Part shown: piece after piece, positions 1-64,000 of the stretch
How the letters are laid out: every line of letters begins with the position of its first letter
How positions within the stretch are numbered: the stretch's first letter is position 1
Assembly: GCF_900313035.1 (NCBI RefSeq)
Contig: NZ_OMPS01000035.1
Span: 1-64,000 of the forward strand
Direction of reading: 5' to 3'
Length of the DNA: 64,000 nucleotides
Source of the DNA: Ruegeria sp. EL01
GTDB taxonomy: Bacteria > Pseudomonadota > Alphaproteobacteria > Rhodobacterales > Rhodobacteraceae
Made by a program: the position numbers and the translations under genes
The notes under the pieces: model-generated
The model's input: only the letters and a program-made list of their open reading frames with translations
Told to the model about the DNA's origin: nothing
Databases searched by the model: none

Positions 1-410
1 CAGCAGACGGGGCGTATGACACGCGCAAATGTCACGAGGCGATAGCCGCCCGAAATGCCCACGCGGTAATCCCACCTCGCAAGAACGCCAAACCATGGAA
101 GCCCACGAGCGCCGGTGCCACGGCACGCAACGAAGCGGTCAATGCTCAGCGATACCTAGGCCGCGCCCTGTGGCGACGATGGAGCGGATACCATCGCCGC
201 AGCCGTGTCGAGACAAAGATGCATTGCGTGAAGCTGCTGGGGCAAAGCCTCATGGCTCGGGACTTTGACAGGCAGGTCGCGGAAATCCAAATTCGCGTTG
301 CCGTGCTAAACCGCTACACAGCTATTGGCATACCCATCACCGAGGCCGTAGGATAAGTCCGCCCGGGGAAAGGGGAACTCCGACCTGCACCCGATTTGTA
401 CAACAGAGCC
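1..410 (+). mobile_element. Right end of an IS5-family (IS903-type) insertion sequence
   Basis: The element enters from the left edge of the window, so only its right part is visible. It carries the 3' part of a transposase and ends near position 410. The terminal sequence, read inward on the minus strand from 410, is GGCTCTGTTGTACAAATC, which resembles the IS903-group terminal repeat. Immediately to the right the DNA becomes a relaxase gene fragment, so this IS interrupts or truncates that gene. The left end and the target duplication cannot be seen. Confidence 0.75.
3..356 (+). CDS. IS5-family transposase, C-terminal part (5' end outside window)
   Basis: An open frame runs from the window edge to a TAA at 354-356, giving 118 residues. 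It starts in the middle of the DDE nuclease domain (ADGAYDTRKCH, around the second catalytic aspartate) and carries the block typical of this IS5 subgroup, RRSRVETKMHCVKLLGQ, which contains the catalytic Glu. The frame ends normally, so the visible part looks intact. The protein would cut and paste the IS. A different plus-strand frame at 29-268 is open but is only a shadow of this one. Confidence 0.85.
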   Translation, partial: ADGAYDTRKCHEAIAARNAHAVIPPRKNAKPWKPTSAGATARNEAVNAQRYLGRALWRRWSGYHRRSRVETKMHCVKLLGQSLMARDFDRQVAEIQIRVAVLNRYTAIGIPITEAVG

Positions 411-930
411 CATCACCGGCCATGTCGCGGGCCGTAACTTCAACCTCCGGAGTGCTTTCAACAACCGACATTCCGGCCTGAACTTTCCACGTGTCGGTCT
501 CGACTTCTTGCCGCAAACCACGCTCAAGGCGGGTCGTCGCTGTCAGCTCAATTCCGTATCCTTCGGCAACCTCAACCTGGATAGCGCGCTGAACGTCTAT
601 GTTCATGTCGCTGCTCATGCCCATAGCCAACCACTGCCCATGTTCGACGCCTCGGTTGTTCACAACGATGTGGACATGGGGGTTATCGGTGTCGTTGTGG
701 AACACGGTCAGATAGTCCCAGATATCGCCAAAATCACCGCTTCCAAATAGGCGATCAGCGAACTCCAATCCGGCCTCATGCGCGGCGTCCGGATAGGTGC
801 CTTCGGGAAAAGAAACGATCATGTGACGGGTGTAACCGTAGTTGGTTTTCCCGTTGAAATCCTCAGCCCAAGTCTCGATCAAATCAATGACCTGGTCCGC
901 ATCGAGCGGGGTCACGCCATTGTCTCGGAT
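411..930 (-). pseudogene. Relaxase / mobilisation nuclease fragment (VirD2-like), cut at both ends
   Basis: The minus-strand frame encodes a relaxase-type segment with RHMIVSFPEG and the metal-binding histidine motif NPHVHIVVNNRG. Relaxases nick the transfer origin and pilot single-stranded DNA during conjugation. Only about 170 residues remain. The upstream side is replaced at 931 by an IS6-type element and the downstream side at 410 by the IS5 element. The open frame continues a little into both IS ends (337-972) but those residues are IS sequence. The HxH pair survives, but the N-terminal catalytic tyrosine region and the C-terminal part are missing, so it is almost certainly dead. It shows that the locus once was, or was joined to, mobilisable DNA. 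Confidence 0.7.
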
Positions 931-1739
931 GGTATTGCCAAGTTGTTGCCTGGGTTTGATAAAGATATGTCAGCCCTATGAACATTCCGATTGATATGTC
1001 GCGCCTGAAGGGCTTCCGTTTTCCTCGTGAGGTTATTGCGTACGCTGTTTGGGCGTACCATCGGTTAGCTCTGAGCACGGCTGATGTTGAAGATCTGTTG
1101 GCCGCGCGGGGCGTGATTGTCAGCCGAGAAGCGATCCGGCTGTGGGTCAATCGCTTTGGTCAACACTTTGCAAATTGCATCCGCCGGGATCGACCACGGC
1201 CGAACGACAAGTGGCACATGGATGAAGTCGTGATCACGATCCGTGGCAAGAAGCATTGGCTGTGGCGCGCGATCGACGCGGATGGAGACGTCCTCGATAT
1301 TCTCGTGCAAACACGCCGCAATGCCAAAGCAGCAAAGCGCTTTTTCCAAAGATTGGTTTCACAGTTTGGCGAGCCGAGGATGGTCATAACTGACAAATTG
1401 CGCAGCTATATCAAGCCGGTCAAAACACTGGCCCCGAACGCTGACCATCGCGCGCACAAGGGCTTGAACAACGCGATCGAAGTGTCGCACCGGCCAACGC
1501 GTAAACGAGAGAAGATCTTCGGCAAATTCAAATCCCACCGGCAGGTTCAGAGGTTTTTGGCCGCACATGACCAGATCAACTTGCTCTTCCGTCCTCGCCG
1601 CTATCAACTGAATGCAACTTCATACCGCCACGCCCGCTCTGATGCGTTCAGCCTCTGGACTGAATACACTGCCGAAATGACGGCATGATCTAACATTCAC
1701 CGATCCTTCACAAGCTGACGCCAACAACTTGGCAATACC
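931..1739 (+). mobile_element. IS6-family insertion sequence, complete copy (copy A)
   Basis: The element is about 809 bp, the usual IS6-family size. It is bounded by 18-bp perfect inverted repeats, GGTATTGCCAAGTTGTTG at 931-948 and its reverse complement at 1722-1739, and encodes one full transposase. The 8-bp flanks (923-930 and 1740-1747) do not match, so no target duplication remains. Its right end abuts a truncated second copy in the opposite orientation. IS6-family elements move by replicative cointegration and cause adjacent deletions and inversions, which fits this structure. Confidence 0.88.
978..1688 (+). CDS. IS6-family transposase
   Basis: The protein has 236 residues, full length for the family. 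The N-terminal helix-turn-helix region (FPREVIAYAVWAYHRLAL, VSREAIRLWVNRFG) recognises the IS ends. The DDE catalytic core is visible: Asp in KWHMDEVV, Asp in MVITDKLRSY, and Glu in NNAIEVSHRPTRKREK. It lies centrally within the 18-bp terminal repeats. The ATG at 978 is used because the family start MxxxxxxRLKGFRFP follows directly. Nothing in the frame suggests inactivation, so this copy could still transpose. Confidence 0.93.
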   Translation: MNIPIDMSRLKGFRFPREVIAYAVWAYHRLALSTADVEDLLAARGVIVSREAIRLWVNRFGQHFANCIRRDRPRPNDKWHMDEVVITIRGKKHWLWRAIDADGDVLDILVQTRRNAKAAKRFFQRLVSQFGEPRMVITDKLRSYIKPVKTLAPNADHRAHKGLNNAIEVSHRPTRKREKIFGKFKSHRQVQRFLAAHDQINLLFRPRRYQLNATSYRHARSDAFSLWTEYTAEMTA

Positions 1740-2312
1740 CTGAGCCTGTATGTGAGACTTGAACTTGCCGAATAGCTTCTCTCTTTTGCGAGTCGGTCGG
1801 TGCGAGACTTCGATCGCGTTGTTGAGACCTTTGTGGGCACGATGGTCAGCGTCCGGCGCCAGAATTTTGATCGGTTTGACATAACTGCGCAATTTGTCAG
1901 TTATGACCATCCTCGGTTCGCCAAATTTGGCAACCAGCCCTTTGAAGAAGCGCTTTGCAGCTTTGGCGTTTCGGCGAGTCTGCACGAGAATGTCGAGCGT
2001 GTCGCCATTTGCGGCGATCGCGCGCCTCAACCAGTGCTTCTTGCCACCGATCATGATCACGACTTCGTCCATGTGCCACTTGTCATTCGGCCGTGGACGA
2101 TCGCGCCTGATGCAATCTGCAAAGTGTCGACCAAAGCGATTGACCCACTGCCGAACTGCTTCCCGGCTGACGATCACGCCCCTCGCAGCTAAAAGATCCT
2201 CGACGTCAGCTGTGCTCAGCGCAAAGCGGTGGTAAGCCCAAACCGCATAAGCAATGATCTCTCGAGGAAAGCGAAAACCCTTCAGGCGCGGCATAATCGT
2301 TGGCATGTTCAT
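1740..2312 (-). pseudogene. IS6-family transposase, truncated C-terminus (copy B)
   Basis: The protein starts at 2312 and is close to the copy A transposase throughout the N-terminal HTH and most of the DDE core (KWHMDEVV, MVITDKLRSY, NNAIEVSHRPTRKREK). Homology stops after FKSHIQAQ, where the reading frame crosses into copy A; the next residues GIAKLL are the translated terminal repeat. The open frame runs on to 1620 as nonsense. All three DDE residues are present, but about 45 C-terminal residues are lost, so activity is doubtful. Confidence 0.85.
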
Positions 2313-2359
2313 AAGCGCGACTTAGCTGGATCACTCAGCACGAACAACTTGGCAATACC
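1740..2359 (-). mobile_element. IS6-family insertion sequence, truncated copy (copy B), inverted relative to copy A
   Basis: This is the same IS type as copy A but on the minus strand. Its transposase-proximal terminal repeat is at 2343-2359. The other end is missing: copy B stops exactly where the right end of copy A begins (1739/1740). About 190 bp of its distal part is gone. The outer end truncates an EamA transporter gene. This reads as copy A inserted into, or recombined against, copy B. Confidence 0.82.
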
Positions 2360-2804
2360 CGAAGCCGCTATGGGTAGCAAAGCTGATACCGGCCAGCCCG
2401 ATCAGGATTCCGATCAGCCGGTAAGCGGGCAACATTCGCTTTTCGACCAAAGCCGTGATGGCGAAGGTAAAGAGAGGCGAAAGCGTGACCAGCGCGGAAT
2501 AGAAGCCGGTCGATACTTGGCCCAACACTGTATAGGCAATCAGGGCAGGGCCGCTGATGCCGAGGATGCCCGCCCCCAGATAGTAGTATAGAAACCTGCG
2601 ATGCAGCGGCGGGCGCTTGCCGGTGGTGGAGGCTATAGTGATCGAAACAAGGCTTGCGACCAGGAGTTGCCAGAAAAGCGCCACCTGCGGAGTGATGCCC
2701 GCGATTGCCACAAATTTAGACAAGGTAAAACTGACCCCAACCAGCGCACCGATCGCGATGATCAGGGCTGTCGGAGGAAGGTTTTTGACAAAGCGGGGCA
2801 TCAC
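2331..2804 (-). pseudogene. EamA/DMT-family transporter, C-terminally truncated by IS6 copy B
   Basis: The start codon at 2804 overlaps the stop of the upstream reductase gene in an ATGA, so the two formed an operon. About 148 genuine residues remain with four to five hydrophobic segments, including ALIIAIGALVGVSFTLSKF and FTFAITALVEKRMLPAYR, typical of the first EamA repeat. DMT transporters of this family have about 290 residues and ten helices in two repeats. At 2359 the gene is replaced by the IS end, and the last residues (GYCQVVRAE) are translated IS sequence. The family exports or imports amino acids and other metabolites; the substrate is unknown. It is very probably inactive. Confidence 0.8.
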
Positions 2805-3750
2805 GCGGCCCCCTGTGTCAGGAGTGCATCAAATTTACACGGCTCTGGCCCGATCGGGATGATGCCACTCGGGTTGATGTGGCGGTGGCTGAGAAAATAG
2901 TGCGCACGGATATGCTGCAAATCGATGGTTTCAGCGACGCCTGGTACTTGTGCGAAATCCGCCAGGTAGCGCGAAAGGGCTGGGTAATCCGTGATCCGCT
3001 TCCGGTCGATCTTGAAATGCGTCACATAGACGGGATCGAACCGCAGGAGCGTTGGAAAGAGCTTCAGGTCAGCCTCGGTTGGCACCGCTCCAGCCAGGTA
3101 CCGCCGCGCCGTCAGCACTGCTTCGACGGTATCCAGCCATGCATAAAGCTGGTGGATCGCCTCGTCATAAGCCTCCTGCGTGGTGGCAAACCCGACACGA
3201 TAGACGCCGTTACGAATGGGAGACTGGATTAATTTCGCCAACCGGTCGATCTCAACGGTTTTCTCGGCTGGATAAAGGTCCGGATCGGTCGCGTCCACGA
3301 AGACGGTGTTGAGCATCCGTATGATATCTGCAGATTCAGCGCTGACAATCTGACCGCTGTGCTTGTCCAACAGTACCGGGACAGTAATTGCGCCGGTATA
3401 GGCTGGAGCGGCGCGTTGATAAACCTGATAGAGGTAACTGTCACGCGGCACTCCGGCTGTATCGTCAAAGTTTGATTGGTCGATGACCCAGCCTCCTCGG
3501 ACATCACCGGGTCCATCCAGGTGATGCTGATTACCTCGCGCAGCCCTTTGAGCGCCAACACCAGGTCGACGCCATGACACCATGGGCAAGCCTTGGACAT
3601 ATAGAGGTGGTAACGGCCAGACGCCGCCGGAAAATCTGCCTGTTCGTCCGAGCTGATCCAACTACGAAAGGAACTGGGCAAACGGTGAAAGCGCCCGCCG
3701 GATTGCACTGGCTTGTCGCGCAGAATTCCGTTGATGAGCATTTTAGACAT
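2801..3750 (-). pseudogene. Glutathionyl-hydroquinone reductase (xi-class GST, YqjG/ECM4 type), frameshifted
   Basis: Enzymes of this family reduce glutathionyl-hydroquinones with glutathione. The N-terminal part (start 3750, with GGAGG five bases upstream) carries YHLYMSKACPWCHG with the active-site CPW motif. The C-terminal GST domain continues in another frame (PVLLDKHSGQIVSAES, RDYPALSRYL-like blocks, then HYFLSHRHINPSGIIPIGP). The switch falls near 3490-3500, between VMSE and GGWVIDQ, and is explained by loss of one base after a GA. Total length without the lesion would be about 315 residues, normal for the family. It lies in an operon with the EamA gene and is divergent from a LysR gene that is also broken. 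A sequencing error is possible but three adjacent broken genes argue for real decay. Confidence 0.82.
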
Positions 3751-3862
3751 GGCCGCCTCCATCCAATATGTGTTGAAGACGATCTAACGTGTTTCCTAAG
3801 GCGCGATAATTAGCTATTTGCTATACTCAAGGGTGAGGAAAAGTTGACTATATGACAGTAGC

Positions 3863-4751
3863 ATGATCGAAATCGGCGCTATCCCCGTATTTGTCGCCGT
3901 GGCTGAAAGCGGTGGTTTTGCCGCAGCTGCGCGACGATTGGGGATCACCAAATCAGCCGTCAGCAAACGGATTGGCGCGCTTGAAGCGCAGCATTTCGTT
4001 GACCGAGGCTGGGGAAATCTACCTGACGCATGCTGTTTTGGCGCTGGGATCGGCGCAGGAGGCGGAAGACGCGGTTGCGGCAGTTCAGGGGCAACCGGTC
4101 GGGCATTTGAAGATAAGCGCACCCATGTCTTTCGGGCGGCTGCATATTGCGCCGATGCTCACCGAGTTTCTGGCCGCCTATTCTGATATCACGATGGACT
4201 TGACTATGGATGACCGGGTCGTCGATCTGGTCGATGCGGGGCTGGATTTGGCCATCCGGGCCGGCACCCTGCCGGACTCTGCGCTAATCGCGCGTCGGCT
4301 GGCGCCGATCCACAGTGTCCTTGTCGCTGCGCCGGATTATCTGTTGCGGCAGGGTGATCCACAGCAACCAGAAGATCTATTGGCGCATAACTGCCTTCAT
4401 TACGCCTATTCACGAGATCCGATGGAATGGGTGCTGCATGGACCAAATGGTGAGTTGCGGATACGCACCAAAGGCACTTTGCGCATTAATAACAGCGAGA
4501 CGCTTTGCACCGCCCTGCTTGATGGGCTTGGGATCGGGCGGTTACCGACCTTCGTGGCGGGTGCTCATTTGGCCGCTGGCCGTCTGATCCGGGTCTTGCC
4601 TGAATACGTATTGCCGGAACAGGCGCTATTTGCGGTATTCCCCGAGCGTCGGCATCTGCCTATGAAAGTGCGTGCCTTTGTGGATTTCCTCGCCGAATGG
4701 ATCGGGAAGGACAGACCATTCTGGGATACCGAAGCGGGGCTTGATGCCTAA
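3863..4751 (+). pseudogene. LysR-family transcriptional regulator, internal deletion with frameshift
   Basis: The N-terminal winged HTH is in one frame (IPVFVAVAESGGFAAAARRLG then ITKSAVSKRIGALEA). The rest is in another frame, from RSISLTEAGEIYLTHA to the C-terminus, including the effector-binding domain. Between LEA and RSISLTEAG the family normally has about ten residues of the type LGVRLFHRTT; here they are missing and the frame changes, near 3990. A single small deletion explains both. The gene is divergent from the glutathionyl-hydroquinone reductase, the classic arrangement for its regulator. Without a continuous frame it is not expected to work. Confidence 0.8.
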
Positions 4752-5118
4752 AGTTGCCGTCATTGATGATCGCGATCGTTACGCCTGGTGCAAAAAGCGA
4801 CTTAGCACGCGCGGTAATTGACTTCTATTGCGGTCCAGGAGGCAGCGGCCAGTGAGCCGGATCAAAGAGTGATAGGGCGCGTGTTATTGGCCAACACTGA
4901 TGAGGCCAGAGGTCGCACGGGAAGGGGAGATTGGCGTCATTTAGAGCAAAATACCGAATGCTGCGGGACCCGCAAATGACGGTTTCCGTTTGAAGGTTGT
5001 CTGCCGACCCGATCCTTGCTCATACGATATTGGCCGCCCAACAAGCACAGGAAACGGATCGCTCAGCACGGATGTTTTTTCTTAACTGACTGGCATGCAG
5101 AAATTGAAAGGCATGACC
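4752..5118. other. Intergenic gap, no gene recognised
   Basis: About 370 bp with no credible coding frame. It contains short degenerate stretches of the kind often seen between roseobacter genes (for example GCTGCGGGACCCGCAAATGACGG near 4960, and CGGATCGCTCAGCACGG near 5055). It must include the promoter of the SDR gene but I cannot place it. Confidence 0.4.
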
Positions 5119-5874
5119 ATGGAGTTGAAAGACAAAACAATCATCATCAGCGGGGCGAGCAGCGGGATCGGCGCGGCCGCAGCACTTTTGTTTGCATCGG
5201 AAGGGGCGAATGTCGTGTTGGGTGCGCGCAGAGAGGCGCGGCTGAACGAAATTGTTGGGCAGATAGAGCAAAGCAATGGGCGCGCCGTTTATCTGGCGGG
5301 TGATGTTCGCGATGAGGCTTTTGCCAAGGGCCTGGTTGACTTGGCAGAACAACGGTTTGGTAGCCTCGACGGCGCATTCAACAATGCAGGAATTGTGGGT
5401 GATATGGCCTCAATTCCAGAAATGGAAGCAAACAACTGGCAGTCCGTCCTCGCGACAAACCTCACCAGCGCATTTTTCGCGGCCAAAGCCCAGATTCCCG
5501 CTTTGCAAAGACGTGGCGGTGGATCGATCGTCTTTACAGGAACGTTTGTTGGCTTCAGCAACGGCGGCATGCCGGGCATGGCAGCCTATGCAGCGTCGAA
5601 AGCAGGACTGATAGGATTTACACAGTCGCTGGCTTCGGATCATGCGGTGCAAGGCATTCGCGCCAATACAATACTGCCGGGCGGTACAAAGACAGACATG
5701 GCCGGTGACGATCCGGCGGCGCACGACTTAATCGCTGGCTTGCACCCCCTTAAACGCATGGCTGAACCGAACGAGATTGCTCAATCTGCCGTGTTTTTGT
5801 TGTCGGACCGGGCAAGCTTCGTGACAGGCTCTCCGCTAGCTGTTGATGGTGGCATGGCGACACGCCTGCTTTGA
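5119..5874 (+). CDS. SDR-family NAD(P)-dependent oxidoreductase
   Basis: The protein has 251 residues, normal for a classical short-chain dehydrogenase. The cofactor-binding motif is IIISGASSGIG near residues 8-18, followed by DVRD, FNNAGI (the NNAG motif), and the catalytic YAASK with an upstream serine in the strand before it. The end SFVTGSPLAVDGG is typical of the family. I chose ATG 5119 because GAAAGG sits seven bases upstream; in-frame ATGs at 5095 and 5113 are worse placed. The substrate is unknown. It lies tail to tail with the MerR gene and appears to be a single-gene unit. Confidence 0.85.
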   Translation: MELKDKTIIISGASSGIGAAAALLFASEGANVVLGARREARLNEIVGQIEQSNGRAVYLAGDVRDEAFAKGLVDLAEQRFGSLDGAFNNAGIVGDMASIPEMEANNWQSVLATNLTSAFFAAKAQIPALQRRGGGSIVFTGTFVGFSNGGMPGMAAYAASKAGLIGFTQSLASDHAVQGIRANTILPGGTKTDMAGDDPAAHDLIAGLHPLKRMAEPNEIAQSAVFLLSDRASFVTGSPLAVDGGMATRLL

Positions 5875-6040
5875 AGAACTGCTGTTGGTCGCTTCATGGC
5901 CAACGGCGGCTTCGTCCATGTTTCGGGCGGGGCGGAAAAATGTCTGGCCAACACATGATAAACCCGCGCCCACTTGTTCAATTCGTCAGATTGCAGCAAG
6001 AAATCGGCCTGGTGGCCGCGGTCAGTCCGCGCAAGCGCTT

Positions 6041-6451
6041 TCATCCCTTTTGAATGGCGATGGAACGAGACGCAAACTCCATGAAGCGCCTGAACTTCGG
6101 GCAATCCATATGGGTCTCTGCCGGACAATCCGCCACGTGACGCAACGCATCGCGTAGTCGGGTGAGGCCTCGGATCTGTTCGTCGAGAGCATCTGCGCGC
6201 AGGTGCAATTCGGGGCGCGGCAATTGTGGAGTGCCGTCATTGGCGAACATTCCCTTGATCTCAGCAAGTGAGAATCCTGCCATTTTTCCTAAAGAGATCA
6301 AAGCAAGCTGCGTCGCGACGCGTATCTCAAACTCTCGTCGCAGCCCATACCTCGCAGCGGACTGGATCAGTCCGATTTCCTCATAATAGCGCAGTGTTGA
6401 GGGTGGGACGCCGCTCCTTTTGGACAAGACGCCAATATCAAGAAGTTTCAT
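6041..6451 (-). CDS. MerR-family transcriptional regulator
   Basis: The protein has 136 residues with the N-terminal MerR winged helix (LDIGVLSKRSGVPPSTLRYY then EEIGLIQ) and a coiled-coil dimerisation helix near residues 80-110. The C-terminus has DCPAETHMDCPKF, two cysteines seven residues apart. This is not the CX2CXCX5C cluster of SoxR, although the operator just upstream is SoxR-box-like. It is divergent from the MFS-aminotransferase chimera and probably controls the MFS gene and itself by untwisting an overlong promoter spacer, as MerR proteins do. The inducer is unknown; two cysteines could bind a metal or sense redox state, but that is inference. Confidence 0.85.
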   Translation of the reverse strand: MKLLDIGVLSKRSGVPPSTLRYYEEIGLIQSAARYGLRREFEIRVATQLALISLGKMAGFSLAEIKGMFANDGTPQLPRPELHLRADALDEQIRGLTRLRDALRHVADCPAETHMDCPKFRRFMEFASRSIAIQKG

Positions 6452-6456
6452 GGTTG

Positions 6457-6476
6457 ACCTCAAGTCGACTTGAAGT
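6457..6476 (+). promoter_or_regulatory. MerR/SoxR-type operator in the MerR-MFS divergent promoter
   Basis: ACCTCAAGTCGACTTGAAGT is a near-perfect inverted repeat (one mismatch) almost identical to the SoxR box ACCTCAAGTTAACTTGAGGT. It overlaps a TTGACC at 6454-6459 that could serve as the -35 element toward the MFS gene, with a GATAAC about 22 bases further on. An overlong spacer containing the operator is typical of MerR-activated promoters. It starts six bases from the MerR start codon, so autoregulation is likely. Confidence 0.7.
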
Positions 6477-6520
6477 GGCAGGATAACTCCTCACTGGCAC
6501 ATGAAACAAGAGAGTTCACG

Positions 6521-8641
6521 ATGACTGATACGGTGCGGGCGCAATCTTCCCTTCCCATCCTGATCACCCTCGCTGCAGCGACACTGACCGCCTCATTGGG
6601 TATCAGTATCGCGGCGGTCCTGCTTCCGACGCTCACGCGTAGCTTCGCTGCGACAGTTTCCGAGGTACAATGGGTCGTACTGGCTTACCTGACATCCGTG
6701 ACCATCACGATCGTCTCCGTCGGACGGCTTGGCGATCTATTCGGTCACCGTCGCTTGCTGATTGCTGGTCTCATCGTCTTTATTGCAGCGTCGGTTTTAA
6801 GCGCGATGACCCCGAGTCTCAGCTTGTTAATCACCGGACGCGCGTTGCAGGGGCTTGGCGGAGCGATCCTGATCGCGCTTCCGATGTCTATCGCACGTGA
6901 TTTTGTCCCGACTAAGCGGCTGGGCACGGCAATGGGATTGCTTGGCACGACTTCTGCTGCGGGGACTGCCCTGGGCCCCTCACTGGGCGGTGTGTTACTG
7001 GCGATGGGCAACTGGCGTATGGCATTCTGGTTTCTTGCCGGCTTTGCTGGTGTCACGCTTATACTGTCTGTCACCGCAATCACGCGCGATTCCGAACGTC
7101 CGACAATATCCTTCCGAGAATTGGATTTTCCGGGAACCATAGTGTTGGTTATTGCACTCGCAACCTACGCTCTGGCAACCAGCGGCGGAGCCTCGCATAT
7201 CCCCGTGCCACCGGCCGCATTGTTTTCTGCTGCTCTGTTCGCAATTTTCTTGTTTGGGCTTGTCGAAACCCGTGTGGCTTCACCGCTGGTGCCGATGAAA
7301 TTGCTCCGCGACCAGAGGACAAGTATCGGGCTACTTTTGAACCTTTTGGTCAGCGCAATCATGATGTCCACTTTGGTTGTGGGTCCGTTCTTCCTAGCAT
7401 ATTCTCTGGAATTGAACGAAGCAATCATCGGTTTGGCTATGGCCGTTGGACCGCTGGTCGCTGCGCTCTTCGGCGTTCCGGCCGGATGGGTGACGGACCG
7501 GCTTGGTGCTGATCGCGCGATGACCATCGGCCTTGTGCAGACTACGGTTGGTCTGCTGTGTCTGGCGTACCTGCCGGGATACTTCGATGTCGGCGGCTAT
7601 TTGGCCGCACTCATCATGTTGACGCCCGGCTTCCAGCTTTTTCTCGCCGCTAACAACACAGCGGTTCTGATCCACGGCGCCTATGAACAGCGTGGCCGGC
7701 TCTCTGGCCTTCTCGGGCTCTCGCGAAATCTGGGTTTGATGACGGGCTCGCTGACAGGGCTGGAACTGTTCCACAAGAAATTTGATCTGCCGGTCGAACA
7801 GGTGATCCATACCGAGGCACCGTACTACTACCGCCGAGACAATCTGAACCAGTCCGAAGAGCAGTTTGTCGCCCATTGCGCAACCGAACTGGAGGCGTTG
7901 ATCGAACGTGAAGGCGCCGACACCATTGCCGCCTTCATCGGCGAACCGGTTCTGGGCACCGGCGGCATCGTGCCTCCGCCCGCCGGCTATTGGGAAGCCA
8001 TTCAGGCAGTACTGAAGAAACACGATATCCTGCTGGTGGCCGATGAGGTCGTCACCGGTTTCGGTCGGCTCGGCACCATGTTTGGCAGTGAGCACTACGG
8101 GATCGAACCCGACATCATCACCATCGCCAAGGGACTGACCTCGGCCTATGCGCCGCTGTCCGGCTCGATAGTGTCAGACAAAGTCTGGAAGGTGCTGGAG
8201 CAAGGCACCGACGAAAACGGCCCGATCGGCCATGGCTGGACGTATTCGGCGCATCCCATCGGGGCCGCGGCAGGCGTCGCCAACCTGAAACTGATCGACG
8301 AACTGAATCTGGTCTCAAATGCGGGTGAAGTGGGCGCCTATCTGAACCAGGCCATGGCCGAGGCGCTGGCTGACCATGCCCATGTCGGCGATGTTCGTGG
8401 CGAAGGCATGCTTTGCGCGGTCGAGCTCGTAAAGGACAAGGACAGCCGCACTTTCTTTGACGCGGCCGGCAAGATCGGTCCGCAGGTCTCGGCCAAGCTG
8501 CTGGAGCAGAGCAAGATCATCGCACGCGCCATGCCGCAAGGAGACATCCTGGGCTTTGCCCCGCCTTTCTGCCTGACCCGTGAAGAGGCTGATCAGGTGG
8601 TGGCCGGGACCGTTCAGGCCGTCAAAGCCGTTCTCGGCTAA
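6521..8641 (+). CDS. In-frame chimera: DHA2-type MFS transporter N-part fused to class III aminotransferase C-part
   Basis: One uninterrupted frame of 706 residues joins two unrelated genes. Residues 1 to about 407 are a drug:H+ antiporter-like MFS protein (motif GRLGDLFGHRR; many hydrophobic helices), cut before its last one or two helices. From about residue 410 the sequence is a class III aminotransferase, starting at GLELFHKKFDLP, with LLVADEVVTGFGR (PLP-ring Asp) and ITIAKGLTSAY (Schiff-base Lys), running to a normal C-terminus. Roughly the first 160 aminotransferase residues, including the PLP phosphate loop, are absent. The junction lies near 7739-7760, around ATGACGGGCTCGCTGACAGG, where MTG occurs in both families, suggesting deletion at short homology. 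Start ATG 6521 follows AAGAGAG. Both activities are probably lost. Confidence 0.85.
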   Translation: MTDTVRAQSSLPILITLAAATLTASLGISIAAVLLPTLTRSFAATVSEVQWVVLAYLTSVTITIVSVGRLGDLFGHRRLLIAGLIVFIAASVLSAMTPSLSLLITGRALQGLGGAILIALPMSIARDFVPTKRLGTAMGLLGTTSAAGTALGPSLGGVLLAMGNWRMAFWFLAGFAGVTLILSVTAITRDSERPTISFRELDFPGTIVLVIALATYALATSGGASHIPVPPAALFSAALFAIFLFGLVETRVASPLVPMKLLRDQRTSIGLLLNLLVSAIMMSTLVVGPFFLAYSLELNEAIIGLAMAVGPLVAALFGVPAGWVTDRLGADRAMTIGLVQTTVGLLCLAYLPGYFDVGGYLAALIMLTPGFQLFLAANNTAVLIHGAYEQRGRLSGLLGLSRNLGLMTGSLTGLELFHKKFDLPVEQVIHTEAPYYYRRDNLNQSEEQFVAHCATELEALIEREGADTIAAFIGEPVLGTGGIVPPPAGYWEAIQAVLKKHDILLVADEVVTGFGRLGTMFGSEHYGIEPDIITIAKGLTSAYAPLSGSIVSDKVWKVLEQGTDENGPIGHGWTYSAHPIGAAAGVANLKLIDELNLVSNAGEVGAYLNQAMAEALADHAHVGDVRGEGMLCAVELVKDKDSRTFFDAAGKIGPQVSAKLLEQSKIIARAMPQGDILGFAPPFCLTREEADQVVAGTVQAVKAVLG

Positions 8642-8662
8642 AGTCTCAGGAAAGAGCTACGA

Positions 8663-8685
8663 AAGGGCCGGTCATTCCGGCCCTT
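8663..8685. terminator. Bidirectional terminator hairpin
   Basis: A perfect 9-bp stem AAGGGCCGG / CCGGCCCTT with a 5-base loop lies between two convergent genes, the aminotransferase end (8641) and the MarR end (8689). A-rich and T-rich bases on the two flanks suit termination in both directions. Confidence 0.8.
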
Positions 8686-8688
8686 CTA

Positions 8689-9165
8689 TCATTCCGCCTT
8701 GTTCAAATCGCCGGTTGTCAGGATCGCGCCGGCCTGAAGGTCTTCGGCGTCGAGCATCGTCGCAACCCTTTCGAGCGCGGCAACAAGCATCGCCTGCTCC
8801 CAGTCCTCCATCTGCTTGAACCGCTGCACATAGAGCTGTTGCAGCGGATCAGGAGCGTCCTTAAGGGTTTGCCGCCCGCGATCCGTGACCAGGATATTGG
8901 TCTGCCGTCGGTCGCTCAGGGATTTCTCGCGCACGACCATGCCGCCCGAAACCAGCTTGTCCACCAGTGCAGTGACCGTGGCCTGGCTGACATGCATGCG
9001 CATTGAAATTGCCTTGGCGGTGGTTTGCCCGGTTTCGCCAACCACCTGCAATACACGAAGTTGGACCGCAGTCAGCCCCGCGGCTTGCGCCAGTTCCCGG
9101 CCGGACATCTCGGTCGCGCGCAGGATTCGGCGCAGGGCGACAAGGCTGCTGTCGATACGATCCAT
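8689..9165 (-). CDS. MarR-family regulator (EctR-like)
   Basis: The protein has 158 residues from ATG 9165. It shows the MarR winged helix: LTAVQLRVLQVVGE, TTAKAISMRMHVSQATVTAL (recognition helix), then the wing REKSLSDRRQTNILVTDRG. The C-terminal dimer helices follow, with DPLQQLYVQRF and DWEQAMLVAALERV, features I associate with EctR regulators of ectoine genes. It is divergent from an EctA-like acetyltransferase gene, 210 bp away, the arrangement expected for EctR. The ectoine link is inference from these two genes only; other MarR roles are possible. Confidence 0.75.
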   Translation of the reverse strand: MDRIDSSLVALRRILRATEMSGRELAQAAGLTAVQLRVLQVVGETGQTTAKAISMRMHVSQATVTALVDKLVSGGMVVREKSLSDRRQTNILVTDRGRQTLKDAPDPLQQLYVQRFKQMEDWEQAMLVAALERVATMLDAEDLQAGAILTTGDLNKAE

Positions 9166-9374
9166 GTCTCTACTCCGCATTCGAATGGAGTGAGATTGTC
9201 AAAATTGCATTGATTGCTCAAGCGTTAACCGAAAATGGAATAATTAGTCTTACAAATTAAAATATTGTTAAAAGAGATGAGTTTATGACGTTCTAGCAAA
9301 ACTAACCTTAGGGTTCTGAAGTTTTGGTCTTCCTGTGGTACTTAGCTAATCAAAGTTTATTGATGGAGCGGTAC

Positions 9375-9905
9375 ATGCAGCATTCTTTGGAGTTGTTCGA
9401 ACAACCTATTCCGGTTTTGCGTCCCCCTTTGCCGGAAGACGGTACAGCGGTGTCTTCGCTGGCCAGAACCGCGGATCAGGAAGCTATTGGTGATTTGCTT
9501 GGCGAACTGGCGGCGTTTGATGACTACAAAGAATTCTCGATCATTGCGGAACTGGATGGAGATCTGGTTGGCGCGATGCTGGCTTATGTACTGCCATATG
9601 ACCCGGAAACCCTGTTCATCTGGCAAGTCGGCGTTTCAGAGCGTGAAGCGGACAAGGGTCTTGCGTCCCTGATGCTGGGGCAGGTGATGCGTCGGGAGGT
9701 CTGCACTGAAGTAACCCGTGTTCAGACTGTGATTACGTCGAACGACGAGGGTACCTGGGCGTTGTTCCACCGGTTTGCGCGGTGGCAGCGGTCTCGGATG
9801 GAAATCCAGCCCTTCTTCACGCAGGCGCTGACCCCTTATCGCCGTCATGAAAACAGCAACCTTGTGACGATCCGTCTTGCGGATCGCAGCGAACTCGCGG
9901 CCTGA
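9375..9905 (+). CDS. EctA-like GNAT acetyltransferase (diaminobutyrate acetyltransferase family)
   Basis: The protein has 176 residues, matching EctA length. EctA acetylates L-2,4-diaminobutyrate in ectoine synthesis. Similar blocks are LRPPLPEDG at the N-terminus, DPETLFIWQVGVSE (EctA: DTLFVWQV), GLASLMLGQVM, the TSNDEGTWALFHRFAR segment, and HENSNLVTIRL at the end (EctA: HEPENL-type). The EctA substrate segment around LNSSYAYLL is poorly kept here (DLLGELAAF), so the substrate may differ. ATG 9375 was chosen because GGAG lies six bases upstream. Neither ectB nor ectC follows; a small XRE gene does. It is either an orphan ectA or a divergent relative. Confidence 0.65.
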   Translation: MQHSLELFEQPIPVLRPPLPEDGTAVSSLARTADQEAIGDLLGELAAFDDYKEFSIIAELDGDLVGAMLAYVLPYDPETLFIWQVGVSEREADKGLASLMLGQVMRREVCTEVTRVQTVITSNDEGTWALFHRFARWQRSRMEIQPFFTQALTPYRRHENSNLVTIRLADRSELAA

Positions 9906-9943
9906 CCGCGCCACGAAATTTTCAAACAAAGTGAGAGAGCAGA

Positions 9944-10342
9944 ATGAACGTAGCCACGACTATATCAAACGACACCTCATATTACGGTGATGAAGCAGCA
10001 ACCTTGGGTGACCGGATCGTCGCCGCGCGCGAAGCCGTTGGATATTCGCAAAAGAAGCTTGCGAGCCGCCTGGGCGTCAAACTGAAGACCGTACAGGGAT
10101 GGGAAGAAGATCGCACCGAGCCGCGTGCAAACAAGGCGCAGATGATGTCCGGCATTCTTGGCGTCTCTCTAGCTTGGCTTCTGAGCGGTGAAGGAGAAGG
10201 TGTGCTTGAACCGACCGATACCACTTCCGGATCGGAGGATATTCAAGGCATCCTTGATGAAATCCGTAGCCTGCGGACAGATATCACTCAGGCGACCCAA
10301 AAGCTGAGCACTGTCGAGAAGCGCCTGCGCGCCAGACTTTGA
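9944..10342 (+). CDS. XRE-family HTH protein with C-terminal coiled coil
   Basis: The protein has 132 residues. Residues about 20-80 form a Cro/CI-type HTH (LGDRIVAAREAVGYSQKKLA then SRLGVKLKTVQGWEEDRTEP). The C-terminal third, EDIQGILDEIRSLRTDITQA onward, is a predicted helical coiled coil that probably mediates dimerisation. It lies 38 bp after the EctA-like gene in the same direction and is followed by a second HTH protein, so the three may be co-transcribed. GTGAGAGAG precedes the ATG. The regulated genes are unknown. Confidence 0.8.
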   Translation: MNVATTISNDTSYYGDEAATLGDRIVAAREAVGYSQKKLASRLGVKLKTVQGWEEDRTEPRANKAQMMSGILGVSLAWLLSGEGEGVLEPTDTTSGSEDIQGILDEIRSLRTDITQATQKLSTVEKRLRARL

Positions 10343-10410
10343 CATCTACGCAAATGCGTATTTCAGGCATGACCTATGGCCATGCCACAAATGACAACAA
10401 AAAGGAGCAG

Positions 10411-10686
10411 ATGATGACAGGACCGGATCCCTGCCTTGTGCCCGTTGATCCGGCGCAAAGCAACCGTTCGGACACCAATTCCGAGCCCGTCGCTACACCG
10501 CTTGAGGTTCGCGAAAAGGCCGGTTTGACCGCGGCGGAAATGGCCGAACTTATCGGGATGAGCGAAATTGGTTACAAACTGTGGGAGAGCGGCGCCCGCC
10601 GCCCCGGAGGACCAGCGTACAAGCTCCTCGCGCTGCTGGATGCTCATCCGAAAGAAACAGTGGCGCGGCTGCGGCAACACGGTTGA
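10411..10686 (+). CDS. Small HTH protein, antitoxin/XRE-like
   Basis: The protein has 91 residues from ATG 10411, or 90 from ATG 10414, preceded by AAAGGAG. An open frame begins earlier, at 10339, but lacks a ribosome site. The C-terminal half holds a HTH of the kind seen in MqsA/HigA-type antitoxins and small repressors: KAGLTAAEMAELIGMSEIGY then KLWESGARRPGGPAYKLL. The N-terminal 30 residues are proline-rich and probably unstructured. No toxin-like ORF is adjacent, so I do not call a toxin-antitoxin pair. Confidence 0.7.
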   Translation: MMTGPDPCLVPVDPAQSNRSDTNSEPVATPLEVREKAGLTAAEMAELIGMSEIGYKLWESGARRPGGPAYKLLALLDAHPKETVARLRQHG

Positions 10687-10695
10687 GTGTGGTGC

Positions 10696-11664
10696 TCAGC
10701 GGTAAGTGCGCATGTCCATTGGCGTTGCCTCAATAGCAGCCAAGACCTCCTGTAGCAGCAATTCTTCGGCTCGGTTTTTGACTGTGGCCGGGTTCCAGAC
10801 AACGTGAACATCGATGGCAGGGAGACCTTCGTAAGGCGGAACTTGCCAAAGGTGTTGATCTCGGACGTCCCGTGCGGCGACATGCAGAGGGAGAGGGCCG
10901 ATTCCAAGCCCGGCCACGATCATGCGCCGAACCTCTTCCAAATGGCTTGAGACGCCAGTTATCTTCTGCCCCAATTCGGCTTGGGCTCTCATAACAGTGA
11001 CCGGTCTCAGTACGTCCTGGAGGCGGTCCGTTTCGAAGCTGACAGAGCTTTGCCCTGCCAAGTCCGCGACGGTTAAGTCTTTGCGACCGAAAAACGGATG
11101 ATTAGGACCACAGAATAGCCCGAAGTATTCACGATATAAGCGACGGTATTCGAGTTTGGGATTGTGATCCTTCACCAGGCAAACTGCAAACGATGCCCGC
11201 TTCGCCGCGACCTCGGCGATGGCGTCGGCGCTGGAATGTACTTCGATCGAAAAGCACGCATTTGGGTGGTCCGCGTGGAAGCGGGCCAAGGCCTCGTCAA
11301 GTAGTGGGCACACAACGTGGCTGGCCACCGCGATCTTGACGTCGCCCTGAACCTCGTCAGTCAGGTCTCGCATCAAGGTTGAAAGGCGTAGAACGGACCC
11401 GTTGATTTCAACGGCCTCGCGATAAAGCAGATGGCCCGCATCGGTCAGCACAAATCGCCCTGGGGAACGGTCGAGCAGTTTTCGGCCAATCCGGTCTTCG
11501 AGTTTCTTGAGGGCCGCAGAAACCGAAGGCTGGCGAAGCCCAAGCTTATTGGCGGCGTCGGTTATCGAATGACTTTCTGCAAGAACAACAAAGGTACGCA
11601 GTAGGTTCCAGTCCAACTCGCGGGTCGTGCGGTCAGGATCGAATTGGTCGGGCGTCTCTGCCAT
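10696..11664 (-). CDS. LysR-family regulator of the divergent diamino acid cassette
   Basis: The protein has 322 residues, normal for LysR. The N-terminal HTH is visible (WNLLRTFVVLAESHSITDAA, LGLRQPSVSAALKKLEDRIG), followed by the usual RxLLDRSPGRFVLTDAG linker and an effector domain with LHVAARD near the end. It is divergent from the ABC transporter operon starting at 11757, with 92 bp between starts, so it is the most likely regulator of the uptake and catabolic genes at 11.7-21 kb. The effector would then be the imported compound or a pathway intermediate; this is inference. Confidence 0.88.
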   Translation of the reverse strand: MAETPDQFDPDRTTRELDWNLLRTFVVLAESHSITDAANKLGLRQPSVSAALKKLEDRIGRKLLDRSPGRFVLTDAGHLLYREAVEINGSVLRLSTLMRDLTDEVQGDVKIAVASHVVCPLLDEALARFHADHPNACFSIEVHSSADAIAEVAAKRASFAVCLVKDHNPKLEYRRLYREYFGLFCGPNHPFFGRKDLTVADLAGQSSVSFETDRLQDVLRPVTVMRAQAELGQKITGVSSHLEEVRRMIVAGLGIGPLPLHVAARDVRDQHLWQVPPYEGLPAIDVHVVWNPATVKNRAEELLLQEVLAAIEATPMDMRTYR

Positions 11665-11677
11665 AGATGATATCTAT
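11663..11677. promoter_or_regulatory. Possible LysR operator
   Basis: ATAGAT-GAT-ATCTAT is an inverted repeat with a 3-base spacer, overlapping the LysR start codon. A related TTATCTATTTGATCTATGA lies at 11692-11710, about 28 bases on. The AT-rich region carries the divergent promoters. This is weak evidence on its own. Confidence 0.35.
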
Positions 11678-11756
11678 ACTCAGAATTTCAATTATCTATT
11701 TGATCTATGATTGGAGCATTTGCACTGTAAGGGCAAGAGTCTATCCGAGGCCCAAT

Positions 11757-12623
11757 ATGTCAATCGAAACCCGCGAAGCGCGCCAGCCGTGGATTTTACT
11801 TTCACCAGCACTTGCCGCGGTCGCATTGCTGTTGTTCGTGCCATTGATGTTCATAGTGGTCTACAGCTTTTGGCTGCGCACCGCGACCGGGGCGGACCAG
11901 GCCGGGTTCTATCTGGACAATTGGAACGAGGCGCTGACCGATCCGTTCTATCGCGATATCCTGATCAGCACTCTGCGTATTGCTGCGATTACAACCATTG
12001 TCTGTGCGATCATGGGATACCCTTCGGCCTATTTCATCGCCAGATCGAAGGGAAACAAGGCAATATTGCTTTTGCTTCTGATGCTGCCGTTTTGGATCAG
12101 CTACATCATTAGAACGATGAGTTGGATCAACATTCTGGGAGTGTCCGGCGCATTCAATTCGGTGTTGTTGTCGCTTGGGATTATCGCCGAGCCGATACAG
12201 ATGCTTTATAATGAAGCGACGGTCATACTGGGGCTGGTGCACTTCCTCCTGCCGTTCATGATCCTGAATATCTATGTCAGCCTTGACGGGATCGATACAA
12301 ATTTGGAAGACGCCGCAAACTCGCTTGGCGCAACGAAATGGGAAGCATTTCTGCAAGTCACCTTGCCACTATCGCTCCCCGGGTTGGCCGCAGGTGGGTT
12401 ACTGTGTTTTGTCTTGGGTGCAGGGACTTACATCACGCCTCTGGTTTTGGGCGGACCGCGTGATGCAATGTTTGCCAACCTCGTTTTCGAAGCCATTATC
12501 ACCCAACTCAACTGGCCGCTTGGTTCGGCACTGAGCTTGATGCTGCTGGCAGTGCTGGGGGCCTTGGTAATGATCTATAACAGATATCTGGGCATGGCTC
12601 AGCTGATGAAAGGGCTGGGTTGA
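11757..12623 (+). CDS. Polyamine-type ABC transporter permease (PotB/PotH-like)
   Basis: This inner-membrane permease has 288 residues and about six helices. The first hydrophobic segment is near residues 12-35 (LSPALAAVALLLFVPLMFIV). The EAA-type coupling motif is DAANSLGATKWEAFLQVTLP, which contacts the ATPase. The start at 11757 follows GAGG with a 7-base gap; an upstream in-frame ATG at 11667 gives an unlikely extension. Its stop shares one base with the start of the next permease gene (TGATG). It is the first gene of the operon running to RidA and, from context, imports a positively charged amine or diamino acid. Confidence 0.88.
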   Translation: MSIETREARQPWILLSPALAAVALLLFVPLMFIVVYSFWLRTATGADQAGFYLDNWNEALTDPFYRDILISTLRIAAITTIVCAIMGYPSAYFIARSKGNKAILLLLLMLPFWISYIIRTMSWINILGVSGAFNSVLLSLGIIAEPIQMLYNEATVILGLVHFLLPFMILNIYVSLDGIDTNLEDAANSLGATKWEAFLQVTLPLSLPGLAAGGLLCFVLGAGTYITPLVLGGPRDAMFANLVFEAIITQLNWPLGSALSLMLLAVLGALVMIYNRYLGMAQLMKGLG

Positions 12624-13426
12624 TGGACGGCCGCGGCAAGATGGGATGGAATCTGATCCGCGCATGGTCGATCGGTGTCTATGTGTTCATGTTTCTTCCA
12701 GTAGCCGTTGTCGTGCTGCTAAGCTTCAACGCCTCGCAGTTCGGCAGCTTCCCGATGACAGGGTTTTCCTTTCGCTGGTTTGTTGAGCTTTGGAACAATG
12801 AGGCAATTCTGCGGGCCTTCCGGACGTCGATCCTGTTGGGGCTGATGACAGCGCTGATCTCGACCACGCTTGGTGTATTGGCGAGCCTTGCGCTGGTGCG
12901 CTACAAGGTGCCTGGCACCAACGCAATCTCGACTTTGCTGATTGCGCCGATTCTGGTTCCCGAAGTTGTTCTGGCTGTGGCCCTTTTGTTGTTCCTGAAC
13001 TTCCTTGGCATCAACAAAAGCTTTGGCCTGCTGTTGTTTGGTCACGTGATTTTCACCCTGCCTTTCGTAATATTGGTGGTGCAGGCCCGGCTGATCAGCA
13101 TCAAGCGCGATGTAGAAGAAGCGGCAATGAGCCTTGGCGCAACTCCGGTTCAGACCTTTTTTCAGATCACCCTGCCTCTGATGTTGCCAGCGGTTTTGGC
13201 CGGTGCATTGTTCGCTTTTACGATCAGTTTCGACGACATCACCGGCACTTTGTTCTGGAAACCCGGTGGTGTTGAAACCGTTCCCACCCAGATTTTTGCC
13301 ATGCTGCGGAATTCGATCTCACCCGAGATCAACGCGCTTGGCACCGTGATGATTGTCATGACCGTTGGACTGCCCCTTCTGGGGGTCGCGGTCGCACGGC
13401 AATTGACCAAAAAGAGCGGCACATAA
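12623..13426 (+). CDS. Polyamine-type ABC transporter permease (PotC/PotI-like)
   Basis: The second membrane subunit has 267 residues with six helices. The EAA motif is EAAMSLGATPVQTFFQITLP. It starts within the stop codon of the first permease gene, showing translational coupling. FSFRWFVELW near residue 50 and SFDDITGTLFWKPG in the last periplasmic loop resemble PotC/YdcV proteins. It would pair with the 11757 permease and the 14686 ATPase. Confidence 0.88.
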   Translation: MDGRGKMGWNLIRAWSIGVYVFMFLPVAVVVLLSFNASQFGSFPMTGFSFRWFVELWNNEAILRAFRTSILLGLMTALISTTLGVLASLALVRYKVPGTNAISTLLIAPILVPEVVLAVALLLFLNFLGINKSFGLLLFGHVIFTLPFVILVVQARLISIKRDVEEAAMSLGATPVQTFFQITLPLMLPAVLAGALFAFTISFDDITGTLFWKPGGVETVPTQIFAMLRNSISPEINALGTVMIVMTVGLPLLGVAVARQLTKKSGT

Positions 13427-13469
13427 GAACCGCCACCTTCAAAACTGAACACCCGACAAGGAGAGACAA

Positions 13470-14624
13470 ATGACCAAAAAAAAAATAGACAACACCACCC
13501 GATATGAACGCCTTCGTGAACGCTATATGAACGGAGACATCGACCGCCGCGGATTCTTGGGTCTGATCGGCGCGGCCGGTCTGGCCTATGGTGTTCAGAC
13601 GCCCTTTGCCAAATATGCGCATGCCGCCACTGATCAGGTCCGTTTCGACGGCTGGGGCGGTGTTGTTTCCGAAGCATTTCGCAAGCACGCTTTCGATCCC
13701 TACACCGAAAAAACTGGCATTGACGTTGTTGACGGAACCTTCGGTGGCGGAGACGAATACCTGAGCCGCGTCAAGGCCAGCCAGCCCGGGGAATACAACA
13801 TCGCCCACCTGTCTGGCGTTTTCGACTACGCGCGCTATCACGGGTTGGAACTGACATCGGAACTGAACGAAGACAACATCCCGAACCTGGAATTCGTGAT
13901 CCCCAAACTGGTGGATGTGTTCCGTGGGGTGACTGACGGCAAGCTGAGCTGCGTTCCCTACGATTACGGAACAACTGGGCTGGCCTACAACCGCAAGTAT
14001 GTCAGCGACCAACAGATGCAGGAAATGGGCGCGAAAATCCTGATCGACGAAAACCTAAAAGGTAAGATCGGTGGATGGAGCGATTGGCGCACCCGGATGT
14101 GGTACGCCGCGTTGCAAACGGACCAAGACCCCAACGGTGTAACCGACGAAGAGGCCGCGTGGGATGCGGTTCGCGCACACCGTGATCTGGCGCTGAAATA
14201 CTGGACCTCGGGCGCTGAGTTGATGAGCTTGCTGGCCGAAGAAGAAATTTACGTGACCGAAGGCTGGTCGGGACGCATTTATGCGTTACAGGAACAGGGT
14301 CACGATATCGGCTATATGGACCCGCCCAATGGGTTTGGCTGGCAGGAGTGCCTGTTCGTGATCAAGGGCTCGCCGATGGAAGCCTGTGAGGAGCTGCTGA
14401 ACTTCATGCTTGCGCCGGAAACTTCGATTGCCGTCGCCGAGGGGCAGAACTACCCAACGGCGCTTGATCCGACAAAAGTTGAGCTGGGCGACAAAATTCC
14501 AACTTTGCCAGCGTTCGATCCTACAGGAACTCTGTCAGGCCTGACCTTTGCCAATCCAGACTACTGGAACGGGCACGAAGCCGAGTGGTCCAAGACCTTT
14601 GGCCGCGTCCAGAAGGGCTACTGA
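13470..14624 (+). CDS. Polyamine-type ABC transporter substrate-binding protein (PotD/PotF-like), Tat signal
   Basis: The periplasmic receptor has 384 residues. The N-terminus carries a twin-arginine signal, DRRGFLGLIGAAGLA, ending near AHA. The mature part begins TDQVRFDGWGGVVSEAF, similar to PotD-type proteins, with Trp and Asp/Glu residues along the cleft as expected for a cationic ligand. An exact ligand cannot be read from sequence. Its gene follows the two permease genes and is separated from the ATPase gene by a strong hairpin, which would allow higher expression of the receptor. Confidence 0.87.
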   Translation: MTKKKIDNTTRYERLRERYMNGDIDRRGFLGLIGAAGLAYGVQTPFAKYAHAATDQVRFDGWGGVVSEAFRKHAFDPYTEKTGIDVVDGTFGGGDEYLSRVKASQPGEYNIAHLSGVFDYARYHGLELTSELNEDNIPNLEFVIPKLVDVFRGVTDGKLSCVPYDYGTTGLAYNRKYVSDQQMQEMGAKILIDENLKGKIGGWSDWRTRMWYAALQTDQDPNGVTDEEAAWDAVRAHRDLALKYWTSGAELMSLLAEEEIYVTEGWSGRIYALQEQGHDIGYMDPPNGFGWQECLFVIKGSPMEACEELLNFMLAPETSIAVAEGQNYPTALDPTKVELGDKIPTLPAFDPTGTLSGLTFANPDYWNGHEAEWSKTFGRVQKGY

Positions 14625-14635
14625 AACGAATCTTT

Positions 14636-14656
14636 CCCCCGGGGCTGCCCCGGGGG
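14636..14656 (+). terminator. GC-rich hairpin after the substrate-binding protein gene
   Basis: CCCCCGGGG / CCCCGGGGG forms a 9-bp perfect stem with a CTG loop, 11 bases after the stop codon. There is no T-run after it, so it is more likely an mRNA-stabilising element or attenuator than a full terminator, since the ATPase and catabolic genes downstream need transcription. Confidence 0.7.
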
Positions 14657-14685
14657 GAGCTCCCAACGATCCGGAGAATGTTCTT

Positions 14686-15762
14686 TTGAGTTCCGTCACA
14701 CTAAATAACATCGTGAAGCGCTTTGGATCGTTCACCGCAGTGCATTCAACAAACCTCGAAATTCCCGAGGGCGCCTTCGTAACTCTTTTGGGCCCTTCAG
14801 GCTGCGGTAAAACCACCAACTTACGAATGATTGCAGGCTTGCTGGACCCAACCGAAGGAGAGATCCTGATCGGCGGTAGGCGTGTCAACGATGTGCCTAT
14901 TCACAAACGCAACCTTGGTATCGTCTTCCAGAATTACGCACTGTTTCCCCACAAGACAGTCGCGGAAAATGTGGCGTTCGGGCTGAAGTACCGGGATGTT
15001 CCCAAGGCCGACATTGCGGACAAGGTGCAGGCGGCTTTGGACATGGTGCAGTTGCCGGACGTCGGCGACCGCTACCCCAAGGCTCTGTCAGGGGGTCAGC
15101 AACAGCGTATCGCCCTTGCGCGTGCGATAGTGATCGAGCCTGAGGTGCTGTTGCTGGATGAGCCGCTGTCCGCGTTGGATGCTAACCTGCGCGAAGACAT
15201 GCGGGTCGAACTGAAACGCATTCAGCACCAGATTGGAGTGACGACGGTATTCGTAACACATGACCAATCCGAAGCTTTGGCCATGTCCGACACGATAGTG
15301 GTGATGAGCGCGGGACGGGTCGAGCAAGTCGGCTCGCCTTCAGAAGTGTACAACACCCCGGCCAGTGAGTTTGTGGCGAATTTTCTTGGGGCATCGAACA
15401 TTCTGGCGGGACATTGTGAACAAAAGGACGCGCAGGGTGCTGTTTTGGAGGCACCGCTATTTGGAAAAGTTCACGTGTCATCGGACAAAGCAGGTCAGAT
15501 TCAACAGGGACCGGCGAAGCTGGTGCTGCGCGCCGAGAAACTGATATTATTTGACGAAAGCGCAGCGACCGATGGACTCATTACCGCCCCCGCCCGTGTT
15601 GAAACAGTTGATTATCAGGGCCAGACTGTCCGCTATTTCGTGCGCGTAGGTGACACGCAATTACAGGCTATCAATATGATCGACGACGCACCGTTTGCCG
15701 AGGGCAGCGCGGTGACCGTTGGCTTCCGCCCGCAGGATTGCGCGGCGTTGCAAGGGGGGTGA
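14686..15762 (+). CDS. Polyamine-type ABC transporter ATP-binding protein (PotA-like)
   Basis: The ATPase has about 358 residues. Walker A is GPSGCGKTT, the Q-loop is in FQNYALFPH, the signature is LSGGQQQ, Walker B is VLLLDEPLSALD, and the switch His is in FVTHDQSEA. A C-terminal TOBE-type domain follows from about residue 240. I chose TTG 14686, with GGAG nine bases upstream, since the open frame beginning at 14548 overlaps the receptor gene and hairpin and gives a non-conserved extension. It energises the transporter formed with the two permeases. Confidence 0.87.
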   Translation: MSSVTLNNIVKRFGSFTAVHSTNLEIPEGAFVTLLGPSGCGKTTNLRMIAGLLDPTEGEILIGGRRVNDVPIHKRNLGIVFQNYALFPHKTVAENVAFGLKYRDVPKADIADKVQAALDMVQLPDVGDRYPKALSGGQQQRIALARAIVIEPEVLLLDEPLSALDANLREDMRVELKRIQHQIGVTTVFVTHDQSEALAMSDTIVVMSAGRVEQVGSPSEVYNTPASEFVANFLGASNILAGHCEQKDAQGAVLEAPLFGKVHVSSDKAGQIQQGPAKLVLRAEKLILFDESAATDGLITAPARVETVDYQGQTVRYFVRVGDTQLQAINMIDDAPFAEGSAVTVGFRPQDCAALQGG

Positions 15763-15763
15763 C

Positions 15764-17095
15764 ATGTCCCATCTGTTCTATCAGGGCAGGGGTCGCAAAC
15801 CCGTTCTGGATCAGGCCCGCGGCGTCTATATGTGGGACAAGGACGGCAAACGCTATCTGGACGGCTCATCTGGCGCGATGGTTTGCAATATCGGGCATTC
15901 AAATCCCAATGTGCTGGCCGCAATGCGGCAGCAGATGGAGAAATCGACCTTTGGTTATCGCCTTCATTTCGAAACCGAAGCGTCAGAGAAGCTGGCCGCC
16001 AAGCTGGCTGCACTGTCACCGAAAGGGTTGAACAAGGTCTTCTTTGTCTCGGGCGGTTCAGAAGCTGTAGAAAGTGCGCTGAAACTTGCTCGACAGTACA
16101 TGAAGGCTGTCGGGCAGGGCAGTCGATGGAAGGTGATATCACGGCAGCCCTCTTACCATGGAAGCACGTTGGGGGCGCTTGCCGTTACAGGCTTTGAGCC
16201 ACTGAGTGAGCCTTTCGTGCCGATGTTGCGGCAGATGCCCAAGATCCCTGCACCAAGAGCGTATCTCGATGGTCTTAACCCGGAAGATCCGGACACCGGC
16301 CGCCATTACGCTGACATGCTGGCTGCGAAGATCGAAAAGGAAGGGCCCGAGAGTGTCATGGCTTTCATCGTCGAGCCGGTCGGTGGGGCATCAACCGGGG
16401 CGTTGGTGCCGCCGGTCGGTTATATGGAGCGTATCCGTGAGATCTGCGACGAATATGGTATCCTGATGATCGCTGACGAAGTGATGACCGGGGCAGGGCG
16501 CACAGGTCGCTTTCTGGGCACGGATCATTGGCCCGCCCGCCCGGATGTTGTCGTCATGTCCAAGGGGATCGGGTCCGGGTATGTACCACTGGGCGCGGTG
16601 ATTGTGGATGATCGCTTGGTTGAAGCCGTACTGGATGCTGGCGGGTTTGCGCATGGGTATACGTATGCCGGCAATCCATTGGCCTGCGCTGCCGGGTTGG
16701 CGGTTGTCGAAGAGATCGAATCCCAGGGTCTGTGCGAAAACGCAGCCCGTATGGGGGACAAACTGCTCGTGCGGTTGCAAGGCCTGATGCAAAAGCACGA
16801 CATCATCGGGGATGTGCGTGGCAAAGGCCTGCTAACTGCTTTTGAACTCATGGCCGACCGGGATCGCAAGACCCCATTGCCAAGAGAATGGAATGCCTAT
16901 CAAAGAGTTGTGGATATTGCCTATGAAAAAGGGCTTATCGTCTACTCGCGCCGTACGCGCGACGGAATAGAAGGGGATCATATTCTCGTATGCCCGCCTC
17001 TGATCGTGTCTGACATGAATTTGGACGAGGTTATTGAAGGCCTTGATGCTTCACTGACCCAGTTTTCCAGCGAGATATCGGGAAAGGCGGCGTGA
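15764..17095 (+). CDS. Class III (omega) aminotransferase, PLP-dependent
   Basis: The enzyme has 443 residues. Motifs include VSGGSEAVESALKLAR (PLP phosphate binding), LMIADEVMTGAGRTG (Asp to pyridine N), VVMSKGIGSGYVPLGA (Schiff-base Lys) and HGYTYAGNPLACAA. The family transaminates omega- or beta-amino groups. Beside a DUF849 beta-keto acid cleavage enzyme it would be expected to make a 3-oxo acid from a 3-amino acid; for beta-lysine this is 3-amino-6-acetamidohexanoate to 6-acetamido-3-oxohexanoate. That role is inferred from context. The ATG lies just after the ATPase stop, within the operon. Confidence 0.85.
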   Translation: MSHLFYQGRGRKPVLDQARGVYMWDKDGKRYLDGSSGAMVCNIGHSNPNVLAAMRQQMEKSTFGYRLHFETEASEKLAAKLAALSPKGLNKVFFVSGGSEAVESALKLARQYMKAVGQGSRWKVISRQPSYHGSTLGALAVTGFEPLSEPFVPMLRQMPKIPAPRAYLDGLNPEDPDTGRHYADMLAAKIEKEGPESVMAFIVEPVGGASTGALVPPVGYMERIREICDEYGILMIADEVMTGAGRTGRFLGTDHWPARPDVVVMSKGIGSGYVPLGAVIVDDRLVEAVLDAGGFAHGYTYAGNPLACAAGLAVVEEIESQGLCENAARMGDKLLVRLQGLMQKHDIIGDVRGKGLLTAFELMADRDRKTPLPREWNAYQRVVDIAYEKGLIVYSRRTRDGIEGDHILVCPPLIVSDMNLDEVIEGLDASLTQFSSEISGKAA

Positions 17096-17096
17096 C

Positions 17097-18023
17097 ATGT
17101 CCAAAATTCTGATCACCTGCGCAATCACGGGCTCGATCCATACTCCGTCAATGTCGCCTCATCTGCCAGTCACGACTGATGAGATTGCCGCACAATCTGT
17201 TCAAGCAGCAGAGGCCGGGGCAGCAATCCTGCATCTGCACGCCCGTAAACCTGACACCGGACAACCTTCCGCAAGTGTCGACGACTTCATGGGCTTTCTG
17301 CCACGGATCAAGCAATCCACCGATGCTGTCCTCAATATCTCCACCGGTGGTAGCGCGACAATGTCGCTTGATGACCGCCTGGCAGCTCCTAAGCGAGTCG
17401 AACCGGAAATGTGCAGTCTGAACATGGGAACGATGAATTTTGCGCTTTATCCCGCGGCCAATCGTATTTCCGGGTGGAAATACGATTGGGAAGAACCGTT
17501 TCTTCGAAATTCGGATGACCTTGTGTTCAAGAACACGCCGCGAGACATGGCGCGAATCCTGACCGAAATGGGTACAGAGCGCGGTGCGCGATTCGAGTTC
17601 GAGTGCTATGATGTCGGCCACCTTTATATGTTGCGCCATTTCCTTGACCGCGACTTGGTTACGGGGCCGTTGTTTATTCAATTCGTATTTGGCGTGCTGG
17701 GTGGGATCGGGCCGGATCCAGAAAACCTGACGCATATGAAGGTGATCGCAGACAAGCTTTTTGGGCAGGACTATTATTTTTCTGTTCTGGCAGCAGGGCG
17801 CCACCAAATGCCGCTGATCACGATGGCAGCGGCCATGGGCGGGCATGTCCGCGTCGGGCTGGAGGACAGTCTGATGATATCTCGTGGGGTGCTGGCGAAA
17901 TCGAACGCTGAACAGGTTCAGAAAACCCGTCGCATTGTCGAAGATCTTGGCCGCGAAGTGGCCAGTCCGGCTGAAGCGCGGGACATGCTGGGCCTTAAAG
18001 GTGCGGATAGGACGGCTTTCTGA
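17097..18023 (+). CDS. Beta-keto acid cleavage enzyme (BKACE, DUF849)
   Basis: The protein has 308 residues, full length for DUF849. These zinc enzymes condense a beta-keto acid with acetyl-CoA and release acetoacetate plus a shortened acyl-CoA; the founding member is the 3-keto-5-aminohexanoate cleavage enzyme of lysine fermentation. Zinc ligands His46 and His48 are visible in ILHLHARKPDTG, and the C-terminal VRVGLEDSLMISRGVLA carries the conserved Glu-Asp and Arg. It begins one base after the aminotransferase stop. With an acetylating GNAT and a deacetylase next door, the likely substrate is an omega-acetamido-3-oxo acid. Confidence 0.9.
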   Translation: MSKILITCAITGSIHTPSMSPHLPVTTDEIAAQSVQAAEAGAAILHLHARKPDTGQPSASVDDFMGFLPRIKQSTDAVLNISTGGSATMSLDDRLAAPKRVEPEMCSLNMGTMNFALYPAANRISGWKYDWEEPFLRNSDDLVFKNTPRDMARILTEMGTERGARFEFECYDVGHLYMLRHFLDRDLVTGPLFIQFVFGVLGGIGPDPENLTHMKVIADKLFGQDYYFSVLAAGRHQMPLITMAAAMGGHVRVGLEDSLMISRGVLAKSNAEQVQKTRRIVEDLGREVASPAEARDMLGLKGADRTAF

Positions 18024-18499
18024 TGCAGGTTATTTTGCGTGTCGCCGAATGGCGTGATGCCGAGCGCCTAAACACAGCACTGCGGCACTTGTCGAGCGAA
18101 TTGAATGACGAACATATCGCTCAGGCGGCGGACCTTGAACAAGTGGGGTGGTCGGATGTGCCGGGCTTTCGCGCTGTTCTGGCCGAAACCGATAAGGTCG
18201 TGGGCGTGGCGCTGTATTCCCCGGTTTTTTCAACAACCCGAGGCTGCGCCGGGATTTTCGTTTCAGATCTATGGGCTGCTCCGGAAGAGCGTGGAAAGCG
18301 ACTTGCGGAGCGCCTTTTACGTGCGGCTCTGGAAGATGGGGGCGAATTGTGGGGCGCCAATTTCATCAAGCTCAGCGTGTATGCCGATAGCCCCGACGCT
18401 CGACGGTTTTACGATCGTCTGGGGTTTGAACCCCTTCAAGGTCAAAACGATTTAATTTTGAATGAAGCCGGATGCGTGGCTCTGAGAGGTGAAGAATGA
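18023..18499 (+). CDS. GNAT-family N-acetyltransferase (candidate beta-lysine N6-acetyltransferase)
   Basis: The protein has 158 residues with the GNAT fold. The acetyl-CoA loop is in LWAAPEERGKRLAERLL, a variant of the V-x-x-x-x-R-G-x-G/A pattern, and the C-terminal part has SPDARRFYDRLGFEPL, a hallmark of the family. It overlaps the BKACE stop by one base and the deacetylase start by four (ATGA), so it is firmly in the operon. In the proposed pathway it would protect the terminal amine by acetylation before transamination. Direct evidence for the substrate is lacking. Confidence 0.8.
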   Translation: MQVILRVAEWRDAERLNTALRHLSSELNDEHIAQAADLEQVGWSDVPGFRAVLAETDKVVGVALYSPVFSTTRGCAGIFVSDLWAAPEERGKRLAERLLRAALEDGGELWGANFIKLSVYADSPDARRFYDRLGFEPLQGQNDLILNEAGCVALRGEE

Positions 18500-19521
18500 A
18501 AGCGGTGTTTGACGCGCGGCAGTGGCGGCACGATCCGAAACATTTCATGGCCAACGGGGCTATCCTTCCCAACCCGGAACAGCCAAAGCGGATCGAAGTT
18601 TTGAAGTCCGGAGCTGAGGCCGCAGGCTGCGTTTTCCAGGCTCCTTGTGACGCGGGTTTTGGTCCGATTGCAGCGCTGCATTCAGCAGAATACCTGATTT
18701 TCTTACAGAATATCTATTCGCGTTGGCGCAGGATACCTGATGCTGGTGAGGAAGTTATTCCAAACATACACCCTGCGGCCCGGACTGATGGCTATCCCAA
18801 GTCTGCCGTTGGTCAAGCCGGGTTTCATCAGGCCGATACCGCTTGCCCGATCGCGGAAGGCACGTGGGAGGCTGCCTACTGGTCCGCTCAATCCGCAATC
18901 TCGGGGGCTGACCTGATCAAAGGCGAGGAAAGATCGGCATATGTGCTGTCGCGCCCACCCGGGCATCACGCATTTGGGGATCTGGCGGGCGGTTTTTGCT
19001 TTTTGAACAACTCTGGAATTGCAGCGGAACGCTTGAGCGAAGCTGGTCTTCGACCCGCAATCCTGGACGTTGATGTGCATCACGGAAATGGAACGCAGGG
19101 GATCTTTTATTCGCGTGACGACATTTTGACGGTTTCCATTCACGCCGATCCGGCGCGTTTTTATCCATTCTTCTGGGGTCATGCGCAGGAGCGTGGGGAA
19201 GGGCGCGGGCTGGGCTACAACCTCAACCTGCCGCTGGAACGGGGTACCTGCGACGACGATTATATGGCGACGCTGGATGTTGCACTGCGACGTGTTCAGA
19301 GTTTTGGGGCAGACGTACTCGTCGTGGCGCTTGGGCTGGATGCATCAATCGACGATCCGTTTAAGGGACTGGCGGTGACGAAAGACGGGTTTTCGCGCAT
19401 TGGTGCGGCCATTGCGAAAACTGGGTTGCCCGTGCTGTTTGTGCAGGAAGGTGGCTACTTGTCCGAAAGTCTGGGTGAAAATCTGACTCGGGTTCTAACC
19501 GGGTTTCAGGAGGCGGTGTGA
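18496..19521 (+). CDS. Acetylpolyamine amidohydrolase / histone deacetylase-family enzyme
   Basis: The protein has 341 residues, the same length as the well-studied bacterial acetylpolyamine amidohydrolase. The paired general-base histidines are His157-His158 in SRPPGHHAF, zinc ligands are Asp193 and His195 in DVDVHHGNGTQ and Asp282 in ALGLDASIDDP, and QEGGY near the end supplies the catalytic Tyr. It removes acetyl groups from acetylated amines. In this operon it could release GABA from 4-acetamidobutyrate after the BKACE step, or deacetylate an imported acetylated amine first. Overlapping start and stop codons tie it to the GNAT and oxidase genes. Confidence 0.88.
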   Translation: MKAVFDARQWRHDPKHFMANGAILPNPEQPKRIEVLKSGAEAAGCVFQAPCDAGFGPIAALHSAEYLIFLQNIYSRWRRIPDAGEEVIPNIHPAARTDGYPKSAVGQAGFHQADTACPIAEGTWEAAYWSAQSAISGADLIKGEERSAYVLSRPPGHHAFGDLAGGFCFLNNSGIAAERLSEAGLRPAILDVDVHHGNGTQGIFYSRDDILTVSIHADPARFYPFFWGHAQERGEGRGLGYNLNLPLERGTCDDDYMATLDVALRRVQSFGADVLVVALGLDASIDDPFKGLAVTKDGFSRIGAAIAKTGLPVLFVQEGGYLSESLGENLTRVLTGFQEAV

Positions 19522-20618
19522 AAACGGCTGATGTCATTGTGATCGGCGGCGGAATCGCCGGGATCAGTGCCGCGGCTGAGCTTGCAGAGGATATGACCGT
19601 TCTCGTTCTCGAGGCCGAAAGCCAGCTTGGTTATCACGCAACGGGCCGCTCTGCAGCGATTTTCATCCGCAACTATGGCAACGAGACCCTGCGCGCACTG
19701 AACGCGATATCTGCCTCGTTTCTGCAAACCCCCAACGGAGTGAGCGATCAAAGCCTTCTGTCCCCTCGTGGTGAAATGCTGGTGGCGACGGGAAAAGAGC
19801 TCGATGCGCTCTACGCCTATATTTCAGGGTCAATAGGGCTTGAGGAATTGACTCCTGCTCAAGCAGTCGAACTGGTTCCGATCTTGCGCAAAGACGCTAT
19901 CGCAGGCGCTATAATTGAGTGGGACGCGCAGGACATCGACGTTGACCGAATGCTTGCAGGGTATGTCCGATTGTTAAAGTTGCGTGGCGGTGCAGTTGAA
20001 ACCAATGCACCAGTTACGGGATTGAAACGTATTTCCGGCGTCTGGGCCGTACAAACGGATGGCCAGAGCTTTCAGGCCCCTATAGTGATCAATGCCGGAG
20101 GGGCTTGGGCCGAGGCAATCGCCCGTATGGCAAAAGCGACGGATATTCGATTGTTGCCAATGCGTCGTTCGGCGGCTTTGTTGCCTGCGCCCTTGGGGCA
20201 CGAGATCCGGAAATGGCCCCTTTTCGCCAGCGCGACCGAGCAGTGGTATGCCAAACCTGAAGCAGGAAAGCTGATGGTTAGCCCGGCAGACGAGGACCCC
20301 GTTGATCCCCATGACGCCTGGGTTGATGACATGGTTTTGGCGGAAGGTCTGCACCGATACGAACAAGCCGTTTCCACTCCTGTCACGCGCGTTGAGACAA
20401 GTTGGGCCGGCCTGCGTACTTTTTCAACGGATCGCACCCCGGTTGTCGGGTTCGATCCAACAGCCGAAGGTTTTTACTGGCTGGCCGGGCAGGGAGGTTA
20501 TGGTGTCCAGACAGCCCCGGCATTGGCTCGTCTAACTGCTGCTTTGATCTGCAATTCAAATCCCGGCTTGCAACCTGACATCGTTCAGGCTCTTGATCCG
20601 GGTCGTTTCAACCCCTGA
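19518..20618 (+). CDS. FAD-dependent amino acid/amine oxidoreductase (DAO family)
   Basis: The protein has 366 residues. The N-terminal dinucleotide fold is DVIVIGGGIAGISAAAELAE, followed by ATGRSAA (common in DAO-family enzymes) and a C-terminal FAD segment PVVGFDPTAEGFYWLAGQGG then YGVQTAPA. It starts with GTG inside the end of the deacetylase gene. It would oxidise an amine or amino acid to an imine or keto acid with H2O2 release; the RidA protein encoded next would handle the imine. No membrane anchor is visible. Confidence 0.85.
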   Translation: MKTADVIVIGGGIAGISAAAELAEDMTVLVLEAESQLGYHATGRSAAIFIRNYGNETLRALNAISASFLQTPNGVSDQSLLSPRGEMLVATGKELDALYAYISGSIGLEELTPAQAVELVPILRKDAIAGAIIEWDAQDIDVDRMLAGYVRLLKLRGGAVETNAPVTGLKRISGVWAVQTDGQSFQAPIVINAGGAWAEAIARMAKATDIRLLPMRRSAALLPAPLGHEIRKWPLFASATEQWYAKPEAGKLMVSPADEDPVDPHDAWVDDMVLAEGLHRYEQAVSTPVTRVETSWAGLRTFSTDRTPVVGFDPTAEGFYWLAGQGGYGVQTAPALARLTAALICNSNPGLQPDIVQALDPGRFNP

Positions 20619-20632
20619 CCACGAGGATAATT

Positions 20633-20980
20633 ATGACAGAAATCACCCGCCATCATACCGCCACGCGCATGAGCCAGATCATTGAACATGGTGATACGAT
20701 TTATCTCGCAGGTCAGGTTGGCACCGCCGGTGCACCGGTCGCGCGGCAGACGCAAGATTGCCTCGACAAGATCGATGCGTTGCTCGCCGAGGTTGGAAGC
20801 GACAAGACACGCATACTTCAAACGACCATCTGGTTGGCCGATATGAAGAATTTCGCAGAAATGAATGCTGTCTGGGACGCATGGGTGCCAGAGGGGCACG
20901 CACCGGCTCGTGCTTGCGGCGAGGCTAAGCTGGCAACCCCCGAGTATCTGGTGGAGTTTTTAGTGGTCGCAGCGCGCTAA
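20633..20980 (+). CDS. RidA/YjgF-family imine deaminase
   Basis: The protein has 115 residues, typical for RidA. Family marks include IYLAGQVGT (start of the ligand pocket), QTQDCLDKIDALLAEVGSDK, the TIWLADMKNFAEMN segment and GHAPARAC with the conserved Arg. RidA proteins hydrolyse reactive enamine/imine products of PLP enzymes or flavin oxidases, both of which are in this operon. GAGG precedes the start. It is the last gene of the operon and faces the M20 hydrolase gene tail to tail with a six-base gap. Confidence 0.9.
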   Translation: MTEITRHHTATRMSQIIEHGDTIYLAGQVGTAGAPVARQTQDCLDKIDALLAEVGSDKTRILQTTIWLADMKNFAEMNAVWDAWVPEGHAPARACGEAKLATPEYLVEFLVVAAR

Positions 20981-20986
20981 CTGTAG

Positions 20987-22204
20987 TTAGTGAACAGACC
21001 TGAGAAACCCGGCAAGAACGTCGATTGCGACGCCCATATCTGCTGCGGATGCAAACTCCTCGGGCCTGTGGCTCACACCATCACGACAGCGGACGAACAG
21101 CATCGCGACAGGGCACAGATCCGCCATTGCCGAAGCATCATGCGTAGCGCCCGAAGGCAATGACAACCTCTTGGCGCCCTTGGATCTGGCTGCATTGGTC
21201 AAGACACATGACAATCTGGCATCGCAGGGCTGGGCTTGCTGGGAATATGTTACCGAGCACTCGATGGCCAAACCCATACTCGCAGCTATGGATTGAGCGA
21301 ATTGATGCAAGTCCTGACCTGCTTGCAGGCGGTTTTCGTCCAGCGGAGAGCGAATTTCGACCGTCAGCTGTACAATCCGTGGTACCGCATTGACGACATT
21401 TGGTTCCACCGTAAGTGAACCGACAGTGGCCCGCAGATCAGCCGTTTCGCGCCCCATTCTGTTCACCTCTGAAACGATCTCTGCTGCGCCGACAAGGGCA
21501 TCCTTCCGTCCCTGCATTGGCAGGGTACCCGCGTGTCCGGTTTCTCCGGTCAGGATGATCTGATGCCGTTCGATGCCGCAAATAGCAGTGACGACTCCAA
21601 CAGCCTCATCTTCGCGTTCCAGAACCGGGCCCTGTTCAATGTGCGTTTCGAGAAATCCAATGATGTCTTCTGGATCTCGGGCGAGTGCTTTGATCTTCTC
21701 GGGGTTCAATTCAAACGAACGCATTGCCTGCATCAGTGTCGTGCCTTGCAGGTCGCGCATTTCCAGAGTTGACGGGTCAAAGGTTCCGGACAGCGCGCGT
21801 GATCCGATGAGGGCGGTCGGAAACCGCACCCCTTCTTCATCTGCAAAGGCAAGAACCTCTACGCCAAATGACAGTTCGGTGCATTCGCTTTGAAGTTTTT
21901 GTAAGGCGAGGATTGGCAGGACAACGCCCATGATCCCATCATATGCGCCACCTTCACGAACTGAATCCTGATGAGATCCCAGCAACATTGTCTTGCAACC
22001 AGGTGGCCCGTCTTGCCGTCCCACCAGTGTGCCCGCGTCGTCGAGGCGTACAGTCAAACCGGTCTTGAACATTTCGGCCTTCAGTAATTCGAGAGCCGCA
22101 TCATGCTCGGCGGTAAAAGGCAGGCGGGTCACCCCGGGGCCAGGTTCCGAACAGGCCGCGAGTTCGTTCAGCAAAGTTTCGGCGCGTGCTCCCCAATCAA
22201 TCAA
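20987..22204 (-). CDS. M20-family amidohydrolase/carbamoylase (hydantoinase/carbamoylase type)
   Basis: The enzyme has about 405 residues. Metal-binding and catalytic motifs are GSHQDSVREGGAYDGIMG (His, Asp), AFADEEGVRFP (Glu-Glu), THIEQGPVLE (His-Glu) and SGATHDASAMA, the pattern of N-carbamoyl-amino acid hydrolases and allantoate amidohydrolases. I take the TTG at 22204 as start since it just overlaps the DUF1028 stop and removes a non-conserved extension; an ATG at 22279 is the alternative. It lies in an operon after DUF1028 and divergent from a peptide-type transporter, suggesting hydrolysis of an imported ureido or amide compound. Confidence 0.82.
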   Translation of the reverse strand: MIDWGARAETLLNELAACSEPGPGVTRLPFTAEHDAALELLKAEMFKTGLTVRLDDAGTLVGRQDGPPGCKTMLLGSHQDSVREGGAYDGIMGVVLPILALQKLQSECTELSFGVEVLAFADEEGVRFPTALIGSRALSGTFDPSTLEMRDLQGTTLMQAMRSFELNPEKIKALARDPEDIIGFLETHIEQGPVLEREDEAVGVVTAICGIERHQIILTGETGHAGTLPMQGRKDALVGAAEIVSEVNRMGRETADLRATVGSLTVEPNVVNAVPRIVQLTVEIRSPLDENRLQAGQDLHQFAQSIAASMGLAIECSVTYSQQAQPCDARLSCVLTNAARSKGAKRLSLPSGATHDASAMADLCPVAMLFVRCRDGVSHRPEEFASAADMGVAIDVLAGFLRSVH

Positions 22205-22862
22205 GGATGCGCTCCCGGTCGTTCGGGGTTGGTACTTGTTCCGTCCATCTGGAATACGCGCCTGTTGTTGCTTTTCCATACAAGTATTCAAGCGCTGCAA
22301 TCGGGTTGTCAGTGTCGTAGTCAATCCGCAATGATAGAGGCGGTTTGTCGGGGTGCAGTACCAATAACGCCGCGGATAAAAGTCCCCGGCTGTCGCCGCC
22401 CATTTGAGTGGCCGCTCTCAAGGAGGCGAGAAGCTTGTCGCTGAGCCCCCCCTCGGTTTCAGCAAACCGATCGACCATCGCGTCCAAAACATTAGTGCTG
22501 GCCAGTAAGTTTCCGGCGACTACTCCATGGTGAAAAGTAAGACTGCCTTTCTCTGGCTCGTTGGAAGCCCCGGTGAATTCGCCAGTCTGCCCAAACAGAT
22601 CGAGTGCAGTTAATTGACGATAAGCTCTGCCGTCATCCGCAGCGGAGATCTGTTCCACAGCGTCCGCGGCACAGGCCCCGTTGTGCATTGCTGTCAGAAC
22701 CTCTTCACCCCAGATTGTTGACGGTGCGGCACCCTGGCTGGCTGACATTCCAGCTGAAACGTTGCCTCGCAGAACCCAGCCGCCAACACACAACGAGCCG
22801 GTTGCAGCTGCACCACCAATGGCGCCTGACACGGGATCACGTGCAAGAATCGAAAAAGTCAT
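22197..22862 (-). CDS. DUF1028-family protein (Ntn-hydrolase-like)
   Basis: The protein has 221 residues beginning MTFSILARDPVSGAIGGAA, the standard DUF1028 start, followed by GNVSAGMSASQGAAPS and ASNEPEKGSLTFHHGVVAGN-like segments shared by the family. The fold is related to Ntn hydrolases and the genes often sit with amidases, RidA and peptide transporters; no biochemical role is firmly established. An open frame extends upstream to 22949, but that part overlaps the operator palindromes and is not coding. Confidence 0.87.
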   Translation of the reverse strand: MTFSILARDPVSGAIGGAAATGSLCVGGWVLRGNVSAGMSASQGAAPSTIWGEEVLTAMHNGACAADAVEQISAADDGRAYRQLTALDLFGQTGEFTGASNEPEKGSLTFHHGVVAGNLLASTNVLDAMVDRFAETEGGLSDKLLASLRAATQMGGDSRGLLSAALLVLHPDKPPLSLRIDYDTDNPIAALEYLYGKATTGAYSRWTEQVPTPNDRERILD

Positions 22863-22887
22863 ATCGCTCCAGTCTTTACAACTTCTG

Positions 22888-22907
22888 CAATTTATCATGA
22901 TAAATTG
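22888..22907. promoter_or_regulatory. Perfect 20-bp palindrome, probable GntR operator (site 1)
   Basis: CAATTTATCATGATAAATTG is a perfect 20-bp palindrome 26 bases upstream of the DUF1028 start and 57 bases upstream of the receptor start. A FadR-type GntR regulator gene closes the transporter operon, and a palindrome of this size suits a GntR dimer. Confidence 0.8.
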
Positions 22908-22914
22908 ACCGATG

Positions 22915-22933
22915 CAATTTATCATGATAAATA
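22915..22933. promoter_or_regulatory. Second copy of the palindrome, probable GntR operator (site 2)
   Basis: AATTTATCATGATAAAT recurs 27 bases (centre to centre) from site 1, with the outermost base changed (AATA instead of AATT). Two sites spaced by about 2.5 helical turns between divergent genes suggest joint control of both operons. Confidence 0.78.
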
Positions 22934-22963
22934 CGTTGTGCCATGCCAACTGGGAGAATGATA

Positions 22964-24544
22964 ATGTTGTTCAAGACCTGGACCCGACGGGGTCTGATGG
23001 CCGCTGCCGCAAGTACGGCGTTGGTTGTCGGCGCTGTCACGTCCCCCGCAATTGCGCAAACGCCACCAAATGTTCTGATCGTCGGTCAGATTGCAGAGCC
23101 GAAATCGCTTGATCCTGCTGCAGTGACTGCAGTGAACGATTTCCGGATTCTGGTGAACGTTTACGAAGGACTGACCCGTTACAAATCCGGAACGCTCGAA
23201 GTAGAGCCGGCGCTGGCAACGGAATGGGATATCAGCGAAGATGGTACGGAATACACCTTTACTCTGCGCGACGGTATTACATTCCACGATGGGACACCGT
23301 TCAACGCCGAGGCTGTGAAATTCAATTTCGACCGGATGCTGGATGAGAACCATCCCAATCATGACACCGGTCCATTCCCGCTCAGCTTTTTCTTTGGAGC
23401 CGTGGAGTCGACCGAAGTCGTAGACGACATGACGGTGAAGTTCACACTGAACGCGCCTTATGCGCCCTTCCTGTCGAACCTTGCTTATCCGACCGGATTG
23501 ATCGTATCGCCTGCTGCGGTTGAGGCGAACGGCAAAGAGTTTGGCCGCAACCCTGTCGGCACTGGTCCGTTCAAGTTTGCGGAATGGCGTTCGAACGAGG
23601 CAGTTGTTGTTGAGCGTAACGATGGTTACTGGGGCGAGCCCGCGGGAACCGAGGCCGTCGTCTTCCGCCCGATCACCGATGCCAATACACGCGTGGCCGA
23701 AATGCTGGCAGGGGGCATCGACCTGATGGTCGAAGTTCCGCCCACCTCATTGGGCCAATTCGAAGGTGACGCGTTTTCGGTGGCTGAACAGGCCGGACCA
23801 CATGTCTGGTTCCTGATCCTGAACGCGAAGGAAGGTCCATTCGCGGATAAACGCGTGCGTCAGGCTGCAAACTACGCGATCAACAAGGAAGCGATCGTCA
23901 ATGACGTGCTGGAAGGTACAGCCACGGTTGCGGCTGGTCCTACTCCTCCGGCATTTGCCTGGGCATACAACGAAGAACTGGACCCCTACGCTTATGATCC
24001 CGAAAAGGCCAAGGCCCTGATCGCCGAGGCCGGCGCGGATGGAGCAGAATTGACCTTCTATGTCACCGAAGGTGGTTCGGGCATGTTGGATCCGGTGCCG
24101 ATGGGAACCGCTATTCAGGCTGACCTGGAAGCGGTGGGCTTCGATGTCAACATCGAGACCTATGAATGGAATACATTCCTGGGAGAGGTGAATCCGGGCC
24201 TGGAAGGCAAAGCGGATATGGCCGAAATGGCGTGGATGACTAACGATCCGGATACGCTACCATATCTGGCGCTGCGCTCAGAAGCCTGGCCTGAAAAGGG
24301 GGGATTCAACTCGGGCTATTACGCCAACGAAAAAGTTGACGAGTTGCTGGAGGCTGCGCGTACCGCCACCGATCAGGATGAGCGTGCCAGACTGTACCGC
24401 GAAATGCAGGCCATTGTGCAGGACGATGCCCCATGGGTCTTTGTTGCCAACTGGAAGCAGAATGCCGTTACCAATGAGCGTGTTGAGAACTTTGGTCTGG
24501 AGCCGTCATTCTTGTTGCACCTGCAAGGTGTTGTGAAAAACTAA
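22964..24544 (+). CDS. Peptide/nickel-type ABC transporter substrate-binding protein (SBP family 5)
   Basis: The receptor has 526 residues. The N-terminal signal, with two arginines (TRRGLMAAAASTALVVG), ends near AIAQ. The mature part has EPKSLDPAAVTAVNDFRILV and YEGLTRYKSGTLEVEPALA, the lipoprotein/peptide-binding family 5 hallmark, and GTGPFKFAEWRSNE. ATG 22964 was chosen because GGGAG lies about seven bases upstream; 22943 and 22958 are too close. Ligands of the family include di- and oligopeptides, glutathione and related amides. Neighbouring DUF1028 and M20 genes suggest an amide or ureido ligand. Confidence 0.88.
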   Translation: MLFKTWTRRGLMAAAASTALVVGAVTSPAIAQTPPNVLIVGQIAEPKSLDPAAVTAVNDFRILVNVYEGLTRYKSGTLEVEPALATEWDISEDGTEYTFTLRDGITFHDGTPFNAEAVKFNFDRMLDENHPNHDTGPFPLSFFFGAVESTEVVDDMTVKFTLNAPYAPFLSNLAYPTGLIVSPAAVEANGKEFGRNPVGTGPFKFAEWRSNEAVVVERNDGYWGEPAGTEAVVFRPITDANTRVAEMLAGGIDLMVEVPPTSLGQFEGDAFSVAEQAGPHVWFLILNAKEGPFADKRVRQAANYAINKEAIVNDVLEGTATVAAGPTPPAFAWAYNEELDPYAYDPEKAKALIAEAGADGAELTFYVTEGGSGMLDPVPMGTAIQADLEAVGFDVNIETYEWNTFLGEVNPGLEGKADMAEMAWMTNDPDTLPYLALRSEAWPEKGGFNSGYYANEKVDELLEAARTATDQDERARLYREMQAIVQDDAPWVFVANWKQNAVTNERVENFGLEPSFLLHLQGVVKN

Positions 24545-24557
24545 ACCTTAAAGTCAG

Positions 24558-24577
24558 GGGCCGGAATTTTCCGGCCC
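24558..24577 (+). terminator. Hairpin between receptor and permease genes
   Basis: GGGCCGGAA / TTCCGGCCC forms a strong stem with a minimal loop, 13 bases after the receptor stop codon. No long T-run follows. It probably tunes expression by giving more receptor than permease. Confidence 0.7.
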
Positions 24578-24601
24578 TCTGCGTCTGCGAATGAGGGCAG
24601 A

Positions 24602-25549
24602 ATGGGCGGTTACATCGTCAAACGTCTGGTATCGGCTGTCCCTGTCCTTTTGGGGATCACGATCATTGTTTTCTTGATCATGTCCCTGATTCCTGGCGAT
24701 CCGGCCACGGCTATCCTTGGCTCCTATGCGACGCCGGAAAACATGGAAAAACTGAACCGCGACCTTGGCTTGGACAAGCCCGTAATCACAAGATACTTCA
24801 TCTGGATCACCAACATGCTGACTGGTGATTTCGGCCGTTCCTATTCGCTGAACCGGCCTGTAATCGACGAAGTGCTGGAACGGTTCAACGCGACGCTGAT
24901 ACTGGCGGGCACGGCCTTTGTTCTGTGTTCGGTGCTGGGCATTCTCGCAGGGGTGGTCTCCGCTGCTCGCCAGTACGGCGTCGCAGACAAGATCATTACA
25001 TTCGTAGTTTTGATCGGCATTTCGGTGCCTGCATTTTTCCTCGGCATGATGATGATCCTGCTGTTTGCGGTGAACCTGCGCTGGCTGCCGGTGTCGGGCA
25101 TGTATGCCATCTATGGCGGCGGTGATCTGCCAGACCTGCTGCGTCACCTGATCATGCCTGCGCTGGCGTTGGCCGCTGTGGCAACTGGCGTTATTGCGCG
25201 CCTCTCGCGCTCGGCCATGTTGGAGGTATTGCGTCAGGATTTCATACGAACTGCCCGCGCCAAGGGGGTTCCCGAGCGTCGCGTCATCATGGGCCACGCA
25301 TTGCGCGCGGCCATGGTGTCGATCATCCCGGTACTGGGTATTCAGGCAGGGTTCGTTCTGTCTGGTGCCGTTTACATCGAGATCGTCTTTCAGTGGCCCG
25401 GAGTTGGTCGAATGCTGGTCGATGCGATCCTCAAGCGCGACCTTCTGCTGGTGCAGGGCGGCGTGGTGTTTGTGGCCGCCTGTTATGTGCTGTTTAACAT
25501 TGCGGTCGATGTTGCGCAGAGCTTGCTTGACCCAAGGATCAAGACATGA
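24602..25549 (+). CDS. Peptide-type ABC transporter permease (DppB-like)
   Basis: The permease has 315 residues with six helices and the DppB start GGYIVKRLVSAVPVLLGITI, followed by LIPGDPATAILG. The EAA-type loop is RTARAKGVPERRVIMGHALR. Its end overlaps the next gene's start by four bases (ATGA). It forms the channel together with the DppC half of the fused protein that follows. Confidence 0.9.
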   Translation: MGGYIVKRLVSAVPVLLGITIIVFLIMSLIPGDPATAILGSYATPENMEKLNRDLGLDKPVITRYFIWITNMLTGDFGRSYSLNRPVIDEVLERFNATLILAGTAFVLCSVLGILAGVVSAARQYGVADKIITFVVLIGISVPAFFLGMMMILLFAVNLRWLPVSGMYAIYGGGDLPDLLRHLIMPALALAAVATGVIARLSRSAMLEVLRQDFIRTARAKGVPERRVIMGHALRAAMVSIIPVLGIQAGFVLSGAVYIEIVFQWPGVGRMLVDAILKRDLLLVQGGVVFVAACYVLFNIAVDVAQSLLDPRIKT

Positions 25550-27411
25550 CGGCTTTTCTCAAGCTGTTGTTTCGTAACCGGTTGGCGGCGTTGGGCGCGG
25601 TTGTCCTGAGCGCGGTTCTGATCCTGGTGTTGTTGACGCCGGTCCTGCCGTTACAAAACCCGGATATCACAGCCACTGCGGATCGTTTTCAAAAGCCGTT
25701 CACTGAAGGCCATCTGCTTGGTACCGACCATTTGGGACGGGACTTGCTCAGCCGCCTTTTACATGGCACGCGCCTAAGCCTTGCGGTTGGTATCGCCGCA
25801 GCCCTGATTGCGGCCACGATCGGTTCGGCCATTGGCATTGTCGCAGGATATTTTGGCGGTCGTGCCGACAACATCATCATGCGCGGTGTCGATATGTTGA
25901 TGGCTTTTCCCTACATCCTGCTCGCGCTGGTAATTGTTGCTGCCTTGGGCCCGGGCCTCATGAATGCGCTGATTGCGGTAGCGGCTGTGAACGTTCCGTT
26001 CTTTGCCAGAAACATTCGCGGGATCACGGTCGGGCTGGCCGGGCGTGAATTCATTGATGCTGCGCGGCTTGCAGGAATGGGGCACATTCGTATCATCCTG
26101 ACGGAACTTCTGCCCAACGTGCTACCGGTCATAATCATTGCCATGTCGACGACTGTCGGCTGGATGATCCTGGAAACCGCCGGTCTCAGCTTTCTCGGCC
26201 TTGGCAGCCAGCCGCCGCAAGCCGACCTTGGATCAATGCTGGGCGAGGCGCGGTCTGCCCTTATTTCACACCCACATACCTCGGTCGTTCCGGGGATAAT
26301 GATCTTTCTGATTGTAATGTCGATAAACCTGCTCGGCGACGGGGTGCGCGATGCGCTCGACCCGCGCCTGCGGTCTGGGGCACTGTCCCGTCCACGCGCC
26401 ATGACGTTGGTTGAGCGCAAGGGGGAAGTCCCCGCACCAACCGATGATCTACTCGCAATTCAGGATTTGCAGACTCAATTTCATGTCGGTGACCGCGTGT
26501 ATCGGGCTGTCGGTGGTGTCTCTTTATCCGTCAAAGCAGGGGAGTGCTTGGGTGTCATCGGGGAGAGTGGATCGGGAAAATCGGTCACGGCTCTAAGCGT
26601 GATGGGGCTGGTGGCGTCCCCACCCGGCGTGATTACCGGCGGCGCGGTGCGGTTTCAGGGCGAGGATCTGATTGGCGCTTCTTATGAGAGCCTGCGTCAG
26701 AAGCGCGGTGATCGCGTCGCATATATTTTTCAGGATCCACTATCTACTTTGCATCCGCTCTATCGCGTTGGGCGACAACTGTCCGAAGCGATCCAGTCGC
26801 ATCACGATATCCCAACGGCCGAAACTCAGGCTCGGGCTGTGCAACTTCTCAGGGATGTGCGCATTCCCAATGCCGAGGCGCGGGTGGACAACTACCCGCA
26901 CGAATTGTCGGGCGGAATGCGTCAGCGCGTTGGCATTGCGATGGCGCTGGCAAATGAACCCGACGTGATTATTGCAGATGAACCAACGACCGCCCTTGAT
27001 GTTACCGTTCAGGCTCAAATCCTTTCTCTTCTTGACGATTTGCAGCGCGAGCGTGGGTTGGCGATCATCTTCATCACGCATGACTTTGGCGTAGTCGCGC
27101 AGCTTTGCGATCGAATTGCTGTCATGTATGCCGGACGGATCGTTGAGGAGGGTCCGACGCCATCAGTATTGGAAGCGCCAGCCCATCCTTACACTAAGCG
27201 TCTGATCGCCTGCGTTCCGGAACTGGGTGGTGGACAACGCGCCTTGGCAGCTATTCCCGGGTTGCCCCCACTTGTCGACGACCTTCCGCCGGGCTGCGCC
27301 TTTGCCTCGCGTTGCGAAAAGGCGCAAGAAACGTGCAGAACGGGCGAAGTAATGTTGAAAGGTGATGCCTCCCGCGCGGTTCGGTGCCACTATCCCGAGG
27401 AGGCGATCTGA
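25546..27411 (+). CDS. Fused ABC transporter permease-ATPase (DppC-DppD fusion)
   Basis: This single polypeptide of 621 residues has two domains. Residues 1-275 are a DppC-type permease (HLLGTDHLGRDLLSRLLHGT, EAA loop near DAARLAGMGHIRIILTELLP). After a short linker, residues about 305-620 are a DppD-type ATPase: Walker A GESGSGKS, signature LSGGMRQRVG, Walker B DVIIADEPTTALD, switch His in FITHDFG, and the C-terminal cysteine segment PPGCAFASRCEKAQETC typical of oligopeptide ATPases. The two are usually separate genes. Such fusions are known in some proteobacteria, so this is uncommon rather than new. The frame is continuous with no internal start needed. Confidence 0.9.
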   Translation: MTAFLKLLFRNRLAALGAVVLSAVLILVLLTPVLPLQNPDITATADRFQKPFTEGHLLGTDHLGRDLLSRLLHGTRLSLAVGIAAALIAATIGSAIGIVAGYFGGRADNIIMRGVDMLMAFPYILLALVIVAALGPGLMNALIAVAAVNVPFFARNIRGITVGLAGREFIDAARLAGMGHIRIILTELLPNVLPVIIIAMSTTVGWMILETAGLSFLGLGSQPPQADLGSMLGEARSALISHPHTSVVPGIMIFLIVMSINLLGDGVRDALDPRLRSGALSRPRAMTLVERKGEVPAPTDDLLAIQDLQTQFHVGDRVYRAVGGVSLSVKAGECLGVIGESGSGKSVTALSVMGLVASPPGVITGGAVRFQGEDLIGASYESLRQKRGDRVAYIFQDPLSTLHPLYRVGRQLSEAIQSHHDIPTAETQARAVQLLRDVRIPNAEARVDNYPHELSGGMRQRVGIAMALANEPDVIIADEPTTALDVTVQAQILSLLDDLQRERGLAIIFITHDFGVVAQLCDRIAVMYAGRIVEEGPTPSVLEAPAHPYTKRLIACVPELGGGQRALAAIPGLPPLVDDLPPGCAFASRCEKAQETCRTGEVMLKGDASRAVRCHYPEEAI

Positions 27412-28367
27412 TGCCCGCGCTCAAAGTGGACAATCTGGCAAAGACCTTTGCGTTGAAAAAACCGCTTTTTGGCGCTGCGTCGACAGGAGTGCGCGCGGTG
27501 CGGCCAATGTCGTTTCAGGTCCAAAGCGGGGAAACACTGGGTGTTGTCGGGGAATCCGGGTGTGGCAAGTCCACATTGGCGCGGATGCTGGTCGGGCTTC
27601 TGGACGCCAGCGAAGGGAAAATCGAAATTGAAGGGAAAGCGCTCGACAATGCGGACCCTGCCAAATTCGGCAAACTGATACAATATGTGTTTCAGGACCC
27701 GAACAGCAGTCTCAACCCGCGGAAAACCATTCGGCAGGTCATGGAAGCACCGCTGAAACGCCTTCACGGGATGCCAAGGTCCGAGCGTGAAGCGCGAGTT
27801 TCCCAAATTTTCGCATCGGTCAATTTGCGGGAAGAGTTCCTCGAACGCTATCCTCATGAATTTTCGGGCGGGCAGGCGCAGAGGATTGGAATCGCACGGG
27901 CTTTGGCCGCCAACCCCCGGATCATTGTGCTGGACGAGCCTGTTTCAGCTCTGGACGTGTCGGTGCAGGCACAGGTTTTGAATCTGCTGGCTGACCTCAA
28001 AACAGAGTTTGGTCTGACCTACCTTTTCATCACACATGACCTTGCCGTGGTTGAGGCGGTCAGTGACCGGATCATGGTGCTGTATTTTGGTTCGGTTGTT
28101 GAGATCGGCGATGCCAGGCGCATCTTTGCAAATCCTCGTCATCCCTATACAAAACTGCTGGCTGAAAGCGCGCCGGTTGTTGGCCGTCCGCTCACCGCAC
28201 CTGAGCAAAAAGGAACTGAGCTTCCGGACCCGCTGAATCCACCGCTGGGCTGCGCCTTTGCCGGACGGTGTCCAAATGCGACCGATCTGTGCCGGACGCA
28301 GGAGCCAGAACTTGAACCTGTGGGAGAAGACCAACTTGCCGCCTGCCACCATCCGATACAAGACTGA
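27411..28367 (+). CDS. Peptide-type ABC transporter ATP-binding protein (DppF-like)
   Basis: The ATPase has 318 residues: Walker A GESGCGKST, VFQDPNSSLNPRKTI (Q-loop), signature FSGGQAQRIG, Walker B IIVLDEPVSALDVS, switch FITHDLAVVE, and the C-terminal PPLGCAFAGRCPNATDLC cysteine motif. Start ATG 27411 overlaps the last base of the fused gene. It would pair with the ATPase half of that protein as a heterodimer. Confidence 0.9.
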   Translation: MPALKVDNLAKTFALKKPLFGAASTGVRAVRPMSFQVQSGETLGVVGESGCGKSTLARMLVGLLDASEGKIEIEGKALDNADPAKFGKLIQYVFQDPNSSLNPRKTIRQVMEAPLKRLHGMPRSEREARVSQIFASVNLREEFLERYPHEFSGGQAQRIGIARALAANPRIIVLDEPVSALDVSVQAQVLNLLADLKTEFGLTYLFITHDLAVVEAVSDRIMVLYFGSVVEIGDARRIFANPRHPYTKLLAESAPVVGRPLTAPEQKGTELPDPLNPPLGCAFAGRCPNATDLCRTQEPELEPVGEDQLAACHHPIQD

Positions 28368-29100
28368 ACCCAGGCTCAGCAGACCGGTTCAGGTCGCCGA
28401 GGCGATCAAGGACTGGGTGGTAGAGCAGGGGCTGCAAGCCGGTGATCGATTGCCCGGCGAGGCGGATCTGATCGCGCGCTTCGGAATGGCCAAGGGCACG
28501 ATCCGCGAGGCCATGCGGGTGCTGGAGGCGCAGGGTCTGATCAAGACCCGCACCGGACCGGGCGGTGGAAGCTTTGTGCACGAAGTCAGCCAACAGCGTG
28601 CCAAGGCCTTGTTGGGAAATTTTTTCTACTTCAAGGATCTCACGATCGGCGACATTTACCAGCTACGTTTGACCTTGGAGCCAGAGCTTGCAGCAACGCT
28701 TGCGGGGAAACTGCCCGAGGAAATCTTGTGCCAGCTCGAGGAAAACATTGCGGAATATTCCGAACCGGCAACCAGCGCCGATGAAGAGCGCGAACAACAC
28801 GTTGCGTCGCTCCGGTTTCATGCCATTCTCGCGGACCAGGCACAAAATCCACTTCTTGGTTTCATCATCGATTTCATGGTTAATCTTTTGGCGGACTTGA
28901 CAGTTTACCGCCGACTTTATTCGCCGCCAAATACCGAACTTTGGAAGCAGGGCCGTGATCATCAGCAGCGGCTTGTCGCAGCGTTGCGGGACGGCGAATC
29001 AGATCTGGCGCGGTCCATTATGGCCGGCCATATGGAGATTGCCTGGACTCTTATGCGCCAGCAGGAAGCCGAAATGCAGCGCCGGTTTCTGTCGGAATAA
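28336..29100 (+). CDS. GntR-family regulator (FadR subfamily, FCD domain)
   Basis: The protein has about 254 residues. The N-terminal winged helix is RPVQVAEAIKDWVVEQGLQ then LPGEADLIARFGMAKGTIRE with EAMRVLEAQGLIKTRTGPGGG. The C-terminal FCD ligand domain follows (LRLTLEPELAATLA, HRRLYSP-type helix, DHQQRLVAAL and the last helix with a conserved His). I chose TTG 28336, with GGGAG upstream; it overlaps the DppF end. It is the obvious candidate to bind the tandem palindromes at 22888-22933 and to control both divergent operons. The FCD domain usually binds a small carboxylate, often through a metal. Confidence 0.82.
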   Translation: MPPATIRYKTEPRLSRPVQVAEAIKDWVVEQGLQAGDRLPGEADLIARFGMAKGTIREAMRVLEAQGLIKTRTGPGGGSFVHEVSQQRAKALLGNFFYFKDLTIGDIYQLRLTLEPELAATLAGKLPEEILCQLEENIAEYSEPATSADEEREQHVASLRFHAILADQAQNPLLGFIIDFMVNLLADLTVYRRLYSPPNTELWKQGRDHQQRLVAALRDGESDLARSIMAGHMEIAWTLMRQQEAEMQRRFLSE

Positions 29101-29370
29101 CGTGACCAGTTTCAACCACTGGAACGAATGCACCAACTGCTTGGCCGCTAATTCAGTGGCGCGACAGTAAACACAAGCCCGATTGTTATTCCTGTTATCA
29201 TTGCACATGAGAGTGACACTTCTGAATTGCTCACAGGTGACGTATTAGCTTTGCGGGTACATACAAGAGCCTCGTAATTGCAATTATGTACAATGTGCGC
29301 CAAATGCCTTTGTAGCCGTCGTAACGACCAGCTTCTCACAAACGAAAACTCGCGGCTGGCGAAAGCTCTA
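29101..29370. other. Intergenic gap, no gene recognised
   Basis: About 270 bp, AT-richer than its neighbours, with no credible reading frame. CCAGT / ACTGG at 29106-29122 could form a weak hairpin after the GntR gene. It separates the transport cassette from the LuxR locus. Confidence 0.4.
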
Positions 29371-29604
29371 CTACTTTCGGCCCACTTTTAATCTTCGCTT
29401 CATAAGCGTCAGCAAAAGGACTCTTGCGGCGCTCACTGCACCTGCTTCCGTTCCAGCCATCTCAATTCCCAGCAACCGGTCTATGCCGGAGCTGGCACCG
29501 ATTGCCCCTAGTGACCTGCCATGTCCAAGAGCAGGCAGTTGGTCTCTACTTTCAAACTTGAGCGGTCGAAGAAATCTTGAACGAATCCTGATAGACATAT
29601 TCAT
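29371..29604 (-). CDS. Small ORF translationally coupled to the LuxR gene, unknown function
   Basis: This 77-residue frame starts with an ATG that overlaps the LuxR stop codon in an ATGA, the usual sign of coupled translation. No other gene covers this stretch on either strand. The product is basic and rich in Arg, Gly, Leu and Ser, with a hydrophobic-to-basic end (VSAARVLLLTLMKRRLKVG). I do not recognise the family. It may be a real small protein, or a remnant of a longer LuxR tail. Confidence 0.4.
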   Translation of the reverse strand: MNMSIRIRSRFLRPLKFESRDQLPALGHGRSLGAIGASSGIDRLLGIEMAGTEAGAVSAARVLLLTLMKRRLKVGRK

Positions 29605-30554
29605 AGGTTTCGAACCCGAATTTTTCGATCGGCATCTTCACCAAATGCGGCAGTTATGGCCTCAATAGAAATTTGAAACCGCCCTGACAAGCTCGCCGCT
29701 TCGACAGATACAAAGCTCGTAAGATCCCGAACCTGTCGACCCCGATCAAAGGAGATGATCTCATAGTTATTGCGGGTCCAGTACACTATCCCACCAAGGA
29801 GAACACGTTGACGCGGGTCGACGACTTCTAACACCGGATTTGCGAACAAGTCGGTCCACTGCAGTGTTCCAACACTCACGGCGCGTCCGACAGCCTGCTC
29901 AATCGTATTGCTCCTGAACTTGGTCATAATAGAGTCCATAAGAATGTCGACCAGGCCGGAGGAAAAGCCAACCTGGCAAGCGATGCACTGCGGAGACAAA
30001 CCAGCCGCCAACATTCTAAGGACATCTCGTTCATCCCCAGACAAAGACTCCGCCGGGAAATCGAGGGTAATGTCGATTACATCCAGCGCCAAGAGGTGCA
30101 GAAGCTGGGCCTCGTGTTGCAATTCGGGGAGGAGCTTCTGAACCTTTGATTGCCAGCGCGTGGCGGGTAGGTTGGAGGTGACAGTGAAAAGGCCACGACT
30201 ACCGAACGGGCCGATTGTGGGAATTGATATCCCCTGGCATCCGACGCCGAAGCGTTTTGCAGCCTCAAACATTGGAGCATACTCGGGTTGTGCGGAATAT
30301 GCTGACCACTCCAACGGCGCAATGGTGGTCGCCCCAAAGCGAATGAGTGGATCAGCCAATATCAGATTGTTGTCCGTGTAGTAATTCACCCAATCTGTAG
30401 GGAAGGTTGTGCACCCATGAACGATTTGGAGAGACGTGTCGATGTGTGCATAAGACGCATTTGTCAGCCCATATCTGTCGCAGATTTCTTGCAACCTGGC
30501 TTCGCCGGTCTGCTGCAAATCTAGGGTGCTCTGCCCAATATCTGTAAGTTGCAT
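29601..30554 (-). CDS. LuxR-family AHL-type regulator with C-terminal extension (solo LuxR)
   Basis: The protein has 317 residues from ATG 30554 (GAGGAC upstream); ordinary LuxR proteins have about 240. The N-terminal autoinducer domain keeps the TraR-type pocket at identical spacing: Trp55, Tyr59, Asp68, Pro69, Trp83 and Gly108. The HTH (171-231) keeps the scaffold residues Glu175, Leu179, Gly185, but the recognition helix reads FSSGLVDILMDSIMTKF and lacks the usual TVxxH pattern. Residues 232-317 are an extra domain (VLEVVDPRQRVLLGGIVYWT onward) I do not recognise. No luxI is in the window. It is divergent from the membrane protein/hydrolase pair at 30.7-33.4 kb and probably senses an acyl-homoserine lactone or a related signal. 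Confidence 0.82.
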   Translation of the reverse strand: MQLTDIGQSTLDLQQTGEARLQEICDRYGLTNASYAHIDTSLQIVHGCTTFPTDWVNYYTDNNLILADPLIRFGATTIAPLEWSAYSAQPEYAPMFEAAKRFGVGCQGISIPTIGPFGSRGLFTVTSNLPATRWQSKVQKLLPELQHEAQLLHLLALDVIDITLDFPAESLSGDERDVLRMLAAGLSPQCIACQVGFSSGLVDILMDSIMTKFRSNTIEQAVGRAVSVGTLQWTDLFANPVLEVVDPRQRVLLGGIVYWTRNNYEIISFDRGRQVRDLTSFVSVEAASLSGRFQISIEAITAAFGEDADRKIRVRNL

Positions 30555-30727
30555 TGTGTTGTCCTCGAGCGTTTGTTTGTGTTTCGTGCCCTCAACTAGC
30601 GGTTGTCGCGAACACGATAAGTCTAGTTGCCGCGTTATCACTACTGTTGATTGCCACAGCTGCTTGACAACGCCACGAAACGGAACGAGATCATACGAGA
30701 AGATGTGAGAGTAATTTTGCTAAAACC

Positions 30728-32386
30728 TTGAAAAATAATAAAAGTAATATCGTCCTTCCGCCTGCAAATGGCAGCGATTTTAAGGAGCTGTTCAAGTACG
30801 CGACGGATATCGGCGTAGGTCTGCCGATGGGTGGCGATGGTTTGCCGATCGGAACCTGGACGCCGCAAACGCTTGCGGCTGCTCTATCTGAGATTGAGGC
30901 AAACAAGACCGGTGTTGACCTTCGTGCCGTACAGCACTGGTTCGAAAATAATGATAAAGGAATAAGTGCTCCGAGCATCAATTTGTTAGCCCGGGTGTTC
31001 GGCGGTGGCGACACCGAAGCCACAACAGCGTGGCGCTCTGAGCTGACCGCTGGGCAAAGGCGGCTGATGGCAAAAAGGAAGGCAAGCAAAAGTAAGACGA
31101 AGCGCCAATCAAAAGAAGCAGTTGTAGAAGATCCAACTCTAGCGAAACCAAGGCCTGCTGATGCCATTCCGGTCGGAGAATTTCCCGAGCAGTCTTTTGT
31201 ACAGACTGACACCAGCGGGATCAGTGGCGTACAGCATCATCCAAAGACCCTTGCCGAAAGATGCGAACAGATCTTGAGTGGTGCAGCGTCAATGAACCTT
31301 CTAATCGTGTATTGGTTGGTTTTTTGCGGGCTTGGACTGATGAACTATGTCTTTGACACTCTGAGTGTCACATACAGCCCGTTCGAAGGCCTGGACAAGC
31401 AAGTCGGGTTTATCTGGGCCCCAACCCTGACCGTCTTGCCGTTGGTGGCTCTCCCGGCTTTCATCTATTACGTGAGCGAATTGACAACCTATTGGAAGCG
31501 GGTCGGTCGTTCGAAGTGCATTTTGCAAGGCGTGACGTCAACTGATAGCCAGGGCAGCGCGGCCTGGTACGCTAAGGTAAACGATTTCAAGTTTTCATTT
31601 TGGGCAATTGCCCTTTTTTGCCTTCTCTTCGTGTTCGGCTTTCAGTGGGCAGGGATCTACTTGCCTGCTTACCTTTCCGGAGATGCAAACAGCGTTCAGA
31701 TCGATCGGTACCTTGTTGCCCTTGTTCGGCCAGAAGTCATCTCTATCGAGGAAGCAATGGTGCTATCGTTCGTGGGCTATTTTTATACCGCGTCATACAT
31801 CGCAGTTTTCATGTTTGGCCTCCTATTCTTTGTCATAATCGTCTTGGACTTCCAAGATATCTGTACGACGCTTGACGTCGAAGGAAACAAAATCGAGGGC
31901 CGCCAGATCCAAAAAGAGGGACAGAAAGTAGTTTGGGGCGGTTTCAGGGTTGTTGTCTTTGCTTTGTGGTTGGCCACCCTTGTAAAGCTTCAAATCACTT
32001 ACCTGTCTTCTGATAGCTCAGATTTCCTGTCTTGGGTGCGCATAGACATGATGGGTGCTTTTGATGCGACCTCATTGCGTAATGGCTTATTGGAGAATAG
32101 CTCAATTAGCCATTTCACAACTTTCATGATGATGGCCGTAACGGTCTCCGTTTTCATTTTTGGAGTTCTGAGAATCCGAAGCTCTTTTGAGCGTTTGGCC
32201 GTTTACAACCGGATTCAGCAATCGAAACGGGATTATCTTGCGTTGTCCGAGATGCTGGGTGTGATCGCGTTGTTGTCGATTAGTTTGGTGCTTGTTGGGA
32301 GGTTCACTGGGTTTTCTATTGTTGTGGGTATCAGTGCCATCGCTTCACTACACGTGCTGTCGGGACCGAAACTGAGAACCTATTAG
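30728..32386 (+). CDS. Multi-spanning membrane protein with N-terminal HTH-like domain (RcgA-like putative transporter)
   Basis: The protein has 552 residues from a TTG start without a clear ribosome site; the true start may differ slightly. Residues about 17-115 form a soluble helical domain resembling an HTH (TWTPQTLAAALSEIEANK, LRAVQHWFENNDKGIS, APSINLLARVFGGGD). A basic linker (MAKRKASKSKTKRQSK) follows, then seven or eight membrane helices near 189-210, 227-250, 290-312, 350-374, 402-424, 463-484 and 507-546. I recall the label RcgA family putative transporter for such proteins beside a putative quorum lactone hydrolase, but cannot verify it here. The hydrolase gene follows after seven bases. 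It could be a membrane regulator, signal transporter or sensor. Confidence 0.65.
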   Translation: MKNNKSNIVLPPANGSDFKELFKYATDIGVGLPMGGDGLPIGTWTPQTLAAALSEIEANKTGVDLRAVQHWFENNDKGISAPSINLLARVFGGGDTEATTAWRSELTAGQRRLMAKRKASKSKTKRQSKEAVVEDPTLAKPRPADAIPVGEFPEQSFVQTDTSGISGVQHHPKTLAERCEQILSGAASMNLLIVYWLVFCGLGLMNYVFDTLSVTYSPFEGLDKQVGFIWAPTLTVLPLVALPAFIYYVSELTTYWKRVGRSKCILQGVTSTDSQGSAAWYAKVNDFKFSFWAIALFCLLFVFGFQWAGIYLPAYLSGDANSVQIDRYLVALVRPEVISIEEAMVLSFVGYFYTASYIAVFMFGLLFFVIIVLDFQDICTTLDVEGNKIEGRQIQKEGQKVVWGGFRVVVFALWLATLVKLQITYLSSDSSDFLSWVRIDMMGAFDATSLRNGLLENSSISHFTTFMMMAVTVSVFIFGVLRIRSSFERLAVYNRIQQSKRDYLALSEMLGVIALLSISLVLVGRFTGFSIVVGISAIASLHVLSGPKLRTY

Positions 32387-32393
32387 GTGGAAA

Positions 32394-33353
32394 ATGATAG
32401 AAGCTGAATTCTACGACCAAATGGCGGAAGGGCCAGCGTCCAGCAACGCATACTGGATGCAGACCGAAGATAATGTGCGTGTCCGCGTAGGCGCGTATGG
32501 GTGCGAAGGCGAGAGTAAAGGTACGATTTTGCTCATGCTTGGAAGGTTTGGCTACGTAGAAAGATATGGGCGGGTCGCAAAAGCGTTCGCCAGGCATGGG
32601 TTTGCAACCGCAGTCATTGATTGGCGAAGCCAGGGGCTTTCGGATCGCATAGCCGATGACCCTTTGGCAGGGCACATTGACAGCTTCTCAGACTATCAGA
32701 AGGACGTTCAGGCTCTCATCGAGGCAGCAGACAGTTTGGATCTACCGAAGCCGTATTTCCTGATTGGCGTGTCGATGGGTGCTTGTATCGGTCTCAGGGC
32801 GATGTTCAACGGTCTGCTAGTTGTGTCTGCGGCATTTATCTCCCCGATGTGGGGAATAAGAATGACTACGGCTCAGCGTATCGCTGCTTGGCCCCTTTCG
32901 TGGGCATTCAAGCAATTTGGGATTGGGCAAAAATACGTCCCGGGTGAGAGCGGCGCGATATACGTGTTGGAGACCCCATTCGAGGAAAACAATCTAACCC
33001 ACAATAACGCCATGTATGACTATTGGGTTGATCAAGCCAAAAAAGCCCCACAGCTACAAATAGGTGGACCAACAATGGCGTGGCTCTACTCAGCTCTATC
33101 CGAATGCCGAAGCCTATCAAAGATGCCTTCCCCTGATACTCCGTGCATAACTTTTTGTGGTGAGTTGGACCAGCTGGTGGACAATTCATCAATCAAACGT
33201 CGAATGGCGGTTTGGCCAAACGGTGAGTTTTCGATGATCCGCAATGCCAAGCACGACGTGCTGACAGAAACCTCCGAGGTTGGGGGCGACGTGATAGGCC
33301 AGATCTCCGATTTCTTTACCAAACATGGCGCCACTGCGAAGCCAGCAGAATAG
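32394..33353 (+). CDS. Alpha/beta hydrolase, lysophospholipase-like (possible quorum-signal lactonase)
   Basis: The protein has 319 residues with the alpha/beta hydrolase triad: Ser127 in GVSMGAC, Asp259 in CGELDQLVD and His287 in NAKHDVL. The oxyanion region is LLMLGRFGYVERYG and the strand after it is AVIDWRSQGLSDR, as in PldB-type hydrolases. It follows the membrane protein by seven bases and AGGTGG precedes the ATG, so they form an operon. Being divergent from an AHL-binding LuxR suggests it could open or modify the signal, but esterase or lysophospholipase activity is equally possible from sequence. Confidence 0.78.
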   Translation: MIEAEFYDQMAEGPASSNAYWMQTEDNVRVRVGAYGCEGESKGTILLMLGRFGYVERYGRVAKAFARHGFATAVIDWRSQGLSDRIADDPLAGHIDSFSDYQKDVQALIEAADSLDLPKPYFLIGVSMGACIGLRAMFNGLLVVSAAFISPMWGIRMTTAQRIAAWPLSWAFKQFGIGQKYVPGESGAIYVLETPFEENNLTHNNAMYDYWVDQAKKAPQLQIGGPTMAWLYSALSECRSLSKMPSPDTPCITFCGELDQLVDNSSIKRRMAVWPNGEFSMIRNAKHDVLTETSEVGGDVIGQISDFFTKHGATAKPAE

Positions 33354-33660
33354 CGTTGGCACGCTGCCCCTTCTGGGCTTGGGGTTGCGAACATCCCAAG
33401 TCATCTCATCTGGTTTTTCCTAAACCAGCCATTCAGGCAAAGCGCAGCAGAATCAACGAGTGAGCCCATAGTACTGGTTTCTGCGTTAACTATCTATGGC
33501 AGCACTGTGCAGAAAAAGGGCATTGCGAAGTGTAGCAGGAAACATTGAGGAGTCGATATCGAAAGGCGCCCGTAACAGCGCCCGCGGCACCGCCTGAGGG
33601 GTCCGCAAAGTACCCAGTCCAATCAATTCTAGAGTGGATACTTTACAGCATTGCTGTTGC
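33354..33660. other. Intergenic gap, no gene recognised
   Basis: About 300 bp between convergent genes. Short frames exist but look like noise. No strong terminator hairpin is visible. Confidence 0.4.
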
Positions 33661-34698
33661 CTACCTACCCTGAGCGTGCATTTCGCGTTTGCGGTTGCGC
33701 GTGCGCTTTGTGGCGTCCTCGGACCCGTCGTGATAGGTGCCAAACCATTTGTCCCATGGCATTTCCGCATTGCCGTAGTTGCACTCGTAATACCTGTGGT
33801 GAAGCTGGTGAAAGAACGCGCCAATCAGCAGGGCCTGACGATCGCGTGTCCAGATCGCCTCGTATCCCGAATGGGATGAGGCCGCGCCCAGCATCAGCCA
33901 ATAACCCAGAAACAACATGTGCACCGGATGGCTGGGCAGAACCAGCACGATCAGGATTGCGCTGAGATAGCCAAAGGACTCGACGGGATGCATCGACATG
34001 CCCGACCACGGCCCGGTGTTGACGTTTCGGTGATGCACGGCGTGGACGTGTTTGTAGATGAACGGCTGATGCAGAAAGAGATGCACCGCGTAGAAATGAA
34101 AGCTTTGCCAGATTGCCAGGATCGGGAACAGCGCGATGAACCAGATGGGATGGGCCGGAAAGGTCAGCGTGCCGATATAATCATTGGCGTACATCCAGCG
34201 CAGGAAGGTTTCCAGCCCTGACAGGATCGGGGCGCCGAAGACCAGCGAATAATACATGTTGTCCCAGGTCTGATATCCGAATTTGTAAAGCGCATTCTTG
34301 CGCTTCATATAAGGGCGCGGATCGTATTTCAGCAGCTTGCCCTGACCGTCGATCCCATAAAACCACATATGCAGGCCGCCCGCGACGATCAGCAACAACA
34401 TCCAGTTGCGGAGAAAAACATGCGCGACCCAGCCAAAAGAGAAACTGGCCTGATCCGGGCCAACGGGCTGCAGCCAGAAGGCCACGACAAAGGCCAGCAT
34501 CAGAAAGATCGAGCGGTCCGAGAACTGCAGCCAGTTCTGCCAGACCCATTTGCCCATGACGCCGAATTTCGGAGGCCACAGCCAATAGGGCGCGTATTTC
34601 ACCGGCAGATCGGGATGCCAGTGCCATTCACGGCTCATCGGGGCGGGCTCCGCGGTGTCGTTAGTGGTGTCTTCGGGGTTGGTGTCAGCAGTCGTCAC
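33661..34698 (-). CDS. Sterol desaturase/fatty acid hydroxylase-family membrane di-iron enzyme
   Basis: The protein has 345 residues from GTG 34698, with AAGGAAA upstream. The eight-histidine di-iron signature is visible: HFYAVHLFLHQ, HVHAVHHRNVN and HQLHHRYYECNYG. Several hydrophobic helices surround them (LMLAFVVAFWLQPVG, WMLLLIVAGGLHMWFYG). The family oxidises or desaturates lipid-like substrates using O2. The first 40 residues are acidic, low-complexity and probably cytoplasmic. It lies downstream of the PanB-like and reductase genes on the same strand. Its substrate is unknown. Confidence 0.85.
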   Translation of the reverse strand: MTTADTNPEDTTNDTAEPAPMSREWHWHPDLPVKYAPYWLWPPKFGVMGKWVWQNWLQFSDRSIFLMLAFVVAFWLQPVGPDQASFSFGWVAHVFLRNWMLLLIVAGGLHMWFYGIDGQGKLLKYDPRPYMKRKNALYKFGYQTWDNMYYSLVFGAPILSGLETFLRWMYANDYIGTLTFPAHPIWFIALFPILAIWQSFHFYAVHLFLHQPFIYKHVHAVHHRNVNTGPWSGMSMHPVESFGYLSAILIVLVLPSHPVHMLFLGYWLMLGAASSHSGYEAIWTRDRQALLIGAFFHQLHHRYYECNYGNAEMPWDKWFGTYHDGSEDATKRTRNRKREMHAQGR

Positions 34699-34794
34699 TG
34701 TATTTCCTTTCCATACCTGAATATATACGAAATTCAGGAATGAGAAGGCGGCGGCTCATAGGGGTATTTGCGTGACGGTCTGGTGAACATGGGA

Positions 34795-35630
34795 TTACTC
34801 ATGAAACCGGCGGCGCTTGTCCAGAGCCTCGCGCAACTTGTCATGCTCACCCGGTTTCATCGCAATGCCGGTAGCGACATCGGGATAACTGCGGTCAAGC
34901 ACGGCGGCGCGATAGGCGATCAGGCCCTTCATCCGCTCGGCCTCAAGTGCCGCACGGGCGCTTGCCATATTGGCAAAGGCCCGGGCGTGGCGCGGCGGGT
35001 TTGGCGTGTCACCGCAGGCATCTTCCTGAAACAGGAAAATCACATCCGCAGCCCCACCCGACCCGATGGAATGGTGATCAGCCCGGTGCGCGGGCTGATT
35101 TCGGCAATAGCCTCATCTGCCACGCATTCCAGTTCAACCGCATAGGCGCCCGCGTCTTCCAGACGGCGCAGATTTTCGGCCAGTTGCATCGCTTCATCCG
35201 CGGTGCGGCCATAGGCACGCAGGCCCCCGATCTGTGTTGAAAGGCGCGGCACAAGGCCCAGATGCCCCTGCACCGCCAGTCCTTCATCGGCCAGCAGTTC
35301 CACGGCATTGAAACTGCGCAAGGTGTAAACCGCATCCGCCCCGGCTGCGGCGGCACGAATACCCGCGCGTAGAATATCCTGATGGGTCTCATAGTCGCTG
35401 GCCATCAGCGCGGCGGTGGTGAAGGTGTCGGGTGCGCCGGCACGCACCTCGGCCAAATCATGATCGACAATCGACAGATGGTCGATCCCGGCGGCCTGGG
35501 CAGCGGCGGCCTCGATCCGGTTCACGGCTGTGGTCTGGACAAACTTGCGCTTGCCCTTGCCTGCGATGATATCGGCAACATTCAGGTTGCGCGTCGCAGG
35601 AAATCCGCCATTAGTGTAAATCCGTTTCAT
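34795..35630 (-). pseudogene. PanB-like ketopantoate hydroxymethyltransferase-family gene, frameshifted
   Basis: The N-terminal 190 residues (start 35630) show the PEP-mutase/PanB barrel with VQGHLGLVPRLSTQIGG, YGRTADEAMQLAENLRRLED and AYAVELECVADEAIAEI. The frame then ends at 35040. The remaining C-terminal part continues in another frame (DVIFLFQEDACGDTPNPPRH and ARAF onward) to 34795. Loss of one base in the stretch encoding LITI-(x)-GSGGAADV near 35065 explains the break. The full protein would have about 275 residues. It lies between a hydroxylase and a hydroxyisobutyrate-dehydrogenase-like gene. The break may be real or a sequencing error; codon use on both sides looks normal, which suggests a recent event. 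Confidence 0.75.
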
Positions 35631-35644
35631 GGCCGCCGTCCCCT

Positions 35645-36610
35645 TTACTCTGCCGCTTTGAGCTCTGCACCCCGCGGGATGACCTCGTAGCCCGGCTCTT
35701 CAGGCTCGTCATCCAGCATTTCGGGCGGGAAGCCGGGCGCGCGAATGTCCAGCCCGGTGGCCTCTTCTAGACGCTGGATGATGTTGGGGGAATAGCACCG
35801 CTCTCCATAACGTTCGATGCCATCTTCGAATATCTGCACAAGCATGGGTGAGATTTCCAGCGGTACGTTGTGGCGGTCGGCAACCTGCTGAAAGAGACCG
35901 GCGTCCTTTTTCACCAGATCCATGGTAAAGGAAATGTCGCGGCTGCCGTTCAGGATGACCTGACTTTCGGTCTCATGCACGAACGACGTACCGGACGAGA
36001 TTTTCATCGCCTCATAGGTGGTGTTCAGGTCCATGCCAGCGGCCTTGGCGGTGACCAGTGCCTCGCAGCAGGACACAAGATTGGCGGTAGCCAGATAGTT
36101 GGTCACAACCTTCAGAACCGAGGCGCTGCCCAACTCACCCGTGTGCAGAATGCGGCGGCCCATGGTTTTCAAAAACGGCGCGATCTGTTCGAATGTGGCG
36201 CGATCACAACCCGCGAAGATCGAGATATTGCCAGTGGCAGCGCGGTGACATCCGCCCGAAACCGGGCAATCCACGGCTGCGCCGCCCTTTTCCATCACCA
36301 ATGCGCCAAGGCGTTTGACCTCTTCTTCGTCGGTGGTGGACATCTCCATCCAGATTTTGCCCTCTTTCACCGCGGGCAGCATTTCCTGCATGACCGCGTC
36401 TGAGGCGGCAGGCGATGGCAGGCAGGTGATGACCGCATCGCAATCGCGCATCAGCTGAGCGGGGTTTTCACCGCGCTTGGCCCCGCGCGAGACGAAATCA
36501 CCGACCAGTTCTGGGTTCAGATCATGCACGGTCAGGTCGATGCCATTGCGCAGCAAGCTACCGCTCAACTTGCCACCGACATTTCCAAGGCCAATAAATC
36601 CAACTTTCAT
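35645..36610 (-). CDS. 3-hydroxyisobutyrate dehydrogenase-family NAD(P)-dependent oxidoreductase
   Basis: The protein has 321 residues from the ATG at 36610 (MKVGFIGLGNVGGKLSGSLL, Rossmann motif GxGxxG). The substrate motif DCPVSGGCHRAATG and the catalytic-lysine segment GSASVLKVVTNYLATANL are present. The C-terminus has an acidic extension (PPEMLDDEPEEPGYEV) beyond the usual 290 residues. An upstream ATG at 36664 adds an unlikely leader. It is the first gene of an operon with the PanB-like and hydroxylase genes and is divergent from a LysR gene. The actual hydroxy acid substrate is unknown. Confidence 0.87.
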   Translation of the reverse strand: MKVGFIGLGNVGGKLSGSLLRNGIDLTVHDLNPELVGDFVSRGAKRGENPAQLMRDCDAVITCLPSPAASDAVMQEMLPAVKEGKIWMEMSTTDEEEVKRLGALVMEKGGAAVDCPVSGGCHRAATGNISIFAGCDRATFEQIAPFLKTMGRRILHTGELGSASVLKVVTNYLATANLVSCCEALVTAKAAGMDLNTTYEAMKISSGTSFVHETESQVILNGSRDISFTMDLVKKDAGLFQQVADRHNVPLEISPMLVQIFEDGIERYGERCYSPNIIQRLEEATGLDIRAPGFPPEMLDDEPEEPGYEVIPRGAELKAAE

Positions 36611-36741
36611 ATGCGTATTCCCTGCTTTGATACCGATCCGAGGATCAGAGATGTCGCGGTTCACTGAAACTACAGAGGTTGATTGTAAGGTGTAAAACGA
36701 ATTAAAAAGGCAGATATTAGCGAAAATTTTCGGTGCTAGAA

Positions 36742-37626
36742 ATGGCGCATTCTCCCAACCTTGTGTGGCTTCGGTCTTTTGAATGCGCCGCCCGTCATCT
36801 GAGCTTCACGGTTGCTGCTGGGGAACTGGGCATCACGCAATCGGCGCTTAGTTTGCATGTGCGTTCGCTGGAGGCCGAGCTTGGCTGCCCCCTGTTCTTT
36901 CGCGCCGCGCGCAGGCTAAGCCTGACCGAGGTTGGTCAGGCCTATGCCTATTCCGTTCGGCGAGCGTTGGGCGACATCGACATGTCAACGATCAACCTGT
37001 TTGGGTCAAATCAGGTGCACGAACTGGTCGTGCGGGTTCCGATCTCGACAGCGGCCCTTTTCCTGGCGCAAAGGTTGCCCGAGTTTTCGCGCAATCACTC
37101 GCATATCAGCATCAGGCTGGTGTCCAATATCTGGGCTGAATCTGCAGGGCGCGAAGATGTCGATGTGGAACTGCGCTTGGGTAACGGGGAATGGAACGAC
37201 GTGTCGGTAAGAAAAATATCGGCCGAACGCATTGTTCCAATCGCTCCCAAAGACTCTAACCTCCGGATATTGCGGCCTGAAGAATTGCACCAAGAACCTT
37301 TGATCCATATCCTTGGTTTTCAGCATATGTGGCACAGATATTTTTCCACCATCGGGGTCGAACCTGCCGAAACGGTGTCGCCGTTTATCGTTGATACGAC
37401 TATCGCTGCGGTGGATATCGTGGCCGCTGGCGGCGGCTACGCCGTTGTGGTCGAGAGATTTGCAAAAACGGCCCTTGAGGCGGGGCGAAATGTCAAGATC
37501 GTCGGCCAGGCCGTGCCGATAGAGCAGAGCCATTTCCTGATTGAGGGCCAGAGCTCGAAAACAAATAACGGCGCCAAACAGTGCTTTGAAGCTTGGCTGG
37601 AAGGTATTTTTAGTCAGGATAACTAG
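36742..37626 (+). CDS. LysR-family regulator (GcvA-like)
   Basis: The protein has 294 residues from ATG 36742. The HTH is WLRSFECAARHLSFTVAAGE then LGITQSALSLHVRSLEAELG, followed by CPLFFRAARRLSLTEVGQAY, a pattern close to GcvA. It is divergent from the oxidoreductase operon, with about 130 bp of AT-rich DNA between starts, so it likely controls that operon. The C-terminus ends normally; the IS1182 element begins about 150 bp downstream. Confidence 0.87.
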   Translation: MAHSPNLVWLRSFECAARHLSFTVAAGELGITQSALSLHVRSLEAELGCPLFFRAARRLSLTEVGQAYAYSVRRALGDIDMSTINLFGSNQVHELVVRVPISTAALFLAQRLPEFSRNHSHISIRLVSNIWAESAGREDVDVELRLGNGEWNDVSVRKISAERIVPIAPKDSNLRILRPEELHQEPLIHILGFQHMWHRYFSTIGVEPAETVSPFIVDTTIAAVDIVAAGGGYAVVVERFAKTALEAGRNVKIVGQAVPIEQSHFLIEGQSSKTNNGAKQCFEAWLEGIFSQDN

Positions 37627-37772
37627 GTTCTTCTCCGTTCGAACTCTTTGCCATTTCTAAAGGCTTCGCTCTGATTTTTCCACGGGTTTCGGGCATCGGT
37701 TTTTCGGAGAAACGTGCCCGAACGACGGAGAGCTGTCATTCGTATCGACGCAGCGACAGCTCGCTTTGTCCG

Positions 37773-39289
37773 GATACTGTTGAAAAAGTCGGTGTTTTGG
37801 CTGGTTTGTCGGCTGTCGAGATTTGGGATGACGCGCCTCCTATTCATGTGGGGGTTGGTGTAGGAACCAGTTTTGCGAGTTTCCTGAGATTTTGTGCCGT
37901 GGCTGCTAGCTGGAACTGTTCATATGCGCCTTTGGGTCCTCGAAGCCGCATCATCCGCACGCCGATGTATCGCTTTAGATGTGCGAAGAGCATCTCGACT
38001 TTCCGCCTCTGAATGAATGAGGTCATGTAAGCGTCGGTTTTTCGGATATCGCGCACGACGTCTCGGGCAGCTTCGTGCACAGAGCGCATGAGGCGTCTCC
38101 CGTTGTCTTTCGGACAGCATTGCGGTTTCAAAGGGCATATGTCGCAGTCATGTTTGGAGGCACGGTATCTGATGAAGCCGTCTTTGCCACCATTTGCTTT
38201 TCGTGGGGTTGAGAAGTTCCGGCGATAGGTCTGCAACACCTTGCCGCCCGGACAGGTGTAGCTGTCGGTCGCGGCGGCATAGACAAAATCTTCGCGTGAG
38301 AAGGTGCCATCGGTTCGTTTCGATTTGTCCCAGACCGGAATGTGTGGAGCGATGCCGCGCTCTTCCACCAACCAGCCGAGCATCTCTGCCGATCCATAGC
38401 CGGTGTCACCGACCAGCTTGTCCGGGGTCATGCCAAAGCGATCCGTGATCCGGTCGATCATGCGCCGTGCGGCAAAGGCTTCTGCGGTTCGGATCGGAAC
38501 CGACGGCTCAACATCAACAATCACCGCATTATCCAGATCCACCATATAGTTGGTGGAATATGCGAAGAAGGCGGCCCCACCGTCTGCACCTGTCCAGCGT
38601 GCCACAGGGTCGACTGGCGAGATGTATTTGGGGACGACTTTAGTGGATGCACCGAATGCGGCATCATCCAGCGTTTCGAGGTACTCATCCAGAACACGAG
38701 AGATCAGTTCAGATGGCAAGCCTTCCTTGCTATCAATACCGCGTGTCTGGTTTGCATTTGCGGGTATCAGGCTGGCGTCAACGCCAAGGCTGTGGCCGCC
38801 GACAAGGCCTTCATCCATGCAGCGTTGTAAAACTTTCTCGAACAAATGACGGAACAATCCGCTCTCCCGGAAACGGCCATGCCGGTTCTTTGAGAACGAT
38901 GAATGATCAGGCACCGGATCGGCCAGGTCCAGCTTGCAAAACCAGCGGTAAGCCAGATTGACCTGTATCTCTTCGCAAAGCCGCCGCTCGGAGCGGATAC
39001 CCATGCAATATCCCAACAGCAGCATGCGGATCATCAGTTCCGGATCAATCGACGGACGACCATGTGAGCTGTAATACGGCGCAAGCATTGGGCGCACTTC
39101 GGTCAGATCAAGGAAGCGATCAATCCCACGCATCGGGTGATCCTGCGGCACAAACTCTTCGATTGAGAACTCATCAAACAACGCACCTTGCGCCACCTGC
39201 CTCGGTCCCATCATCGCCGCGCCCTCCCACTCTCAAAACAAGTGAATCAGGACACCAACAACCAATCAACAGACTTTTTCAACAGTATC
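37773..39289 (-). mobile_element. IS1182-family insertion sequence
   Basis: The element is about 1.5 kb and bounded by perfect 18-bp inverted repeats, GATACTGTTGAAAAAGTC at 37773-37790 and its complement at 39272-39289. One full transposase gene lies inside on the minus strand. I see no clear target duplication beside the ends. It looks intact and possibly active. Confidence 0.87.
37844..39214 (-). CDS. IS1182-family transposase
   Basis: The protein has 456 residues, full length. The N-terminus is MMGPRQVAQGALFDEFSIEE and PQDHPMRGIDRFLDL, and the family motif PSIDPELMIRMLLLGYCMGI follows. The DDE domain has LGVDASLIPANANQ (first Asp), DKLVGDTGYGSAEMLGWL (second Asp) and QRRKVEMLFAHLKRYIGVRM (Glu). 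A cysteine cluster (CDICPLKPQCCPKD) before the last motif is typical of the family. No frameshift or stop is seen. Confidence 0.92.
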   Translation of the reverse strand: MMGPRQVAQGALFDEFSIEEFVPQDHPMRGIDRFLDLTEVRPMLAPYYSSHGRPSIDPELMIRMLLLGYCMGIRSERRLCEEIQVNLAYRWFCKLDLADPVPDHSSFSKNRHGRFRESGLFRHLFEKVLQRCMDEGLVGGHSLGVDASLIPANANQTRGIDSKEGLPSELISRVLDEYLETLDDAAFGASTKVVPKYISPVDPVARWTGADGGAAFFAYSTNYMVDLDNAVIVDVEPSVPIRTAEAFAARRMIDRITDRFGMTPDKLVGDTGYGSAEMLGWLVEERGIAPHIPVWDKSKRTDGTFSREDFVYAAATDSYTCPGGKVLQTYRRNFSTPRKANGGKDGFIRYRASKHDCDICPLKPQCCPKDNGRRLMRSVHEAARDVVRDIRKTDAYMTSFIQRRKVEMLFAHLKRYIGVRMMRLRGPKGAYEQFQLAATAQNLRKLAKLVPTPTPT

Positions 39290-39315
39290 AGCCCAACCTG
39301 TGAATTAGTATTTCG

Positions 39316-39336
39316 CGCTGCGCGCGCTCGCAGCAC
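39316..39336. repeat. 21-bp GC-rich repeat with internal hairpin (copy 1)
   Basis: A 21-base sequence built on CGCTGCGCGCGCTCGCAGC occurs here and, identically, at 56346-56366, 17 kb away. It can fold with GCTGCG pairing to CGCAGC around a six-base loop. Similar ATTTTG bases follow both copies. It sits between IS1182 and the integrase remnant. Confidence 0.6.
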
Positions 39337-39389
39337 ACATTTTGTCGCGTAGGCATCATCGTGAGCACCGCACTGCGGCATAAATAGCT

Positions 39390-39570
39390 ACCATTCGCGC
39401 CTATGGCGACGTTGAATAAGGTTAGGTCGCGAAGGTAGCCCCGCGAGTTCTAGCCGTGCCCGGATCGCCCAGACCTGTTTTGGCAAGAGTGGACGTTTTT
39501 GGCCGATGATACGCCCCTTGTTCCATGTTCGGCGTTTCGGGGTGACGGCGGGAAGTTGGACTCTTGGCAT
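39390..39570 (-). pseudogene. Tyrosine recombinase/integrase remnant (N-terminal fragment)
   Basis: From ATG 39570 the minus strand encodes PKRRTWNKGRIIGQKRP and PKQVWAIRARLELAG, which I recognise as the start of a widespread small phage-type integrase. The next block (YLRDLTLFNVAI) is in another frame, so one frameshift has occurred near 39430, and homology ends shortly after. The catalytic C-terminal domain is absent. The fragment is squeezed between IS1182 and IS110, whose insertion probably destroyed the gene. Confidence 0.55.
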
Positions 39571-39804
39571 GATTTGCCCTCCGATCCTCCCTCCGAACCC
39601 AATCACCAGCGCCATGCTGGCAGTGGGATTGTATCGTCCTTGGCAGGGTTGGTTTTCAAAGCCGACCGACTGCGGTGGTGCTGCATGCGCAGTCGGCGCT
39701 GTGAGATGGGATGGTTGCCGCCCTCCCCAGACGGCATCGCAATGTGCCAAAGATGTGGTCGTACACGGCCACGATTGAGAGAGGACGGCAATTTGATTGA
39801 TACA

Positions 39805-40821
39805 ATGATCGGTGTGGACTTGGCAAAGAATGTCTTTCAACTCCATGGGGCTTCGCTGACAGGGGAGGTCAAATTTCGGAAGAAGCTCTCGCGGCCTCAG
39901 TTTCGAAAATTCATGGAAGCACAACCCGCAAGTATTGTGGTGTTTGAAGCGTGCGGCAGCGCTCATTTCTGGACGCGGGAGATGCAGCAACTTGGACATC
40001 AGGCAAAGCTAATCGCCCCTCAATATGTGAAACCGTTTGTCAAACGGCAAAAGAATGACGCGGCTGATGCTGAGGCGATTGTCATTGCGGCGCAGCGCCC
40101 GGAGATGAGGTTCGTGGAACCCAAAAGCAACGCGCAAATCGCGCGAAGTGTTGTGTTCCGTTCGCGCGACCGCCTGGTGCACCAGCGCACGGAACAGATC
40201 AATGCGCTGCGATCGGTTCTATATGAACAGGGCCAGGTCTTCCCGACCGGCGTCCATCAGATGAAGAAGATTGCAGAGTTTCTGCAACAGGCCGACAACG
40301 GCTTGATTGCTTTGGTCCGGGAGGAGTGTGAGGAGCTGATCGCTTCAATTTCCGAACACACGACCCGGATTGATGCGAAGACGGTGAAGCTCAAAAAGCT
40401 ATCGCAGCAGTCAGAGATGTCCCGACGGCTCCAGACGATACCCGGCGTTGGCCCGCTCACGGCCATGGCAATTGAAGCCTTCGCGCCGACAATGGATATC
40501 TTTCGATGCGGGCGAGACTTCGCCGCCTGGGTTGGGCTTGTGCCCAAGCAGCATTCATCGGGAGGCAAAGCGCGGCTCGGTAAGATATCAAAGGAAGGCC
40601 AGGTCGACATTCGCCGCCTTCTTATCATCGGTGCGATGACGCGTATCGCTTGGGTGGGTCGAAAACCTATTCAGGACGGCTCCTCGTTGGATCGCATGTT
40701 GAAACGCAAACCCAAGATGCTTGTCGCAATCGCACTGGCAAACAAAATGGCGCGAACTATTTGGGCCGTGCTGACGAAGCAAGAAGATTATCGAGATCCG
40801 GTGAAGACCGCAGCTGCCTGA
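39805..40821 (+). CDS. IS110-family transposase
   Basis: The protein has 338 residues. The N-terminal DEDD domain begins IGVDLAKNVFQLHGASL (first Asp), with VVFEACGSAHFWTRE, then KNDAADAEAIVIAAQRP (Asp-Asp). The C-terminal Transposase_20 domain has QTIPGVGPLTAMAIEAFAP and the serine-containing LVPKQHSSGGKARLG. I chose ATG 39805; a TTG at 39793 is possible. IS110 elements lack typical terminal repeats and use a bridge RNA encoded beside the gene, so the element ends cannot be placed from sequence alone. Confidence 0.9.
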   Translation: MIGVDLAKNVFQLHGASLTGEVKFRKKLSRPQFRKFMEAQPASIVVFEACGSAHFWTREMQQLGHQAKLIAPQYVKPFVKRQKNDAADAEAIVIAAQRPEMRFVEPKSNAQIARSVVFRSRDRLVHQRTEQINALRSVLYEQGQVFPTGVHQMKKIAEFLQQADNGLIALVREECEELIASISEHTTRIDAKTVKLKKLSQQSEMSRRLQTIPGVGPLTAMAIEAFAPTMDIFRCGRDFAAWVGLVPKQHSSGGKARLGKISKEGQVDIRRLLIIGAMTRIAWVGRKPIQDGSSLDRMLKRKPKMLVAIALANKMARTIWAVLTKQEDYRDPVKTAAA

Positions 40822-41203
40822 GCATTAACAGGCGACGCAATCTGAAGCCGGAAACTGGGGGTGAGAAGACGATGACCTGAATGGGCAACATGATCGAATA
40901 GATCTAGGTTGGGAAAACCAGTTTTGGGCTCCGAGCCACGAGCTCGCCTGTGAGATTTGGACCCAATCCGCTGATCACCAGGCCGGCCCGCGGTTTCTGA
41001 ACACGCCGCACTAAGAGCCCTGACAGAAGACCGCACTCGATCACCCTCCCTAACGGTCAAAAACTTCTTGCATCCCGGGCGGCAACCACAGAAGCCCAAT
41101 GCGTGGTTTTTCTGCGCAATAAGGTAACGACTGCTTCGGGACGGCGTTCGAAATCTGAGTTCGAATGCAAATTTATTGAGAACTGGGTCGATTTATTTCA
41201 GTT
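40822..41203. other. Gap holding the 3' flank of IS110
   Basis: About 380 bp without a credible gene. The first part is probably the IS110 3' non-coding end. GAGCCACGAGCTCG near 40931 is a small inverted repeat. The left flank of the transposase (39571-39804) and this stretch are the places to look for the bridge RNA. I cannot define its limits. Confidence 0.4.
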
Positions 41204-42928
41204 TCAATCCTCGACAACAGGCAATTCCAGTACCAGCCTTTCACTGGCAGGTCGGGCGCAGCATAGTAAAACCTCACCTTCTTCGGGCGGGCTGGACGGC
41301 GGAGTGTCGTAGATCACGTCTCCTTCTGTCAGGCGGCAACGGCAGGTTTGGCAGAGCCCGATACGGCAGGCGTTCTCGGGTGACAGACCCGCCGCTTCGG
41401 CCAATTCCAGCAAGGTGGGGTTAAGGCCCGCGTCCCATGTGGTCGTCACGTAGTTAGGGACGAACGTGACCTCGGCTTCCTGCAGGACCGGTTCAACAGG
41501 TGCGCCTGTTTCGGTTCCATAGCTTTCGGTGTTGATCTGATGTGAATTGGCCTCCATCCCTTCGAGGGCGGCGCGCATGTCTGTCAGGAAAGCCTTAGGT
41601 CCGCAGATGAAATGGTCCATTTCATAGGGCGGCATGTCGATGCGCAGATCGCCGTCCATGATATGGCTGCCCTCGATCAGATCGACGATGTAATCAGCTG
41701 TCACCCTGCCGGACAAATCGAAACTGCCCTGCGCAATGTCGGCTTCGGTTGGTTGGCTGAACACATGCCGGATCTCGACATTTTCCAGGCCTTTGAACGC
41801 ATCAACCTCGGCGCGTAGCGCCTGATCCTGACCGTTGCGCGCGCAGTAGACGAAATAAACGGGTGGCATGTGATCTCCACGGCCGATATGCGCCTTCAGC
41901 ATTGACAAAAGCGGGGTTACACCGATTCCGGCGGCCAGCATCAAGACCGGTTTGAAACCGCCCCGATCCAGCACGAACCGCCCAAGCGGGGCGGATACCG
42001 CAAGAGCATCACCCTGTCTCAACGTCTCGTGCATGAAGGCTGTGCCAGGGCCATCACCCTTGCGAATGGTCAACCGGTAATGGGTCGGGTTTTCCTGAAA
42101 ATCAGAGAGGCTCCAGACCCGGCGCCCTGTCTCGCCCAGATCAACCGACAGAAACTGTCCGGCATGATAGCCCGGCAGCGGCGGACCATTGGGTGCGACA
42201 AGATAGACGCTTTTGGTATCCGGGGTCTCATCGACTATTCGGTCCACACGCAGGTCGCGAAACCCTTTCCAGCGGTTTTTCTGCACCCGGTCGGCATCTC
42301 TGGCCGCATCAATCAGCCCGTCCAGCGCAAAACCTGCAATTTGCGACAGGCCGGGCAGAGATTTGATGCGTTCCAACTCCGCAACCGATGCACCGCCCGC
42401 AAAGATGGCCCGCGCGATATCAAGGATCAGGGTGCGGTTCCCGGTTGCCGGGATATACCGGATGTCGTCGCCCGCCTGAATGATACCGGTATTCTCAACG
42501 TTCAGGTAAACGCCACTTTGACCCGACAGGGCAAAGTCGCCGATAAAACTGTCAGGCTGGCCCAGCCGCCAGCACAGTTTGAAACAGGGCAGCCGGGGCC
42601 CGGCCACAGACAGCACCACCTGATCCCCGATTTCAATCCGGTCCCCGACCGCGAGATTGGCCTCATCCAAACCTTCAATGATTAGGTTTTCGGCAAATCT
42701 GCCGCGTGGCCAGTCGTCACCACACAGTTGTGACCTCCAACGATCATAGGTCGCGTCCGAAACGGCATAGATCGCGTCCAGATGAACCGCCACATCGTCC
42801 CCCTCCAACCCGTTTTCCAATACGCGGACCGGTCCGTGTACTTCTTTCTTCACATATGCCGTGGTGACATCATGTCCGCGGATGCTCTGAATTTGGCTGG
42901 GGCCAATGCAAATCGCCTGCAATTTCAT
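41204..42928 (-). CDS. Three-domain fusion: MOSC - ferredoxin reductase - [2Fe-2S] ferredoxin
   Basis: The protein has 574 residues from ATG 42928. Residues 1-200 are a MOSC domain (VLENGLEGDDVAVHLDAIYA, WPRGRFAENLIIEGLDEA, GPRLPCFKL with the conserved Cys). Residues about 240-470 are an FNR-type FAD/NAD domain (GYHAGQFLSVDLGE, RVWSLSD, LMLAAGIGVTPLLSML, CGPKAFL). The last 90 residues are a plant-type ferredoxin with ACRIGLCQTCRC and a distal LLCCARP. MOSC proteins handle sulfur-containing or molybdenum-linked groups; the rest supplies electrons from NAD(P)H. It closes the Lrp-HyuA-DUF917 operon, 11 bases after DUF917. The open frame reaches up to 43174 but that part is inside DUF917. Confidence 0.87.
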   Translation of the reverse strand: MKLQAICIGPSQIQSIRGHDVTTAYVKKEVHGPVRVLENGLEGDDVAVHLDAIYAVSDATYDRWRSQLCGDDWPRGRFAENLIIEGLDEANLAVGDRIEIGDQVVLSVAGPRLPCFKLCWRLGQPDSFIGDFALSGQSGVYLNVENTGIIQAGDDIRYIPATGNRTLILDIARAIFAGGASVAELERIKSLPGLSQIAGFALDGLIDAARDADRVQKNRWKGFRDLRVDRIVDETPDTKSVYLVAPNGPPLPGYHAGQFLSVDLGETGRRVWSLSDFQENPTHYRLTIRKGDGPGTAFMHETLRQGDALAVSAPLGRFVLDRGGFKPVLMLAAGIGVTPLLSMLKAHIGRGDHMPPVYFVYCARNGQDQALRAEVDAFKGLENVEIRHVFSQPTEADIAQGSFDLSGRVTADYIVDLIEGSHIMDGDLRIDMPPYEMDHFICGPKAFLTDMRAALEGMEANSHQINTESYGTETGAPVEPVLQEAEVTFVPNYVTTTWDAGLNPTLLELAEAAGLSPENACRIGLCQTCRCRLTEGDVIYDTPPSSPPEEGEVLLCCARPASERLVLELPVVED

Positions 42929-42939
42929 CAATTTGTCTT

Positions 42940-44049
42940 TCACTTTGTATCGCCGTGGAACTCTGGTGGCACATATTTTCCGAATGGATTGTATTTTGTA
43001 TCCCCATAGCCGAAAGCTTGGGGACCAACGACTTTCAGCGCCTTTTCGCTGCGCAATGCATCGCTGCACGCGATCGCCAGCGTCGTGACACGCAGACCGA
43101 ACCGCAACTCTTCGCAGGCGACAGGTGCGGCGGTTTCGCTGTCCAACAGACAGATCAGATCGGGTACAACACAAAGAACCGTATGGCCGTCGCGCGCAAT
43201 CAGATACTCGTTCTGAATGTCGATACTGACGGTGCGTGCGCCGCCCACCTCTGTGATCTCCATTTTCCCACGCGAGAACCCATCGACGGTTTCCCGATCC
43301 AATGCGGTGATCTTGCCGGTGATCAGTGCGGTCGCGCTTTCGGATCGCAACAATGCGGCGACGGGATCGGTATTGTTGGCGCGGGCACTCAACACTTCGT
43401 GTCCGATGCGCCAGGCATGGCTGATCGTGTGATGAATGGCTGTCCGTCCGATATCAAGACCATTGAACGGGCCGAAGCCGAACATGGACATACCACCCAT
43501 GCTGATGGCGTTTGATCTGCAAAATGTCTCGAGCCAATCAACCGAGGCGCCCTTGGGATAAAGAACAACGTTGCCCTTGTCATCCGCCTGCGCGGCCGGG
43601 AACAGGTCCAGCCCGTTGATGTACAATGTCGTCATTGGAACTTCGGGAAAGGCGCGGCCCATGCCGTCGCAATCCACCACGGGCAGGCCCATATCGGCGG
43701 CAACAACCATATGTTCCAACCCATTGGCCCCGCCAACTTCGTCGCTCATCAATGCTGTCACCGTTCGTCCGGTAAAGCGTTCCAGTGCCGTGATGACCTC
43801 ACCGGCTTCGGAGCCGGCGAAAGGTTTTTCGTGCCAGACAGTCGGCGCGCCAAGCGCACTGAGAGGCAATACCCAATCATCAGAGGTTAGATCCCGAGGC
43901 GAGATCACCCGGATTTCTTTACCCGCCCGCAAGGCGGCTTTGGCCCGCAATTGCACCAGATGAACTGCACCCCCGCCGCCAGTGCCCAGAATGCCCGCCC
44001 CCAAGGCGATGCAATCAATATCGCATTCCGTCAAAGACCAGACCGTCAT
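42940..44049 (-). CDS. DUF917-family protein (S-methyl thiohydantoin desulfurase type)
   Basis: The protein has 369 residues. Family blocks are IALGAGILGTGGGGAVH at the N-terminus, LMSDEVGGANGLEHMVVAAD, PVVDCDGMGRAFPEVPMTT and a C-terminal RVTTLAIACSDALRSEKALK with VVGPQAFGYG. Members of DUF917 pair with hydantoinase/oxoprolinase A subunits, and the current family name refers to desulfuration of an S-methyl thiohydantoin. Its start overlaps the HyuA stop (ATGA), so the two are co-translated and may form a complex. Confidence 0.85.
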   Translation of the reverse strand: MTVWSLTECDIDCIALGAGILGTGGGGAVHLVQLRAKAALRAGKEIRVISPRDLTSDDWVLPLSALGAPTVWHEKPFAGSEAGEVITALERFTGRTVTALMSDEVGGANGLEHMVVAADMGLPVVDCDGMGRAFPEVPMTTLYINGLDLFPAAQADDKGNVVLYPKGASVDWLETFCRSNAISMGGMSMFGFGPFNGLDIGRTAIHHTISHAWRIGHEVLSARANNTDPVAALLRSESATALITGKITALDRETVDGFSRGKMEITEVGGARTVSIDIQNEYLIARDGHTVLCVVPDLICLLDSETAAPVACEELRFGLRVTTLAIACSDALRSEKALKVVGPQAFGYGDTKYNPFGKYVPPEFHGDTK

Positions 44050-45584
44050 TTCGCCAGTTCCCCCACGGCCTTGACGCGAATGCGACAGGCATCTTCGGTC
44101 AGATAGGCCAATGCCATATGCTCGATGTCCAGAATCTCGATACTTTCGGCCAGAGCGCCTGCATCAATACAGGCCTGGTGCGCCTGCTCTTTTACCTCTT
44201 CCACCGCGGCGCTGCGTGGACGGCCATTCAGTTTTAATGTGCGATCAACTTCACCAGATACCTGCGACATGGCTGCGCCAACGGCATTGGCTGCACCAAA
44301 GTGTTCCGGGCGCAGGATGCGCGATGCCCCTTCGATAGGGTGATGTACAAGTATTGATCCGCCCCCTACCAGAATAACGGGTATTGGATCGGCGGACAGG
44401 CGCACGCGATCCACCATGTCATCGATAATACCTCGCATCTGTTGATCAACCTGGGCAACCAGCGATGCGTCCAAATCCACAGGCTGGCCAAACGCAACCT
44501 GCCCAAGGGCCGCGACAATGTCTGTCGCGGTAGTGGTGTCGCCACCAAAACATAAGGCTTTTTCCATCAAAGCGTGCCCCACTGAATCTGGCCCGACGGA
44601 CACCGCATCAGAGCGCACGATGCTACCCCCCCCCAACCCAACAGAGTAGACATCAGGCATGCGAAAATTGGTGCGGACACCGGCCACTTCGACCACGGCG
44701 GAGGTTTCACGCGGCATGCCATTCATCAGAACACCCACATCAGTTGTGGTGCCGCCAATGTCCACTACAATTGCGTTTTCGATGCCTGACAGGAAGGCTG
44801 CGCCCCGCATTGAATTCGTTGGGCCAGACGCGAAGGTCATGACGGGAAATTCCCGCGCCCGCGCCGCCGACATCAGAGTGCCATCGTTTTGTGAGATATA
44901 GAGCGGGCAATCCAATTCAATCGCCTGAAGCGAAGCCTCATAGGCCGTAATGGCATGTGCGCTTAGATCACGCAGGCAGGCGTTCAGGATTGTGGCATTC
45001 TCCCGCTCCAGCAATCCAAGCCGTCCAATTTCGCTGGAGATCGAAACATACGCATCGGGCATTGCGTCCTGGACAATGGCACGTGCTTCGGCTTCTTGCT
45101 CGGGGCGCAGGGCGGAAAACACTCCGGTTATCGCGACCGAGAGCAGCCTTTTGTCCTGCATCTGGGCACAGGCATCCCGCAGGGCGGCTTCGTTTAGCGG
45201 CTCAATAGCGCGCCCATCAAATTCAAAGCCGCCGGGCAGCAGCTTGGCATAATGCCCGACTTTTTCAGCCAAGTCCTGCGGCCAGCCACACATCGGCGGC
45301 GCCGATCCCGTGGCCTGGCCGCATAAACGCAGTATGCCGACAGGCATCAGGTTGCGATGCTCAATCAGCGCATTCAGAAAATGCGTCGTACCAAGCATCA
45401 CTGCTTCGATATCGCCCGGCATTGCACCCGACTGAGAAATCACATCACCGATTGCGCCGGAAATACCGCTGGCCACATCGGGTGTTGTTGGATGCTTGGC
45501 CGTTGCCAGCACCGTATTTCCGTGCAACAGCACAGCATCGGTATTTGTCCCGCCAACATCGACGCCAACACGCAGTTGCGTCAT
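44046..45584 (-). CDS. Hydantoinase/oxoprolinase-family protein (HyuA-like)
   Basis: The protein has 512 residues, as usual for the short HyuA proteins linked to DUF917 and shorter than the 690-residue N-methylhydantoinase A. The N-terminal actin-like ATP fold is RVGVDVGGTNTDAVLL, GTTHFLNALIEH follows, and the second phosphate loop is AIVVDIGGTTTDVGVL with VGLGGGSIVRS. ATP-dependent opening of hydantoin or oxoproline rings is the family role. Start ATG 45584, with AAGGA eight bases upstream, overlaps the Lrp stop (ATGA). No HyuB gene is present; DUF917 takes that place. Confidence 0.87.
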   Translation of the reverse strand: MTQLRVGVDVGGTNTDAVLLHGNTVLATAKHPTTPDVASGISGAIGDVISQSGAMPGDIEAVMLGTTHFLNALIEHRNLMPVGILRLCGQATGSAPPMCGWPQDLAEKVGHYAKLLPGGFEFDGRAIEPLNEAALRDACAQMQDKRLLSVAITGVFSALRPEQEAEARAIVQDAMPDAYVSISSEIGRLGLLERENATILNACLRDLSAHAITAYEASLQAIELDCPLYISQNDGTLMSAARAREFPVMTFASGPTNSMRGAAFLSGIENAIVVDIGGTTTDVGVLMNGMPRETSAVVEVAGVRTNFRMPDVYSVGLGGGSIVRSDAVSVGPDSVGHALMEKALCFGGDTTTATDIVAALGQVAFGQPVDLDASLVAQVDQQMRGIIDDMVDRVRLSADPIPVILVGGGSILVHHPIEGASRILRPEHFGAANAVGAAMSQVSGEVDRTLKLNGRPRSAAVEEVKEQAHQACIDAGALAESIEILDIEHMALAYLTEDACRIRVKAVGELAK

Positions 45585-46084
45585 GTACATTTTCCTTGCT
45601 TAATCCGTTTTCGTAAATCGTCAGCAGCGCGGCTCTTGAAGCCATAGAGCTTCAGTACGGCCATGTAGAATTCTTTCTTGATGTCGCGAATGCCGGGAAT
45701 CGCCGAAATTTCTTCTATTTTCTGCATTGCCTCTGCGCGCGACATTGGCGGGAAAGCGACGGCTACATCATGATCGGTTCCCATATATCCGATCCATTCA
45801 ACATTTGGATTGTCGATCAAGGTATCAGCAACCTCTGCTATTCGCCCCGGTTCAGTGGTGATGCGCAGCTCGACTGAAACTGTGTCACCCAGCGCAACGG
45901 GATCAGGGATCGCAGCCATAAATACCAATTTTTGTTCGATCAGGGCATTCAGGCGATTGCGAATCGTTCTCTCAGAAACGTCGCCAATGTTGTTCGCAAT
46001 TTCCGAAGCTGACCGCCTGCCATCACTGGCAAGCATCTCAACAATCTGGCGGTCCAGTGTGTCGAATGTCTCTGGTTTTCCCAT
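45581..46084 (-). CDS. Lrp/AsnC-family regulator
   Basis: The protein has 167 residues. The HTH is FDTLDRQIVEMLASDGRRSA then SEIANNIGDVSERTIRNRLN, followed by the RAM ligand domain (SVELRITTEPGRIAEVADTL, IGYMGTDHDVAVAF). It is the first gene of the hydantoinase operon and is divergent from the transporter operon at 46238, so it likely controls both. Lrp proteins bind amino acids or related small ligands. The intergenic region contains AATATT twice (46129, 46155), 26 bases apart. Confidence 0.87.
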   Translation of the reverse strand: MGKPETFDTLDRQIVEMLASDGRRSASEIANNIGDVSERTIRNRLNALIEQKLVFMAAIPDPVALGDTVSVELRITTEPGRIAEVADTLIDNPNVEWIGYMGTDHDVAVAFPPMSRAEAMQKIEEISAIPGIRDIKKEFYMAVLKLYGFKSRAADDLRKRIKQGKCT

Positions 46085-46128
46085 TATTTACACCACATGC
46101 GTTCCGAAACAGAAATATCTCCGAGTCA

Positions 46129-46160
46129 ATATTACCAAAAAAGAAAATAATAGCAATATT
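46129..46160. promoter_or_regulatory. AT-rich inverted repeat, possible Lrp site
   Basis: AATATT at 46129-46134 and 46155-46160 flank an A-rich stretch between the divergent Lrp and receptor genes. Lrp-type proteins favour such AT-rich, spaced sites. The motif is short and could be chance. Confidence 0.35.
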
Positions 46161-46237
46161 TTTTCCATTATGGTACTCTCGCAAAAAGCCTGCAAGATGC
46201 AATAACCATCATGTGATGGATCGCAAGGGAGGAAGCG

Positions 46238-47320
46238 ATGAAAAGCACAAGAATTACCAGACGAGGATTTGTAAAAACCGCCGTATTGTCCGCTGGTGCA
46301 TTGGCATCTCCGGTCTTTTTACGCCGGGCTTATGCGGCCACACCTTTGTCCGTAGGGACATTCGGCGGCTACTTCGAAGAGCAGGTAAAAGAAAAAGTTC
46401 TTCCGCTCTTTACCGAAGCAACCGGTATCCCGACACAATCCATCCCGATCAGCTCTGGTGCGCCGTTCTTTAATGGAATGCGTCCTGCGGTCGAAGCAGG
46501 TGACCCGCCCATGGACGTGGTCATGGCCGGTGGCGGCGAAATCATCAAGTTCAACGAGCTGTTTCATCGCAACGACGCTTCGGCACTGCCTAACAGTTGG
46601 CACCTCGGGGACGGTTTTGTCTCTGCGGATGGCGATGGCAGGGTCTATGCCGTGGCCGTTCTGGCGTGGTATCAGATATTTGCGCAGAACACCGAGTATT
46701 TCCCCGACCCGATTCAGTCTTGGGCCGAGATCTGGGACCCTAAATTTAATAACTCGCTGGCGATTGCCGACGACATCACCGACAACGGCCTGCTTGAGAT
46801 CACAGCGCACACGTTCTTTGGCGGAGATGAGGCGCTCAACACCAAGGAAGGCGCCATGGAGGTCATGAAGAAAGCGCTGGAACTGAAGGGCAACGTGACG
46901 TTGTGGTATGGCGATGAGGGCCAGTTCGAATCCGCGCTCAAGACAGGCGAAATTCCGGCAGGCACGTATTATCATGACGTCGCTCAACTGCTGATCGCGG
47001 ATGGATTCCCGATTGCGTCGGTCTTTCCGAAAGAAGGCGGGTTGATTGATTTTGGATCATGGTCGATACTGCGAAACTCTAAAAACATCGACGCTGCACA
47101 ACAATTCCTGAACTTTTGCTGCGACCCCAAGGTGCAGGGCGACATGAGCCGTGGAATTGGTACGGCACCCGTTGTCAGCCAGGAGGCCGCCGGAATGACA
47201 GACGAAGAATTTGCGCTTGTGTCCTCGCCGATCGAACCAATCTTCCCCAATTACAAATTCCAGGTCGAGCTTGCCGATTGGGCAAACGAAGAATGGAACA
47301 AAATGCTGGCCGCTGGCTAG
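46238..47320 (+). CDS. Polyamine-type ABC transporter substrate-binding protein, Tat signal
   Basis: The receptor has 360 residues. TRRGFVKTAVLSAGALASP is a twin-arginine signal ending near AYA. The mature part begins TPLSVGTFGGYFEEQVKEKV, similar to PotD/Fe-type SBP family 1 receptors, and ends ADWANEEWNKML. GGGAGGAAGC precedes the ATG. The ligand cannot be read off; the divergent hydantoinase/DUF917 operon suggests a hydantoin-like or N-heterocyclic compound. It starts a four-gene transporter operon. Confidence 0.87.
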   Translation: MKSTRITRRGFVKTAVLSAGALASPVFLRRAYAATPLSVGTFGGYFEEQVKEKVLPLFTEATGIPTQSIPISSGAPFFNGMRPAVEAGDPPMDVVMAGGGEIIKFNELFHRNDASALPNSWHLGDGFVSADGDGRVYAVAVLAWYQIFAQNTEYFPDPIQSWAEIWDPKFNNSLAIADDITDNGLLEITAHTFFGGDEALNTKEGAMEVMKKALELKGNVTLWYGDEGQFESALKTGEIPAGTYYHDVAQLLIADGFPIASVFPKEGGLIDFGSWSILRNSKNIDAAQQFLNFCCDPKVQGDMSRGIGTAPVVSQEAAGMTDEEFALVSSPIEPIFPNYKFQVELADWANEEWNKMLAAG

Positions 47321-47333
47321 GAAGGCAATACTG

Positions 47334-48410
47334 ATGGGCGTGCAAGCGCCCATCACGCCGATATGGAAGCTTCCCGATATGACTGAACTTAGCCTACAAG
47401 GTGTCGCCAAGAGTTTTGGCACGTTTGCCGCAGTACGTGAAACCGATCTTGCCCTGCAGGATGGCAGATTTGTGTGTTTTCTCGGGCCATCGGGCTGCGG
47501 GAAAACGACATTGCTGCGTTTGATTGCGGGGCTGGAAACGCCGTCATCGGGGCGCATTATGCTCGGCGGCAAGGACATCACGGCACTGCCTGCACACAAG
47601 CGCAACGTTGGTATGGTATTTCAGTCGCTGGCGTTATTCCCGCACCTGAACGTAGGACAGAACATCGCGTATGGCATGCAGATGGCCGGTCAGGATCGGG
47701 CCGCGAGCATGGCCAAAGCGGGTGAATTGCTGGACCTGGTGCAATTGTCCGGTTACGCCGACCGCGCCGTTTCAGCTTTGTCCGGCGGACAAAGACAACG
47801 GGTTGCAATCGCCCGTGCGCTGGCGCTTGAACCGCAGATTTTCCTGCTTGATGAACCCCTGTCGGCGCTGGATGCAAACCTGCGCGAAGAGATGCAGGTT
47901 GAATTACGTCAGTTGCAACAACGCCTTGGGGTGACGACAATCATGGTTACTCATGACCAATCCGAGGCTATGACCACCGCCGACACTCTGGTCGTCATGA
48001 ACAACGGGAAGATAGAGCAGGTCGGCGCGCCGCTTGAGGTTTATCAGAACCCCGCAAACGCTTTTGTTGCCGGGTTTGTCGGCAGCAACAACCTGATCCC
48101 GGGCAAGGCGCAGGGGCAAACGGTTCAGGCGTTGGGCACAAGGTTGAAATGCGACCACGCTGCGGATGGGGATGTGACACTGTCCATCCGTCCCGAGCAT
48201 CTGGACATCACCGACACCCCAGGTAAAAACTGCGTCGAGGCCCGTGTCGAATTCCTGCGTGACCTCGGCTTCGAAGTCGAAGCTTTTTTCTGCGTCGGAG
48301 ACGAACGAGTTTCGATAAAATGGGTTCCGAAAGGCGACCCGGACCTGGTGCAGGGCGACGTGAAATACCTGCATTTCCCGGCCGACAAGATAAAGCTCCA
48401 CGTGTCATGA
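47334..48410 (+). CDS. Polyamine-type ABC transporter ATP-binding protein (PotA-like)
   Basis: The ATPase has 358 residues: Walker A GPSGCGKTT, Q-loop VFQSLALFPH, signature LSGGQRQRVA, Walker B IFLLDEPLSALD, switch VTHDQSEA, and a TOBE domain after residue 250. I chose ATG 47334, with AGGAAGG eight bases upstream; the ATG at 47379 lacks a site. It overlaps the next gene's start by four bases. Confidence 0.87.
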   Translation: MGVQAPITPIWKLPDMTELSLQGVAKSFGTFAAVRETDLALQDGRFVCFLGPSGCGKTTLLRLIAGLETPSSGRIMLGGKDITALPAHKRNVGMVFQSLALFPHLNVGQNIAYGMQMAGQDRAASMAKAGELLDLVQLSGYADRAVSALSGGQRQRVAIARALALEPQIFLLDEPLSALDANLREEMQVELRQLQQRLGVTTIMVTHDQSEAMTTADTLVVMNNGKIEQVGAPLEVYQNPANAFVAGFVGSNNLIPGKAQGQTVQALGTRLKCDHAADGDVTLSIRPEHLDITDTPGKNCVEARVEFLRDLGFEVEAFFCVGDERVSIKWVPKGDPDLVQGDVKYLHFPADKIKLHVS

Positions 48411-49231
48411 CCCTCTGGCGAAATAGCATCCTGAGCCTTGCCGCGATCTTTCTGATTGCCGGTTTTCTAGCGCCAATCGCGATCATGTTCGCAACCTCTT
48501 TCTATCATCGGACAACCACGCATTACGTGCCGGGGTTCGAGTTGACGCATTATCTGCGCGCTTTCGATCCGCTGTATCTTGGGGCCATGTGGAACACTTT
48601 TCGTCTTTCGTTTCTGGCCGCGACAATTGCAATGATCATTGCGTTTCCCTTCACATTCTTCATGGCGGCCACGTCACGGAAACTGCAAACGGTGGCGCTG
48701 GTGCTAGTCCTTAGCGTACTATCCCTGTCCGAGGTAATCGTGGCCTTTTCCTGGTCCACGGCGCTGTCGCGGTCTGCCGGCATCAGCAACCTGCTGGTCT
48801 GGTTCGGTCTGATGGACCGTCCTGCCTCATGGGCGCGCGGCCTGCCTGCCGTTGTTGCCGCGCTGACCTATTTCAATCTCTCATTCGCGATTCTGATGCT
48901 GTATCCCCATTGCTCGCGGTTGGACAATTCCTACGGCGAGGCCGCGCGGGTGATGGGGGCTTCGCCCCTGCGGGCGTTCTTCAATGTCATTGTGCCGATC
49001 TTGCGCCGCCCGCTGGTTTCGACATGGATTGTGCTGTTTGTCTTTAGCATGGGCGCAGTGGCCACGCCGATCTGGTTGGGACGCCCGCAGGAATGGATGC
49101 TGGCGGTTCATATCAGCCAGCAAGCGCTGGAACTGGGGAACATGCCCTTTGCGTCGGCCCTTGGCGTCGTCTTCCTAAGTGTTGCCATTATTCTGGTGGC
49201 TGCCGTGAACAAGCTGGGGAACAAGCCATGA
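48407..49231 (+). CDS. Polyamine-type ABC transporter permease (PotB-like)
   Basis: The permease has 274 residues and six predicted helices, beginning WRNSILSLAAIFLIAGFLAP. The EAA loop is EAARVMGASPLRAFFNVIVP. Its start overlaps the ATPase stop and its end overlaps the next permease start, both by four bases. It forms the channel with the following gene product. Confidence 0.86.
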   Translation: MTLWRNSILSLAAIFLIAGFLAPIAIMFATSFYHRTTTHYVPGFELTHYLRAFDPLYLGAMWNTFRLSFLAATIAMIIAFPFTFFMAATSRKLQTVALVLVLSVLSLSEVIVAFSWSTALSRSAGISNLLVWFGLMDRPASWARGLPAVVAALTYFNLSFAILMLYPHCSRLDNSYGEAARVMGASPLRAFFNVIVPILRRPLVSTWIVLFVFSMGAVATPIWLGRPQEWMLAVHISQQALELGNMPFASALGVVFLSVAIILVAAVNKLGNKP

Positions 49232-50022
49232 CGCGCTTGCTGAAAATCGGGTTCTGCGCTGCCTTTCTGGCGATCCTGATCATGCCCTTGATCATCGTGA
49301 TCGGCGTGTCACTAAACGAAAAGCGGGTGCTGTTCTTTCCGCCCCGGGGGATTTCCGGCCAGTGGTATGCCGAACTGTTTGTGAATCCCGGATGGTTTAC
49401 CCCCCTTGTCACCAGCCTGGGTATCGCCACAGCGGCAGCCGCGGCTGCCGTGCTGATTGCCCTGCCCATCGCTTATTATCTGCGCATGCAGAAGGTGTTT
49501 TATGCCAAAGCCCTGTTTGGTCTGGGGTTGATGCCCTTTGCCTTTCCACCGGTCATCACCGCCATGGGCATGCTGCTGTTCTGGGTCGGCTTGGGTCATT
49601 TCGGCCAGCCGGACAATATCGTGATCGGCCATGCGGTTTTCCTGGTGGCCCTGCCATTGACCATGGTCTCGCTTGGATTTGAAGCCATTGATGAGGAGGT
49701 GCTGGAAGCGGCGAAAACGTTGGGGGCGGATCGTCTACGCATTTTCACGACTGTGGTCTTCCCGTTGATCCGACCGTTCCTGATTTCCGGATTTGCCTTT
49801 GTGTTTGTTTTGTCCCTGAATGAATTCGTCATTTCATTTTTTTTAGGGCAATCCCGGGTAGTCACACTGCCGGTCAAGATATTTTCAAGCCTGCGCAGTG
49901 GTTACTCACCAAGCGTCGCATCAGCCTCAGTGCTGTTTATCGCGATTTCTTTCGTATCCTTTGGATTGATCGGTGTATTCGGCAATCTTACGCGACTAAT
50001 GGGGGCATACGAGGACAAGTGA
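49228..50022 (+). CDS. Polyamine-type ABC transporter permease (PotC-like)
   Basis: The permease has 264 residues from ATG 49228, within the ATGA overlap of the preceding gene. Six helices are visible; the EAA loop is EAAKTLGADRLRIFTTVVFP and SLNEFVISFFLGQSRVVTLP is the typical late loop. An upstream in-frame ATG at 49093 lies inside the preceding gene and is not used. It ends the operon, 45 bp before an IS5 element. Confidence 0.86.
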   Translation: MTRLLKIGFCAAFLAILIMPLIIVIGVSLNEKRVLFFPPRGISGQWYAELFVNPGWFTPLVTSLGIATAAAAAAVLIALPIAYYLRMQKVFYAKALFGLGLMPFAFPPVITAMGMLLFWVGLGHFGQPDNIVIGHAVFLVALPLTMVSLGFEAIDEEVLEAAKTLGADRLRIFTTVVFPLIRPFLISGFAFVFVLSLNEFVISFFLGQSRVVTLPVKIFSSLRSGYSPSVASASVLFIAISFVSFGLIGVFGNLTRLMGAYEDK

Positions 50023-50067
50023 ATTGGATGTCGTATTTTCTTGGAATAAGTTACTGACATACAGTTA

Positions 50068-50896
50068 GGGTTTGGACTCAATTGATCCAGCATCTGATTG
50101 CGAAGATGTGGAGCATTGAGAGGAAGTTTTGTTTCAGCTTTTCGTATCGTGTGGTCAGTCTTCGCATGTCTTTCATCCTGCAGAAGAAACGCTCGACAAG
50201 GTTGCGCTGTGCGTAGATGCCGGGATCATGCGGGATGGGGATGCGGGCGTTTGATTTGGTGGGGATGACAGCTATAGCGCCCTCGTCTGCGATGGCTTGA
50301 CGGATGGCTTTTGATCCATAAGCCTTGTCCGCGACGATGGTTGCGGGCCGTTTGCGCCAGCCTGTGAAAGCCAGGAACGTTTTGCTGTCATGGACCTGCG
50401 CGCTGGTGATTTCGATGCGCAGGGGCCGCCCGCGCTAGTCTACCGCGGCGTGAACCTTTGAGCCGCGACCGCCGCGTGAGCGTTCAATACCTTGCGCCAG
50501 TTCCCCCCTTTTGCGCCCGCCGCCGCGCGGTGCGCCTTGATGATGGAACTGTCGATGAAGATCAGCGCATCGTCGCATTCGGTGGCCAGGGCCTCAAGAA
50601 TATCGCGCCACAGGCCGCGATCGCCCCACCGGACATAGCGATTGTAGGCTGTCGTCGGCGAGCCGTACCTGCCGGGAAAATCCCGCCACGGGGCTTCGGT
50701 GCGTAGGATGTAGAAATGCCGTCCAGGATCTTGCGGTCATCCCGCCGCTGCGGGCCACGCCCCTGTTTGGGTAGATTCGGCTGGATCGCAGCCCATTCCG
50801 CATCGCTGAGGTCAAATCTTGCCATAACACACCTGTTTTACGCAGGTGAATCACGACCAAGCCTTATCTGCAAGATACTGAATTGGGTTCAGACCC
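50068..50896 (-). mobile_element. IS5-family (IS427-type) insertion sequence, inactive
   Basis: The element is about 829 bp. Imperfect inverted repeats (about 15 of 18 matching) are TAGGGTTTGGACTCAATT at 50066-50083 and the complement of AATTGGGTTCAGACCCTA at 50881-50898. TA on both sides fits the dinucleotide target of the IS427 group. The transposase frame inside is broken, so the copy is dead on its own. Confidence 0.78.
50078..50825 (-). pseudogene. IS5-family (IS427-type) transposase, broken
   Basis: The start at 50825 gives MARFDLSDAEWAAIQPNLP and RDDRKILDGI, standard for this group. A one-base loss in a T-tract then shifts the frame near 50718; the true continuation (FYILRTEAPWRDFPGRYG, TTAYNRYVRWGDRGLWRDIL) lies in the next frame. 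A further shift at AAAAGGGGGG near 50510 resembles the normal programmed slip of the family. After it, AVD is followed by a TAG stop where Ala is expected, and the rest (RIEITSAQVHDSKTFL, VADKAYGSKAIRQAI, ERFFCRMKDMRRLTTRYEK) is preserved. Two lesions beyond the programmed slip make it a pseudogene. Confidence 0.8.
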
Positions 50897-51176
50897 TAGT
50901 CAAATACAGCCGACATTGAAGAAACTCACCCGAACGGCGGCAAAGTCCGCATCTCACCAGTTCATGCGCAGTGTAGCGATGGTCGGCTAGCGACGACCAC
51001 GAGCAGACGAATGTCTTCGTCCTTGAATCGGTCACATAATTCCGCTTGGTCGCTATATATGGGCAAATACGACAACCCAGAATTAATCTTGCCAATAGTA
51101 TGACTGTAACACCGCCTGAACATGCACTAGCCTTCGCCAGGAGCGACTGCGGATTGTCTGGTCGAAAGGGAGAGGT

Positions 51177-52304
51177 ATGGGGAAATCAGCGGTGCGGAAC
51201 ATGGCGGCAGAATGGCCGATAGCCCTGATTTGGCTATCCTATGTGTTCATGACACAGGTCGGTTCATTTCTGAAACCGAACGCGATTGGCGTAGTTCCAT
51301 CTTATATCGTGCTCGCCTCCATATTCGGTATCATGCTATTAGCCGTTTTCCGCGTTGTTCACCACGCCGAGTGCCTTGCCGAGATTTTCGGGGAACCTTT
51401 TGGAACTCTGATCTTAACACTGTCAGTAATCGGTATCGAAGTCGCGGTCATAACTGCGGTGATGTTGACTGGCGACAACAACCCAACCTTGGCCCGCGAC
51501 ACAATGTTTTCTGTGCTCATGATTGTCATGAATGGTCTCGTTGGACTGAGCCTGTTGGTGGGTGGATGGCATCATGGCTTGCAGGTATTCAATCTATCAG
51601 GCGCAAATGCCTATCTCATCGTTCTCTTGCCGGTTGCGGTAACTGGATTGGTCTTGCCAAGCTTTACAATTTCAGAACCCGGAGGTGCGTTATCGCCTCT
51701 ACAAACCATATTTCAGATCACTATTTCGCTTGTTCTTTATGGGGTTTTTTTGTTGTTTCAAACGGTGCAAAACCCAATGGCATTTCAGCAACCACGACTT
51801 GATGTCGATCAACCTGAACAGCTCCATTCAGACCATCACTGCCTGGACATACGGGGAAAATATTATCACGCGGTTGGCTTGGCCCTTACCTTGATCCCAC
51901 TCGTGTTGATGTCAAAAAAACTCGCGGTCTATGTAGATTTTGGCATCGATCAAGTGGGCGCTCCGGTTGCACTCGGAGGCGTCATTGTCGCAATCATGAT
52001 TTTAACCCCCGAAGCGCTGGCGGCTCTTGATGCAGCAAAACACAATCAACTCCAGCGCGCAGTGAATATCTGTCTCGGCTCTGCCCTAGCGACAATCGGG
52101 CTAACGGTCCCCGCCGTCCTTATTGCCGGAGAAATTGTCGGGTTGCCTGTAGAACTGGGTTTGGATTCGCCAGAGATAGTTCTGTTGGCGCTGACGTTGT
52201 CGATTAGTATCGTAACATTTGCTGGATCGCGGACAAACGTCCTTCAGGGGGTTGTACATCTGGCCGTATTCTTGGCCTATGCCATACTAATTTTTGACAT
52301 CTAA
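51177..52304 (+). CDS. ChaA-like calcium/sodium:proton antiporter
   Basis: This inner-membrane protein has 375 residues and about ten or eleven helices. Conserved acidic motifs of the CaCA exchanger family are visible: HHAECLAEIFGEPFGTLILT (first repeat) and VAIMILTPEALAALDAAKHN (second repeat), each with the Glu needed for ion binding. The loop between the repeats contains a His-rich stretch (QLHSDHHCLD). GGGAGAGG precedes the ATG. The gene is alone, after the dead IS5, and has no obvious functional partner here. Confidence 0.87.
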   Translation: MGKSAVRNMAAEWPIALIWLSYVFMTQVGSFLKPNAIGVVPSYIVLASIFGIMLLAVFRVVHHAECLAEIFGEPFGTLILTLSVIGIEVAVITAVMLTGDNNPTLARDTMFSVLMIVMNGLVGLSLLVGGWHHGLQVFNLSGANAYLIVLLPVAVTGLVLPSFTISEPGGALSPLQTIFQITISLVLYGVFLLFQTVQNPMAFQQPRLDVDQPEQLHSDHHCLDIRGKYYHAVGLALTLIPLVLMSKKLAVYVDFGIDQVGAPVALGGVIVAIMILTPEALAALDAAKHNQLQRAVNICLGSALATIGLTVPAVLIAGEIVGLPVELGLDSPEIVLLALTLSISIVTFAGSRTNVLQGVVHLAVFLAYAILIFDI

Positions 52305-52517
52305 ACTGCACAAAAAGCGGTTGCTCTAAGCCAATTTCTGAATATTCGCGAAATTGATTTTGGCAGTCGAAGCCCAATTCTTGCGGGCTTCACAACTGAA
52401 CTGTAGATCCTGCGCATGTTCTTTGGGACACGCCGCGGATGCATTGGGCTGGTCTGAGCCCAACTTTACCAAATGCTGCGGAAACGATGAACAACTGTTG
52501 TCAAAACGTGGTGATGT

Positions 52518-53066
52518 TCAGTCGCGCGTTTCCATCACAACGATCATTAGGGTTTCTGGCATCAGGGCTTCGTACATATGCGGCCGGTCGGCGGGGTAAC
52601 GGTAGTAGTCTCCCGCGTTCAATGTCTCTTCGGCGCCAAGCGGTCCAACCTTGGCTTGGCCGACGCAGAGGATGGCGTGCTCAAAGGTCCCGACCGGATG
52701 TGGAGTGGATCGACGGATGGTGCCGGGTTCAAGGTCCACGCGGTAAAGATCGCGTCGCGTTCCTGGGGGACAATTGGCCAACAAAGTTGTCTGATAACTT
52801 GCATGATCTGATCCAACTGCATCGCCTTCATCAGCGCGAACAAGACTAACATCGGGCTTGTTGACCTCAAACAATGTAGAAAATGTGACCTCTAGCGCTG
52901 CGGCAATAGCCCACAGGGTTTCAATGCTTGGATTTCCCTTTCCGGATTCCAACTGCGATAAGGTAGATTTCGCGAGGCTTGCTTTCCCCGCCAGAGCTGA
53001 AAGGCTCAGACCCTTGCGATTGCGTTCTCTTTGAATTGCGTTGGCAATCAGATCGTTGGGAGTCAT
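52518..53066 (-). CDS. XRE-family regulator with cupin domain
   Basis: The protein has 182 residues from ATG 53066. The HTH at the N-terminus is ERNRKGLSLSALAGKASLAK and STLSQLESGKGNPSIETLWA. A cupin sensor domain follows (FEHAILCVGQAKVGPLG, LNAGDYYRYPADRPHMYEAL). It is divergent from azlC with 87 bp between starts, and related XRE-cupin proteins commonly control AzlCD amino acid exporters. The cupin probably binds a small amino acid-like ligand. Confidence 0.88.
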   Translation of the reverse strand: MTPNDLIANAIQRERNRKGLSLSALAGKASLAKSTLSQLESGKGNPSIETLWAIAAALEVTFSTLFEVNKPDVSLVRADEGDAVGSDHASYQTTLLANCPPGTRRDLYRVDLEPGTIRRSTPHPVGTFEHAILCVGQAKVGPLGAEETLNAGDYYRYPADRPHMYEALMPETLMIVVMETRD

Positions 53067-53081
53067 GCAAGCCACCATAAA

Positions 53082-53136
53082 GAACGATTGTATTTTTTAG
53101 CGAACGATTATAGGTTCACTACAGTGAACAGTGTTC
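53082..53136. promoter_or_regulatory. Cluster of GAAC/GTTC half-sites, probable XRE-cupin operators
   Basis: The 87-bp divergent region contains a direct repeat GAACGATT at 53082-53089 and 53102-53109 (20 bases apart), a perfect palindrome GTTCACT-AC-AGTGAAC at 53114-53129, and an overlapping GAACA-G-TGTTC at 53126-53136. The dense use of GAAC half-sites suggests cooperative binding by the divergently encoded regulator. Confidence 0.7.
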
Positions 53137-53153
53137 GGTATAAAAGGTCAATC

Positions 53154-53855
53154 ATGCCTGAAGCATCTACATCGATCATGCCTGAAATGACATTGGGTGC
53201 ACGAGATATGTTGCCGATGGCTCTGGCAGCAGCGACCAATGGTGTAGCCTTTGGTCTGTTGGCATCGCAATCGGGGTTTTCACTCGCGCAATCCCTCAGC
53301 ATGAGTGCCTTCGTATTTGGCGGATCAGCACAGTTGATTGCATTGGATCAACTGATGGCGGGCGCCGGAGTCGCTGCGGCTATTCTGGCTGGTGCCGCGC
53401 TGAACATGCGTATTCTGCTGATTACGGCCAGTATGCGAAGTGCTCTGATCAACCGCCCATGGTGGCAAGTTGTGACCGGTGTATATCTCGCCACAGATGC
53501 ATCCGTGGCTCTGATGCAAACCGCCAGAAACCGGGGCACACTGGCAAGCTACTGGTATCTCTTCGGTGGAGGAGCTTTCCTTTTGACGACTTGGATAGCA
53601 GCAACCAGCATCGGTGCGCTACTTTCAAAGGGCATACCCGATCCGGCCCGCTTCGGGTTGGATTTTGCGATCATAGCCGTCTTTGTCGCCTTGTTGCCCG
53701 GCCTTTGGCGTGGACGCAGCGATTTGTTGCCATGGGCTGTGGCAGCTGGCACCGTCATTTTGCTCGCCCTGACATTTTCCGAACACGCCAGTTGGGCCTT
53801 GGTTGCCGGGGCCGTTCTGGGCGCTATCACGGCAGGGGTTGTCCATGACGACTGA
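53154..53855 (+). CDS. azlC: AzlC-family branched-chain amino acid exporter, large subunit
   Basis: The protein has 233 residues with five or more helices. LPMALAAATNGVAFGLLASQ and MSAFVFGGSAQLIALDQLMA are AzlC marks, followed by GAALNMRILLITASMRSAL. ATG 53154 follows AAAAGG; upstream in-frame ATGs overlap the operators. Its last 11 bases overlap azlD. AzlCD export branched-chain amino acids or analogues such as azaleucine. Confidence 0.9.
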   Translation: MPEASTSIMPEMTLGARDMLPMALAAATNGVAFGLLASQSGFSLAQSLSMSAFVFGGSAQLIALDQLMAGAGVAAAILAGAALNMRILLITASMRSALINRPWWQVVTGVYLATDASVALMQTARNRGTLASYWYLFGGGAFLLTTWIAATSIGALLSKGIPDPARFGLDFAIIAVFVALLPGLWRGRSDLLPWAVAAGTVILLALTFSEHASWALVAGAVLGAITAGVVHDD

Positions 53856-54141
53856 GATATGGCTGACCATACTTGGTCTCGCGATCGCCAGCTATTCCAT
53901 TCGCCTTGGCGGCTATCTGCTGGCCGTACGCCTACCACAAAAGGGCGGCTGGACACGCGGGATGGAAGCGCTACCGGGTTGCCTGATTGTCGCGCTGGTG
54001 GCCCTGATGATGTTAAATGGAGGGGCGATCGAATGGGTCGCGGGAGGAACCGTTTCTTGTCGCCGCAAAACTCGCAATCTGCCGATCTCAATGTTGGCTG
54101 GCATGATAATCGTAGCGGCTTTGCGTGTTCAGATGCAGTGA
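53845..54141 (+). CDS. azlD: AzlD-family exporter, small subunit
   Basis: The protein has 98 residues with the AzlD pattern: IWLTILGLAIASYSIRLGGY, MEALPGCLIVALVALMMLNG and a final helix SMLAGMIIVAALRVQ. It overlaps the azlC end by 11 bases. One short stretch, GTVSCRRKTRNLP, is unusually polar where a helix such as TVFLAAKLTRNLP is expected; two compensating single-base changes would explain it. The ends of the protein are normal, so I treat it as a gene with a local oddity. Confidence 0.82.
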   Translation: MTTEIWLTILGLAIASYSIRLGGYLLAVRLPQKGGWTRGMEALPGCLIVALVALMMLNGGAIEWVAGGTVSCRRKTRNLPISMLAGMIIVAALRVQMQ

Positions 54142-54218
54142 TGCCGGTGGGCTTACTAAGCCCCGTTTTTCCAAATTCTGCGCGTGGATCGAATGGTGGC
54201 TATCGCATCGCGGCCTTT

Positions 54219-55043
54219 CTAGTTCATACAGTTTTCCTGCAAAACTTTGAGCGTCCTATTGATCACGCTGCGCACCTCAGGAAGAAATCTGTCCTCATGA
54301 TGTGTTACGAGCCATTGATCGTGCGTTAGATCGGTAATTGGTGGTGATATTCTCTCAAGCTGCGGGAACTTTGCACCAATGAAGGTGGGGAGAACAGCGC
54401 GACATGAACCGGCGAAGGCCAAGTCAAGCGCGTTGCGTGGTTGAGTAATCTCAACGTCCTCATTCGTTCGCGGCTTGGCCTGAACCCATTGAGCCGAGGG
54501 GGTGGTTCCACGAACACGTGCCCAGCCTGTAACGCTTTTGTCGAGAGCATAGACTGCGAAACGAACCTCACCAATGCTGCGACCAGCAAGCCGCGTGTCG
54601 AAAGGGCGGTGATTGCGAATTCCGATAACTGCTTCACGATGCCCGATTTCCAACGTCGCATCGTCCGCAATGAACCGAAGTCTCACAGGCTCCCGGCCTG
54701 CTATGTAGGAGACCCTTTCGCAAAGCACATGCGTCACCCAGATCCCTGCGGAAACCTTCACCAACGGTCCCGCCCATTCGTTCTTGTCGTTCACCAAGGG
54801 CCGGATACGGTTCTCCAACCCGGCGACGCTGGCCAGCAGGTCCTCTCCGTCGGGAGTGAGCGCATAGCCACGAGCAGTTCGTTCAAACAACTCTTGGCCC
54901 AGCCGCCTCTCCAACGCCAACATTCGCCTGCCAAGGGTCGGCGCACTTTTTCCTGTTGCGCTTGCCGCAGCAGACAGGCCGCCCAGCCGGGCAACGGCGA
55001 GAAACAGCCGTAAGTCATCCCAATCTAACATCGTTTCATTCAT
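54219..55043 (-). CDS. LysR-family regulator
   Basis: The protein has 274 residues from ATG 55043 (ATG 55031 is possible). The HTH is DDLRLFLAVARLGGLSAAAS then ATGKSAPTLGRRMLALERRL, followed by GQELFERTARGYALTPDGED. The effector domain is shorter than usual (about 175 residues). It is divergent from an aldo/keto reductase gene 81 bp away, which it probably controls. Confidence 0.85.
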   Translation of the reverse strand: MNETMLDWDDLRLFLAVARLGGLSAAASATGKSAPTLGRRMLALERRLGQELFERTARGYALTPDGEDLLASVAGLENRIRPLVNDKNEWAGPLVKVSAGIWVTHVLCERVSYIAGREPVRLRFIADDATLEIGHREAVIGIRNHRPFDTRLAGRSIGEVRFAVYALDKSVTGWARVRGTTPSAQWVQAKPRTNEDVEITQPRNALDLAFAGSCRAVLPTFIGAKFPQLERISPPITDLTHDQWLVTHHEDRFLPEVRSVINRTLKVLQENCMN

Positions 55044-55071
55044 GAAATGATCTTTGCAGAATGTTCCATTC
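55034..55071. promoter_or_regulatory. Two inverted repeats, possible LysR operators
   Basis: TTTCAT-TC-ATGAAA at 55034-55047 overlaps the LysR start codon, and GAATG-TTC-CATTC at 55059-55071 lies 12 bases further. Both share ATTC/GAAT-type half-sites. They sit in the 81-bp divergent promoter region between the LysR and aldo/keto reductase genes. Confidence 0.5.
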
Positions 55072-55124
55072 ATGTGAAGGCGCGGACGTGTTCTGGTGCG
55101 GTAAACGATATCTGGAGGTATGAG

Positions 55125-56114
55125 ATGCGCTTTCTAAACCAGGACATTTCTCCCATCGGCATGGGGTGCTGGCCAATCGGTGGTCCGATGTTTGTAGGAG
55201 ATGAGACAGTGGGCTACGCAAATTCTGACGATGCGGAATCCAACCGGACCATCCATGCGGCGCTGGCATCGGGAATCACGCTCTTCGATACCGCTCCTGC
55301 CTATGGCGCAGGACATGCGGAACGGCTGCTGGCTCGTGCTCTCAAAGGTCGTCCAGATGCGCTGATTGCAACCAAGATCGGTGTCGCCATTGACGAGGAA
55401 AGCAAACAGCTTTTGGAGAACGAAGAAGACCCAGGCACGGTGGGTCCTGCAATCGAAGCGTCGCTTTCAAGGCTCGGGCGAGACCGGATTGATCTGCTTC
55501 TGCTACACCTCAACAGCCTTTCGGTTGCAAAGGCAGAAGACATTTTCGATGAGGTCGAGCGGGCGCGGATAGCGGGCAAGGTGCGTGCCTACGGTTGGAG
55601 TACGGATTTCTCAGTCAATCTCTCGTGCGCGGCGGAACGACCTGGATTTGCAGCCGTCGAACACGCCATGAATGTTTTGCTCGATGCACCAAAGATGCAA
55701 AGCGTCGTCGACCAGCGCGACCTTACCGCATTGATCAGATCGCCACTAGCGATGGGTCTATTGTCTGGAAGGTATAGTTCCGAAACAGTTATGCCCGATA
55801 CCGACATACGTTCAACATCAAATCCTCGAACGGATTACTTCAAAGACGCTTCTGCAAATCCCAAGTATCTCCAGAGGTTGGATGCTGTACGAGACTTGCT
55901 GGAGACAGGCGGACGCAGTCTGGTTCAAGGCGCAATCGGATGGCTTTGGGCAAGGGGCCAGACGAATATCCCTATTCCCGGCATACGAACAGTGGAACAA
56001 CTCGAAGGTATTGCTGGGGCGTTGTCCTTTGGGCCTCTGCCTGCATCTGTCATGGGTGAGATCGAAACTGTGATCGAACGCAACTCTGCGGATACGATAG
56101 ATCGAGCCCGCTAG
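55125..56114 (+). CDS. Aldo/keto reductase
   Basis: The protein has 329 residues with the (beta/alpha)8 AKR fold. Catalytic residues are Asp and Tyr in FDTAPAYGAGHAERLLARAL and Lys in ALIATKIG; cofactor-binding SVVDQRDL- and GIRTVEQLEG-type motifs lie near the end (IPIPGIRTVEQL). Start ATG 55125 has GGAGG seven bases upstream. Family substrates include aldoses and other carbonyls; I cannot choose among them. It is a single-gene unit under a divergent LysR. Confidence 0.87.
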   Translation: MRFLNQDISPIGMGCWPIGGPMFVGDETVGYANSDDAESNRTIHAALASGITLFDTAPAYGAGHAERLLARALKGRPDALIATKIGVAIDEESKQLLENEEDPGTVGPAIEASLSRLGRDRIDLLLLHLNSLSVAKAEDIFDEVERARIAGKVRAYGWSTDFSVNLSCAAERPGFAAVEHAMNVLLDAPKMQSVVDQRDLTALIRSPLAMGLLSGRYSSETVMPDTDIRSTSNPRTDYFKDASANPKYLQRLDAVRDLLETGGRSLVQGAIGWLWARGQTNIPIPGIRTVEQLEGIAGALSFGPLPASVMGEIETVIERNSADTIDRAR

Positions 56115-56507
56115 AGTATCTAACCAACTATCTTGAGGGATGAGGTTCCGATGAGGGCGATCCACAAGATCGTCACTCATTATTTGCTAAGCAGACCTTG
56201 ACGCATTCGCAGCGAAATCACACTTTGGTCCGCGTCCCTTCAGTTCGTGCCTGGTGCAGCGAAAGGCAGGCTCGTCCCAGACCAGTCACTCGCGCCCAAT
56301 GCGGCGAATTGGCGGGGCGAGCCCACAGCAGAAGTGTTAAATTTTCGCTGCGCGCGCTCGCAGCACCGATTTTGCTGCAACTGCGTAAAACCTCTTGCTG
56401 CTAGGCAGCGAGCAAAGCCATCGTTTATGGATTCCAGAGATCGGCCGAAGAAGGCATTGGCCGGACCGAAGGCTTTGTAACTAGGATCGTTGAAAAAATC
56501 GTTGGCT
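56115..56507. other. Intergenic region with degenerate and repeated sequence
   Basis: About 390 bp between convergent genes, without a credible gene. The middle holds GC-rich stretches such as GGCGAATTGGCGGGGCGAGC and the second copy of a 21-bp repeat (56346-56366). The short frames here have unlikely composition. Confidence 0.45.
56346..56366. repeat. 21-bp GC-rich repeat with internal hairpin (copy 2)
   Basis: The sequence is identical to the copy at 39316-39336, with the GCTGCG/CGCAGC stem and then ATTTTG a few bases on. The surrounding DNA is otherwise different in the two places. Confidence 0.6.
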
Positions 56508-57119
56508 CTAATTGGAAATGGCCTCGAACAACGGAGCACTTTGCCGGTTCACGACGTCACACATGTCTTCTGCAGAAAGTGTCTCACTGCGGATATAACC
56601 GATAAAGTTCATGTTGATATTGTTGAACAACAGCTCACCCAACGTAATCGGATCGATATCTTGGCGTATATGTCCCACTTTTTGCATGTTGCGCAATAAC
56701 CGGCTGCACTGTTTTGAGAGCCGGTCGTCGACATCGACATAAAGCAGGCAAAATTCTGAATTTGGGCTGAGCATGGTCTGCGACACGGCGATCCGCCACA
56801 AACTTCGAGGGACTTTTGAAAAGGACGTTGTGAAGTAGGAACGAACTAGGGAATCAAACGCCTGTATCGCACTTTCATAAGGACGTTCGATAATCTCTTC
56901 GGCATTGGCCAGCACAGTTTCAGATTCCGAAGCGACGCTGTTTAGCAGAATGTCAGCCTTGGATTTGAAGTAGTTATAAAATGTCGCGACCGATAAGTCA
57001 GAATTGGCGGCGATGTCCTCTATCCTTATGTTTTCATACCCCTTTTCTTGAAACATCGTTGATGCTTCTGCCAATATGCGCTGTGTTGTTGCAGCCTTTT
57101 TTCGCTCTCTCAATCCCAT
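56508..57119 (-). CDS. TetR-family regulator
   Basis: The protein has 203 residues. The N-terminal HTH is TTQRILAEASTMFQEKGYEN then IRIEDIAANSDLSVATFYNY with FKSKADIL, the TetR signature. The C-terminal ligand domain has no recognisable specificity. It is divergent from the transporter operon beginning at 57231, so it probably represses it, with the imported compound or a product as inducer. Confidence 0.88.
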   Translation of the reverse strand: MGLRERKKAATTQRILAEASTMFQEKGYENIRIEDIAANSDLSVATFYNYFKSKADILLNSVASESETVLANAEEIIERPYESAIQAFDSLVRSYFTTSFSKVPRSLWRIAVSQTMLSPNSEFCLLYVDVDDRLSKQCSRLLRNMQKVGHIRQDIDPITLGELLFNNINMNFIGYIRSETLSAEDMCDVVNRQSAPLFEAISN

Positions 57120-57136
57120 CGTGTTTGCTCCATTTC

Positions 57137-57199
57137 TATAGTGACTATATTATTAAGTTGACTACAATAATCTGGTCATTGTAAAAATATAACAATGAC
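57137..57199. promoter_or_regulatory. Palindromes in the TetR-transporter divergent promoter
   Basis: TATAGT-G-ACTATA is a perfect palindrome at 57137-57149, and GTTGACTAC near 57158 repeats its core (AGTnGACTA). GTCATTGT and ACAATGAC form an 8-bp inverted repeat with a 9-base spacer at 57175-57199. Either could be the TetR operator; the larger one lies closer to the receptor start. Confidence 0.62.
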
Positions 57200-57230
57200 A
57201 AAATAATTGCAATGCAACTGGGAGAAACCA

Positions 57231-58289
57231 ATGAGCTATAATTTGAAATCCGCGCTAAGCGTCACAGCTGCTTTTCTGATGTCCACAACTGCGCTTTATG
57301 CAGCCGACGACCTGAATGCTCTGGTGTGGTGCGATCATACCGATCCTGCCTTGCTGCAGCCGTTCGAGGAACAGCACGGCGTGCGGGTGAACGTAAAAGA
57401 ATACGAGGGCACCGCTGCAGGTTTCGCCATTCTTGATCAATCGCGCACAGGCGACTGGGATATTATGGTGATCGACACAGTTGATGTCGCGCGTGGTGCG
57501 GAGGAAGGAAGATTTGCATCTTTGCCCGCCGACGCAGTCGACACGTCCAGCTTTTTTCCAGAAGTGGTGATGGCAGATAACAACACGCATGACGGCCAAA
57601 TCTATGGTGTGACCGAGAAATTTGGATACAATACAATTGCTTTCAATAGTTCCAAAGTTGATGCCGGCGATATGGAGGACATGAGTAACCTCTGGTCTGG
57701 GAAATATGATGGTCGTATTGCTGTTTATGACTACTACCTGCCAGTTCTTGGTCTGATCGGGCTGGAACAGGGCATTGCTACGTCTGATCTTGATGCCGCT
57801 GCTGTCGAACGTCTGCGCGACCGGACCTACGGGTTGAAATCTGCAGCCCTGCAAGTCAGCGACGTTGTAGCCAGCCAGACCGCACTTGCCACCGGAGAAG
57901 TTGACATTCTTATAGGCGGCGGAGAATGGGTGACAGCGGTGTTGAGTGCTGAAAACCCAGAGCTTGACTGGTCAGTACCGGCTGAAGGTGCACTGCGCTG
58001 GTCGCAGTCGGTCACTATGTTGGAATCGTCTGAGAACCAGGAACTTGCGTTGGAGTTCATCAAGTATATCACTGGACCAGAAGGGCAGGCCCGCCTTGCC
58101 ACTTCCTCCTGCTACTGGGGAATGCCCGCCAATAGCGCCGCGGGCAGGGAACTGACCGATGCGGAAAAGGCCGCTTTGCGGTGGGATCAGCAAGCCGACT
58201 ATCTGATACGGACTCAACTGTATCCGACACCAGACGCTGATCTGGACCTGGCAATGCAGGATCTGTGGACTGACATGCTGCAACAATAG
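57231..58289 (+). CDS. Polyamine-type ABC transporter substrate-binding protein (PotD-like)
   Basis: The receptor has 352 residues. The N-terminal signal peptide is a Sec type (SALSVTAAFLMSTTALYA, cleavage before ADD). The mature part has FGYNTIAFNSSKVDAGDMED and SVPAEGALRWSQSVTM, typical of PotD-like proteins, and Trp/Asp/Glu residues for a cationic ligand. GGGAG precedes ATG 57231. In context with an agmatinase-family enzyme the ligand is probably a guanidino compound or polyamine. Confidence 0.86.
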   Translation: MSYNLKSALSVTAAFLMSTTALYAADDLNALVWCDHTDPALLQPFEEQHGVRVNVKEYEGTAAGFAILDQSRTGDWDIMVIDTVDVARGAEEGRFASLPADAVDTSSFFPEVVMADNNTHDGQIYGVTEKFGYNTIAFNSSKVDAGDMEDMSNLWSGKYDGRIAVYDYYLPVLGLIGLEQGIATSDLDAAAVERLRDRTYGLKSAALQVSDVVASQTALATGEVDILIGGGEWVTAVLSAENPELDWSVPAEGALRWSQSVTMLESSENQELALEFIKYITGPEGQARLATSSCYWGMPANSAAGRELTDAEKAALRWDQQADYLIRTQLYPTPDADLDLAMQDLWTDMLQQ

Positions 58290-58296
58290 TGGGCAT

Positions 58297-58326
58297 GCGG
58301 GTCTGGTGAACCATCACTAGGCCCGC
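58297..58326 (+). terminator. Hairpin with T-run after the receptor gene
   Basis: GCGGGTCTGGTGA pairs with TCACTAGGCCCGC around ACCA, with small mismatches, followed by TCTTTTTT. It looks like a partial terminator between receptor and permease genes that lets only some transcripts continue. Confidence 0.72.
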
Positions 58327-58350
58327 TCTTTTTTCTAGGGAGGTGCATTC

Positions 58351-59205
58351 ATGAGTATTGAGCAACAAGAAAAACGCCGCGCCTTAGGCTTCGTTGCCCC
58401 GGCGCTGTTGTGGACCTGTGCATTCTTTCTCGTACCCTTCGCAGTAATGGTTCTGTTGAGTCTTGCGCATCTGGAAGGACGTGAGATCATCCAGAGCTAC
58501 GATCTTGGCAACTATCTCAAGATTTTCACTGAACCATCCTTGTTCAAAGGCATCGTGGTCTCGCTTGAGATTACTCTGATCGTAACAATCATCTCCGTTC
58601 TGCTTGCCTGGCCGCTGGCATGGATTATCGCCACTCAGGTACCGGAAAAGTATCAGCGGTTAGCGATCATGTTGGCGGTCCTTCCATTTTGGACCTCTTA
58701 TGTAGTGCGCTCTTACTCCTGGGCTCTTGTCTTGGGGCAGCAAGGCGTTCTGATGCAGATGTTGATGGGTATCGGTTTTCTGGATGAACCCATTCAGATC
58801 ATGGCCACGCGCGGTGCAACTGTCATAGGCTTTGTACATTTCTTTGTAATGCTTCTGACTCTTACGATTTATTCAAATCTTATCCAGCTTTCCCCCAACT
58901 ATGCACGTGCCGCTGCCGATCTGGGTGCAAGCGGGTGGAATACATTCCGGCTGGTGATACTGCCGCTGACCTTGCCGGGGATCATGACCGGGGCATTTCT
59001 GACATTTGTACTGTGCATCGGAGATTACATCACACCGCAAATACTGGGCGGTAACAACGAGTTGACCATGCCGCAACTCATCATGCTGCAACTAGGGCGG
59101 CGCGGTGATTTTCCGATGGCTTCCGCTCTATCGGTTATTCTGATGCTGCTGGTGACACTGGCCTACGCGGCAACTGCCCGCTGGCTCAAGATGGAGCGTG
59201 TCTGA
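58351..59205 (+). CDS. Polyamine-type ABC transporter permease (PotB-like)
   Basis: The permease has 284 residues and six helices. The EAA loop is AAADLGASGWNTFRLVILP. FWTSYVVRSYSWALVLGQQG and FVLCIGDYITPQILGG are typical of PotB/PotH. AGGGAGG precedes the ATG. Its stop shares its last base with the start of the next permease gene (TGATG). Confidence 0.88.
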   Translation: MSIEQQEKRRALGFVAPALLWTCAFFLVPFAVMVLLSLAHLEGREIIQSYDLGNYLKIFTEPSLFKGIVVSLEITLIVTIISVLLAWPLAWIIATQVPEKYQRLAIMLAVLPFWTSYVVRSYSWALVLGQQGVLMQMLMGIGFLDEPIQIMATRGATVIGFVHFFVMLLTLTIYSNLIQLSPNYARAAADLGASGWNTFRLVILPLTLPGIMTGAFLTFVLCIGDYITPQILGGNNELTMPQLIMLQLGRRGDFPMASALSVILMLLVTLAYAATARWLKMERV

Positions 59206-59975
59206 TGCGTATGCTTGGCTGGGCCTATATGGCCGCAATCTTTATTTTCATCTTCCTACCTGTCGTGGTTCTGGTGCTCTTCTCGTTCCAAGAAAGTCGC
59301 TTGCCAGTGCCGCCCTTCGATGGCCCGACGCTAAAATGGTATACTCAGGTCATCGCTGATCGGAACCTGATGGAGGCACTGCGAAATTCTCTTTTTGTGG
59401 CCCTAATTTCAGCTGCAATTGCGCTTTTGTTGGGCTTTTTTGCAGCGCAAGGCCTGTCACGGGTAAAGCTACCCGGGTCCGTGTTGATGCGCGGCGTGTT
59501 GATCGCACCCATGACAGTCAGTTATCTGATCATCGCGCTTGGCTTGTTGACCGTGTTCAACAACATGGGCTTTCGTCCTTCACTTTGGACGACCGGCATT
59601 GGACATGTCGTCATAAACCTGCCGCTGTGTTTCGCGATCCTCTTTGCAGCGATGGGCGATCACCAGAAAAACGCCGAACGCGCCGCGCGAGACCTGGGTG
59701 CAAGCGAGATCCAGATTATGTTTCTGGTGACCGCGCCGATGCTGAAGCCGGCACTGCTGGCGGCCTACTTTCTGGCGGTAACGTTCAGCTGGGATGAGTT
59801 TATCATCGCCTTCCTGCTCACCCGCTTTGACGTCACATTGCCGGTCGAGATCTGGTCGATGTTGCGCTCTGGCCTGTCTCCGGCCACCAATGCCATCGGA
59901 TCGCTCGTGTTCTTGGTCTCAATCGCAATTCTCATCATTCTTGAATTCACAGTATTCAGAAAGCCGAAATCATGA
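59205..59975 (+). CDS. Polyamine-type ABC transporter permease (PotC-like)
   Basis: The permease has 256 residues and six helices. The EAA loop is RAARDLGASEIQIMFLVTAP, and VTFSWDEFIIAFLLTRFDVT is the PotC late loop. It is translationally coupled to the permease before it and overlaps the ATPase start by four bases (ATGA). Confidence 0.88.
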   Translation: MRMLGWAYMAAIFIFIFLPVVVLVLFSFQESRLPVPPFDGPTLKWYTQVIADRNLMEALRNSLFVALISAAIALLLGFFAAQGLSRVKLPGSVLMRGVLIAPMTVSYLIIALGLLTVFNNMGFRPSLWTTGIGHVVINLPLCFAILFAAMGDHQKNAERAARDLGASEIQIMFLVTAPMLKPALLAAYFLAVTFSWDEFIIAFLLTRFDVTLPVEIWSMLRSGLSPATNAIGSLVFLVSIAILIILEFTVFRKPKS

Positions 59976-60964
59976 CAGCAGACGTATCACTGAAATCTAT
60001 TCACCAGATGTTCGGAAGCTTTCAAGCCCTCGACGATATCAACTTGGAGTTTGGCGCCGGCGAATTCGTTGTGCTGCTTGGCCCTTCTGGATGTGGCAAA
60101 TCCACATTGCTTTTCATCCTTGGCGGTTTTCTGACTCCAACGAGCGGTGAGGTGCTGATCGGTGGGGCGAACATGTTGCAAGTGGCCCCAAAAGACAGAC
60201 CCACGACCACTATGTTTCAGGATTATGCCCTGTTTCCACATATGTCCCTGCGCGACAATGTTGCCTTTGGTTTGCGCATGCGTGGTCAAAACAAAGGACA
60301 GCGCAATATCAGAGCCGATGAGATGCTGGATCTGGTCGGACTTTTGGACAAGGCCCATCACAAACCGCATGAGCTTTCTGGCGGTCAGCGCCAACGCGTG
60401 GCACTGGCGCGTGCCCTTGCGGTTGATCCAGAGGTGCTTTTGCTGGACGAACCGCTTGGCGCACTCGATCTGAAACTTCGCCGCCAAATGCAAGAGGAAC
60501 TGAAAGCCATCCAACGCAAGGTCGGGACAACTTTCGTCCATGTCACGCATGATCAGGAAGAAGCCATGGCCATTGCCGACCGGATCGTGGTGATGAACCA
60601 TGGCAAGGTTGAAGATGCAGGCCCACCTGAAGATGTCTATCTTCGCCCCAAGACCCTATTTTCAGCCAATTTCATGGGCGATCTGAACACTATACCCGCC
60701 GGCCTCGCCAACAAAGGCTCTGAAGCTGATAGAATCATTTGTGCCCGCCCTGAAAACATCGGCCACAAGGGTGAAATCAACTTGGGCAATGCGGTTTTGG
60801 AAAGCAGTTCATTCTTTGGCACGTATCACCGATGCCATTTCCGCATTTCGGGAAAGGGCGGGCAAGAATATGTAGCACACCTACCGGTTGACGACTTGCC
60901 TAAACTTGGAGAAGAAGTTCAGCTGTTCGCCTCGAACGCAGTGGCATTGGAGCACTCATCATGA
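59972..60964 (+). CDS. Polyamine-type ABC transporter ATP-binding protein (PotA-like)
   Basis: The ATPase has 330 residues: Walker A GPSGCGKST, Q-loop MFQDYALFPH, signature LSGGQRQRVA, Walker B VLLLDEPLGALD, switch VTHDQEEA, and a TOBE domain from about residue 240. It overlaps the MBL-fold gene's start by four bases, so transport and hydrolysis genes are co-translated. Confidence 0.88.
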   Translation: MTADVSLKSIHQMFGSFQALDDINLEFGAGEFVVLLGPSGCGKSTLLFILGGFLTPTSGEVLIGGANMLQVAPKDRPTTTMFQDYALFPHMSLRDNVAFGLRMRGQNKGQRNIRADEMLDLVGLLDKAHHKPHELSGGQRQRVALARALAVDPEVLLLDEPLGALDLKLRRQMQEELKAIQRKVGTTFVHVTHDQEEAMAIADRIVVMNHGKVEDAGPPEDVYLRPKTLFSANFMGDLNTIPAGLANKGSEADRIICARPENIGHKGEINLGNAVLESSSFFGTYHRCHFRISGKGGQEYVAHLPVDDLPKLGEEVQLFASNAVALEHSS

Positions 60965-61689
60965 AGACTGCGCGACCAGACGATTGGTATCGTATTCGAA
61001 AGCTGTCTGACGGGGTAACCTGGATTGATGAACCGCACATCAAGGAGTTCTTTCGCTGCAATATTTGGCATGTGCGAGGTCGAGACAAAGACATGTTGGT
61101 TGATAGTGGCATGGGGGTATTGTCGTTGCGCGAATGGGTGCCAATGGTAACAGAACGTCCGCTGGACGCTGTGGCCAGCCACACCCATTTCGATCATATA
61201 GGCACGCACCACGAGTTCCCGTGCCGCCTCTGCCATAAAGACGAGGCGGATATTCTTGCATCCCCTACGCGTCAAAACACCTGGGCAGAAGACTACGTAA
61301 CGGATGAGATCTTTGATCAATTGCCGCCTGGCGCATATGAGTCTTCAACCTATTCCGTAAAGGCCGCCCCAGCCACGCGGATCTTGGAAGATGGCGACAT
61401 GATCGACCTCGGAGATCGAGCGTTCGAGGTGATCCACACACCGGGCCACAGCCCAGGTGGTATCGCGCTTTGGGAAAAGTCAACTGGAATGCTGATCTCA
61501 GGAGATATCCTTTATGACGGGCCTCTTATTGAAAGCGATGATCCTGCGGAAATGGAGCAATACATCGCAAGCATGATGCGTCTGCTTGATTTACCTGTTC
61601 AACTCGTCCATGGCGGACATTTCAAATCGTTTTCGGGCGAGCGCTATCAGGAAATAATCACGAACTGGTTGCACGAAAAAGAAAGCTGA
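60961..61689 (+). CDS. Metallo-beta-lactamase-fold hydrolase
   Basis: The protein has 242 residues. The metal motif is VASHTHFDHIGTHHEF (HxHxDH), with further ligands in HTPGHSPGGI, ISGDILYDGP and LVHGGHFKS. This is a complete di-metal site. The fold includes glyoxalase II, lactonases and amidases, so the reaction cannot be named. It lies between the transporter ATPase gene (ATGA overlap) and the ureohydrolase gene, which suggests a step in breaking down the imported compound. Confidence 0.85.
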   Translation: MKTARPDDWYRIRKLSDGVTWIDEPHIKEFFRCNIWHVRGRDKDMLVDSGMGVLSLREWVPMVTERPLDAVASHTHFDHIGTHHEFPCRLCHKDEADILASPTRQNTWAEDYVTDEIFDQLPPGAYESSTYSVKAAPATRILEDGDMIDLGDRAFEVIHTPGHSPGGIALWEKSTGMLISGDILYDGPLIESDDPAEMEQYIASMMRLLDLPVQLVHGGHFKSFSGERYQEIITNWLHEKES

Positions 61690-61722
61690 TACGGAAAGAT
61701 GTCGAAAAGTAAGGGTAACTCG

Positions 61723-62670
61723 ATGACCAATGATTTCAATCAACCGCTGGGCGGAAATGAAATGCCGCGATTTGCCGGACCGGGCACATTCATGCGCTTA
61801 CCGACGGCTCAAACTGCTCAGGGCTTGGACGCAGCCTTCATTGGCATTCCCATGGACATCGGCACCAGCTGGCGGTCTGGCACGCGGTTTGGCCCCAAAC
61901 AAATCCGTGCCGAAAGCAATATGCTGCGCCCATACAATATGTGGACAAAGGCGGCCCCCTTTGCCCAAATGCAAGTTGCCGACTTGGGTGATGTGCCTGT
62001 AAACACCTTCGATCTATTGGACACCGTTGAGCGCATTACAGATTTTTATGACGAGGTTCTTACACATAACGTGGTGCCTTTGACCATGGGGGGTGATCAT
62101 ACGCTGACGTTGCCCGTGCTGCGGTCAATTTTCAATAAACATGGACCGGTCGCCCTTATTCACATCGATGCCCATGCGGATACCAATGAACATATGTTCG
62201 GTAACGAAATCGCCCATGGAACCCCCTTCCGTCGCGCCCATGAGGAAGGGTTGATTGATGCACCTAATACCTTTCAAATCGGATTGCGCGGTACTGGCTA
62301 TGCCGCCGATGATTTTGACACCGGGCGCATCTGGGGCTTCTCGGTCGTTCATGCAGAAGAGGTCTGGTACAAGTCGCTCACACCACTGATGGACAAAATC
62401 CGTGCGCAAGTTGAAAACCGTCCAGTCTATCTGACCTTTGACATCGACAGTCTTGACCCTTCAGTGGCTCCCGGAACAGGAACGCCTGAATTTGGCGGGT
62501 TGATGGCCTCTCAAGCGTTCGAAATTATACGCGGCTGTAAAGGTCTGAATATGGTCGGATGCGATCTGGTCGAGGTTTCACCGCCTTACGACCCCTCGGG
62601 AAATACAGCGGTATTAGCGGCAAACCTACTATTCGAAATGCTGTGCGTCCTGCCCAAGTCGACGGGATGA
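61723..62670 (+). CDS. Agmatinase/guanidinobutyrase-family ureohydrolase
   Basis: The enzyme has 315 residues. Manganese-binding motifs are complete: GGDHTLTLPVLRS, LIHIDAHADTNEH and TFDIDSLDPSVAPGTGTPE. HGTPFRRAHEEGLID is a variable-loop region seen in agmatinase and guanidinobutyrase groups. The family releases urea from a guanidino group, for example from agmatine, 4-guanidinobutyrate or 3-guanidinopropionate. I chose ATG 61723, with AAGGG seven bases upstream; an ATG at 61699 is badly spaced. It is the last gene of the TetR-controlled operon. Confidence 0.88.
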   Translation: MTNDFNQPLGGNEMPRFAGPGTFMRLPTAQTAQGLDAAFIGIPMDIGTSWRSGTRFGPKQIRAESNMLRPYNMWTKAAPFAQMQVADLGDVPVNTFDLLDTVERITDFYDEVLTHNVVPLTMGGDHTLTLPVLRSIFNKHGPVALIHIDAHADTNEHMFGNEIAHGTPFRRAHEEGLIDAPNTFQIGLRGTGYAADDFDTGRIWGFSVVHAEEVWYKSLTPLMDKIRAQVENRPVYLTFDIDSLDPSVAPGTGTPEFGGLMASQAFEIIRGCKGLNMVGCDLVEVSPPYDPSGNTAVLAANLLFEMLCVLPKSTG

Positions 62671-63175
62671 CTGGGGCTAAATTGAGAATTATTGAGTGCA
62701 GTTCAAATAGAGAAATTTCCGGTGAATTCCAAATCCTCTCACAGATGGATCACCCCTTCTACTTTCGCAAATCATGACTGCATCGCAAAGTTCAAAACAT
62801 AATACTTGTGCAGCAAGAGCTTTCTGCAGAAAAGTTGAGCAGATTTGCCCTGTGTCTCGTTTCTTGAAGCCGCGTGCAACGAATGGGTAGTTTGAAGTTG
62901 CCCCATTTTTCCCCTTCAGAATGGCTGGTCTGGTGAAATCCGCTGCGCTGCCAAAAGATCACTGCTGCACATGCGAGAGTTTTCTGCGTTAGCAATAGCC
63001 GTACGTGCAAAAGGCGGCTGCGTCCGCGTCTTTCCAGTACGCGAGCCGTGCAGCGAACGGCTCTTGCTGCATTTGCAGCCGCTCTGTCTTCTTTTGCGAT
63101 ATGCCGTTCGCATCAAATGTGTTGCGGTTCCCTGATATTGCTGGTGTGGCGGTATCCTGCCATAACTTGTGTCGC
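62671..63175. other. Intergenic region, no gene recognised
   Basis: About 500 bp with no credible gene. It contains degenerate stretches of the type common between roseobacter genes (GCAGCGAACGGCTCTTGCTG near 63052, CGAATGGGTAGTTTGAAG near 62880). No clear terminator for the ureohydrolase operon is visible. Confidence 0.4.
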
Positions 63176-63895
63176 CTAATAGCGGACCAGTTCGTAATCG
63201 TAGTTCCCAAAAATGTCCGACCACTCGACGCCAACGCCACGGAAATAGGTAGGACACCTATCCTTGTTCAGTGGCAGCCAATCAGGTCGGGGGCCTGGGG
63301 CGCGATCTGACCAGTGGAAATTGGCATTTTCGTCGTAGGTTCCGACGGATATATCCAAGCGGGTTGTGCATGGGCCTTCACGTTCACGGACCCTGTAGCT
63401 GTAGTGCCGGACATCCCAAACATGGATCGAGCGAACAACATCAAAGTCTGCAGATGATAGATCAATGTTTGCAAGTGCTGGCGCCGGTAGGGCAGGGGAG
63501 TCGGGTCCAAGGTTGGTCCAAGGCTCCAAGGCAAATGAAGCTTCGATAACTACCAAAGGTGCTTGCTCTTCTTGGGGCAATTCAGGGAATGGCGTGGCAC
63601 TGTTCTCCTTGATTGCTTCCAGGCGTTGCATCGGTGTGAGACTGGAAGTGCCCAAGACCGCGCCCATCGGACAGCGCCAAAGTTGCAATGGTGGTTCAAC
63701 CGGCATGGGCGTGATGCGACGAATGAACTCCGCCCTTGCCGCGTTGCAGTCGGGATCGCTCGGCCATCCACTGGCCAGACATAAGAAGATTGCACAGTCG
63801 ATGGGATACGCTTTGACCTCAGAGGCGGGTACACTTGCGACTGCGAGCGTTCCGACCGCAAACAAGCTTCGGATCATGGGAATCTTGTGTCTCAT
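63176..63895 (-). CDS. Secreted hypothetical protein with conserved cysteines
   Basis: The protein has 239 residues from ATG 63895 (AGGTGA upstream). A Sec signal peptide (MIRSLFAVGTLAVASVPASE) ends near VKA-YP. The mature protein begins YPIDCAIFLCLASGWPSDPD and has ITPMPVEPPLQLWRCPMG, which I associate with a family of small exported proteins on roseobacter plasmids, but I cannot name it. It contains six cysteines, likely forming disulfides in the periplasm, and the C-terminal half is rich in Asp, Tyr and Trp. It faces the ureohydrolase operon tail to tail and may belong to a different region to the right of the window. Confidence 0.72.
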   Translation of the reverse strand: MRHKIPMIRSLFAVGTLAVASVPASEVKAYPIDCAIFLCLASGWPSDPDCNAARAEFIRRITPMPVEPPLQLWRCPMGAVLGTSSLTPMQRLEAIKENSATPFPELPQEEQAPLVVIEASFALEPWTNLGPDSPALPAPALANIDLSSADFDVVRSIHVWDVRHYSYRVREREGPCTTRLDISVGTYDENANFHWSDRAPGPRPDWLPLNKDRCPTYFRGVGVEWSDIFGNYDYELVRY

Positions 63896-64000
63896 AGTGT
63901 CACCTTTCATATATTGAGGCACACTATCAGAGTCATATCACTTTTCCAGTCTTTTCACATATTAATGTTTTCTGGCAATTTATTAGATTGACACAACATA

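Follow-up and report, generated by a model that had tools for sequence, protein, structure and literature searches.

A divergent LuxR and rcgA locus with a downstream hydrolase, a probable control module of a conjugative replicon in Ruegeria

The DNA analysed here (the window) is a stretch of 64,000 nucleotides from contig C32 of Ruegeria sp. EL01. Its minus strand encodes a LuxR-type regulator of 317 residues with a C-terminal extension (LuxR-ext, 29601..30554). The start is the ATG at 30554, which is preceded by GAGGA; the listed open reading frame of 346 residues begins further upstream. A divergent promoter region of 173 bp (30555..30727) separates LuxR-ext from a plus-strand gene for an RcgA-family membrane protein (30728..32386, putative TTG start), followed in the same direction by a gene for an α/β hydrolase (32394..33353). 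A block covering these genes (29450..33413) is common to the window and Ruegeria sp. Alg231-54 (G039) at 92.7% DNA identity, with different flanks. A further open reading frame of 77 residues (29371..29604, minus strand) overlaps the LuxR-ext stop codon by ATGA, as in the original prediction. Its counterpart in Alg231-54, the nearest relative, has 69% amino acid identity at the start and a different end. Because it is poorly conserved and has a dN/dS of about 1.2 (1.17 over 52 codons), it is probably not a gene.

LuxR-ext passes the Pfam cut-offs for LuxR-type acyl-homoserine lactone (AHL) receptors, with 74.5 bits for Autoind_bind (cut-off 23) and 25.5 bits for GerE (cut-off 23.5). The TraR-type ligand residues W55, Y59, D68, P69 and W83 (30306..30392, minus strand) are invariant in all 14 aligned sequences (alignment A1, the window and 13 of 18 homologous loci), as are E175 and G185 of the helix-turn-helix scaffold, in line with what had been read from the window alone. 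Judged from these residues, the acyl-lactone pocket is intact. The GerE-type helix-turn-helix occupies about residues 169-230 (29865..30050, minus strand), is recognized by Pfam in 14/14 members, and in the model superposes on GerE domains at 0.8-1.6 Å over 61-66 columns. The full-length model is poor (mean pLDDT 57.1), and for this reason its N-terminal half was left unused. Alignments A2 and A4 consisted of the window and 13 of 14 loci, L078 being left out.

The recognition helix (residues 199-212, 29919..29960, minus strand, located by alignment to TraR) does depart from the family. TraR residues N203, R206 and R210 correspond to G200, D203 and D207 in LuxR-ext, and an excerpt of PMC7856919 describes R206 and R210 as the DNA-contacting arginines. 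Aspartate at both positions disfavours TraR-like contacts by LuxR-ext. It is nevertheless a weaker sign than it appears, because ordinary LuxR proteins depart from TraR here too: glutamate is found at position 203 in the luxI-linked proteins L002 and L003, two of the three further LuxR proteins of the host, and in the luxI-linked Ponticoccus protein, and arginine is missing at 207 in two of the same three host proteins. These observations bear on the idea that LuxR-ext is unable to bind DNA and serves as an anti-activator that depends on the signal, forming pairs with a different host LuxR in the way TrlR does with TraR. The two aspartates would fit such a role, the host has three LuxR proteins with an adjacent LuxI as potential partners, and truncated TrlR provides a precedent (PMC7856919, in part). 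We consider it improbable, given that the GerE domain is scored in every aligned member, that TraR-At of A. tumefaciens carries Lys206 and Glu210 and is described in the same excerpt as still a potent activator, and that luxI-linked proteins also carry an acidic residue, glutamate, at 203. The loss of classical DNA binding suggested in the original prediction is thus not established.

No luxI (PF00765) is present on C32, which agrees with the earlier remark that none is near. There are four matches elsewhere in the genome, on contigs C5, C8, C28 and C30, three of which adjoin other luxR genes. LuxR-ext resembles the LuxR solos in having AHL-binding and GerE domains and no luxI on its contig, and differs from them in its extra C-terminal domain and in the luxI genes elsewhere in the host; the definition of a solo in PMC4338825 requires that the genome lack a cognate luxI.

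The helix-turn-helix is succeeded by a tail of about 86 residues. Residues 231-317 (29604..29864, minus strand) are predicted by AlphaFold2 to form a small α/β domain, and modelling of residues 227-317 alone, from 14 sequences, gave a pLDDT of 86.6 and a pTM of 0.77, so that the tail alone is predicted to be a compact domain. Strong matches to LuxR-ext (E ≤ 1e-40) numbered 19, in 17 of 54 genus genomes including the window's own, and all of them extend to residue 305 or beyond, although this threshold is biased towards long matches. A frameshift as the source of the tail is ruled out by these matches. No known fold was found for it with Foldseek (best E 0.8) or VIA-align 2 (best Z 2.2), and the best match among PDB sequences had E 0.46; none of this shows the fold to be new. 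The locus was also considered as a defence system and rejected: apart from a weak CARF match of LuxR-ext (E 0.006), PADLOC gave none. Relatives of LuxR-ext were not found among viral carriers in IMG/VR.

The membrane protein matches NF047336 (conj_memb_RcgA) over residues 1-549 with 352.1 bits (E 4.6e-105), above the curated cut-off of 325. It is a full-length match, 35% identical to the S. meliloti member and 32-37% identical to six of ten other aligned members, and it sits in the clade that goes with PF12146 hydrolases. The seven to eight hydrophobic segments predicted originally are present, together with a conserved soluble N-terminal part (alignment A3). A Kyte-Doolittle scan gave eight windows above threshold, two of them overlapping; for R. 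favelukesii RcgA, TMHMM gave six helices (Castellani). The HTH-like character proposed for the soluble part was not borne out, as Pfam finds no HTH in any of 11 members. A search of 385 genomes sampled across the class, at E ≤ 1e-30, recovered RcgA in the window's own genome only, and RcgA relatives were not found among IMG/VR viral carriers.

The hydrolase is a PF12146 protein close to lysophospholipase L2, and occupies the rcgR position. It has the full triad predicted for it, S127-D259-H287, with S127 and H287 conserved in 15/15 aligned relatives and D259 in 14/15; the alignment holds 15 of the 16 PF12146-type proteins (G028, of unclear start, was left out) and that of RcgR 13 of 13. A dN/dS of 0.07 indicates purifying selection. 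The RcgR family shares its position 3′ of rcgA and the same α/β hydrolase triad. The RcgR model NF047337 (cut-off 182 bits) scores two rhizobial RcgR proteins at 632 and 641 bits, and gives no match to the hydrolase at E ≤ 1. BLASTP (E 1.4) and hhalign (0.6%, with two shallow profiles of Neff about 2) likewise found no homology to RcgR beyond the superfamily level. The hydrolase is not an RcgR, and hence RcgR function cannot be transferred to it by homology.

We compared 30 RcgA loci, taken from plasmid records (224 in all with an RcgA match) and genus genomes; they are a non-random set, comprising 11 of the 20 best rows, 10 of 60 spread rows, eight other genus matches and the window. A hydrolase lies downstream of RcgA in 29 of them (16 of PF12146 type and 13 of RcgR type, counted by eye), the exception being Roseovarius THAF27, and in six the hydrolase frame opens inside rcgA. 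A single swap is enough to account for the distribution of the two types. BLASTP with three LuxR queries (E ≤ 1e-5) detected a LuxR no more than 2.5 kb from RcgA at five loci, of which two, both near kin, carry the LuxR-ext kind. Conservation of the gene neighbours, a check proposed at the outset, thus holds for RcgA with its hydrolase, but not for LuxR-ext beside RcgA. The same gene order, with a different LuxR, is found on Aminobacter pUSP3, A. tumefaciens pAt14-818c_b and R. johnstonii pRL8.

LuxR-ext and RcgA might in fact be chance neighbours. LuxR-ext would then regulate a RepC-type replication gene or VirB genes elsewhere in Ruegeria, and a single event in the common ancestor of the window and Alg231-54 would have placed it next to rcgA, with no common circuit. 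Across the 54 genus genomes, LuxR-ext occurs in 17, RcgA in six (taking the RcgA search to have spanned all 54), and both in two. A RepC-like gene or fragment precedes LuxR-ext at 15 of 20 loci (the 19 strong genus matches and G320; G032 was taken as NZ_CP065360, L038, by coordinates), and a fivefold difference in dS between the LuxR-ext and hydrolase genes is a sign of recombination. A search of the 173-bp promoter region for an operator found no clear dyad of the tra-box kind. The RepC-type loci contain a palindrome rich in AT, but it lies in DNA conserved along its whole length and was discarded as evidence for an operator. Against chance, other loci show a divergent LuxR of a different lineage next to rcgA, and the block common to the window and Alg231-54 stops near the ends of the module. 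We regard chance as the less probable account, though it is the most serious of the alternatives.

The module lies on a replicon with transfer genes. Contig C32 carries Pfam matches of VirB1, B2, B4 and B5 type, 36-41 kb from LuxR-ext, and the end of contig C42, collinear with Alg231-54, carries VirB8, VirB9 (CagX), VirB10 (TrbI) and coupling-protein matches and a partial VirB6-like gene. We infer that C32 and C42 are joined in one replicon. About 29.7 kb of cargo (33414..63142) separate the module from the transfer genes, the equivalent in Alg231-54 being about 30 bp; there, SNase, DUF1173, virB1 and virB4 genes lie within 1-5 kb after the module, in a gene listing that omitted unmatched open reading frames of 150 residues or fewer. 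A conserved protein with no Pfam match (63176..63922, minus strand) adjoins virB genes in relatives, and we tentatively take it to be TrbM. VirB genes were present in the fetched stretch at 13 of the 20 LuxR-ext loci and coupling-protein fragments at one, and the window adds a locus with VirB genes farther off; four loci are uninformative because their contigs end there or close by, and transfer genes are absent from that of the distant L063. Type IV secretion genes are under AHL control in another roseobacter, D. shibae, according to an excerpt of PMC4886583.

A similar arrangement has been described on group I-C plasmids, where traR, a LuxR gene without luxI, lies upstream of rcgA and divergent from it (Castellani 2022, 2026). 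In R. favelukesii (pLPU83a), rcgA is essential for plasmid conjugation, and RcgR, encoded in the same operon, represses traR expression; the TraR of this relative, the only one studied, is unresponsive to AHLs (Castellani 2022, 2026). The window is alike in its LuxR without an adjacent luxI, divergent from rcgA, in the hydrolase after rcgA, and in the conjugation genes on the replicon. It differs in having a LuxR of another lineage with an extra C-terminal domain, a PF12146 hydrolase instead of RcgR, and VirB rather than Trb genes, and traM was not seen beside the module. LuxR-ext shares pocket residues, the GerE domain and the place beside rcgA with TraR of Agrobacterium and rhizobia, and is 22.6% identical to Aminobacter TraR over 133 residues, but the R206 and R210 positions are replaced, there is an extension of 86 residues, and the TraR equivalog NF010444 scores 29.9 bits against a cut-off of 250. 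In a FastTree of 16 sequences, LuxR-ext pairs with L063, two luxI-linked LuxR proteins join this pair next (support 0.831), and the three TraR stand apart. These three TraR, all beside rcgA, themselves vary at 206 and 210 (R/A in two, N/N in one), and the pocket positions Tyr59 and Asp68 are changed in two of them.

It had been proposed that the locus senses an AHL-like signal and adjusts its transport or breakdown. The intact pocket agrees with the sensing, and the hydrolase may still break the signal down, as Castellani 2022 proposed in one model for RcgR. The idea of a locus that works on its own in signal transport and breakdown has in its favour the combination of such a LuxR with a membrane protein and a hydrolase, the discussion in Castellani 2022 of RcgA as a signal importer and RcgR as the hydrolysing enzyme, and the NCBI family names (putative transporter for RcgA, putative quorum lactone hydrolase for RcgR). 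It is very unlikely all the same, because the membrane protein belongs to the RcgA family, which where tested is required for conjugation, and the replicon carries VirB-type genes, a secretion context that agrees with this; moreover, no Pfam transporter match was found for the protein.

What the sequence does show is an RcgA-family gene, a co-directional hydrolase, a divergent LuxR and VirB genes on the same contig. The locus probably serves to control a conjugative replicon, as the roseobacter counterpart of the traR/rcgA/rcgR switch. The RcgA cut-off, the traR/rcgA order elsewhere, the VirB context, the intact pocket and the hydrolase under selection together make a role in conjugation the likelier reading. 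LuxR-ext would be the master regulator in TraR's place, binding an acyl-type ligand (four LuxI synthases are encoded in the host genome) and turning on transfer genes through its GerE helix, perhaps aided by the C-terminal domain. RcgA would be a membrane protein required by the mating apparatus, and the hydrolase may remove or convert the ligand and so lower transfer, the part played in rhizobia by RcgR. Against a control module we count the rarity of LuxR-ext beside rcgA and its usual RepC-like neighbour, the hydrolase that is not RcgR, the lack of a promoter dyad, the aspartates at both arginine positions, the indirect C32-C42 join, and the AHL-unresponsive TraR of the studied relative.

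Castellani 2022 and 2026 raise the question of how plasmids with traR and without traI time their transfer. The same layout and RcgA family, with another hydrolase and another LuxR, amounts to a natural swap experiment, which predicts hydrolysis as the common function; LuxR-ext also offers an intact pocket, unlike two of the three TraR aligned beside rcgA. The Ruegeria system further points to RcgA modules as probable regulators of plasmid transfer in marine roseobacters. More tentatively, and with the balance clearly against it, the switch of a divergent LuxR with rcgA and a hydrolase may have been built twice around one RcgA, from TraR and RcgR in rhizobia and from an extended LuxR and a PF12146 lipase-like hydrolase in Ruegeria. 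Selection would then keep the chemistry, in which LuxR senses an acyl-type signal and the hydrolase destroys it, rather than the supposed contact of RcgR with DNA or TraR. The tail could in that case be a new domain to which recognition of DNA or of a partner has passed, wholly or in part, from the altered GerE helix.

The LuxR-type regulator with a C-terminal extension (LuxR-ext, 317 aa) is encoded on the reverse strand, from 30554 down to 29601, of contig C32 (71,897 bases, of which the window covers the first 64,000, in a genome of 5.3 Mb), and has an ATG start preceded by GAGGA. A gap of 173 bases separates it from a divergent pair of genes on the forward strand, coding for a membrane protein (30728–32386) and a hydrolase (32394–33353) that begins 7 bases later. 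A Pfam search with the membrane protein gave no match. The NCBIfam model NF047336 (conj_memb_RcgA) covers its residues 1–549 at 352 bits, with a cut-off of 325, and by this sequence match it is a member of the RcgA family.

On the R. favelukesii plasmid pLPU83a, rcgA is reported to be essential for conjugation and its product to be located in the membrane; traR expression is lowered by rcgR, and traR, for which there is no traI counterpart, is unresponsive to AHLs (Castellani 2022, PMC9601222; Castellani 2026, PMC13055273). The same papers describe traR of group X (I-C) plasmids as always upstream of rcgA and in the opposite direction. We found a divergent traR upstream of rcgA also on Aminobacter pUSP3, A. 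tumefaciens pAt14-818c_b and R. johnstonii pRL8, and the order in the window is the same, with a LuxR-type gene in place of traR. One difference concerns RcgA itself, in that its HTH-like part is placed C-terminally in these papers (PMC9601222; PMC13055273), whereas the conserved soluble part in our alignment is N-terminal. Rhodobacterales are described as 19% of the RcgA homologue hits in Castellani 2022 (PMC9601222), the main text of which mentions neither Ruegeria nor Roseobacter.

The hydrolase occupies the position of RcgR, and was considered as a candidate RcgR. This was ruled out: the RcgR model NF047337, which scores two rhizobial proteins at 641 and 632 bits, gives nothing for the window hydrolase at E ≤ 1, BLASTP against S. 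meliloti RcgR gives E 1.4, and hhalign of the window-type hydrolase against RcgR profiles gives 0.6%, using shallow profiles. The protein matches PF12146 (3e-29), and its nearest NCBIfam model is lysophospholipase L2, at 127.5 bits well under that model's cut-off of 362. A hydrolase gene is found directly downstream of rcgA in 29 of 30 loci, 16 of PF12146 type and 13 of RcgR type, the latter in Rhizobiales and some Rhodobacterales (Sulfitobacter faviae, Paracoccus and one Pseudosulfitobacter). The locus that lacks one, in Roseovarius sp. THAF27, has a DMT-family transporter gene after rcgA (L123, 5623–6498). In a FastTree phylogeny of the 30 RcgA proteins, the PF12146 loci and the hydrolase-less locus form one group (support 0.96), and therefore a single hydrolase replacement suffices. 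The full catalytic triad originally predicted is intact in the window protein (S127/D259/H287). S127 and H287 are kept in 15/15 aligned PF12146 proteins and D259 in 14/15, and the RcgR triad (S195, D280, H311) in 13/13; because Ser, Asp and His are kept in both hydrolase types, it is suggested that catalysis matters in both. Zeta-toxin family genes are annotated near rcgA–hydrolase pairs of both types (L037, 9086–10849; L124, 6577–7317).

The Pfam models Autoind_bind and GerE both match LuxR-ext with scores over their cut-offs. The five TraR-type pocket residues on which the original prediction relied are invariant in all 14 aligned sequences, and, as expected from it, the same holds for the HTH scaffold residues E175 and G185. 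Identification of LuxR-ext as TraR was rejected, since it has 22.6% identity over 133 aa to the TraR beside rcgA on pUSP3, and a tree of 16 sequences places it beside the distant homologue L063, with two LuxR proteins linked to luxI as the next neighbours (support 0.83), the three TraR proteins standing apart as another lineage.

The recognition helix had been predicted to depart from the family, perhaps with loss of classical DNA binding. Arg206 and Arg210 of TraR, described as two of its primary tra box contacts (PMC7856919), align with D203 and D207, and the departure is thus present. Among relatives of LuxR-ext, residue 203 is D, N, E or H except in the two most distant, which have R or K there, and residue 207 is D, A, S or N. 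However, the host's other LuxR proteins also depart (L002 E/R, L003 E/A, L004 R/E), as do the TraR proteins beside rcgA (R/A in two, N/N in one), and TraR-At, with Lys206/Glu210, is reported to be still a potent activator (PMC7856919). D203/D207 is therefore a weaker sign of lost binding, and from these comparisons altered specificity is at least as likely as loss.

The tail is a real part of the protein. Residues 227–317 predicted alone give a pLDDT of 86.6 and a pTM of 0.77, in a model built of strands followed by two short helices and a final strand, and have no match in the PDB. Searching the order (390 genomes) with a tail profile gave matches in 10, all of this genus, and in none of the 138 other genera sampled; nine matches are full tails in LuxR-length frames, whereas the tenth copy is broken and contains two TAG codons. 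Apart from the nearest relative, Ruegeria sp. Alg231-54 (G039), identity to relatives is 37–43% for the tail and 54–57% for the whole protein, by which measure the tail evolves faster. A 77-aa ORF had been read as coupled to the LuxR gene, and its start does overlap the LuxR stop, but its conservation is poor: identity to G039 is only 69%, the frame there has another end, and dN/dS is 1.17 (52 codons; few sites), with 0.48 for LuxR, 0.23 for RcgA and 0.07 for the hydrolase by the same count. Within the one block shared with G039 (29601–33353), the LuxR gene has a dS of 0.07 and the hydrolase gene one of 0.35, and these unequal values suggest recombination inside the block.

LuxR-ext occurs at E ≤ 1e-40 in 17 of 54 genomes of the genus (19 matches), and outside it in one other genus among 294 sampled in the family, in a genome named Ruegeria spongiae. 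A RepC-like gene or fragment adjoins it in 15 of 20 loci (with a PF03428 match for one of them). VirB genes lie within the fetched stretch in 13 of the 20 and coupling-protein fragments in one; those of the window locus are farther off; four loci are at or near contig ends (L051, L054, L062 and the partial L064), and the stretch fetched for L063 has no transfer genes. An AT-rich palindrome, CCAATATNNNATATTGG, is found in RepC-type LuxR-ext clusters (L061, 5816–5832, and 14 other loci, some duplicate DNA), between two divergent genes and with flanking DNA conserved to an equal degree. RcgA is present in six genomes of the genus, of which just two, the window's genome and G039, also have LuxR-ext; judged by this distribution, the exact trio of LuxR-ext, rcgA and PF12146 hydrolase is young. 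Conservation of the neighbourhood thus holds for rcgA and its hydrolase, but not for LuxR-ext.

Transfer genes lie 36–41 kb from LuxR-ext, past the window at 65.6–71.6 kb of C32, with domain matches to DUF1173, an SLT transglycosylase (VirB1 type), TrbC/VirB2, CagE_TrbE_VirB (VirB4) and a T4SS protein (VirB5 type). Contig C42 ends in a stretch with matches to VirB8, CagX (VirB9), TrbI (VirB10) and a coupling protein; these, and a partial gene with 81% identity to VirB6 of G039, are collinear with G039. Because the genome has only two VirB4 and two VirB10 matches, the other of each being on contig C8, C32 and C42 are likely to be joined as one replicon, the join itself being inferred. The replicon is probably able to transfer. 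C42 carries a relaxase-family match, and MobA_MobL has no match anywhere in the genome; a further relaxase-family match (PF03432, 57.6 bits) is at 622–939 on the reverse strand of the window, in a 210-aa frame that is perhaps a remnant. C42 also encodes another RcgA together with a PF12146 hydrolase (L046, 8008–9642, reverse strand), at the opposite end of the contig from the VirB genes; the 18-kb stretch around this pair has no LuxR or T4SS match. On C8, the second VirB4 gene has a luxI–luxR pair no more than 7 kb away (492–1849, 8097–8693; L003, L105, L108), and therefore this host may possess another T4SS that is linked to quorum sensing.

Downstream of the G039 module come two small genes and then SNase, DUF1173 and virB genes. 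The rcgA–hydrolase pair and the virB region are separated by about 30 bp in G039 and by about 29.7 kb of cargo in the window (33414–63142), comprising transporter, dehydrogenase and transposase genes; terminal repeats were looked for in the cargo and none were seen. Genes reported as raised in an rcgR mutant of pLPU83a include a thermonuclease-family gene (PMC13055273), which, given the SNase gene near the G039 module, makes a small independent link.

The available parts of the open-licence literature on RcgA/RcgR, Rhodobacterales, LuxR solos of roseobacter conjugative plasmids and C-terminally extended LuxR proteins of Ruegeria did not yield a description of this module. In the roseobacter D. 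shibae, T4SS expression is reported to be under AHL control (PMC4886583). The host has four LuxI synthases, and LuxR-ext would sense an AHL-like ligand from one of these or from other cells and switch on the transfer genes, with the hydrolase removing or converting the ligand. For RcgR, hydrolysis of the TraR ligand was offered as one option (Castellani 2022, PMC9601222), and contact with the promoter or with TraR is discussed in Castellani 2026 (PMC13055273). Because a PF12146 hydrolase replaces RcgR beside rcgA, the swap mildly favours ligand hydrolysis over promoter or TraR contact as the model for RcgR.
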